32,956 bases of DNA, taken from the NCBI GenBank assembly GCA_011090425.1, contig PHGD01000046.1:1-32956 (forward strand), read 5' to 3'. The DNA comes from Nitrospira sp. LK70 (lineage in GTDB: Bacteria; Nitrospirota; Nitrospiria; Nitrospirales; Nitrospiraceae). Of the stretch, positions 1 through 32,956 are shown in pieces. Every line of letters starts with the position of its first letter. The stretch's first letter is position 1. The position numbers and the translations under genes are program-made. The notes below the pieces were generated by a model. The model was not told where the DNA came from, made no database searches, and worked only from the letters and a program-made list of their open reading frames with translations.

Positions 1-203
1 AGCAGGCAATTGGGACCACTGATGGTCGGTCGCCAAAAACCCGACGCACACAGTTGGCCCAGGAGCGACGATCGTCGAGCGACGCGACCCACAGGTCGAG
101 TCAATATAGCTACAACAGTGTCCAAGAAATCGGGAGCGGTACACAGCTAGTTCCATAATTATTTGAGCACCCATAATTAAGTTATATGTATTAGGCTAGA
201 ACA
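1..203. other. Left-edge segment without an assignable gene
   Basis: Two plus-strand frames are open from the left edge, closing at a TAG at 148-150 and a TAA at 156-158, so the 3' end of a gene cut by the window could lie here. Neither peptide is recognisable. A 12-bp perfect palindrome (CGACGATCGTCG) sits at 66-77. The last 60 bases are AT-rich and precede the methyltransferase start, so they may carry its promoter, but no convincing hexamer pair was found. Confidence 0.3.
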
Positions 204-869
204 ATGAAATTCCCAAGATTAGACTATGTTTCAGTTGAAGAATGGCTTTTGTCTTATGTTAAGGGCCGAACGGTTCTCCACTTGGGATGTGCCGGTGATC
301 TTCTTCAGCATGGCGAGGATGCCTGTTTGCACTATCGGCTTTCACAGGTCTGCACGACTTTATGCGGGATTGAGATTGATAAGACAGCTTTGGAGACGGT
401 TAAGGCGTGGGTTCCTGAGGACAAGGATGGTCGTATTCGTTACTTTTGTGGGGATGTTGCAGACCTGGACAACTTGGGTATCAGGCAAAAGTTCGGAATC
501 ATTATAGCTGGTTCAATAATTGAGCATCTCTCAAATCCCGGCTTGATGCTTCAGCACATGCGATCATTTTGTCAGGAGGATGGGAAAGTCGTCATTATTA
601 CTCCGCATGTCTTCGGCCTTATCCAGTTTATTCGGGTCGCATTAAAAGCTGATGAAGCCGTCAATCGTGAGCATACCTGTTGGTTTTCTATCGCGACCTT
701 GACCGAACTATGCTCGCGCTATGGATTGAGGCCTATTGAGTGGTACACGGGCTATGGTTGGCAACCGCCAAGCCTCAGGTGGCGGATTCAAAGAACTTTC
801 GGTGTACCTTTCTTCAGAGCTTTTCCGCGTCTTGGTGGTAGCCTCATCGGTGTATTTGTCCCATGCTGA
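204..869 (+). CDS. Class I SAM-dependent methyltransferase (EPS locus)
   Basis: This 221-aa protein has a methyltransferase fold signature. The SAM-binding motif I (VLHLGCAGDLL) lies near residues 24-34, an acidic residue ends strand 2 (GIEIDKTAL, about 55-63), and a GDVADLD segment (about 83-89) fits the adenine-contacting loop. The segment IIAGSIIEHLSNPG (about 100-113) matches the motif of Methyltransf_11/23 enzymes. It probably methylates a sugar or lipid-linked intermediate, given the glycosyltransferases just downstream, but the substrate cannot be read from sequence. It is cytoplasmic, with no signal peptide or membrane segment. Its base composition looks AT-richer than the operon further right, as is common for variable polysaccharide genes. 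The family assignment is fairly sure; the exact role is inference. Confidence 0.75.
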   Translation: MKFPRLDYVSVEEWLLSYVKGRTVLHLGCAGDLLQHGEDACLHYRLSQVCTTLCGIEIDKTALETVKAWVPEDKDGRIRYFCGDVADLDNLGIRQKFGIIIAGSIIEHLSNPGLMLQHMRSFCQEDGKVVIITPHVFGLIQFIRVALKADEAVNREHTCWFSIATLTELCSRYGLRPIEWYTGYGWQPPSLRWRIQRTFGVPFFRAFPRLGGSLIGVFVPC

Positions 870-1115
870 AAGTTCGCGTCCGGTAAACAACGTGTTGCCG
901 TCCCTTCAAAATTCGTAGCGTATTCAACAGATGACTACGGGCCTAGTCTTCAAACAGAGTTACCTCACGACCCCGATGCGCCCCTACCTTCGTCCTCGCG
1001 ATACCGAATGAAAACTTAAAAATGCTGGCAATCAGGTCACGTCTCTTGTACGGTCAATAGCGTTCAGGTTCTATCCCGCACATTGCGCTACATGCCATGG
1101 TGCTCTTGTCCTCCC

Positions 1116-2261
1116 ATGCAATATAAGGTTGCCGTCCTCCAGTACCGACTACTTCATTACCGGATCGATTTCTTTAATCGCTTGCGGGAATTGTGTTTGG
1201 ATCGGAATATCGATTGCCATCTCGTTCACGGACAGGCCACTTCGAACGAGAAGAGCAAGAACGACGAGGGGACATTGCAGTGGGCGGACAAGACTCATAA
1301 CGCCTTTGTTCGTGTCGGCGACCGAGATATTCTCTGGCAACCCTTACCCGATTCCGTTCGCGATGCCGACCTGTTCGTCATTATGCAGGAGAACCGGATC
1401 TTGTCGAATTACCCTCTCATACTACGGGACAAGCTTGGTGGTCCTAAGGTTGCGTATTGGGGACATGGCGTTAATTTCCAAAGTCACGCCCCAGGTGGTT
1501 TGCGCGAACGATGGAAGCGCTTTCTAGTCAGGCAAGTAGACTGGTGGTTCGCCTATACGGATCTTACGGCTGAAATCGTTTGCTCCGCAGGCTTTCCAAC
1601 GGAGAGGGTGACCTGTTTGAACAATGCTATTGATACCAAGGCATTCAGTAAGACAGTCGAATCAATTTCGCATGAAGAGCTGGCTGAAATCAGAAGGGGG
1701 CTGGGACTTGATGACCATTCACGAGTGGGGATATTTTGTGGGTCGCTGTATCCAGATAAACGCCTGGATTTGTTAGTCGAGGCTGCAGCGAGAATTCGCA
1801 ACAAGGTGAAAGATTTTCACGTAATCGTTATTGGTTCAGGTCCGACAAGAGACGTTATTGATCAAGCGGCTAAGAAGTATCCCTGGCTACACCCGGTGGG
1901 TGTGAAATTCGACCGGGAGAAAGCGGGGTACTTCAAATTGGCGGAAATCATGTTGAACCCAGGTGCTCTCGGCCTACATATCCTTGATGCATTTAGTGTT
2001 GGTCTACCCGTGGTTTCAACCTCTAATGCCAGACATGGCCCAGAAATCGCATATCTTCAGAATGGAGCGAACGGCGTTCTTACAGGAGACGCAGTCCAGG
2101 AATATACCGATGCAGCAACTCGGGTATTGAACGACACTCTCTGGCGACAGTCTCTCTCTGCCAATGCTCTGGCGTCTAGCAAAAACTATACGGTGGAAAA
2201 GATGGCGGAGCGGTTTGTGGATGGAGCGGCCAGATGCCTTACTATGAAAAAATACCGGTAA
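1116..2261 (+). CDS. Glycosyltransferase family 4 (group 1) protein
   Basis: This GT-B type glycosyltransferase of about 381 aa probably transfers a sugar from a nucleotide donor during exopolysaccharide assembly in the cytoplasm. The C-terminal Rossmann domain is clear: GIFCGSLYPDKRLDLLVEAA is the usual start of Glycos_transf_1, followed by VIVIGSGP and then an E-x7-E-like region around HILDAFSVGLPVVST, where the family normally shows an EAF/EAM motif. The first acidic residue is replaced here by LDAF. The ATG at 1116 is preferred because the protein then begins with the usual hydrophobic first strand (MQYKVAVLQY). A TTG at 1083 and an ATG at 1092 are in frame but add an unlikely Cys/Pro-rich leader. 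No clear ribosome-binding site was seen. Acceptor and linkage are unknown. Confidence 0.78.
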   Translation: MQYKVAVLQYRLLHYRIDFFNRLRELCLDRNIDCHLVHGQATSNEKSKNDEGTLQWADKTHNAFVRVGDRDILWQPLPDSVRDADLFVIMQENRILSNYPLILRDKLGGPKVAYWGHGVNFQSHAPGGLRERWKRFLVRQVDWWFAYTDLTAEIVCSAGFPTERVTCLNNAIDTKAFSKTVESISHEELAEIRRGLGLDDHSRVGIFCGSLYPDKRLDLLVEAAARIRNKVKDFHVIVIGSGPTRDVIDQAAKKYPWLHPVGVKFDREKAGYFKLAEIMLNPGALGLHILDAFSVGLPVVSTSNARHGPEIAYLQNGANGVLTGDAVQEYTDAATRVLNDTLWRQSLSANALASSKNYTVEKMAERFVDGAARCLTMKKYR

Positions 2262-2368
2262 TATAGCGAACGCGTTACTGCCCGCTGCAGAGAGATGTTA
2301 AGGTGTTTTGGTAAAAGAACGGTTTTTCACCGACTAGAGGCTTGGGTTGAGCTCAAAAAGGGAGATAG

Positions 2369-3208
2369 ATGACGACTCGGGGAGCAGGATATCTCTTAGG
2401 CATCCCGATTGACCGCAAATCTCTTTCGTCGGTCATTGAAGAGTCGTTCCAAGCAGTTGAGCTGAAGACTTCGCAGCGAGTCTTTGTCTGCGCCAACCCT
2501 CATTCATTGATAGTTGCGCAGTATGACAGGAATCTTAAATCCGCTTTGACTCATGCTGATCTTATCGTAGCCGATGGAGTCGGAGTGTCATTCATGGCAC
2601 GGCTGGTCGGCGTGAAGATTGGTCCACGAATTACAGGAACCGATTATTTCCACAGTCTTCTGAATGCACTGCAGCAACGTGGGGGTGGACGTGTCTTTTT
2701 CTTTGGTTCGTCGCAGCAGGTTCTTGACCGTATTGCAAAACGTTTTGCCAGCGATTTTCCATCCCTGACGCTCTGTGGTGCGTTGTCTCCGCCATTTGGA
2801 GAGTGGAGCGAGTTGGAGAATCACCGAATGGTGGAAGTAATCAACGAGGCTAAACCCGATGTTCTCTGGGTCGGCATGACGGCGCCGAAGCAGGAAAAAT
2901 GGGTGGAGATCAATCGTCGGGAGCTCAATGTTCAGGTGATCGGTTCGATCGGTGCGGTATTTGACTTTTACGCTGGAACTTATTCACGAGCTCCTAAATG
3001 GGTCTGTAACATCGGCTTGGAGTGGGCCTATCGATTCATCCTTGAGCCTCGCCGCATGTGGCGACGCAACCTCGTGTCCGCACCAAAGTTTGTGTGGTTA
3101 GTGCTTCGTCGACACATCTTCCGTGGAGATACCACTCTGACAACTACAGATGGGTCGAAGCAGGAAGAAATTGCCCACCACGGCGAGAAAAAGCTGCCTA
3201 GCTCATGA
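2369..3208 (+). CDS. WecG/TagA/CpsF family glycosyltransferase
   Basis: This 279-aa GT26-family enzyme (WecG/TagA/CpsF) usually adds the second sugar (ManNAc, ManNAcA or related) onto an undecaprenyl-diphosphate-linked GlcNAc. The family motifs appear in order: CANPHSLIVA, then LIVADGVGVSFMARL with the conserved D and G near residues 67-75, RITGTD, VFFFGSS, VLWVGMTAPKQEKW, GSIGAVFDFYAGT and APKWVCNIGLEWAYR close to the C terminus. Length agrees with the family plus a short polar tail. A ribosome-binding site (GGGAG) precedes the ATG at 2369. It fits functionally with the WecA-type phosphoglycosyl transferase encoded at 5923-7557, which would make the lipid-linked acceptor. No membrane segment is seen, and association with the inner membrane is expected through its lipid substrate. 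Confidence 0.88.
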   Translation: MTTRGAGYLLGIPIDRKSLSSVIEESFQAVELKTSQRVFVCANPHSLIVAQYDRNLKSALTHADLIVADGVGVSFMARLVGVKIGPRITGTDYFHSLLNALQQRGGGRVFFFGSSQQVLDRIAKRFASDFPSLTLCGALSPPFGEWSELENHRMVEVINEAKPDVLWVGMTAPKQEKWVEINRRELNVQVIGSIGAVFDFYAGTYSRAPKWVCNIGLEWAYRFILEPRRMWRRNLVSAPKFVWLVLRRHIFRGDTTLTTTDGSKQEEIAHHGEKKLPSS

Positions 3209-3331
3209 CTGAACTTGCAGGGTGTGGCTCACCGGTTTGGAATTGTGATGCTTTGTGTTCCCCGTCGCTAGTGCTGTGCCGGCGACGTCATGGTGTTTCT
3301 ATCTGTCGCTCTTTACAGATTTGAACACGGC

Positions 3332-3358
3332 TGCAGCAACATAGACACAGTTGCTGCA
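3332..3358. promoter_or_regulatory. Perfect 9-bp inverted repeat, possible activator site
   Basis: TGCAGCAAC at 3332-3340 and GTTGCTGCA at 3350-3358 are perfect complements separated by 9 bases. The dyad centre lies about 92 bp upstream of the transcription start predicted from the sigma-54 match at 3411-3426, a usual distance for an NtrC-type activator site. It could alternatively be a weak terminator for the upstream glycosyltransferase gene, since it folds as an RNA hairpin, but only three T residues follow. The regulatory role is inference. Confidence 0.45.
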
Positions 3359-3410
3359 TTTGGTCTCCATCGTCTTCCTTAGTTTTCAGCGACATGCAAA
3401 CTTTATTGAA

Positions 3411-3426
3411 TGGTCTGGGATTTGCT
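3411..3426 (+). promoter_or_regulatory. Sigma-54 (-24/-12) promoter for the PEP-CTERM gene
   Basis: The 16 bases match the sigma-54 consensus TGGCACG-N4-TTGCW at TGG, at the G of position 7 and at the full TTGCT block. The invariant GG lies at 3412-3413 and the invariant GC at 3424-3425, with correct spacing. Predicted transcription would start near 3437, leaving a leader of about 48 bases before the ATG at 3485. PEP-CTERM protein genes are known to be controlled by RpoN with the PrsK/PrsR two-component pair in other bacteria, which supports the call. Confidence 0.65.
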
Positions 3427-3484
3427 GGACGATTCCTCGTTTATACGTGTCCCTAATGAACTAACCTCTAGAAGGAGCGGCGAC

Positions 3485-4147
3485 ATGCGGATGATGAAAC
3501 GATGGCTTAGGAGAGGACTTATCCTGCCGGCTGCTGCGGTGTGTGCTTTTTCGGTTTCGATCAGTGCAGCGCAAGCGGCTCTGGTGACCTATTCGTTCAC
3601 CGGTAGTATCGACAACATTGCTCCCAAGGATACAATCTCCGGCCTCTTTCGATTTGACAATGCGACGGGGGGGAGCGGTGGCGTTTATAATGGCGCAGTA
3701 ACGGGCTTCACCCTGAAGATAGAGGGGCTCGGGCACAACTCGTTTTTCGCCCCTGGTGCCAATGCTGTGACGATTTCACAGAACATGCCGCTCGCGAGTG
3801 GTATTGTCGACCGCTGGGCGTTGGTGACCGCTGCCACCGGTGACGTGATCAGTGGTACCACCGCGCCATTCAATTTCGATCTTCGTCTCGACCACAATGG
3901 CGGGGGGTTGTTTACCGACACGAGCCTTCAAGATCCGCCAAGCTTGAGCAGTTTGAATGGCGGTCGTGCGCAATGGCGGCTCTTTTTCGAGGATGTCAAC
4001 GGCAATCCATCCGTGTATCTCGGATCGATCAGTAGCCTGACCGCTGTACCGTTACCGGCGGCGGTGCTGTTGTTCGGAGCAGGGCTTATCTCCCTGGTGG
4101 GTTTGGGAGCCGGAGGGTTGAGAAATCTCCGAGCGTCCAAGGTCTAG
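3485..4147 (+). CDS. Secreted VPLPA-type PEP-CTERM sorting-domain protein
   Basis: This 220-aa exported protein is tagged for exosortase processing. A Sec signal peptide is visible: RMMKRWLRR, then a hydrophobic stretch, then AQA before about residue 32. The mature part is rich in Gly, Asn, Thr and Ser and has the YSFTGSIDN...ISGLFRFD opening typical of short PEP-CTERM proteins. The C terminus holds the tripartite sorting signal: VPLPA at residues 188-192, a hydrophobic helix of about 19 residues, and basic residues (Arg213, Arg216) at the end. The start at 3485 is chosen for its strong AGAAGGAG ribosome-binding site. In-frame codons further upstream overlap the sigma-54 promoter. The gene stands alone between promoter and hairpin, directly before the matching exosortase. 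It probably functions at the cell surface or in the matrix; no enzymatic domain is recognised. Confidence 0.85.
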   Translation: MRMMKRWLRRGLILPAAAVCAFSVSISAAQAALVTYSFTGSIDNIAPKDTISGLFRFDNATGGSGGVYNGAVTGFTLKIEGLGHNSFFAPGANAVTISQNMPLASGIVDRWALVTAATGDVISGTTAPFNFDLRLDHNGGGLFTDTSLQDPPSLSSLNGGRAQWRLFFEDVNGNPSVYLGSISSLTAVPLPAAVLLFGAGLISLVGLGAGGLRNLRASKV

Positions 4148-4161
4148 TCGTCTCGTTTCTG

Positions 4162-4197
4162 ACGGGCTTGATACTTCGATCGTGGTATCAAGCCCGT
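4162..4197 (+). terminator. Terminator-like hairpin after the PEP-CTERM gene
   Basis: Thirteen bases at 4162-4174 (ACGGGCTTGATAC) pair perfectly with 4185-4197 across a 10-base loop. It lies 15 bases after the stop codon of the PEP-CTERM gene. The downstream bases are only partly T-rich (TGCTTCTG), so this may be an imperfect intrinsic terminator or an mRNA-stabilising 3' hairpin. Confidence 0.6.
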
Positions 4198-4315
4198 TGC
4201 TTCTGCGGAGTCGATCGATAGCTGGAAAGTTGCCAGGGAAAGTGTCGCCCCGCTCTTCAGAATCGGTTTAGCTCGCTCCTCTAACTCCTAATCATCGTGT
4301 GAGTAATTCACGCTC

Positions 4316-5890
4316 ATGACCGGCACACGTTCCTTTCTTCTCACCTCAGTCCTGATTGTCGCGCTATTGATCTACATGTACGCGGAGAGTCTTGCCTTCT
4401 TGTTCATCCGTTGGTTTGGCACCGATGACTATAGCCATGGCATCTTTGTGCCTTTCATCAGTGCCTTCTTGATATGGCAATCTCGAAATCGTCTATTGCA
4501 GGTGCCGAGGAATAAATCATGGTGGGGACTTGTCGTGATCACCGCGGGGCTTTTTCTGTATGTCGTGGGCGAATTGTCCACGCTGTTTGTGGTCCTGCAC
4601 GCCTCTTTGTGGATTGTGATGGTCGGGTTGGCCGTTACGCTCCTCGGGATTCGTGGGACAAGAGCCATCGCTTTCCCTCTTGGCTATCTTCTGACCGCCA
4701 TCCCGCTGCCGACGTTTTTCTACGCGGGTCTTTCGAGCCAACTTCAACTCTGGTCCTCATCGCTCGGGGTTGGTTGTTTGCAGCTCGTCGGGGTGATGGC
4801 CTTTCAGGAAGGTAATGTCATTGATCTGGGGCCTGTGCAGCTTCAAGTAGTGGAGGCGTGCAGCGGCATTCGCTACCTGCTTCCGTTGATTTCTCTCGCC
4901 TTGCTCTGCGCCTACTCATTCAACGACCAGATGTGGAAACGAGCGGTCCTAGTGCTGTCGGCCATTCCGATCTCCATCGTGACCAACGGCTTTCGGATCG
5001 GCATGATCGGAGTGCTCGTCGAGCTCTACGGGAAAGGAGCGGCGGAGGGCTTCTACCATCTGTTCGAGGGATGGGTCGTTTTCATGGTGAGCTTCGGACT
5101 GTTGCTCATGGAAATGAGCCTCTTAGGAAAGCTAGGAGTGGCTGTGCCGCGGCAATCATGGTCTGAGCGACTGACGTTGAGACATCAGGAGTTGGACGCT
5201 GGGCGCGAAGTCGGACTCGAGAATCCAGCAGGCAACGTCTTCTCACCGGGACCGGCCTATCTCTGCAGTGTGGCTCTGTTCGCGCCCTTCACGTTGTTTT
5301 CGACCACGGTCATGGACCGTGAGGAGGTTCCCCCTCCACGAGCCACATTTGTCGATTTCCCGATGCAGATCGATGGATGGCAAGGTGAACCCGCTCCACT
5401 CGAAAAGCAATACATCGATGCGCTTCGATTCGATGATTATGTGCTTGCCGATTATCGTTGGGGCACTCAGCATCCCGTGAATTTCTATGCGGCGTACTAT
5501 CGGTCACAGCGGAAAGGGCAGTCGGCTCATTCGCCTCAGAGTTGTCTGCCGGGCGGCGGATGGGAAATAGGGTCGTTGACGCAGCAAGAATTATCGATGT
5601 CACCAGGGGTGACGGGACCACTCAGGGTCAATCGGGCCGTAATCCAGAAGGGCGAACAGAAGCAAATCGTGCTGTACTGGTTCAAACAACGAGACCGAAA
5701 CCTCACGGACGAATATCTGGTGAAGTTGTATTTGCTGTGGGATGCATTCTCGAGGCAACGAACTGATGGAGCGCTGGTGAGACTGGCTTCGCTCGTTGGT
5801 CCCGGTGAATCCGAGGCAGTTGTGGATCAACGTCTACAGGAATTGGCGATTGCGGTGGGGCGGGAGCTGACCAGGTTTGTACCGAACTGA
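4316..5890 (+). CDS. xrtD: Exosortase fused to EpsI domain, VPLPA-type (XrtD-like)
   Basis: This 524-aa inner-membrane protease/transpeptidase-like sorting enzyme has about eight hydrophobic segments in residues 5-270. The exosortase catalytic triad is intact: Cys182 in VVEACSGIRYLLP, Arg227 in TNGFRIG, and His248 in GFYHLFEGW. The DYSHG motif near residue 38 is also typical. After another hydrophobic stretch (about 310-325), residues 330-520 form an EpsI (DUF3485) domain with the SPQSCLPGGGW signature. Fusion with EpsI and adjacency to a VPLPA-tailed substrate both agree with exosortase D, the VPLPA-specific type. It probably cleaves the sorting tail and hands the protein on at the outer face of the membrane. 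It heads a nine-gene run and is followed by the next gene after 32 bases. No strong ribosome-binding site is visible before the ATG. Confidence 0.9.
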   Translation: MTGTRSFLLTSVLIVALLIYMYAESLAFLFIRWFGTDDYSHGIFVPFISAFLIWQSRNRLLQVPRNKSWWGLVVITAGLFLYVVGELSTLFVVLHASLWIVMVGLAVTLLGIRGTRAIAFPLGYLLTAIPLPTFFYAGLSSQLQLWSSSLGVGCLQLVGVMAFQEGNVIDLGPVQLQVVEACSGIRYLLPLISLALLCAYSFNDQMWKRAVLVLSAIPISIVTNGFRIGMIGVLVELYGKGAAEGFYHLFEGWVVFMVSFGLLLMEMSLLGKLGVAVPRQSWSERLTLRHQELDAGREVGLENPAGNVFSPGPAYLCSVALFAPFTLFSTTVMDREEVPPPRATFVDFPMQIDGWQGEPAPLEKQYIDALRFDDYVLADYRWGTQHPVNFYAAYYRSQRKGQSAHSPQSCLPGGGWEIGSLTQQELSMSPGVTGPLRVNRAVIQKGEQKQIVLYWFKQRDRNLTDEYLVKLYLLWDAFSRQRTDGALVRLASLVGPGESEAVVDQRLQELAIAVGRELTRFVPN

Positions 5891-5922
5891 ACCAACACAG
5901 GTGAGGATGCGGGGACCAATCC

Positions 5923-7557
5923 ATGGTGAATGAGCTGTTCTTTAGCTTCATGACGGCGCTACTTCTGTCCATGGCGCTGATTCCTCCGTTACGGCTGGCA
6001 GCCGAACGATTTCAGGTGATGGATCTGCCCGGAGGACGAAAAGTGCACGAGCATCCCATTCCACGGGTGGGGGGACTTGCCTTCGCCATCGGTGCCTGCG
6101 CTTCGATTGCCTGGTGGGTTCCGAAAGATGCGATTGCGCTATCGGTTCTGGTCGGCGGCGTCATTCTCGTGGGGTTCGGACTATGGGACGACCGTGTCGA
6201 TCTTAGCTATCGAAGCAAACTCGTAGGGCAGCTGATTGCCGCCCTTGCCGTTGTCTTGGGCGGTGATATCTGGTTTACCTCACTTCCCTTCTTACCGGAT
6301 GTGGAAGTACCGGCATGGGCTGGGATGTGTGTGACCGTCGTGTTTCTTATCGGAGTATCAAACGCGGTGAATCTGACGGATGGATTGGATGGACTAGCAG
6401 GAGGGTTATCGTTCATAACGCTCAGCGGGATTGCCTATTTGGCCTATCTATCTAATGATTCGATCGTCCTTATCCTTACGGTTCCCTTTCTTGGGGCGCT
6501 CTTGGGGTTCTTGCGTTACAACACGTACCCGGCTCGCATTTTCATGGGAGACGGCGGCAGCCAATTATTGGGATTCATCATGGGGGTATTCGCCGTTCTC
6601 CTGACGGATTCGTCACGAGGGCCATTCAGTCCGAGCCTTGCTCTTTTTCTATTGGGGCTGCCGTTTTTGGATACCCTTGGTGTGACCGGACAACGGCTGG
6701 CTGAAGGCCGTTCTCCGTTCATCGGCGATCGGGCGCACATTCACCACAAACTGCTTCGCTTTGGGTTCACGCATTATGAGGCTGTGACCGTCATTTACGT
6801 GATCCAGGCAGGGATGTTGGGCTTGGCGTATGTACTGCGATGGCAGTCCGACCTCTTGCTCCTTCCCCTTTACCTCATGATTGCAGGATCAGTCTTGATG
6901 CTGTTCGTTGCAGCAGGGCGCGGCCTTCTTCCCAATCTCACTCCACAAAGCGACCATTTTCTATCCAATGTGGCCGTGACGCGATTGACGAATGGCCCCT
7001 GGCTGACGGATCTGCCGATGCAGTTTTTGGCCGTGACCGTCCCATGTTTCCTCATTGCCCTGGTGTTTGTCCCATCGAATGTGCCGACCGATGTCGGCTA
7101 CCTGTCGATCATCATATTCGGGGTTGTGTTGCTCGGCCTCTCGCTTTCTCCTCGAGCCGCGCCGTACTTTGTCCGTGGCGGACTCTACGTGGGCACCACG
7201 TTTCTGCTGTATGTCTACGATGGGTCGCGAGCGAGCACGTTATCTGCCGTCACGATGGCGCACAACGCATTCTTCGTCGTGGTCGCTGTCATGGTGTTAT
7301 TGAGTCTTCGATTCAACCAGGAGAACCGGTTTCAGACGACACCGCTCGACTACTTAATGGTCTTCTTGGCCGTCATGTTCCCGCTACTTCCGGAGGTCAG
7401 CGCCGATATCTCGCACCTGGGGGTCTTTGCCGCAAAATTGATGGTGCTCTTCTTTGCCTTCGAATTGTTGCTCCATGCATTTTCCAGTCGTGTCCGACAG
7501 TTGGGATTCGTTTCGCTCTGGATCCTGTTCGGACTCGGAATTCGGATTTTGTTGTAG
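5923..7557 (+). CDS. WecA/MraY-type polyprenyl-phosphate sugar-1-phosphate transferase
   Basis: This polytopic membrane enzyme of 544 aa starts lipid-linked glycan assembly by moving a HexNAc-1-phosphate from a UDP-sugar to undecaprenyl phosphate. Family motifs are all present: HPIPRVGGLAF (about 44-54), LWDDRVDLSYRSK (about 87-99) carrying the Asp pair, NLTDGLDGLAGG (about 150-161), ARIFMGDGGSQLLGF (about 204-218) and the HIHHKL histidine motif (about 274-279). The usual WecA-like enzyme ends around residue 340. Here about 200 more residues of hydrophobic segments follow, an extension of unknown function. The gene sits 32 bases after the exosortase gene and 30 bases before prsT, clearly in one transcription unit. 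The sugar specificity is not readable, but a GT26 enzyme upstream (2369-3208) could take its product. Confidence 0.88.
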   Translation: MVNELFFSFMTALLLSMALIPPLRLAAERFQVMDLPGGRKVHEHPIPRVGGLAFAIGACASIAWWVPKDAIALSVLVGGVILVGFGLWDDRVDLSYRSKLVGQLIAALAVVLGGDIWFTSLPFLPDVEVPAWAGMCVTVVFLIGVSNAVNLTDGLDGLAGGLSFITLSGIAYLAYLSNDSIVLILTVPFLGALLGFLRYNTYPARIFMGDGGSQLLGFIMGVFAVLLTDSSRGPFSPSLALFLLGLPFLDTLGVTGQRLAEGRSPFIGDRAHIHHKLLRFGFTHYEAVTVIYVIQAGMLGLAYVLRWQSDLLLLPLYLMIAGSVLMLFVAAGRGLLPNLTPQSDHFLSNVAVTRLTNGPWLTDLPMQFLAVTVPCFLIALVFVPSNVPTDVGYLSIIIFGVVLLGLSLSPRAAPYFVRGGLYVGTTFLLYVYDGSRASTLSAVTMAHNAFFVVVAVMVLLSLRFNQENRFQTTPLDYLMVFLAVMFPLLPEVSADISHLGVFAAKLMVLFFAFELLLHAFSSRVRQLGFVSLWILFGLGIRILL

Positions 7558-7587
7558 CAAATCGAGTTACGTAATAACCTAGGTTTC

Positions 7588-10014
7588 ATGCCAAGGGCAT
7601 TCCAATACAACAGACGTGGGTGGACTTTCAGTATGTACGTGAGGACCGGCGTCGTGATTCTGTCGGTGGTCGCATGGACGGCTTGTGGTGGTCCCGAGGA
7701 GAGAAAGGCAAAGTACTTCGCTCGCGCCAGTGAGTACATTCAGGCGGCCAACTATCCCAAGGCGCGTGTCGCCATCAGAAATGTGCTGAAAATAGACCCA
7801 AAGGATGCGGAAGCCTATGTCCTGTTTGCCCGTGTTGAGGAAAAGGAAAAGAATTGGCGTAACGCGGTCCAGCTCTATCAGGAAGCTGTCCGGCTGGATC
7901 CAGGTCACACCGCAGCGTTGATTACGTTGGGTAAGTACTACCTGGAAGCCAGGTTGACCGAACAGGTGGTGGAAACGGCAGATACGGTTCTGAAGAAGGA
8001 GCCAAAGCATCCTCAAGCGAATGCACTGAAGATCGCCTCACAGGCGATGACGAAGGAAGCTGTTCCTTCGGCGATTCTTAAAGCGGAGGCACTCGCGAAA
8101 GAGTTTCCAACAGAACCGGATGTCGCCATCCTTCTTGGCACGTTGTACGACCAGCGCCGACGCTATCGTGATGCCGAGGCCACGTTACGACGCGCGCTGG
8201 GTGCTCATCCGAAAGATCTGGATCTTCTGAACAACTTGACTAGAGTTTTGACACAGGCGAACGACGTCGACGGCGCGGAGACGGTTATTCGTCGAATGAT
8301 TGACGCCGAGCCTGAGTCCATCGACCATCGGCTGAGGCTCGTTCGCTTCTACGTCCAACAGGCTGCCTACGATAAAGCGGAAGCAGTTCTACGCAACGCG
8401 GTGGCGCTTGATCCGAACAGCGAGCAGCGCCGCCTTATCTTGGCCGATTATTTTATGAGCAGGAAAGATGTTGCGTCTGCCGAACGAGTCTTGCTGGAAG
8501 CCGTCACACAGTTGCCGCATTCGAGCCAACTTCAGTTCGGGATTGCCACGATTTACAGGAAGGCCGGACAAGACGCAAAAGCACATGAGCGCTACGCCGC
8601 ATTGGTTCAAGAGTACAAGGATAAGCCGGCCGGGTTGGAAGCCAAGGTGAAGTTGGCGGAGATGGACTTTCAGGCCGGCAGGCAGATCGAAGCTGAGCGG
8701 CAAGTGCAGGAGGTATTAGGAGACAACCCCCGTTCTTCGGATGGCCTGACACTTGTAGGACGTATGGCGTTAGCCAGACGGAATGGAAAAGATGCGGTTC
8801 AGGCTTTTCGCACGGTCTTACATGATCAGCCTGAATTGGCAACAGTTCATTTTCTCCTTGGCCAGGCCTATCAGCTCACCGGAGAGACCAACCTTGCGAA
8901 AGAGAGTTTTGAGCGGGCCGTGGCTCTGTATCCTGACCAGGTCGATGCCAACCGGTCCCTTGCAGTACTGGAGAGTAGAAACGGCCGTTACCAGCAGGCA
9001 CGTGCTCGGCTGGAAGACTTGCTCAAACAACGTCCCGATGATGTCGCTGCCCTCGATATGCTGATGACGCTGGACTTGGTGATGAAAAACTGGTCTGGAG
9101 CAGAACAGACGTTGGGGCGGATCCGTCGCGTCGCAGCCGAGAGTCACGTGGCCTTAATGGCGGAAGGACGACTGTACGAGGCACAACGTCGTTTGAATGA
9201 CGCGATGAACGCCTATGGGCGTGCGACGGCGTTGGTTCCAAACGAACCCGAACCTCTCCTGTCTCTCGTGAAGCTTGAAGTGGCTCTAGGTCACAAGGTC
9301 CGATCTCAGGCGCGAATGGAAACGCTCCTCGCGGCTCGTCCGGACCATCCGTTCGCCCACGGATTGCTGGGAGAAGTATTGTCCCTGTCTGGAGCGCATG
9401 AAGCAGCGGTGCCTCACTATCGCGAAGCCGTGCGACTGCACCCAAAGTGGGTGACGCCTTGGCTTAACTGGGCCACGTCGGTTTCTAGGAAGAACCCGGA
9501 TGTGGCCGTACAGGTGTTACAGGAGGGGCTTAAGGCCAACCCCGATAGTGAGGAGTTGCACATGCTCTTGGCCTCTGTACAGTCAGAGCAAGGAGAGATC
9601 GATCTTGCGATGGACGCCTATGAGACGACCTTGCGGCTAAATCCTCGCAACGTACTGGCGGCGAATAATCTGGCCGTCTTGCTCGTGGACCACAAGGGCG
9701 ATCCGTCAAGTCTGCAAAAGGCCTTCGCGCTCAGCCGAGATTTTGAAAAAGAGGCGCCGCACCCGCTCTTTATCGATACCCTCGGCTGGGTGCGATTCCG
9801 AATGGGGCAATCGGAGGAGGCGACGCGGTTGCTGAGAGATGCCGTCTCCAAATCACCCGACCTTGCTGTCCTGAATTATCATCTTGGGATGGCATTCCTT
9901 CAGTCTGGTAAACGCACCGAGGCCCGTACCTATCTTTCAAAGGCACTGAAGAATTCCGATTCGTTCGAAGGACGGCGAGAGGCAAAGCAAGCCCTCGCGC
10001 AGATAAGGGGATAG
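7588..10014 (+). CDS. prsT: PEP-CTERM system TPR-repeat lipoprotein PrsT
   Basis: This 808-aa protein is made almost wholly of tetratricopeptide repeats from about residue 35 to the end (repeated patterns such as A-x-Y-x-L-F-A-R and PNS/PKD starting each helix pair). An N-terminal hydrophobic helix ends in WTACGG, consistent with a lipoprotein signal whose Cys is at residue 33 (or 18 if translation starts at the ATG at 7633, which gives a more ordinary signal peptide). The -3 residue of the lipobox is Trp, which is unusual. Size, lipoprotein start and position beside an exosortase and Wza-like gene match PrsT, a family found only with exosortase/PEP-CTERM loci. It is likely an envelope scaffold for polysaccharide or protein export. 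The stop codon is 9 bases before the next start. Confidence 0.87.
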   Translation: MPRAFQYNRRGWTFSMYVRTGVVILSVVAWTACGGPEERKAKYFARASEYIQAANYPKARVAIRNVLKIDPKDAEAYVLFARVEEKEKNWRNAVQLYQEAVRLDPGHTAALITLGKYYLEARLTEQVVETADTVLKKEPKHPQANALKIASQAMTKEAVPSAILKAEALAKEFPTEPDVAILLGTLYDQRRRYRDAEATLRRALGAHPKDLDLLNNLTRVLTQANDVDGAETVIRRMIDAEPESIDHRLRLVRFYVQQAAYDKAEAVLRNAVALDPNSEQRRLILADYFMSRKDVASAERVLLEAVTQLPHSSQLQFGIATIYRKAGQDAKAHERYAALVQEYKDKPAGLEAKVKLAEMDFQAGRQIEAERQVQEVLGDNPRSSDGLTLVGRMALARRNGKDAVQAFRTVLHDQPELATVHFLLGQAYQLTGETNLAKESFERAVALYPDQVDANRSLAVLESRNGRYQQARARLEDLLKQRPDDVAALDMLMTLDLVMKNWSGAEQTLGRIRRVAAESHVALMAEGRLYEAQRRLNDAMNAYGRATALVPNEPEPLLSLVKLEVALGHKVRSQARMETLLAARPDHPFAHGLLGEVLSLSGAHEAAVPHYREAVRLHPKWVTPWLNWATSVSRKNPDVAVQVLQEGLKANPDSEELHMLLASVQSEQGEIDLAMDAYETTLRLNPRNVLAANNLAVLLVDHKGDPSSLQKAFALSRDFEKEAPHPLFIDTLGWVRFRMGQSEEATRLLRDAVSKSPDLAVLNYHLGMAFLQSGKRTEARTYLSKALKNSDSFEGRREAKQALAQIRG

Positions 10015-10023
10015 GAAGAATTC

Positions 10024-10626
10024 ATGTCTCGATCAGTGCGATCAATGGTGAAGGGGGTACTGATGGCCACGGCTGTCGCGATCGCGGCGATGCCTGCTTA
10101 TGCCGGCGATGCGATGACTGTCGGGCTGGTGTCGCAGGTCGAACCAGGATATCGCCTCGGCGCCGAGGATATCATATTGGTTTCGGTGTGGAAGGATGAA
10201 CAGCTGACGCGAGAAGTCGTCGTCCGTCCGGACGGGATGTTTTCGTTTCCCCTCGTCGGCGATATCCAGGCTGAAGATCGAACCGTCGAGGACATTCGTG
10301 CCGACCTCGTGAAGCGGCTGACAAAGTATATTCCGAATGCCAATGTTTCGGTCGCAGTCACAAAAGTCATCAGTTACAAGGTGTATGTCGTCGGCCGAGT
10401 GAATAAGCCGGGTGAGTATTTGATCGGCCATTACACCGACGTGCTGCAGGCGCTCAGTCTTGCCGGTGGACTGACTCCGTTTGCCGCGGAGAACGATATT
10501 AAAGTTTTGCGGCGGGTGAGGGGAGAACAACATGCCATTCCCTTTCGATATGGAGATGTACGGAAAGGCAGGGATTTGGAGCAGAATATCATGCTGCAGC
10601 GCGGTGACGTCGTCATGGTCCCGTGA
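10024..10626 (+). CDS. Wza-family polysaccharide export lipoprotein-like protein
   Basis: This 200-aa periplasmic/outer-membrane export component has a signal peptide ending in AYA at about residue 27. Residues 40-120 hold the Poly_export domain (YRLGAEDIILVSVWKDEQL, then VVRPDGMFSFPLVGDI), and a SLBB-type domain follows (YKVYVVGRVNKPGEY, LSLAGGLTPFA). It is short, as in the PEP-CTERM-associated export proteins, and lacks a visible lipobox Cys and the long C-terminal helix of E. coli Wza, so the pore may rely on the beta-barrel protein encoded next. Its TGA overlaps the GTG start of the next gene, indicating translational coupling. The family is sure; stoichiometry and channel role are inferred. 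Confidence 0.9.
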   Translation: MSRSVRSMVKGVLMATAVAIAAMPAYAGDAMTVGLVSQVEPGYRLGAEDIILVSVWKDEQLTREVVVRPDGMFSFPLVGDIQAEDRTVEDIRADLVKRLTKYIPNANVSVAVTKVISYKVYVVGRVNKPGEYLIGHYTDVLQALSLAGGLTPFAAENDIKVLRRVRGEQHAIPFRYGDVRKGRDLEQNIMLQRGDVVMVP

Positions 10627-11849
10627 GCGTCGTGCTCATGCACCAGAGCTGCAGATGGAGAGACCGGAGTTGGCATACCGTCTACGCTCTTTCCATGGTG
10701 GCGATCGTTGCATGTCAGATGGCGCCGCGAAGCGAGGCTGCCGAATGGTCACTCTCGCCATCAATCGGAGTCAGCGGCGTTTATAACAGTAACTTGCTGT
10801 TGACCCCGCTGCCTCACTCTAAGAGTTACGGCTATTGGATTACACCGGCAGCGGAGTTTGCGGGGAAAACTGAACGTCTGGAGGTAAGCAGCCGGATCGC
10901 TACGGATTTCGTGGGATACTTCGGTGGAGAGGACAGACAGTTTACGAATGTCTTTGCTCCCTTGTCGGTGCGATATCAGACTGAAAAGGATCTCATAGGT
11001 TTCAACGGTGGGTTCATCCGCGACAATACGTTGCTCGGGGAATTACAGGAGACCGGGGTTGTCTTGCAGTTTACTCAGCGTAATCAATGGACCGCGAATC
11101 CTACGTGGACGAAACGATTGACCGAAAAGCTGTCATTGCAATCTAGCATACGGTTTTCCGACACCACATATGAGGGCGACAGATTGGTTGATTACCGATT
11201 GGTGGGAGGTTCGGGGGGATTCCTGTATCAACTTTCGGAGCGTGATCAACTCCAGCTTTCCGGAACCTACATCGATTTCCACACGACCGATTCGCCATCC
11301 CCGTTTCGAGCCGATTTCCCCGGGATCAATATGAGCCTCACACATGCCTTTTCTGAATCACTCACAGGAACCGTGTACGGCGGTCCCAGGTTTTTGTCTA
11401 CGAGCTCGCACTCACCGGTCGGCGACATCATGACGAGCGATACGGTGTGGCTGGCAGGGGCCAGTATGACGAAAAGATTTGAGAGAGTTTCGTTGCGAGC
11501 CTCGTTGTCTCGGGACCTTCTTCCAAGTGGGCTGGGATTACTCCTTGAGACCGATCGAGGAGAAGCCTCCGCGTCATACGATGTCTCGGAGACTCTGGCC
11601 TGCTCCGTAACTGTCGTCGGAATCCTCACGTCGGGAACGACGAACGCGGTCATCGGGGGAGTATATCCGGATAGCAGGTATGTCAGTGTTACGCCGAAAC
11701 TCTCCTGGAAGTTTCTCGAATGGTGGCAGGCGGAGGTGTCATATATGTACCGATGGCGCGACACCGACAGTGCCATCGATTCAGCTCAATCCCACGCGAC
11801 GACGTTCATGGTGACCTATTATCCACCAAAACTTTCCTACTCCTACTGA
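10623..11849 (+). CDS. PEP-CTERM/EPS-associated outer-membrane beta-barrel protein
   Basis: This 408-aa protein has a probable signal peptide (hydrophobic TVYALSMVAIVACQM, cleavage near SEAAE, about residue 40). The mature part shows alternating polar/hydrophobic strands with many aromatic residues and turns, and it ends in the aromatic SYSY, a typical beta-barrel C terminus. Patterns such as GVSGVYNSNLLLTP and LSWKFLEWWQAEVSYMYRWRDTDS match the outer-membrane barrel family found in exosortase loci (EpsL-like/BBP2 type). It may be the secretion porin through which the polysaccharide leaves. GTG at 10623 shares GTGA with the preceding stop; an in-frame ATG at 10638 is the alternative start. 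The gene ends 4 bases before the chain-length gene. Confidence 0.78.
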   Translation: MSVVLMHQSCRWRDRSWHTVYALSMVAIVACQMAPRSEAAEWSLSPSIGVSGVYNSNLLLTPLPHSKSYGYWITPAAEFAGKTERLEVSSRIATDFVGYFGGEDRQFTNVFAPLSVRYQTEKDLIGFNGGFIRDNTLLGELQETGVVLQFTQRNQWTANPTWTKRLTEKLSLQSSIRFSDTTYEGDRLVDYRLVGGSGGFLYQLSERDQLQLSGTYIDFHTTDSPSPFRADFPGINMSLTHAFSESLTGTVYGGPRFLSTSSHSPVGDIMTSDTVWLAGASMTKRFERVSLRASLSRDLLPSGLGLLLETDRGEASASYDVSETLACSVTVVGILTSGTTNAVIGGVYPDSRYVSVTPKLSWKFLEWWQAEVSYMYRWRDTDSAIDSAQSHATTFMVTYYPPKLSYSY

Positions 11850-11853
11850 GGCT

Positions 11854-13626
11854 ATGGCACAGACACAGGTTTCGCCACAGACATCCGGACCCGGCATGAG
11901 CTTGAAGGACTACATCACGGCTTTTCATCGCCGTCGCAAGCTTATCCTCCTGACCGGTCTGGGACTCTTGGCGTCGTCCCTGACGGTGGCATTTCTCTGG
12001 CCGCCGACCTATAAGTCGACTGCGACCATCTTGATCGAGGAGCAGGAGATTCCATCCGACCTCGTACGATCGACGATTACGAGTTATGCCGATCAAAGAA
12101 TTGAGACTATCAAACAACAGGTCATGAGCCGAACGACCCTCTGGAAGGTGGTCGAACGGTACGATCTCTACCACGATCAACGGAAGAACAGTCCGACCGA
12201 AGAAATTGTCAAACGCTTCGCCAAGGACCTCGAGGTGGAAGTGATCAGTGCCGACGTCGTAGATAAACGCACACAGCACGCGACCAAGGCGACCATTGCC
12301 TTTACGGTGGCGTATCAAAATCGCTCTCCGGAATTGGCGCAGAAGGTGGCGAATGAGCTGACCAGCTTGTTCTTGGGCGAAAACCTGAAGAGCCGCGAAC
12401 GCCAAGCCCAGGAAACCACCTCGTTTCTCCAGCAAGAAGCAGAAAATCTTGCTCGCCACATCAGTGACATCGATGAAAAGATCGCCGCGTTTAAACAGCG
12501 AGCCAACGGGGCACTTCCGGAGTTGATGCCGTTGAATCAGCAGTTGCTGAACCAAGCCGAGCGTGAATTGATGGACGTCGACCAGCAGGTCCGAAGCCTT
12601 GAAGAACGCAAAACCTATCTTGAAGGGGAATTGGCGACGATCAAACCGAATACGCCCATCTTATCCGTGACCGGCGAGCGCATTTTGGATTCAACTGAGC
12701 GCTTACGCGCACTTCTAGCGGAGTATGCCGGCGCCACGGCCAATCTGTCGCCGGATCATCCCGACATGATCAAGATGAAACAGGAGATCGATGCATTGCA
12801 AAAAGAGACCGGACAGGTCCCCGATGCAGAGGAAGCCTCGAAGCGACTCATCGATGCGCGCGCGGCATTGGCCGCCGACTTAGAACGGTTGGGAAACGAG
12901 CATCCGGACGTTCTGCAGACTCGGAGAAAAATCTCCGCTCTGGAGCTGGATATCCATCGCCTCAGCGCCGTTCAAAACAAGGTGATCAATCAGCGTCCGG
13001 AAAATCCCGCCTATATCAATCTCCAGGCTCAGTTGAATTCCGCAACATTCTCGTTGGAAGCATTGCGAAAAACCCGTCTGGACATCAAGCGTCGGCTGCA
13101 AGAGTATGCGACACGCCTTGAAAAGGGGCCGGAAATTGAACCGGAGTATCTTGTTCTGACAAGGGATCGAGATACATCCGGACAAAAATATCAGGACATT
13201 CGATCAAGGTTGTTGGAGGCGAAGGTGGCCGAAGGTTTGGAAGTCCAACGGAAGGGGGAGCGCTTTTCCCTCATTGATCCACCGAGTCTTCCTGAAAAGC
13301 CTTATAAGCCGAACCGTTTGGCCATCGTACTACTTGGTTTCATTCTTGCCGTCGGTGGGGGAGCCGGCTTGGGGGCTGCAGCCGAGTCGCTCGACCATTC
13401 GATTCGGACGCCCGATCAACTGGTCGCCCTGACGCAGCATTTTCCCTTGGCGGTGATTCCCTTTATGCCGAACGAAGCAGATGTGTCCCACGCGCAATTG
13501 CGACGACGAATCGTTCAAAGTGCGGGGATCGGCGCGTTGGGAACCGTTCTGTTGCTCCTTCATGTATTCGTAGTCCCTTTGGATGTGCTGTGGTTTGCCA
13601 CGCTGAGACAGTTGGGTATGGAGTAA
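11854..13626 (+). CDS. Wzz/GumC-type polysaccharide chain-length co-polymerase
   Basis: This 590-aa inner-membrane protein controls chain length and links synthesis to export. Residues 17-110 form the Wzz domain, with a first membrane helix about 33-52. Residues about 180-460 are long coiled coils reaching into the periplasm, rich in E, Q and L. The conserved Pro-rich segment before the second helix is present (LIDPPSLPEKPYKPNR, about 470-485), followed by the helix at about 487-510. A third hydrophobic stretch (about 553-580) follows, which would put the C terminus back on the periplasmic side; this is unlike simple Wzz proteins. There is no fused kinase domain; the separate CpsD-like protein follows after 13 bases. 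This matches the chain-length family of PEP-CTERM EPS loci. Confidence 0.9.
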   Translation: MAQTQVSPQTSGPGMSLKDYITAFHRRRKLILLTGLGLLASSLTVAFLWPPTYKSTATILIEEQEIPSDLVRSTITSYADQRIETIKQQVMSRTTLWKVVERYDLYHDQRKNSPTEEIVKRFAKDLEVEVISADVVDKRTQHATKATIAFTVAYQNRSPELAQKVANELTSLFLGENLKSRERQAQETTSFLQQEAENLARHISDIDEKIAAFKQRANGALPELMPLNQQLLNQAERELMDVDQQVRSLEERKTYLEGELATIKPNTPILSVTGERILDSTERLRALLAEYAGATANLSPDHPDMIKMKQEIDALQKETGQVPDAEEASKRLIDARAALAADLERLGNEHPDVLQTRRKISALELDIHRLSAVQNKVINQRPENPAYINLQAQLNSATFSLEALRKTRLDIKRRLQEYATRLEKGPEIEPEYLVLTRDRDTSGQKYQDIRSRLLEAKVAEGLEVQRKGERFSLIDPPSLPEKPYKPNRLAIVLLGFILAVGGGAGLGAAAESLDHSIRTPDQLVALTQHFPLAVIPFMPNEADVSHAQLRRRIVQSAGIGALGTVLLLLHVFVVPLDVLWFATLRQLGME

Positions 13627-13639
13627 GCAAAAAGGAACC

Positions 13640-14467
13640 ATGGATCGTATTCGTACCGCGCTTGACCTGTATAGAGGTTTCAAAGGTTCTTCGTCTGACG
13701 GCGAGAGCCCGAAGCGGGCTGCCAGGCAATCGGTGCCGCCGCCGATCACCTATACCAGAACCAGATCGCTGAGCATTCCTCATGCGGTGCTACACAGGCA
13801 TAGAGTCATGGCGGCTCATCGCAAAGGACCGTTCGTCGATGCGTACAAGATCCTCCGAACACAGGTTACGCAGCGATTGCGAGAGAACGGGTGGAATGTG
13901 GTGGGAGTGACGAGCCCAGGTTACGGCGAGGGTAAGACGCTGACTGCCGTCAATTTGGCCGTGAGTCTGGCCATGGAAACAACCCAGACGGTGCTTCTGG
14001 TCGACTCGGATTTGCAGGATCCCACCGTACATCAGGTCTTCGGCTTGAAAGACTGTCTCGGCCTTGCCGACTATTTGCTGGATGATCAGCCGGTCGAAGA
14101 TCTGCTTCTTCACCCCGGTATCGGGCGGTTCGTCTTGCTGCCGGGGGGGCGGGCGATCTCAAACTCCACCGAGATTTTGACCTCGCCCAAAATGGTGGCC
14201 CTCGTGGAGGAGTTGAAGCATCGGTATCCCTCCCGAGTCGTTATATTTGATCTCCCTCCATTGCTCCATACGGCGGATGTCTTGGCCTTCTCCCCCTACA
14301 CAGACGCCCTTCTCATGGTGGTTGAGGAGGGAAAGACGACGAGTGAAGAGCTGCAGCGGGCTCTGGCGCTGGTCAAGAATTCTCGCCCTGTTCTGGGAAC
14401 GGTGTTGAACAAGGCCGGCCGATCGTCTCTGACCCTTGCAGAGATGAGGACCATGTTGGCCACCTAG
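13640..14467 (+). CDS. CpsD/Wzc-type P-loop ATPase (BY-kinase family)
   Basis: This 275-aa cytoplasmic partner of the chain-length protein belongs to the bacterial tyrosine kinase (ParA/MinD-like) fold. Walker A is TSPGYGEGKT (about 91-100), Walker A' is VLLVDSDLQDP (about 118-128), and Walker B is VVIFDLPPLL near residue 205. The region DAYKILRTQV (about 67-76) is the usual segment before the P-loop in Wzc/CpsD proteins. The protein ends in LAEMRTMLAT and has no C-terminal tyrosine cluster, the normal autophosphorylation target, so it may phosphorylate other proteins or act only as an ATPase switch. The first 60 residues are basic and probably flexible. Its genes on both sides are within about 31 bases. 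Confidence 0.87.
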   Translation: MDRIRTALDLYRGFKGSSSDGESPKRAARQSVPPPITYTRTRSLSIPHAVLHRHRVMAAHRKGPFVDAYKILRTQVTQRLRENGWNVVGVTSPGYGEGKTLTAVNLAVSLAMETTQTVLLVDSDLQDPTVHQVFGLKDCLGLADYLLDDQPVEDLLLHPGIGRFVLLPGGRAISNSTEILTSPKMVALVEELKHRYPSRVVIFDLPPLLHTADVLAFSPYTDALLMVVEEGKTTSEELQRALALVKNSRPVLGTVLNKAGRSSLTLAEMRTMLAT

Positions 14468-14498
14468 ATCCAGATGTCGGTCATTGAGCGGCGTAATC

Positions 14499-15905
14499 AT
14501 GTACGAAGCATTTTATCGGTTCAAAGCTAAGCCATTCGCGCTCCTGCCGGACAGCGGTTTTCTCTATCCTGGCTCGGAGCACCAAACTGCCTACTGCCTC
14601 CTGGAGTACGGCATTCTGAGCCAGGCGCCGTTCATGGTGCTTACGGGCGATCCAGGCATGGGGAAGACCTCCCTTTTGCAAAAGCTCATCGTTGAGCATG
14701 GAAGCAAGCATAAAATCGGGTTGGTCACCAATGCCCGTTACGATATTGAGCAGCTCTTGCCGTGGATTCTGTTGTCCCTTGGGTTAAGCACCAAGCGGCT
14801 TGACCCGATCGAGGCCTACCATATCTTTTCAGAGTTTCTGTTCCAGGAGTCGAAACGTTCGCGACGGGTCATTCTCATCGTTGATGAGGCCCAAAGTTTG
14901 GGCGTGGAGCTGCTTGAAGAACTGCGGCTGTTGTCCAACATGAACGACGGCAAGACTCTGAAGCTGCAGATCATCCTTTCAGGCCAACCTGATCTCCATA
15001 CGTTGCTCCAACGTATGGAGATGGCTCAATTCGCACAGAGGATCGTCGTCGACTGTCATCTGAAACCGTTCTCTGACATCGAGACCGCCAACTGTATTCG
15101 GCATCGAATACGAGTCGCCGGTGGACAGCCGTCTCTCTTTACGAACGGAGCTTGTGCATTGGTGCATCGATTGAGCCAAGGGAACCCGCGACTGATCAAT
15201 CAGGTATCGGATATCGCCTTGACCTACGGGTATGCCGAACAAGCAAGCATCATTACTTCCAAGTTGGTGGCCCAAGCAGCCCTTGATCGGAGCAAGGGAG
15301 GAATCCTTCCCTTGGCGGCGAAAGAGGAGTTGGCCGGACTTGCCGCGGCGTCGGAAGATCCCTCGGAAATGGATGATCCGATTTCGAGCCCAGGGGATAC
15401 TACTGCGTGTGCAGAATCGTCCGCCGACCATCTGATGACCTCTCCGGACGAGGACTATACGAGCGCGATGGCGCTCGAAGAGGAAGGGCGATTGAAAGAG
15501 GCAGTAGAGTTGTTTCATTCAGCGACTAGAGACAAATCAATGTGGTTCAAGGCCAATTCACACATCGGATTCTGTTACGTCAAGATGAACGAGCACCATG
15601 CCGCGATACAGGCGTTTCGCACTGCCTTGGAGGATCCCACGGCTCAGCAGCAAGATGTCCTTGATGTGCTCTATCTATTGGGGCGCAGTCTTGAAACCAT
15701 CGGGAGGGTCGACCAGGCGCTGGAAGTCTATCATCGCGTCAACCAGGTAACCCCAACCTTTAGAGATGTCGCCGATCGGGTACGAGGGTTGGAGCGGACG
15801 CTGAAGCAATTGAGTCACAAGGGAAAATCCGTCAACGAAAAATATTTTTGGTTCAGTAGCGTCGTGGATCATGTCCACCGCTTTCTCATCGGCGGCCAGA
15901 AGTAG
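14499..15905 (+). CDS. ExeA/GspA-type AAA ATPase with C-terminal TPR domain
   Basis: This 468-aa protein is of the kind regularly found beside exosortase EPS genes. It opens with the characteristic MYEAFYRFKAKPF. Walker A is GDPGMGKTS (50-58) and Walker B is VILIVDEAQ (124-132), followed by a sensor-like LSGQPDL segment and GNPRLINQV, all typical of the ExeA-like AAA family. After a polar linker (about 275-317), residues 318-435 form TPR helices. ExeA proteins help insert or space envelope secretion complexes, so a role in placing or energising the EPS export machinery is likely. The ATG at 14499 is preferred over an upstream TTG because it restores the conserved family N terminus. The TPR part resembles the entire next protein (see findings). 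Confidence 0.85.
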   Translation: MYEAFYRFKAKPFALLPDSGFLYPGSEHQTAYCLLEYGILSQAPFMVLTGDPGMGKTSLLQKLIVEHGSKHKIGLVTNARYDIEQLLPWILLSLGLSTKRLDPIEAYHIFSEFLFQESKRSRRVILIVDEAQSLGVELLEELRLLSNMNDGKTLKLQIILSGQPDLHTLLQRMEMAQFAQRIVVDCHLKPFSDIETANCIRHRIRVAGGQPSLFTNGACALVHRLSQGNPRLINQVSDIALTYGYAEQASIITSKLVAQAALDRSKGGILPLAAKEELAGLAAASEDPSEMDDPISSPGDTTACAESSADHLMTSPDEDYTSAMALEEEGRLKEAVELFHSATRDKSMWFKANSHIGFCYVKMNEHHAAIQAFRTALEDPTAQQQDVLDVLYLLGRSLETIGRVDQALEVYHRVNQVTPTFRDVADRVRGLERTLKQLSHKGKSVNEKYFWFSSVVDHVHRFLIGGQK

Positions 15906-15923
15906 GAGGATTACAAGCGAATC

Positions 15924-16352
15924 ATGTCGGATTCGATCAAGAACCCAGCCGACCATGAAGTGAGATCTGCGGAACGCTATGAACGGGGGCTTGCGCTGAA
16001 AAAAGCCGGGCTGCACAAGGCCGCGATCGAGCAGTTAGAAATGGTTGCTGTCGATCCCCAATGGGCCGTGAAGGCGTACGCCCAGATCGGGCTGTGCCAT
16101 AAATTGTCCGGCCGTTATGAGGAAGCCGTCCCGGCCTTGCAGAAAGCTCTCAAAGCCAAACCGGCGTTGCCGAATGAAACCGTTCAGATTCTCTATGTCC
16201 TAGGGCGCACGCTGGAATCGTTAGGCCGCGTGGCGGAAGCGCTGGAAGCCTATCGCTGGATCAGGCGGGAGGATGCGGCCTATCGGGATGTCGCTGAACG
16301 TATTGAGCGGCTGAGCTCCCGACGACCGACAGTAGCCACGAAAAAGAGCTAG
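15924..16352 (+). CDS. Small TPR protein, paralogue of the ATPase tail
   Basis: This 142-aa protein has tetratricopeptide helices across residues 15-132, with no signal peptide, so it is probably a cytoplasmic adaptor. Residues 22-130 align without gaps to residues 323-431 of the preceding AAA ATPase, with about one third identical positions by hand count, including LYxLGRxLExxGRVxxALExY and YRDVAxR-type blocks. It lies 18 bases after that gene and closes the nine-gene operon. The likely role is protein-protein contact with the same partner as the ATPase tail; no enzyme motif is present. The C terminus is basic (SSRRPTVATKKS). Confidence 0.75.
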   Translation: MSDSIKNPADHEVRSAERYERGLALKKAGLHKAAIEQLEMVAVDPQWAVKAYAQIGLCHKLSGRYEEAVPALQKALKAKPALPNETVQILYVLGRTLESLGRVAEALEAYRWIRREDAAYRDVAERIERLSSRRPTVATKKS

Positions 16353-16516
16353 GGCGAAGCGGGCAAGGAAGAGGATCGTAATTCATAGTCGAAGCCTCGC
16401 CGCCGAGACCAGAGTGGTGCTCGGCCACTGAGTCGACTACCCACCCATGGAAAACTCGTGTTAATTGCACAGGCTCTCTGTGGTAGGCTCGTTCGCCACT
16501 ATGCAGAGGAGGTGTT

Positions 16517-17050
16517 ATGGATTGTATTCTGATTCGCCACGGGATCGCCGTAGAGCCTGATGAGTGGGAAGGGGCGGAGGAGAATCGCCCTCTCACCGAA
16601 AAGGGAAAGAATCGCACCAGGCAGGTTGCCGAAGGGTTGGCTGCGCTCGACTGTAAGCCGACCCACCTATTCACGAGTCCCTTCGTGCGGGCGTACGATA
16701 CAGCGAGGCTGGTACGCGCTGTCGTCTGTCCGACTGTGAAGGTCGAGACACGGGAAGAGTTGGCGGTCGGAGCAAAGGCTGAGCTGCTGGTCGGATTGTT
16801 CCACACTCTCCCGTCGGATGCAGTGGTGCTCTGTGTGGGGCATGAACCTCAGCTCGGTGAAGCGGTCAGCCTGTTGCTCTGTGGAAAAACCCTTCCGAAC
16901 TTTCCACTTAAGAAGGCCGGGGCCGCCTATCTTGAGATCGCAGACGGTCTTAGACCTGGCCAGGGTCGGCTGTGCTGGCTGCTTCAGCCGATGCAGCTAC
17001 GTGCCATAGGCAAGCGAATGCACGGCAAGACACGGCTGGGACAGGATTAA
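16517..17050 (+). CDS. sixA: SixA-like phosphohistidine phosphatase
   Basis: This 177-aa member of the histidine phosphatase (RHG) superfamily probably removes phosphate from phosphohistidine proteins or small phosphate esters in the cytoplasm. The catalytic LIRHGIA lies at residues 5-11 with the nucleophilic His8. An acidic loop, RPLTEKGKNRTRQVAEGL, and TSPFVRAYDTA with the second Arg follow as in SixA, and VGHEPQL (near residue 111) supplies the second catalytic His. Length fits SixA (about 160 aa) rather than phosphoglycerate mutases. A strong GAGGAGG ribosome-binding site lies just before the ATG. The gene converges on the minus-strand kinase gene; their stop codons share the palindrome TTAA at 17047-17050. 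SixA proteins are often linked to Ppx genes, and a Ppx/GppA gene is nearby. Confidence 0.85.
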   Translation: MDCILIRHGIAVEPDEWEGAEENRPLTEKGKNRTRQVAEGLAALDCKPTHLFTSPFVRAYDTARLVRAVVCPTVKVETREELAVGAKAELLVGLFHTLPSDAVVLCVGHEPQLGEAVSLLLCGKTLPNFPLKKAGAAYLEIADGLRPGQGRLCWLLQPMQLRAIGKRMHGKTRLGQD

Positions 17051-17769
17051 GGCGGCACCGTTTCGGTACCGATTGTGGGTTTGGGGTTCTGCAACACCGG
17101 GAGGATACATCCTCGGAGCTCGTCCTGAATCTCTTCGGGAGATTTTCTTGCATCGACGACACTGAAGCCAAACTCCATCGCCATCTTGTCGAATTCTTCT
17201 ATCAGCAACGATTGATATTTTTTGAAACTATCGTAGAGGTCAGCTCCGAGACGGAGGTCCATTCCGGATTCCCAGTAGTTCATCCCAGTCGTCTCGATGA
17301 CTCGAAGGGCCAGGGTTTCAACATCGATCCGCAGGTAACAAACCAGGTCGGGAATCAACGCAAACCCAAACACGTCGCGGATCCATTTGCGGTCGGCGCT
17401 CCGCACGAAGTCACGCGCGAACGCCGTGTAGATATAGCGATCCGCCAAAACCACGAATCCTGATCGTAGAGCGGGAATGACCTGGTGCTCGAGGCGATCG
17501 GCAAAATCCGTCGCATAGAGCAGGCTGAGCGACCAACGGTCGAGGATATTGCCGGCCTTCGCCATTTCGATGGTCTTGGACATGAGGTTGGAACGAGTCC
17601 AGCCGGTCGTCATCACGCCGTACCCCTGCACCTCCAGCCACTCTTGCAGTAACTCGATGTGGGTCGTTCGGCCGACTCCATCGGTTCCTTCAATGGCGAT
17701 CAACTTGCCTTTCAGATCACTCGGGTCTAGGTACTTCAAACCGTCGCCAAAAAAGCGTGCGTCGGCCAT
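17047..17769 (-). CDS. Thymidylate kinase-like protein with Arg in Walker A
   Basis: This 240-aa P-loop kinase belongs to the thymidylate kinase fold and is a paralogue of the adjacent gene at 17717-18466. The nucleotide-binding loop reads EGTDGVGRTTH (about 27-37), with Arg34 in place of the almost invariant Lys, which may lower or alter phosphoryl transfer. The substrate-side motif LADRYIYTAFARDFVR is kept, as is the MNYWESGMDL lid segment. The ATG at 17769 is preferred because GAGG lies about 6 bases before it; a GTG at 17796 is an in-frame alternative. Its start overlaps the end of the paralogue by 53 bases in another frame. The canonical role would be dTMP to dTDP, but the lysine change and duplication suggest another nucleotide role or a regulatory one. 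Confidence 0.82.
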   Translation of the reverse strand: MADARFFGDGLKYLDPSDLKGKLIAIEGTDGVGRTTHIELLQEWLEVQGYGVMTTGWTRSNLMSKTIEMAKAGNILDRWSLSLLYATDFADRLEHQVIPALRSGFVVLADRYIYTAFARDFVRSADRKWIRDVFGFALIPDLVCYLRIDVETLALRVIETTGMNYWESGMDLRLGADLYDSFKKYQSLLIEEFDKMAMEFGFSVVDARKSPEEIQDELRGCILPVLQNPKPTIGTETVPP

Positions 17770-18466
17770 AGGTGCCTCGTCTTGGTTTATAGCCACGGAG
17801 CGCTTCTTCCACCAGCGCCCTCATATGTTCCTGCTGGGTCTCGATGTCTTGGGTCGCATCCATCGTCAACAGACCATATTCATCGACGAGCTTGTCGTAT
17901 TCGGCGAGGATCCGTGATTGAAAGAGTCGGAAACTTTCTGTGATGTCCGGGCTCAGATCCATGTCCATACCGGCTTCATAGTACTTGAAATGGCCACGAG
18001 TTCCTCGCGCGAGCCGAGAGATGGCGACTTCGATGGGGACTTTGAAATAAAACGCCATATCCGGCTTGATCGCAAATGCGTAGAGTTTTCGTACCCACTC
18101 GTTCGCCACGCCTCGTACCACATCGCGCGCAAACGCCGTATACATATATCGATCGGCCAGGACAAGCATGCCTGCCTTCAGGGGAGGGAGAATCTGATGA
18201 TAGAGCCGACTGGCGAAGTCTGTGGCATGCAGCAAGCTGAACGTCGTCGGGGTGAGGCTCTTCGATTTTTTCCCTCGTTTGGTGGTTTCTTTCACGAGTG
18301 CCGAGGAATTCCATTCGGTAAAGAATACCTTGTGCCCCTTGGACTCGAGCCACTTATGCAGTAGTTGCAGTTGAGTACTTTTGCCTGACCCGTCGATGCC
18401 TTCGACGATGATCAACTTCCCCGGGTAAGGGTGACAGGCTGGCTTGAGCAGGTGAGGTTCAGTCAT
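17717..18466 (-). CDS. Thymidylate kinase family protein
   Basis: This 249-aa kinase has an intact Walker A, VEGIDGSGKSTQ (about 21-32, Lys29), LADRYMYTAFARDVVR as the DRY/substrate motif, and a lid-like FKYYEAGMDMDL. The family phosphorylates dTMP to dTDP in the cytoplasm; the YTAFARD version of the DRx region differs from standard Tmk and is shared with the neighbouring paralogue, so both may belong to a distinct subfamily. The ATG at 18466 is firm because it overlaps the TGA of the upstream ppx gene (ATGA at 18463-18466), implying translational coupling. The C-terminal tail (GYKPRRGTYGRR...) is basic and is read over the start of the next gene. Whether it is the sole Tmk of the genome cannot be told here. 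Confidence 0.85.
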   Translation of the reverse strand: MTEPHLLKPACHPYPGKLIIVEGIDGSGKSTQLQLLHKWLESKGHKVFFTEWNSSALVKETTKRGKKSKSLTPTTFSLLHATDFASRLYHQILPPLKAGMLVLADRYMYTAFARDVVRGVANEWVRKLYAFAIKPDMAFYFKVPIEVAISRLARGTRGHFKYYEAGMDMDLSPDITESFRLFQSRILAEYDKLVDEYGLLTMDATQDIETQQEHMRALVEEALRGYKPRRGTYGRRTLFWRRFEVPRPE

Positions 18467-20013
18467 GAGTGATCGGTTTTCAGTAGTCCGGAGAACTGGA
18501 CACGTCGACGGAAGACCTGCTCGAACAGGTCGGCTCTGCTCTTCGCGGCCCACAATTCCATCTCAGCGTCACCTGTCAAATGAACTTCAATGGTAATCTG
18601 TTTCCCGAACTTGACACTCAATGCCTGAACGAGCGAGAAATGCGTCCGATCGAGCCCGTCGGCGATCCGTAGCAACGAGGCAAGGAGCTTGACCACACGT
18701 TGCAAGCGAGATGTCAGACAGGCGAATGCTTCGTGCTTCAACGACGGCAAGGCCCGGCGGTGGTAGCGGGCGATGTTGGCGACCACGTCGATTTCCTCGA
18801 CTGCCAATCCACCCAAGTCACTATGTTTGATGAGATAATACGCGTGCTTGTGATGCTGCCTTGGATTGATGAGATATCCGACATCGTGCAGAATGGCGGC
18901 GTACTCCAGCCAGGTGCGCTCTTGCTGCCCCAAGCGATGCTCGCTCTTGGTTTGATCGAACAGACTCAGTGCCAAGTCGGCTACATGCAGGGAATGAGCT
19001 TCCGGTGCATGGCAGCGCCGGGCGAGGCCGATCACGTTTCGACGACGAACGTCGGGAATATCGCGTTCAGCTTTCAGCCCTTCTCGGTGCCGTACGATAA
19101 AATCATAGATGACACCCTCTCGAATAGCCTTGTCGCAGAGCGTGATCTCGTTGAGGCCGGACCGCTCCAACAGACATCTGAGGACCACGGTGGTCGGCAA
19201 CAGCGTATCGACCCGTTTGGGGTCTAGACCGGGAATCGCCAAACGAGCCTTGACCGATGACTTCGCCAATTCCGCTTCGAGCGAGCGGATATCCTTCAAG
19301 AGAATTGTGGCGAGATTATGCTGTGGCAACGGTCGTCCGGTTTGACGGAGATGAATGACTTCGCCGACATTCGCGGCCATACCGGAGGTGGCGATCAATG
19401 ACTGAAACGTCTTCATCTTGAATGATCCGAGCGCGTCGCTCAGATGTGCAAGCACGGCATCGTCCAGGGCATGCATCATCAACTCAGACGGCGGAGTCTT
19501 GGGAAGGAATTGCTCAACTAAACGGATCGCTCCGAGTTTGAGGCTCTTGCCGTGAATCAAGCCTTCTCGATTTCCCACGATCAATTCCACCGAGCCACCG
19601 CCGATATCGACGACCAATGTCGGCCCGTCCGGGAGGGCGATGCTGTGCTTGACACCCAAGAAAATCAGTCGGGCCTCTTCCGTCCCACTGATGACCCGCA
19701 CCCTCAGGCCCATTTGATCCATGATCAAGGCGACGAAATCACCGCCGTTTTGGGCTTCGCGCACGGCACTGGTCGCGACTGCGACGATGCGTTCGAACCC
19801 TTTGTTGCGGGCGAGCGTGACCAACGTCTTAAGGACTTCCAATGCACGGGTCATGGACTCTTCTGAGAGCCGCCTGGTCGCGAACACCCCGTTGCCCAGG
19901 CGCGTGATGTCCTTGAAACGGTCGAGTATCTTGAAGCTGGCATCGGGGAGAATCTCAGCCAGCACCATATGAATGGAGTTCGTCCCGATGTCGATGACGG
20001 CGAGCTTAGACAC
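18463..20013 (-). CDS. ppx: Ppx/GppA family exopolyphosphatase/pppGpp phosphatase
   Basis: This 516-aa ASKHA-fold phosphatase hydrolyses polyphosphate ends and/or pppGpp in the cytoplasm. The N-terminal phosphate-binding loop VIDIGTNSIHMVLAE lies at residues 6-20, the second loop VVDIGGGSVELIVG at about 134-147, and the catalytic-type segment SGTEEARLIFLGV at about 109-121. From about residue 320 the protein carries the C-terminal HD-like domain with HVADLALSLFDQ and AAILHDVGYLINPRQHHKHAYYLI, as in full-length Ppx/GppA enzymes. It starts with GTG at 20013 and overlaps the downstream kinase gene by ATGA. A perfect TTGACA box lies on the minus strand at 20073-20068, upstream of the start, but the -10 box is poor. 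Whether polyP or pppGpp is the main substrate is not decidable by eye. Confidence 0.9.
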   Translation of the reverse strand: MSKLAVIDIGTNSIHMVLAEILPDASFKILDRFKDITRLGNGVFATRRLSEESMTRALEVLKTLVTLARNKGFERIVAVATSAVREAQNGGDFVALIMDQMGLRVRVISGTEEARLIFLGVKHSIALPDGPTLVVDIGGGSVELIVGNREGLIHGKSLKLGAIRLVEQFLPKTPPSELMMHALDDAVLAHLSDALGSFKMKTFQSLIATSGMAANVGEVIHLRQTGRPLPQHNLATILLKDIRSLEAELAKSSVKARLAIPGLDPKRVDTLLPTTVVLRCLLERSGLNEITLCDKAIREGVIYDFIVRHREGLKAERDIPDVRRRNVIGLARRCHAPEAHSLHVADLALSLFDQTKSEHRLGQQERTWLEYAAILHDVGYLINPRQHHKHAYYLIKHSDLGGLAVEEIDVVANIARYHRRALPSLKHEAFACLTSRLQRVVKLLASLLRIADGLDRTHFSLVQALSVKFGKQITIEVHLTGDAEMELWAAKSRADLFEQVFRRRVQFSGLLKTDHS

Positions 20014-20135
20014 AGCAGTTCCCTATGATTGCAGAATCGACGGACCTTAATGAAAGAGGAGGTAGCCTGTCAATAATCAAAGTGTAAACCGTGCGGTACA
20101 TGCACATGGCAGCTCGGGAGCACGGCGGAGAAGGA

Positions 20136-20708
20136 TTATTTGACGACGAAATGGACGCTCCGGTTTCTCTGTCTGCATTCGTTGGTATACTCAAAACACA
20201 GCGGGCGATCTTTCCCATAACTGGTTGTCCGGACATCGATGAAGATCCCCAGTTCTTGAAGGTAGGATTTCACATTCTTGGCTCGACGCTCGCCCAGCAC
20301 GAGATTGTACGTTGATGTGCCGAATTCATCACCACGCCCTTCCAGGAGGAGGCCTGCCACCCGGTCCTGTTGCAGTTGCTTGGCATCGACCTCCAAGACG
20401 CGCATCGCAGCCATCTGGATGGTGACCTGATCAAAATCGAACAGGACGTCGCTCAATGTCCCATCGGAGAGGCCGGTGGCGTTTCGAGACAAGAGCTCTG
20501 ATTGCATGCCCAGGCTTGTTCGCGAGTCGGTCAGTTGGCCGTCGTCAGGAGGAATCTCTTTAATCGCGGGTTCCTTGATCAGTTCTGCTTGTCCGGACTC
20601 TTCGTGACCAGATTCCGATCCCCACCACCCTGTTATTGCGCAACCCTGTATGAGGAGAAGGGTGAAGACGGATAGGGTCGATGCCATGATACCGTGCACC
20701 TGTCTCAT
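20136..20708 (-). CDS. pal: Peptidoglycan-associated (Pal/OmpA-like) lipoprotein
   Basis: This 190-aa lipoprotein is anchored in the outer membrane. The signal peptide ends in LLIQGC, with the lipid-bearing Cys at residue 23. Residues about 85-190 form an OmpA C-terminal domain: VLFDFDQVTIQ, LLLEGRGDEFGTSTYNLVLGERRAKNVKSYL split by short variable parts, then SYGKDRPLCFE and RQRNRSVHFVV, very like Pal. The residues that bind diaminopimelate (the GxxDxxG...NLxLGxRRA arrangement) are kept, although the usual GHCDERG is GRGDEFG. It would tie peptidoglycan to the outer membrane. Tol genes are not in this window. It follows the DUF255 fusion gene by about 33 bases on the same strand. Confidence 0.88.
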   Translation of the reverse strand: MRQVHGIMASTLSVFTLLLIQGCAITGWWGSESGHEESGQAELIKEPAIKEIPPDDGQLTDSRTSLGMQSELLSRNATGLSDGTLSDVLFDFDQVTIQMAAMRVLEVDAKQLQQDRVAGLLLEGRGDEFGTSTYNLVLGERRAKNVKSYLQELGIFIDVRTTSYGKDRPLCFEYTNECRQRNRSVHFVVK

Positions 20709-20741
20709 AGATGGTCCCCAGAGTGAAGGACGAGCCGATCG

Positions 20742-23700
20742 TTATCGAGGAAGCATCTTCGCTTCTTCATAGATCGGCCGCGTATCTGTGATCGGTTCCC
20801 ATTGTAAGACTGCCAACGAATCCTCAACGTATTTCGGCACGCGCATGCCGTTTAACACGCAGGTGACTCCGGGCGTACTCGTGAGAAGCCACAGCATTTT
20901 TTGTGACAGCGAAGCGGTGCGGTGTGAAGTCGGCAGGAGCGGGTCGATCGTTTGGGCGATGTGACGGGTCTGTGCTTGGCTTCGCAAGGTCGCTTCGCGC
21001 CGGAACCCCCGCAGCAGAGTCAGCAGCTCCGGAATGTAGCGTTGACGCCAGCGTTCCCATTGTTCGACCACGTCTCCGGAAAGCTGGTGCGAGAGCAACT
21101 GTAAGACTTGGTTGGTGCGTGGGGCGATCATCTGATGCTCAATTTGTTCCCAATGTTCGATCCCCTGTATCTGCCCATGAATACGACGCAGTTCGGCAGA
21201 CCAATTGAAATAATCTGACGGGGCTGTCTCTGTTCCGGAGGCTGGAATAGTCGGTGAGATGGCAGTACGGTATTCCTGTTCGAGTGCCCCGACCTTGCTC
21301 AGCTGTTGATCGACGTCGAGAGGCGGGTCTTCGAGCGGGAGATCCGCCAGCCGCAGCATCCTGTTGTGAGACAACATAGCATTCAATGGTCGATTCACCA
21401 AGATGGCGATGTGTTTCTGACGCGCGTACTCAAGGACGGTCTGAGAGCCGGACCGTCCAGTATTGGCGCTAACGGCGGCTCCGGATTCGAAGAGATTCAT
21501 CGGGCATTGGAGGACTTGAAAGTGATGAGTAGAAGCTCCTACAGATTTGGCGGCGGCTTCGGCCGCTTGGATCATCAGCGACAGAGAGGTGGCCTCCGGA
21601 TTATCGGCAGCAGACGTGGCGGTGTTGGATGATACACCGTAATAGGCGAGTCGACCTGCCGTGATTTGCGTTTCGAAGTAGACGAACGCCCGCTCGAGTC
21701 GACCATAGAAGTCCTCACGAATGTTCTCCAGGTTGTCGTCTCCACGATGCGCCGCCTCTGACAAGAAATATTCGGGATTGTGCAAAAGGCAGATATCGAG
21801 CGTTGCAAGCCCAAGCCGATCCAAAGACAGCGTCAGCTGGTCCGCCAAGAATTCCGGATGAATGCAATGCCAAATACCCTCCCCATACTTCACCAGTTCG
21901 GGGTAGGGACGGCGCGACCGTTCTTTGGCTTCGGCAAGTTTGAGATTCTGCCCCTGAAGATACCCGATTTTGGAGACGACGATGATTTCGTCACGGCGAA
22001 CCTCACCCGAGGCAACAAGCTCGGCCAGCACAGACCCCACCAACCGTTCGCTATCGCCGTCGGTGTAATTCGTCGAGGTGTCGATAAGATTGCAAGACGA
22101 TCGCAACGCCATTTTCAACGCTTCGCGGTGTTGAACATGCTGCATATCAACGCGATAGGTTCCGAACCCTAACCTGGTCGTGGTCAAGCCGGTTGCACCG
22201 AGCACCGTGAAGCCGTTTGCCGAGCCTGCCTCGCCTGCCCGTGCCATTACCCGAGATGCATAGGTCGCCGTACCCTGGGCTGTTGCGCTTCCTGCGAGAC
22301 TGACGCCCTGCAGCAACCTTGGGTCAGCTCCGCGATCCGTCGATACAGTCTGGTCTGCCTGCAACGCTGCTTCGACGGAACGAGAATCGGTGATCGGTTG
22401 CCGGCATGTGTAATTCCGACAGATATAGAGTGTTGGTTGTCCGGAAATGGCCGGCCTATCGCGTAAGAGTGGAAGCGAAGTTGGTTGCCCCGGAGAACCA
22501 GTCGCCAGGATGCGGTTGGGAAGGTAGTAGCGCGCCACCGCATCACGAAGGGCGCGAAAATTGTCCTGTGGGCTGTCACCCACGAGGGCCAGTTCCACCG
22601 GTCCTTCGGTGAGAAAATCCACCACGGCCAGACTCTTGGCGAACGCGCGGGGGTAACGGGCTATTTGCCGACCATAGGCGCGTACGGCAGCAGCCGCGGC
22701 GCGGCGCCAATCCTCGCGATCAAAGTGGAAAGACAGTCGGGCCAATGCTGAAGCGGCGACGGCGTTGGCGCTGGGCGTGGCTCCATCCATACCGTCTCGG
22801 TGTCGGAGAATGAGGGATTCATGGTGTTGTGCTGTCGTGAAAAACCCGCCCTGTTCCTGATCCATAAAGTCGCTGATCAGGTACCCTGCCAGCCGGCCGG
22901 CTGCCTGAAGGTAGGACTCCGGGGAACCGGCTTCATACAGATCCACCAATCCCTCTGTCAGGTACGCATAATCTTCAAGATAGGCGTCGAGATGGGCGCG
23001 ATCGTCGCGTGATGTGCGCAGCAAGCGACCGTCCGGCTTGGCGTGACTGCGCAGCAGAAAATCGGCCGTGCGTTGAGCGCTTTCGAGATACTCGGCCTGT
23101 CCAAAGACTCGGGCCGCCTCGGCCATGGCCGACAGCATCATGCCGTTCCATGCGGTGATCACCTTGTCGTCCAGTCCGGGGGGGATGCGATGTCGGCGTG
23201 CTTCGTACAACAGGGGCTTCACACGAGATGCGAGCTCCGTCAACTCGTCCCTCGTCAGATTCAGCTGTTTGGCTACGTCTTCGAGAGGCCGCAGTCGGTT
23301 GGGGATGTTCGTGTGTTCCCAATTGCCTGATTCCGTGATGTCATAGAGCGCGCAAAATCTCCGTGCATCTTCGTCGTGCTTGAGTACGTTTCGCACTTCG
23401 GTCGGAGTCCAAACAAAGAACTTTCCTTCGATGCCGTCAGAGTCGGCATCCGTCGATGAGTAAAAGCCGCCTTCAGGCCCTGTCATTTCCCGGCGCACAT
23501 AGTCGAGCACCTCGGTGGCCACCTGTCGATAGAGAGGCTTCTTGGTGACTTGATAGGCCTCGACATACACACGTGCCAGAAGAGCGTTGTCATAGAGCAT
23601 TTTTTCAAAATGCGGCACCAGCCATCGGGCATCGGTCGAATAGCGCGCAAAACCACCGCCGATGTGGTCGTAGATTCCCCCGGCCGCCATCATGTCGAGA

Positions 23701-24422
23701 GTTTTGGTCACCATCGTGAGCGTGTGGGGATTGCCCGAGCGTCGATGGCTGCGGAGTAAGAACGACAAGCCCATGGCCGGGGGAAACTTGGGTGCTGTGC
23801 CGAATCCACCATGCGTCTCGTCGAACTCGTCTTTGAACTGGCCGACGGCTTCTTCGAGCACCGATTCGCTGACGGAGATGGGAGAGGGGAGTTGTCTCAA
23901 ACCTTGCAACTGGGCCGTCAGCTCTTTGGCCTGTTCCAAGACTTCCGAGGGGCGTGTGTCCCAATAGTCCGCAATCTTCTTTAGGATATTGCCGAAGCCA
24001 GGCCGTCCCCACCGGTCCTCAGGAGGAAAATACGTGCCTGCGAAAAACGGCTCTTGAGCGGGCGTCAGAAACACCGTCATGGGCCACCCGCCTTGGCCCT
24101 GATTCATGGTGACCGTGGCGGCCATGTAGATCTCATCGAGATCAGGTCGCTCCTCCCGGTCCACCTTAATGCAGATAAACCACCGATTCATGAGCTCTGC
24201 AATCGCCTCGTTCTCAAACGATTCCCGTTCCATGACATGGCACCAGTGGCAGGCGGAATAGCCGATCGAGAGCAGGATGGGACGATTCTTCGTCTTCGCC
24301 AGTTGTAGTGCTTCTTGCCCCCAGGGGTACCAGTCTACGGGGTTGTAGGTATGTTGCAGCAGGTAGGGACTGGTTTCATGAATGAGTCGATTGGGAATAC
24401 GTTTCTCAGGAGCGGATGACAT
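20742..24422 (-). CDS. DUF255 thioredoxin-like (YyaL) / aldo-keto reductase fusion
   Basis: This unusually long protein (1226 aa) joins two complete units. Residues 1-690 form the YyaL/spermatogenesis-associated 20 family: [14 protein letters not shown], the thioredoxin-type CHWC at 58-61, [23 protein letters not shown] and [10 protein letters not shown], then an (alpha/alpha)6-barrel part with [15 protein letters not shown] and ending with YICRNYTC. After a linker, residues about 737-1226 form an aldo/keto reductase: LGFGTYRVD, the catalytic Asp/Tyr in LIDTSTNY (about 781 and 786), Lys in VVSKIGY (about 818), and His in LLHNPE (about 881). A helical insert of about 120 residues precedes the final [10 protein letters not shown] strand. 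No signal peptide is seen, so it is probably cytoplasmic. A redox role is likely; substrates are unknown. Confidence 0.88.
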
Positions 24423-24567
24423 TGGGCCAACCTAGCATCGTGACGAGAACAGCGTCAACGGAGGCGTGGGACGCGCCGCGTTCCAGTCCGGTCGATGTCG
24501 GAAATTCTGATCTTACCGTACGTAAATGAAAATGAAGTTGTGATAGTCTAAGAAAATCAGGACACGA

Positions 24568-26010
24568 ATGAGAGAGATCGGCCCATACTCCAATTACCGT
24601 TTGACGGTTCGCCTCGAATTAGCGAACAAGCCCGGCATCTTTGCCAGAGTGGCTGCGCTGTTGGCGGAAGAACAGGCCAACCTCGGCGCTGTCGATATTG
24701 TGTCGGCGACGAAGACCCGCATGGTTCGGGATATCACGTTCGATGTTCAGAGTGAGCAGCATGGCGAAAGAGTGCTCGCTCGGTTGGGCGAGTTGCCGGA
24801 CGTCATCGTGCTCTCTGCATCCGATCGAATTTTCCTCCTCCATCTTGGAGGCAAGATTCGGGTGGGGAACAAGTTCCCGATCAGTACCAGACACGTGCTC
24901 TCCATGGTGTATACACCGGGTGTCGGTCGTGTTTCTCAAGCGATCGCGAAAGACAAGTCGAAAGTCTACACCTTCACGAGCAAGAGCAATAGCGTGGCGG
25001 TCGTCTCGGACGGGTCCGCGGTGTTGGGGCTGGGCAATCTTGGTCCGGAGGCGGCCCTCCCTGTCATGGAAGGCAAGGTGATGCTCTTTAAAGAGTTGGC
25101 GAATATCAATGCCTGGCCGATCTGCCTGAATACGCAAGAGCCGGACGAAATCGTGCGGATCATCCAAGGTATCGCACCTGGATTCGGCGGCATCAATTTA
25201 GAAGACATCAGCGCCCCACGTTGCTTCGAGATCGAGCAAGAACTAAAACAATCGCTTGATATTCCTGTGATGCATGATGACCAGCACGGCACGGCCGTCG
25301 TCCTGCTGGCCGCTTTGACAAACGCCCTCAGAGTCACCGGAAAACAACTCGAGCAAGTTCGCATCGTCGTGAACGGTCTCGGCGCCGCGGGTACGGCTTG
25401 CTGTCGAATCTTGTTGGCTGCCGGCGCGACACATCTGCTGGGATGCGACAAGGAGGGCATCATCCTGTACGGCGAAGCCGAGCAACTACGAGCCTGCCGA
25501 ACCGATCTTCGCGCCTGTTTGGTGCCGCACAGTCCGAAAGGAACCTTACGTGATGCGCTGAAAGGCGCCGATGTCTTTATCGGTCTGTCCGTGGGCAACG
25601 TGGTGACGGTCGACGATCTCGATCTGATGGCTCCAGATCGGATCGTTTTCGCGTTGGCCAACCCAGATCCGGAAGTTTCGCCCGAGCTTGGGGTTTCCCA
25701 CTGTGGGATCTTTGCGACGGGGCGATCGGATTATCCGAATCAGATTAACAATGCCCTGGCCTTCCCAGGAATTTTCCGCGGTGCGCTCGATGTCCAAGCC
25801 GGCGAGATCAACGAGGCCATGAAGCTGGCCGCGGCACAGGCTATCGCCCAGGTCATTCCGGAAAATACGTTGAGCGAGGACTATATCATCCCCAGCGTTT
25901 TTGACAAGGACGTTGTCCCGCTGGTCGCGCGGGCGGTCGCTGCCGCTGCGCGCGCCAGCGGAGTAGCCAGGCGACGGGCTAAGGCGGATGATCCCTCCAT
26001 CCTTGAGTAA
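24568..26010 (+). CDS. NAD(P)-dependent malic enzyme with N-terminal ACT domain
   Basis: This 480-aa protein probably carries out oxidative decarboxylation of malate to pyruvate. Residues 10-85 form an ACT-type regulatory domain (LTVRLELANKPGIFARVAAL, then DITFDV), suggesting control by a small ligand such as an amino acid. The catalytic part follows: VYTPGVGRVSQAIA (about 112-125), the Tyr/Lys region, LEDISAPRCFEIEQEL (about 211-226) with metal-binding acidic residues, IPVMHDDQHGTAVV (about 231-244), and a Rossmann NAD domain with VVNGLGAAGTACCRILL (about 267-283). It ends with the usual FALANPDPEVSP region. The length fits the ACT-containing bacterial malic enzymes. An AGGA ribosome-binding site precedes the ATG. 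In a chemolithoautotroph it would link C4 acids and pyruvate. Confidence 0.9.
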   Translation: MREIGPYSNYRLTVRLELANKPGIFARVAALLAEEQANLGAVDIVSATKTRMVRDITFDVQSEQHGERVLARLGELPDVIVLSASDRIFLLHLGGKIRVGNKFPISTRHVLSMVYTPGVGRVSQAIAKDKSKVYTFTSKSNSVAVVSDGSAVLGLGNLGPEAALPVMEGKVMLFKELANINAWPICLNTQEPDEIVRIIQGIAPGFGGINLEDISAPRCFEIEQELKQSLDIPVMHDDQHGTAVVLLAALTNALRVTGKQLEQVRIVVNGLGAAGTACCRILLAAGATHLLGCDKEGIILYGEAEQLRACRTDLRACLVPHSPKGTLRDALKGADVFIGLSVGNVVTVDDLDLMAPDRIVFALANPDPEVSPELGVSHCGIFATGRSDYPNQINNALAFPGIFRGALDVQAGEINEAMKLAAAQAIAQVIPENTLSEDYIIPSVFDKDVVPLVARAVAAAARASGVARRRAKADDPSILE

Positions 26011-26111
26011 GCGTCACGTCGCTCCCATGGGAAACAACCAATCTGTTGCGGTCTTCAGGCTATCCTGGTGGCTGTGGTACAATGCGCCCTTCTTGGAAGT
26101 CCGAGGGGGGC

Positions 26112-26741
26112 ATGCCGTTCTCAACTGCGAAATTTCTGAAATTCCGAAGCGGGATGCAGAAACGCATCGGTTCACTGCGTTCAAAGACGGAAGACAGCTT
26201 GGACTGTGCCGTCGATACGATGATGGAAGAACGTGTGGACGGATTCTTCCAGGTGGAACAGGGACTCGAGGAAATCATCAGGTCTCTCGTCGAAATCGAG
26301 GAAGAATTGGAGGCGATTCGAGATTTGGCCGGAGCCATGCGGTTGGAGTCCCGGCTGGAGTTCGTCGAAGAACGCTGGGATGAATTCGACAGCGAAATTC
26401 GCGAACGCCCTCGACGGCGTCGCAAACGAGTCAGTCTCGCCGATATGCTCAAAGCCGCCAGTGGAACAGGACAGCTGTCCGAGAATCCACATGCCGTGAA
26501 TAACGCGGTGGATGCCTATGCGATCATGGGTGTGGAATTCGGCAGCTCGCTCGCCGACGTCACCGCAGCGTTCCGAACCAAGGCGAAGCAACTCCATCCT
26601 GACGCGAACAGCGGCGATCGTAGTGCTGAACCGGAGCTCCGGCGTATGTTGGAAGCCTATCAGTTTCTGAAGGAATACCTCAGTCTCAGTAATACGGAAC
26701 CTATGCCTCCTCAGGATCGCTCCTACAGCCCATCTGAGTAA
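26112..26741 (+). CDS. Coiled-coil protein with C-terminal J domain
   Basis: This 209-aa J-domain co-chaperone-like protein has a first half (about 15-100) that is strongly helical and charged, with EEELEAIR and VEERWDEFDSE patterns fitting a coiled coil. A basic RRRRKR patch lies near 101-106. The J domain spans about 134-195: DAYAIMGV, then AAFRTKAKQLHPDANSG with the HPD motif at about 162-164 that stimulates DnaK ATPase, then LEAYQFLKEYL. No Gly/Phe or zinc-finger region is present (class C). The ATG at 26112 is chosen because GAGGGGGG stands just before it. It is followed after 7 bases by ribonuclease D, so the two are probably co-transcribed. The target recruited by its N-terminal half is unknown. 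Confidence 0.78.
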   Translation: MPFSTAKFLKFRSGMQKRIGSLRSKTEDSLDCAVDTMMEERVDGFFQVEQGLEEIIRSLVEIEEELEAIRDLAGAMRLESRLEFVEERWDEFDSEIRERPRRRRKRVSLADMLKAASGTGQLSENPHAVNNAVDAYAIMGVEFGSSLADVTAAFRTKAKQLHPDANSGDRSAEPELRRMLEAYQFLKEYLSLSNTEPMPPQDRSYSPSE

Positions 26742-26748
26742 CGCACCG

Positions 26749-27960
26749 GTGACGATGCCCACCCCACATCAGTACATCACGAGCGCAGTCACACTCAACG
26801 AATTGTGCGCGCGACTGCGCGACAGCCCGCGCCTGGCGCTCGATACGGAATTCGTGGGCGAGGAGAGTTTCGTGCCGAAGCTCGAACTCATTCAAGTCGC
26901 CACCGACCACACTGCGGCCATTATCGATTTTCCAGCCGTCCTCTCAAGGGAAGCCCTCGATGGGTTCTGGGAGATTGTCTGCGATTCGAGGATTCAGAAG
27001 GTCGTGCATGCGGGACGGCAGGATCTGGATCTCTTCGCAGTCCACGCTGGGCGAATCCCAAAACCATTTTTCGACACCCAGATCGCAGCGGCCCTGGTCG
27101 GCTTCGGCCCTCAGGTCGCCTATGCCAACCTTGTGCAACGGGTGCATGGAAGAAGGCTGGACAAAGCCCATACCTTTACGAATTGGAGTGCCCGCCCGTT
27201 GTCCCAAGATCAGCTGGCCTACGCGCTGGAGGATGTGACGTTTTTGTTGGCCATCCATGACCATTTGCACAGCCGACTGTCGAAGCTTGGAAGGCTTCAG
27301 TGGGCTCATGAAGAGTTCTCTCGCCTTGAGGGTGTCGTGGGCGAGACTCGTCGCGAGCCACAAGAACGGTATCAACGTATAAGAGGATGGGATCAGCTGA
27401 AGCCGAGAGCGGCTGCTGTACTTCGGGAACTTGCAGCCTGGCGTGAGGGGGAAGCGAAACGGAGGAATGTGCCTCGGAGTCGGATCGTCCGGGATGAAGT
27501 GCTGCTTCATCTGGCGCGACATCCTCCGCGACACCAGGATGAGCTACGCAACGTCAGAGGTCTCCACGCTTCAGAAGTAGACCGCAATGGAGAGTCGATC
27601 CTTGCCACGATTCAAACGGCGCTGGCGCTTCCCTCCTCGGCTTGGCCGGTGCTTCCGAAAGAGCGAAAATCTGAACCGGAATCGAACGGACTCGTCGAAT
27701 TGCTTCAGGCGATCGTGAAGGCTCGCGCCGTGGAGGAAGAGATTGCTCCGACCTTGTTGGCGACGACCGCCGATCTCCAGGAATTGGTCGATGCCAAGAC
27801 GGATCGGTCAACCCTGGATCTCCCACTCCTGAAGGGATGGAGACGAATCTTGGTAGGTGATCTCCTGCTTGACGCGCTGGACGGAAAGGTCGCCTTTACT
27901 GTTGATCCACACAGCAGGACGATTCGGTGGTCCCTGTCCGTGCCGACCACCGATGGCTAG
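26749..27960 (+). CDS. rnd: Ribonuclease D (DEDDy 3'-5' exoribonuclease)
   Basis: This 403-aa cytoplasmic enzyme trims 3' ends of tRNA precursors and other small RNAs. The exonuclease motifs are in order: LALDTEFVGEESF (Exo I, about 29-41, DxE), VVHAGRQDLDLF (Exo II with the Asp, about 85-96), and the Exo III block LAYALEDVTFLL (Y and D, about 157-168), giving the DEDDy set. The FFDTQIAAALVG and LDKAHTFTNWSARPLSQ segments are typical of Rnd. An HRDC domain follows (about 210-290: AVLRELAAWREGEAKRRNVPRSRIVRDE in pieces, then LRNVRGL). The GTG at 26749 is 7 bases after the previous stop; an ATG at 26755 is in frame too. Domain order and length match bacterial ribonuclease D. Confidence 0.92.
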   Translation: MTMPTPHQYITSAVTLNELCARLRDSPRLALDTEFVGEESFVPKLELIQVATDHTAAIIDFPAVLSREALDGFWEIVCDSRIQKVVHAGRQDLDLFAVHAGRIPKPFFDTQIAAALVGFGPQVAYANLVQRVHGRRLDKAHTFTNWSARPLSQDQLAYALEDVTFLLAIHDHLHSRLSKLGRLQWAHEEFSRLEGVVGETRREPQERYQRIRGWDQLKPRAAAVLRELAAWREGEAKRRNVPRSRIVRDEVLLHLARHPPRHQDELRNVRGLHASEVDRNGESILATIQTALALPSSAWPVLPKERKSEPESNGLVELLQAIVKARAVEEEIAPTLLATTADLQELVDAKTDRSTLDLPLLKGWRRILVGDLLLDALDGKVAFTVDPHSRTIRWSLSVPTTDG

Positions 27961-27971
27961 CGACTCAGCCT

Positions 27972-27992
27972 GAGAATGTTGCAAACGTTCTC
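27972..27992. repeat. Short imperfect palindrome after rnd
   Basis: GAGAATGTT at 27972-27980 pairs with AACGTTCTC at 27984-27992 (one G-T type mismatch) around a 3-base centre. It begins 12 bases after the ribonuclease D stop and opens a 200-base non-coding stretch. No T-tract follows, so it is not a classical terminator. It could be the end of a dispersed intergenic repeat, but a second copy is not present in this window. Confidence 0.4.
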
Positions 27993-28100
27993 GTATTGCT
28001 CAACGTCACAACGTACCAACCACGTATGCCTCAGCCGTTCGCTCGTTGCGGCCTTGCCTGGCGAAAGGTACGGTTCGGCGCGTCGAGGTTCGGAGGGTGA

Positions 28101-28123
28101 GACGGATGAGCTTTTTCTCCGTC
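28101..28123. terminator. Weak hairpin in the rnd-arsC intergenic region
   Basis: GACGGA at 28101-28106 pairs with TCCGTC at 28118-28123 across an 11-base loop that itself contains five T residues. It lies 141 bases beyond rnd, with no T-run afterwards, so a terminator role is doubtful. The rest of 27961-28173 holds no reading frame that can be supported. Confidence 0.25.
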
Positions 28124-28173
28124 ATCCTATTACCTATAGTATAGCTTTATGTCTGTGAATTAAAATGCCTTAT

Positions 28174-28524
28174 TTACAAGAACTTTTTTATCGAGTCAGC
28201 CGGTCTCGCCAGCATGGCCTGGTCGCCCTTCTCCACGATCGGCCGTTGAATAAGGTCTGGGTGTTTCACCATCAGGTCGAGTAGCTCATCGTCCGAGAGC
28301 TGTTTCTTCGCCAGGCCGAGCTCGCGGTACAGGTCTTCTTTGGTTCGAAGTACGTCCTTAGGTGATAGGTCGGCCTTCTTCAAAAGCGTTTTAAGCTGCG
28401 CTTTGGTAAACGAGTGCTCATAGTAGTTGACGGCAGTAAAGGGCGCTCCGCTGTCCTTGAGCAGCTGTACGGCCTGTCGGCAGGTCGTGCAGGTCGGTTT
28501 GTGATAGATCGTGATATCCGCCAT
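28174..28524 (-). CDS. ArsC/Spx-family thioredoxin-fold protein
   Basis: This 116-aa protein is of the arsenate reductase/Spx/YffB family. The N terminus DITIYHKPTCTTCRQAVQLL carries a CTTC motif (about residues 11-14), where most ArsC enzymes have a single catalytic Cys and Spx has CxxC. RPIVEKGDQAMLARP near residues 93-107 matches the conserved Arg-Pro segment that binds the anion or substrate in this family. The start at 28524 is supported by an AAGGAG ribosome-binding site at the right distance; the upstream GTG would overlap it. Arsenate reduction, glutathione/thioredoxin-linked reduction of another substrate, or a regulatory role are all possible. No ars operon genes surround it. It is transcribed away from the small gene at 28610. 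Confidence 0.85.
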   Translation of the reverse strand: MADITIYHKPTCTTCRQAVQLLKDSGAPFTAVNYYEHSFTKAQLKTLLKKADLSPKDVLRTKEDLYRELGLAKKQLSDDELLDLMVKHPDLIQRPIVEKGDQAMLARPADSIKKFL

Positions 28525-28609
28525 AGTCACTCCTTGTGAAAAAACGCCGCTTGACGATTTTTTTCAGTCTGTGTTAGATCCCAATCAGGGACATGTCTGA
28601 AAGAGGATC

Positions 28610-28981
28610 ATGATGCCGTGGATTGGAACCAGCTCCACCGGTCAATTCGCCTGCGCCAATGCCTCTCAACGAACGCTGAAGGATCTCCGTATCAAGCGGA
28701 AGGGCCAGCCCGTCTTTGTCCTTGGGCATGTGCTCGCTCGCAAAAGGCAAGAAGCAACTTTTGAAGCCTTCAACGACCGGCTGGCCGTTGTGAAGTTTAA
28801 CGATGAGGGACTCGTGGGCTATGACCCTCGAGAGCTCCTGCTTCCCACTGAAATTGATGAGCATGGCGTTCCGTATTTTGAGATTCGGTCATGCCGATCC
28901 TGCGGGATACACTTCCCTCTTACCATTGAGGAACAGGAGTCTGACCATGAACCCGAACAGTGCCCGGACTGTACAGCCTGA
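28610..28981 (+). CDS. Small protein with C-terminal zinc-ribbon-like CxxC pair
   Basis: This 123-aa protein of unknown function has no signal peptide and a mixed alpha/beta-looking body (QPVFVLGHVLARKRQEATFEAF region). The C-terminal part has two CxxC pairs, CRSC at about 95-98 and CPDC at about 118-121, as in zinc ribbons. Two ATG codons are adjacent (28610 and 28613), with AGAGGA upstream. It is divergent from the ArsC/Spx-like gene, their starts being 85 bases apart, so the promoters are probably shared or back to back. It ends 13 bases before the stop of the convergent gene at 28994-29386. I do not recognise a named family. Confidence 0.65.
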   Translation: MMPWIGTSSTGQFACANASQRTLKDLRIKRKGQPVFVLGHVLARKRQEATFEAFNDRLAVVKFNDEGLVGYDPRELLLPTEIDEHGVPYFEIRSCRSCGIHFPLTIEEQESDHEPEQCPDCTA

Positions 28982-28993
28982 TCAACCCTGATG

Positions 28994-29386
28994 TTAGTCG
29001 ACAAAGGGAGCCACTTCCAAGGCTTTTTTCAGGAGGCAATCTCCCGCAACCCCCTGCAACACCATCGGTAACATGGCTGCGTCGATCGCACGCACCGAGA
29101 GAACACGGAATCCGTCCGAAGACTTCTGCCCTTCGAGCTTGAGCGCATGACAGATTTCCAGTGTTTTCCAGACTAAATTGGACAGAATCTGGTCGGATGC
29201 AAGCAGATTCATGTCCGCGACCGTATCCTCGATCGCGACCGTTGCAAGAATCCGTGTCTTGTCCTGAGGAGGTTCGCTGACGACGGCGAACGCGATCGTT
29301 GTTTCGCTCGCCATGGCGGTTGAGACGGTTGTGATCCCCGTCGGCATGATCAAAAAGCAACACATGATGGTGGCTGGTCGTCTCAT
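28994..29386 (-). CDS. Conserved-looking hypothetical protein
   Basis: This protein of up to 130 aa has no recognised family. The core from about residue 26 (SETTIAFAVVSEPPQDKTRIL...) has alternating hydrophobic strands and ends in LLKKALEVAPFVD. The first 25 residues (MRRPATIMCCFLIMPTG...AMA) resemble a signal peptide with a possible AMA cleavage site. Alternatively translation starts at the ATG at 29314 (MASETTIAF), giving a cytoplasmic protein of about 106 aa; neither start has a strong ribosome-binding site. The gene is convergent with the zinc-ribbon gene and divergent from citrate synthase. Codon use resembles the neighbours, and there is no competing frame with recognisable content. 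Confidence 0.5.
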   Translation of the reverse strand: MRRPATIMCCFLIMPTGITTVSTAMASETTIAFAVVSEPPQDKTRILATVAIEDTVADMNLLASDQILSNLVWKTLEICHALKLEGQKSSDGFRVLSVRAIDAAMLPMVLQGVAGDCLLKKALEVAPFVD

Positions 29387-29541
29387 TCACATCTCTGACT
29401 CCATGCCTCTATCCAACCCGATCATGCCGCTCATGCAACGCGTAGTATGCCAATTCATGATTTTCCATTGCAAGGATGACGCACCGTCATGGTAGGGTAG
29501 TGATAGACAAAGCAAGATCTCCTTTAATCTGAGGGTCCATC

Positions 29542-30675
29542 ATGCCACATGATTTCATGCCGGGTTTAGCCGGAGTCCCGGCTGCTACCTCATCGATCAG
29601 CGATGTCGATGGTCAACGCGGCGTTCTGGAATATCGAGGGATTCGAGTCGAAACACTCTGTTCGAAATCCTCGTACCTGGAAACGGCGTATTTGCTGCTT
29701 TTCGGACAGCTTCCTTCAACGACTGAATTCCAACGGTGGGTCACCGACATCACCCATCATCGGCGCATCAAATTTCGTATCATCGATTTGTTGAAAAGTT
29801 TGCCGGAACAGGGTCATCCCATGGATGCGCTCCAGGCGGCAGTGGCGGCGCTCGGCATGTTTTATCCGGGCCGCAACGTTAAGGACGTCGAGAACAATTA
29901 TTGGAGCGCGGTGCGACTGATCGCCAAATTGCCGACGATCGTGGCGGCCTGGGCAAGGCTTCGCCACGGTGATGCTCCGATCATGCCGCGCGACGATCTG
30001 GGGTTCAGCGAGAACTTCTTCTATATGCTGACGGAGTCTGTCGTCCCTCTCTTGTGGGACGAAATATTCGATGATTGCCTCATCCTCCATGCCGAACACA
30101 CCATGAACGCGTCCACGTTTACGGGACTGGTCACGGCATCAACCCTGGCCGATCCCTATACCGTCGTGGCCTCATCGATCGGTGCTTTGAAGGGGCCCTT
30201 GCACGGTGGCGCGAATGAGGAAGTGGTGGTGATGCTCCAAGAGATCGGAACTCTCGATAAGGCGCGGCAGTATGTTGAGCATGTCCTGCAGAACAAGAAA
30301 AAACTGATGGGATTCGGCCATCGTGTCTACAAGGTCAAAGATCCTCGTGCCACCGTTCTGCAGGAACTCTGTCGGCGCCTGTTCAAAGAATGCGGCAGCT
30401 CGCCCCTGTATGAAATTGCATTGGAAGTGGAGGCGGCGGCCGGAACAATGCTGAAAGGCAAGGACATCTATCCCAATGTCGATTTCTACTCGGGAATTAT
30501 TTATGACAAGATGGGTATCGATGTCGATCTCTTTACTCCGCTCTTTGCCATGTCGCGCGTGTCGGGCTGGTTGGCCCATTGGCTGGAGCAGTTGCGCGAA
30601 AATAAGCTGTTCAGGCCGGACCAGATCTACTCCGGCGAGCACAACCGACCCTACGTGCCCATCGATCAGCGGTAA
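29542..30675 (+). CDS. gltA: Citrate synthase
   Basis: This 377-aa enzyme condenses acetyl-CoA with oxaloacetate to give citrate. Family signatures are clear: GVLEYRGIRVETLC near the N terminus, LHAEHTMNAST (about 184-194) with a substrate-binding His, GPLHGGANEEV (about 216-226) with the catalytic His, GFGHRVYKVKDPRA (about 255-268) holding the third His, and PNVDFYSG (about 312-319) with the catalytic Asp. The length matches the short, dimeric citrate synthases without the N-terminal allosteric domain of E. coli GltA; 2-methylcitrate synthase activity cannot be excluded. It is monocistronic, between a divergent hypothetical gene and hsp20. If the organism fixes CO2 by the reductive TCA cycle, this enzyme would serve the oxidative direction or biosynthesis. 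Confidence 0.92.
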   Translation: MPHDFMPGLAGVPAATSSISDVDGQRGVLEYRGIRVETLCSKSSYLETAYLLLFGQLPSTTEFQRWVTDITHHRRIKFRIIDLLKSLPEQGHPMDALQAAVAALGMFYPGRNVKDVENNYWSAVRLIAKLPTIVAAWARLRHGDAPIMPRDDLGFSENFFYMLTESVVPLLWDEIFDDCLILHAEHTMNASTFTGLVTASTLADPYTVVASSIGALKGPLHGGANEEVVVMLQEIGTLDKARQYVEHVLQNKKKLMGFGHRVYKVKDPRATVLQELCRRLFKECGSSPLYEIALEVEAAAGTMLKGKDIYPNVDFYSGIIYDKMGIDVDLFTPLFAMSRVSGWLAHWLEQLRENKLFRPDQIYSGEHNRPYVPIDQR

Positions 30676-30703
30676 TCCTCGCCTGGACAAGGCCCTCAAA
30701 CCC

Positions 30704-30731
30704 TTGACTTCCCTCTTGGCCGATTTATCTA
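30704..30731 (+). promoter_or_regulatory. Possible promoter for hsp20
   Basis: TTGACT (30704-30709) and TATCTA (30726-30731) are separated by 16 bases, 80 bases before the hsp20 ATG. The first box agrees with -35 at five of six positions, and the preceding CCC recalls the CCCTTGAA type of heat-shock promoters. The second box is poor. No CIRCE-like dyad was seen. A weak call. Confidence 0.25.
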
Positions 30732-30810
30732 AGATCCATGCAGATGAATCGGCGCAGCGTCGGTAGACTCAATCAGGCAATCATAGGGGAAAGACACCAA
30801 GGAGGTTGCT

Positions 30811-31260
30811 ATGACACTCGTACGATGGGATCCGTTTCGAGAATTGGAAGAAGTTTCAGATCGGTTGAACCGCATGTTCGCTCGTCCGGCTGCGCCACGC
30901 ACCGATGGGAAGGAGACCATGATCGTGGCGGACTGGACACCGTCGGTCGATATCAGTGAGACCGAAGGGGAGTATCAGATCAAGGCCGAGATTCCGGATG
31001 TGAAGAAAGAGGATGTGAAGGTGACGCTCGAGGATGGTGTACTCACGATCCAGGGTGAGCGCAAGCATGAGAAGGAGGAGAAGGGGAAGAAGTTTCATCG
31101 GATCGAGCGATCCTACGGTAGCTTCGTCCGAACTTTCTCCTTGCCCGATGTGATTGACGATGAGAAGGTCAAGGCGGAGTTCAAGGATGGAGTGCTCAAC
31201 CTCCATCTGCCGAAATCGGAGAAGGCCAAACCGAAGGCCATCGAAGTCAAGGTGGGGTAA
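30811..31260 (+). CDS. Hsp20/alpha-crystallin small heat shock protein
   Basis: This 149-aa ATP-independent holdase chaperone binds unfolding proteins as an oligomer in the cytoplasm. The N-terminal arm LVRWDPFRELEEVSDRLNRM is the common opening. The alpha-crystallin domain spans about 42-140: WTPSVDISETEGEYQIKAE, IPDVKKEDVKVTLEDGVLTI, GERKHEKEE, FHRIERSYGSFVRTFSLP, and AEFKDGVLNLHLPK, which carries the conserved GVLNLxLPK. A C-terminal IEV (I-x-V/I type anchor) follows. A near-perfect AAGGAGG ribosome-binding site precedes the ATG, and an intrinsic terminator begins 25 bases after the stop, so it is a single-gene unit. Confidence 0.95.
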   Translation: MTLVRWDPFRELEEVSDRLNRMFARPAAPRTDGKETMIVADWTPSVDISETEGEYQIKAEIPDVKKEDVKVTLEDGVLTIQGERKHEKEEKGKKFHRIERSYGSFVRTFSLPDVIDDEKVKAEFKDGVLNLHLPKSEKAKPKAIEVKVG

Positions 31261-31285
31261 GCTGGTCTGAAGGGTTTCTTAGAAC

Positions 31286-31322
31286 AAAGGCCCGCCTGAT
31301 GAAGGCGGGCCTTTTTGTTTTC
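31286..31322 (+). terminator. Rho-independent terminator of hsp20
   Basis: AAAGGCCCGCC (31286-31296) pairs perfectly with GGCGGGCCTTT (31304-31314) across a 7-base loop, with a T-rich tail to 31322 (CTTTTTGTTTTC). A run of A before the stem makes it bidirectional, so it could also end transcription coming from the minus-strand antitoxin remnant. Confidence 0.92.
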
Positions 31323-31549
31323 TTTACCGCTGGTACTGCCCGGGCATCGGCAAGATCGATCCGATCTTCCAATTCCTCCAATAGGTAGGCGCAAGTCGTC
31401 GATCGGTACCACCGCGACGATTTCCTTCCCGCACCGACGCACGACGACCCGTTCTTTTCCATGCGCAGCACGATTGATCGTGACTGCAAAACCCTAATGG
31501 GCCTTACTAGCTGGAAGATGTGCCGTGGGGTTTCTCCTTGGAAAAACAT
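31312..31549 (-). pseudogene. Frameshifted Phd/YefM-type antitoxin remnant
   Basis: On the minus strand, three pieces resembling one prevent-host-death antitoxin lie in two frames. A piece reading RHIFQLV (about 31520-31500) and one reading LLEELEDRIDLADARA (about 31380-31330) share a frame. Between them, VTINRAAHGKERVVVRR then GKEIVAVVPIDDLRL is in another frame, which has a TAG just upstream. The join at DLRL/LLEEL looks like a 4-base insertion (CTACCTATTG, where CTATTG would restore the frame). The original stop seems lost, with reading running into the terminator. A functional Phd antitoxin would bind DNA and neutralise a partner toxin; no toxin gene follows. The family call rests on motif recall. 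Confidence 0.6.
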
Positions 31550-31598
31550 CGCATATGTACTGAATCTACGAATCGAGCAAATTGTATGGATGGACTTT

Positions 31599-31735
31599 TA
31601 ACAGGCTGCGGACAAACTCGATTTGTGTGCTTCGACAGGCCCGGCGCGAAAGGAAAACCTCAGTCAATTCAATGACCACTCAGTTCGTCCAGAGGCTCTC
31701 GAAGGATGAACGGAGAGTTGTTCCGCAGCCTGTTA
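31599..31735. repeat. TA-flanked element with inverted ends (MITE/REP-like)
   Basis: The ends are inverted: ACAGGCTGCGGA at 31601-31612 matches the complement of 31722-31733 perfectly, and 17 of 19 positions match when extended to 31619 and 31715. A TA dinucleotide flanks each side (31599-31600 and 31734-31735), as expected for TA-targeting IS630/Tc1-type MITEs. Inside, 31681-31713 forms a REP-like hairpin (CAGTTCGTCC pairing with GGATGAACGG), and a degenerate similar block lies near 31630-31650. It encodes nothing. It resembles dispersed intergenic repeats of environmental bacterial genomes; the mobile nature is inferred. Confidence 0.65.
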
Positions 31736-32063
31736 GACGGTCAAGGAGGGAATGGTAGAAGTGATCAAGAGCCGGGTGCCACATTGGTTCAACATGGCTG
31801 GAAAATTCTTGCCGACGAGTAGGCAAGGAATGATAGAAAAATATTTCCCTATCCGCTCGATGATCAGCGTGAATCGTTAAGCCCCATTCAGTCGCAATAT
31901 TCCCTCATCGATCCGACATCATGCATGCGAGATCAAAAACGGTGTATTTGCGGAGTGTTAGCGCCAGGTGTCGATAGCCCCGCTGGGTATTCCAACCGCT
32001 GTTCGCTTGATGATGCAGTAGAACCTATACGGGGCATGCGACCTGCTTTGAGCGTCCCTTTCG
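31736..32063. other. Non-coding stretch before the RM fragment
   Basis: No convincing gene is seen. A 42-codon frame at 31752-31880 follows AAGGAGGG, but the spacing to its ATG is only one base and the peptide is not recognisable. The composition is AT-richer than the housekeeping part, fitting accessory DNA. No promoter or hairpin stands out. Confidence 0.4.
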
Positions 32064-32813
32064 ATGGGACTCTCAGAACGTCAGGCGGATATCCTTACCG
32101 CCCTAAAGGAGCTTGGACAAGGGAACCGTGATCTCTCGCCACTCAAAAAACTGTTCTGGACGCAACTCAACTACCAACAGATCAATAGCCCCATTTCTCG
32201 CCGAACCTGGCCTGATACCGTAGCCAAGGCCTTAGCAAAAGATCCTGTCCTCTTCGCCGCTGCCGGACCCGATAAAGATTTTCGTGTCATCTATGCACAG
32301 CTGGATTCGGACAAACTCCAGCTTGGCGCGGAACGGCCGGTGGTCTCACGGTTGTTGCAGGATCACCCCTATGCGTTATTTGTGTTCTCCGACTCGACAG
32401 AGAAGCACGGGCATTTGGTGAATGTCAAAGATGATGAACAGCGCGACAAACGCAGACTGTTTCGACGCATCACGGTCGGGCCGGAAGAACAACTTCGTAC
32501 TGCATGCGAACGAATCGCAATGTTGGACGTGGCGGATGATACGGATTGGATTCAAGCCCTGCGACATCCGCTCGGCGTGAATGACATTCAACAGCGCCAT
32601 GATCGAGCCTTCGATGTCGAAGAGGTGGGCCAGGGATTCTACCGAGAATATCGTGATCAATTTTGGAATTTTGTCGATGCCATCGGCCAGTCGAACAAAG
32701 GCAAAGCCCATTTCATGGGAGACCGAGGCAAACAGAATGTGCGTCGGTTTTCCCAGCTTCTCTTAGGCCGCGTGCTGTTCCTGTATTTCATCCAGAAAAA
32801 ACGTTGGTTGAAT
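32064..32813 (+). pseudogene. N-terminal part of Eco57I-like (type IIG) restriction-modification protein, interrupted
   Basis: About 249 codons of family-like sequence are present: a substrate-side region ending LFVFSDSTEKHGHLVNVK, then RRLFRRITVGPEEQLRTACER, RHDRAFDVEEVGQGFYREYRDQFW and LLLGRVLFLYFIQKKRWL, the usual run of blocks before the methyltransferase domain of type IIG/Eco57I-like enzymes. Directly after RWL the sequence changes, and the frame closes at a stop after 37 unrelated residues (the frame runs to 32924), within the insertion sequence that begins here. The methylase and target-recognition domains should lie beyond the insertion. The enzyme would both methylate and cut host-foreign DNA if whole. 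No good ribosome-binding site precedes the ATG at 32064. Confidence 0.7.
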
Positions 32814-32956
32814 AGTCTTACTGTGTCATTAAAAACAGTGTATTGTACGAGCTTCTTCGTCCTGCTTCGGAGGAGCAATGAGTGCAAGGCAGCGATTTGG
32901 GCAATACATGGAGCATTTGGCTGAGGGACTTGGGCATAGGGATCGGCATGCGGGGC
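32811..32956 (+). mobile_element. Left end of an insertion sequence (IS701-like), partial
   Basis: Similarity to the restriction-modification family stops at about 32811, and a leader of about 65 bases then leads to a transposase start at 32878. An ACTGT...ACAGT pairing at 32820-32838 may belong to the terminal inverted repeat, but the exact end and any target duplication cannot be fixed because the right end lies outside the window. The IS701 assignment rests on the transposase N terminus only. Confidence 0.6.
32878..32956 (+). CDS. Transposase N terminus (IS701-family-like), cut by window edge
   Basis: Only 26 codons are visible: the protein opens MSARQRFGQYMEHLAEGLG and continues HRDRHAG to the edge. 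This pattern, with RF-x-x-Y-x-x-HL and LGHxDRH, is familiar from DDE transposases of the IS701 (IS4-related) group, which begin in this way. A strong GGAGGAG ribosome-binding site ends 2 to 3 bases before the ATG. The catalytic DDE residues would lie further right and are not seen, so activity cannot be judged. Confidence 0.65.
   Translation, partial: MSARQRFGQYMEHLAEGLGHRDRHAG

Follow-up and report, generated by a model that had tools for sequence, protein, structure and literature searches.

A predicted sigma-54 promoter conserved before VPLPA-CTERM genes of Nitrospira, with an activator that is probably not PrsR

The closest described systems are those of Proteobacteria, in which a sigma-54 core promoter and an upstream motif precede 99 of 167 PEP-CTERM genes (Haft et al., 2006; PMC1569441). 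These PrsK/PrsR promoters serve a single PEP-CTERM-type gene behind a long upstream region, and about 70 bases lie between their -24/-12 core and the start codon. A separate upstream block, motif 1, has a TTTACA end and stands 63 +/- 11 bases away at variable spacing. The motifs were stated to be shared by Proteobacteria only (Haft et al., 2006; PMC1569441). In Aquincola tertiaricarbonis, the -24/-12 promoter of pepA has been mapped by primer extension and needs RpoN1, whereas the downstream prsT does not (PMC9850573). The pepA core reads TGGCAC/CTGCTT, the gene is followed by a hairpin, and PrsK/PrsR are encoded in the genome (PMC9850573).

A literature search found no report on the control of exosortase genes in Nitrospira. 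The genus comprises the main nitrite oxidisers and the comammox bacteria of water treatment. The 'Nitrospira multiformis' of the 2006 table is the proteobacterium Nitrosospira. Here we analyze a window, the whole 32,956-nucleotide stretch of contig C107 from the 4.7-Mb genome of Nitrospira sp. LK70, in which a first-pass annotation had placed a sigma-54 promoter before a 'PEP-CTERM gene' (Table 1). The best explanation of our results, in which we have high confidence, is that a sigma-54 (RpoN) promoter has its core at this site and would transcribe a single-gene VPLPA-CTERM unit, separate from the exosortase operon. Judged by its sequence, the promoter differs from the known sigma-54 promoters of PEP-CTERM genes in its phylum, its exosortase branch and its enhancer block. 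It resembles the promoters of Haft et al. (PMC1569441) in serving a single gene, in its long upstream region with a separate upstream block, and in the distance of the core from the start codon; unlike motif 1, the Nitrospira block has a different sequence, keeps a nearly constant distance of about 90 bases, and occurs independently of a PrsR orthologue. As with pepA, a hairpin follows the gene, and a gene of the system lies downstream that appears not to be RpoN-dependent. The dependence on RpoN is experimental in Aquincola (PMC9850573) and predicted in Nitrospira, where the gene is of the XrtD/VPLPA branch.

Table 1. Features of the promoter region and the genes behind it, numbered from the first base of the window
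Feature	Position	Strand	Basis or remark
Upstream block TACAGATTTGAACAC	3314-3328	+	Consensus TACAnAnTTGAACRC, about -121 to -107; candidate activator site
Rest of upstream block GGCTGCAGCAACATAGACACAGTTGCT with ACACAGTTGC	3329-3355	+	Partly conserved, consensus ..CCGTTGCAGGAATNTNGACACAGTTGC
Middle box CTTAGTTTTCAGCGACAT	3378-3395	+	Conserved among VPLPA promoters
Predicted sigma-54 core promoter TGGTCTGGGATTTGCT	3411-3426	+	GG 3412-3413 (-24), GC 3424-3425 (-12)
Predicted transcription start	3437	+	From sigma-54 geometry, with the C in GC taken as -12 and the start placed 12 bases past it
Leader segment TTTATACGTGTCCCTAATG	3440-3458	+	Conserved; CGTGT about 34 bases after GG
Shine-Dalgarno AAGGAG	3472-3477	+	Sequence; GGAG conserved in alignment of relatives
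VPLPA-CTERM gene, 220 aa	3485-4147	+	Signal peptide, beta-barrel-like domain, sorting tail VPLPAAVLLFGAGLISLVGLGAGGLRNLR
12-bp hairpin CGGGCTTGATAC/GTATCAAGCCCG	4163-4196	+	Putative terminator or 3' stabiliser
Exosortase XrtD fused to EpsI domain	4316-5890	+	TIGR04152 543 bits, cut-off 400; VPLPA-specific
Polysaccharide/exosortase-associated genes	5923-15905	+	NCBIfam matches

The gene behind the promoter does encode a sorting substrate, as the first-pass annotation held, but not one of the classical type. Its tail consists of the VPLPA motif, a hydrophobic helix and a basic end, VPLP being invariant in 31 sequences, and the neighboring exosortase is XrtD, not XrtA. The tail and the adjoining XrtD together identify the gene, at the level of sequence, as a member of the VPLPA/XrtD branch and not of the classical PEP-CTERM/XrtA type. 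With the TIGR03370 model, whose cut-off is 25.35 bits, the protein reaches only 10.5. In the structure model (pLDDT 82), the beta-barrel-like domain occupies residues 31-189, between the signal peptide and the sorting helix. A Foldseek search with this model returned no match at E <= 0.001, and VIA-align gave middling barrel matches (best Z 9.4), with no convincing relative among the solved structures.

The proposed 16-base match, with GG and GC at exact spacing and TTGCT (3422-3426), is borne out by the window sequence, as is the distance of 48 bases from the predicted start to the start codon at 3485. The core departs from TGGCACG-N4-TTGCT by three mismatches and is off consensus in its -24 half, which reads TGGTCTG in place of TGGCACG. 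The pattern TGG-N8-TTGCT occurs once in the window against 1.00 expected from shuffles, and the full consensus with at most three mismatches occurs at 23 sites against 29.5 expected, that is, without enrichment. The match is thus at chance level within the window, and the evidence for a promoter had to come from conservation. No sigma-70-like promoter (9/12 or better) was found on the + strand at 3209-3485. A reading frame from an ATG at 3410, which would place the core inside the gene, was rejected, since the spacing of the core to the ATG at 3485 shifts out of frame among relatives. The presence of rpoN, named by the first-pass annotation as a check on its proposal, was confirmed: an intact gene is found on contig C185 (PF04552 match, 197 bits).

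When 79 Nitrospira genomes were searched at the protein level, 62 proved to have the VPLPA-CTERM gene, and nearly all relatives by this PEP-CTERM-type protein bear the name Nitrospira. The promoter set comprised the window and the other top-ranking matches, 30 in all, with protein identities of 60-100%. Among these sequences, which are related by descent and come mostly from metagenome-assembled genomes, GG-N10-GC with TTGCT at the same spacing is present in every promoter (the window and 29 other Nitrospira genes), 65-85 bases ahead of the start. In a motif-blind alignment of the 30, identity is 100% at the two G, at the C three positions later and throughout TTTGCT; most other columns are much lower, and the flanking DNA drifts. 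The core lies 62-85 bases before the start codon among the relatives, and the differences include some not divisible by three, so the conservation is not coding. In a second fetch of 52 loci from named Nitrospira genomes, which are largely the same genomes as in the first set and hence not independent of it, GG-N8-YTGCW was found upstream of the gene in 47, against 2.4% of random 90-base stretches from the same loci. The remaining five, all distant matches, have no start codon at their upstream end. A profile of 45 promoters, anchored on GG-N8-TTGC (which none of the loci examined lacked) and leaving out a few loci near contig ends where upstream DNA was missing, has just two runs of at least three bases kept in at least 90%, namely TGG and TTGCT. 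This genus-wide conservation, together with the intact rpoN, strongly supports the proposal that the sorting substrate stands behind a sigma-54 promoter.

The pattern is also specific to this gene family. A composite of middle box and core, TTTTCA-N15-40-TGGYCYR-N4-TTGCT, has 49 matches in the 79 genomes, 46 of them directly before genes of the VPLPA-CTERM family and the other three with a deviating gap; the reversed pattern, used as a control, has two. Within its own genome the composite pattern matches solely in the window. Where the VPLPA-CTERM gene is present in tandem copies, as in G006, G053, and G078, each copy has a separate promoter.

Core, upstream block (about 90 bases before the core), middle box, and leader keep nearly fixed distances in the comparison across Nitrospira. 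The upstream block begins about 98 bases before GG; where TTGAAC is present, its first base is mostly 88-93 bases from GG. Its columns are 90-100% identical in the 30 promoters, and 24 of its 27 matches in the 79 genomes precede VPLPA genes, with a single match in the genome of the window. The weaker part that follows TACAnAnTTGAACRC reads GTTGC...ACACAGTTGC, and ACACAGTTGC, about 20 bases beyond, may be a second half-site. Activators of sigma-54 usually bind around where this block sits (about -121 to -83), and the block is probably the binding site of an activator other than PrsR. Outside VPLPA promoters, the block TACAAAATTGAACAC occurs in three genomes as one shared sequence (G022:C110, locus L157; G067:C33, locus L156 at about 1515; and G068:C54). 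In G022 and G067, the two examined, a glycosyltransferase-like reading frame follows directly behind it, which may be a second target or a sign of shared descent.

The middle box has the consensus CTTAGTTTTCAGnnACAT, and its TTTTCA usually starts 29 bases before GG. PrsR-type promoters carry a similar ATAYTTTCAnnnnCTTATA at the same position. The box is placed like an IHF site but does not resemble one in sequence: against the IHF consensus, the middle box of VPLPA promoters scores no better than shuffled sequence (6.31 vs. 6.31), and PrsR-type promoters score slightly higher (7.5 vs. 6.7 shuffled). Five HU/IHF-type genes are present in the genome, and the box is possibly a site for an architectural protein or a contact of the RNA polymerase alpha subunit. 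The window promoter and the PrsR-type promoter of the same genome, unlike in other respects, share a TTTCA-N4-CWTA middle box at about -55 to -42. In the leader, the consensus TTCATACGTGTYCCTAATG (about +4 to +22) keeps a nearly fixed distance from the core, not from the start codon.

The first-pass annotation also hinted at control by PrsK/PrsR, which would make this a PEP-CTERM promoter of the proteobacterial kind. PrsR-type sigma-54 promoters do drive classical PEP-CTERM genes (PMC1569441), and half of the pair whose presence was to be checked is in the genome: PrsR scores well above the family cut-off on a contig other than that of the window (C70:27924-29315), and for PrsK nothing exceeds the cut-off. 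This PrsR, however, adjoins another gene of the PEP-CTERM class. It is flanked by a second exosortase and by a short VPEP-type gene, whose promoter combines a weak core, TAGCACAAATTATGCT, with two TGTAA-N7-TTACA boxes resembling the proteobacterial PrsR box, and thereby indicates that the PrsR-type promoter exists outside Proteobacteria as well. The C70 promoter is like that of the window in its sigma-54-type core and in a similar middle box at the same place; it differs in its boxes, in the weakness of its core and in its exosortase. The window holds no TGTAA-N7-TTACA, nor is there a relaxed form at 3100-3500. A TTTACA at 3312-3317, 93 bases before the core, lacks the dyad, and conservation does not extend to its first bases. 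If a PrsR-type promoter is defined as having, 32-92 bases ahead of its core, TGTAA-N7-TTACA or a 17-mer with a TTTACA end, the window promoter falls outside the class. Moreover, a PrsR orthologue (threshold 1e-130) was detected in just 21 of the 79 genomes, and many genomes that bear the promoter show none at this threshold. It was not found in the 99%-complete G001, G039, and G054, all of which have the window-type promoter; G001 and G039 are one contig each, and G054 is the nearest relative by VPLPA-CTERM protein (95% identical). Given the missing box and the promoter-bearing genomes in which no orthologue was found, the activator is probably a regulator other than PrsR, and we consider control by PrsR/PrsK improbable. 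Neither the window nor the DNA up to 6 kb from the genes of the relatives (the XrtD locus) was found to encode a sigma-54 activator. The best other PrsK/PrsR-like pair is on contig C38 (response regulator at L008:1501-2847) and is present in 72 of the 79 genomes. A regulator so nearly universal in the genus would be a core regulator, which is compatible with the role of activator without being specific to it, and it is only a candidate. Roughly 30 sigma-54 activators are encoded in the genome, among them PrsR and this C38 regulator. As to the second exosortase system on C70 (G000, locus L049, about 5409-9471, - strand), it consists of the exosortase, a neighboring gene, PrsR without PrsK, and the short VPEP-CTERM gene; its exosortase scores below the cut-offs of all named subtypes, the best being XrtC with 163 bits (cut-off 300).

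Another sigma factor or regulator might bind the conserved block, in which case the -24/-12 likeness would be coincidental. The chance-level frequency of the core in the window and the presence of other, equally placed conserved blocks beside it are in line with such a coincidence. Yet the strictest positions are precisely those that sigma-54 demands (GG, GC, and TTGC), at exact spacing in 30 of 30 promoters, and they are kept even in distant members of the wider set in which the middle box or the upstream block is not recognisable; we regard coincidence as very improbable. The question of how far transcription extends is distinct. If it read through the hairpin, the sigma-54 promoter would drive the exosortase operon too. 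The gap between the VPLPA-CTERM gene and xrtD is just 168 bases, no other xrtD promoter was identified here, and the tail after the hairpin, TTGCTTCTGCGG, is T-poor, a weakness of the T-run that makes read-through into XrtD possible. The hairpin itself argues otherwise, as a strong one is kept 3' of the gene with changed arms at 30 of 46 loci, and in Aquincola the downstream prsT is independent of RpoN1 (PMC9850573). Transcription of the operon from this promoter is accordingly rated as less likely than not. The earlier claim that the exosortase operon is outside RpoN control draws partial support from the hairpin and from 32 of 32 loci with xrtD found, none with a sigma-54-like site upstream of the exosortase; the poor T-run counts against it. 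Behind xrtD, the region encodes a WecA-like protein, a PrsT-like TPR protein, an export protein, an outer-membrane protein, a chain-length protein, a tyrosine kinase, and an ATPase. Substrate synthesis looks like a step switched separately from the sorting machine.

The preferred reading, a sigma-54 promoter for the VPLPA-CTERM gene by itself, suggests the following mechanism. RNA polymerase with RpoN would wait at the core as a closed complex, which an enhancer-binding ATPase at the upstream block (TACAnAnTTGAACRC...ACACAGTTGC) would open through DNA looping. The hairpin after the gene would end most transcription, and the downstream exosortase/polysaccharide operon would be expressed separately. 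Separate expression would mean that the export machine is made constantly and that synthesis of its substrate is switched on by a signal. We lean toward the broader view that Nitrospira has a second, PrsR-independent sigma-54 switch for XrtD VPLPA-CTERM substrates, with an enhancer block and an activator of its own, which would act on one gene (or its tandem copies) per genome and sometimes exist beside the PrsR/PEP-CTERM switch. With such a switch, the control of exosortase substrates by RpoN would reach beyond Proteobacteria to Nitrospira, and it suggests that controlling the synthesis of the substrate, and not the sorting machine, is a recurring design achieved via different activators. Since analogous genes decide floc formation in Proteobacteria (PMC9850573), the activator and its signal would give a handle on the aggregation of Nitrospira.

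Two other regions of the window are of note, both on the - strand and both assigned by translation only. A 1226-aa frame at 20742-24422 appears to fuse a thioredoxin/DUF255-type (YyaL-like) protein to an aldo/keto reductase, and at 17047-18553 two overlapping tandem genes are both thymidylate kinase-like.
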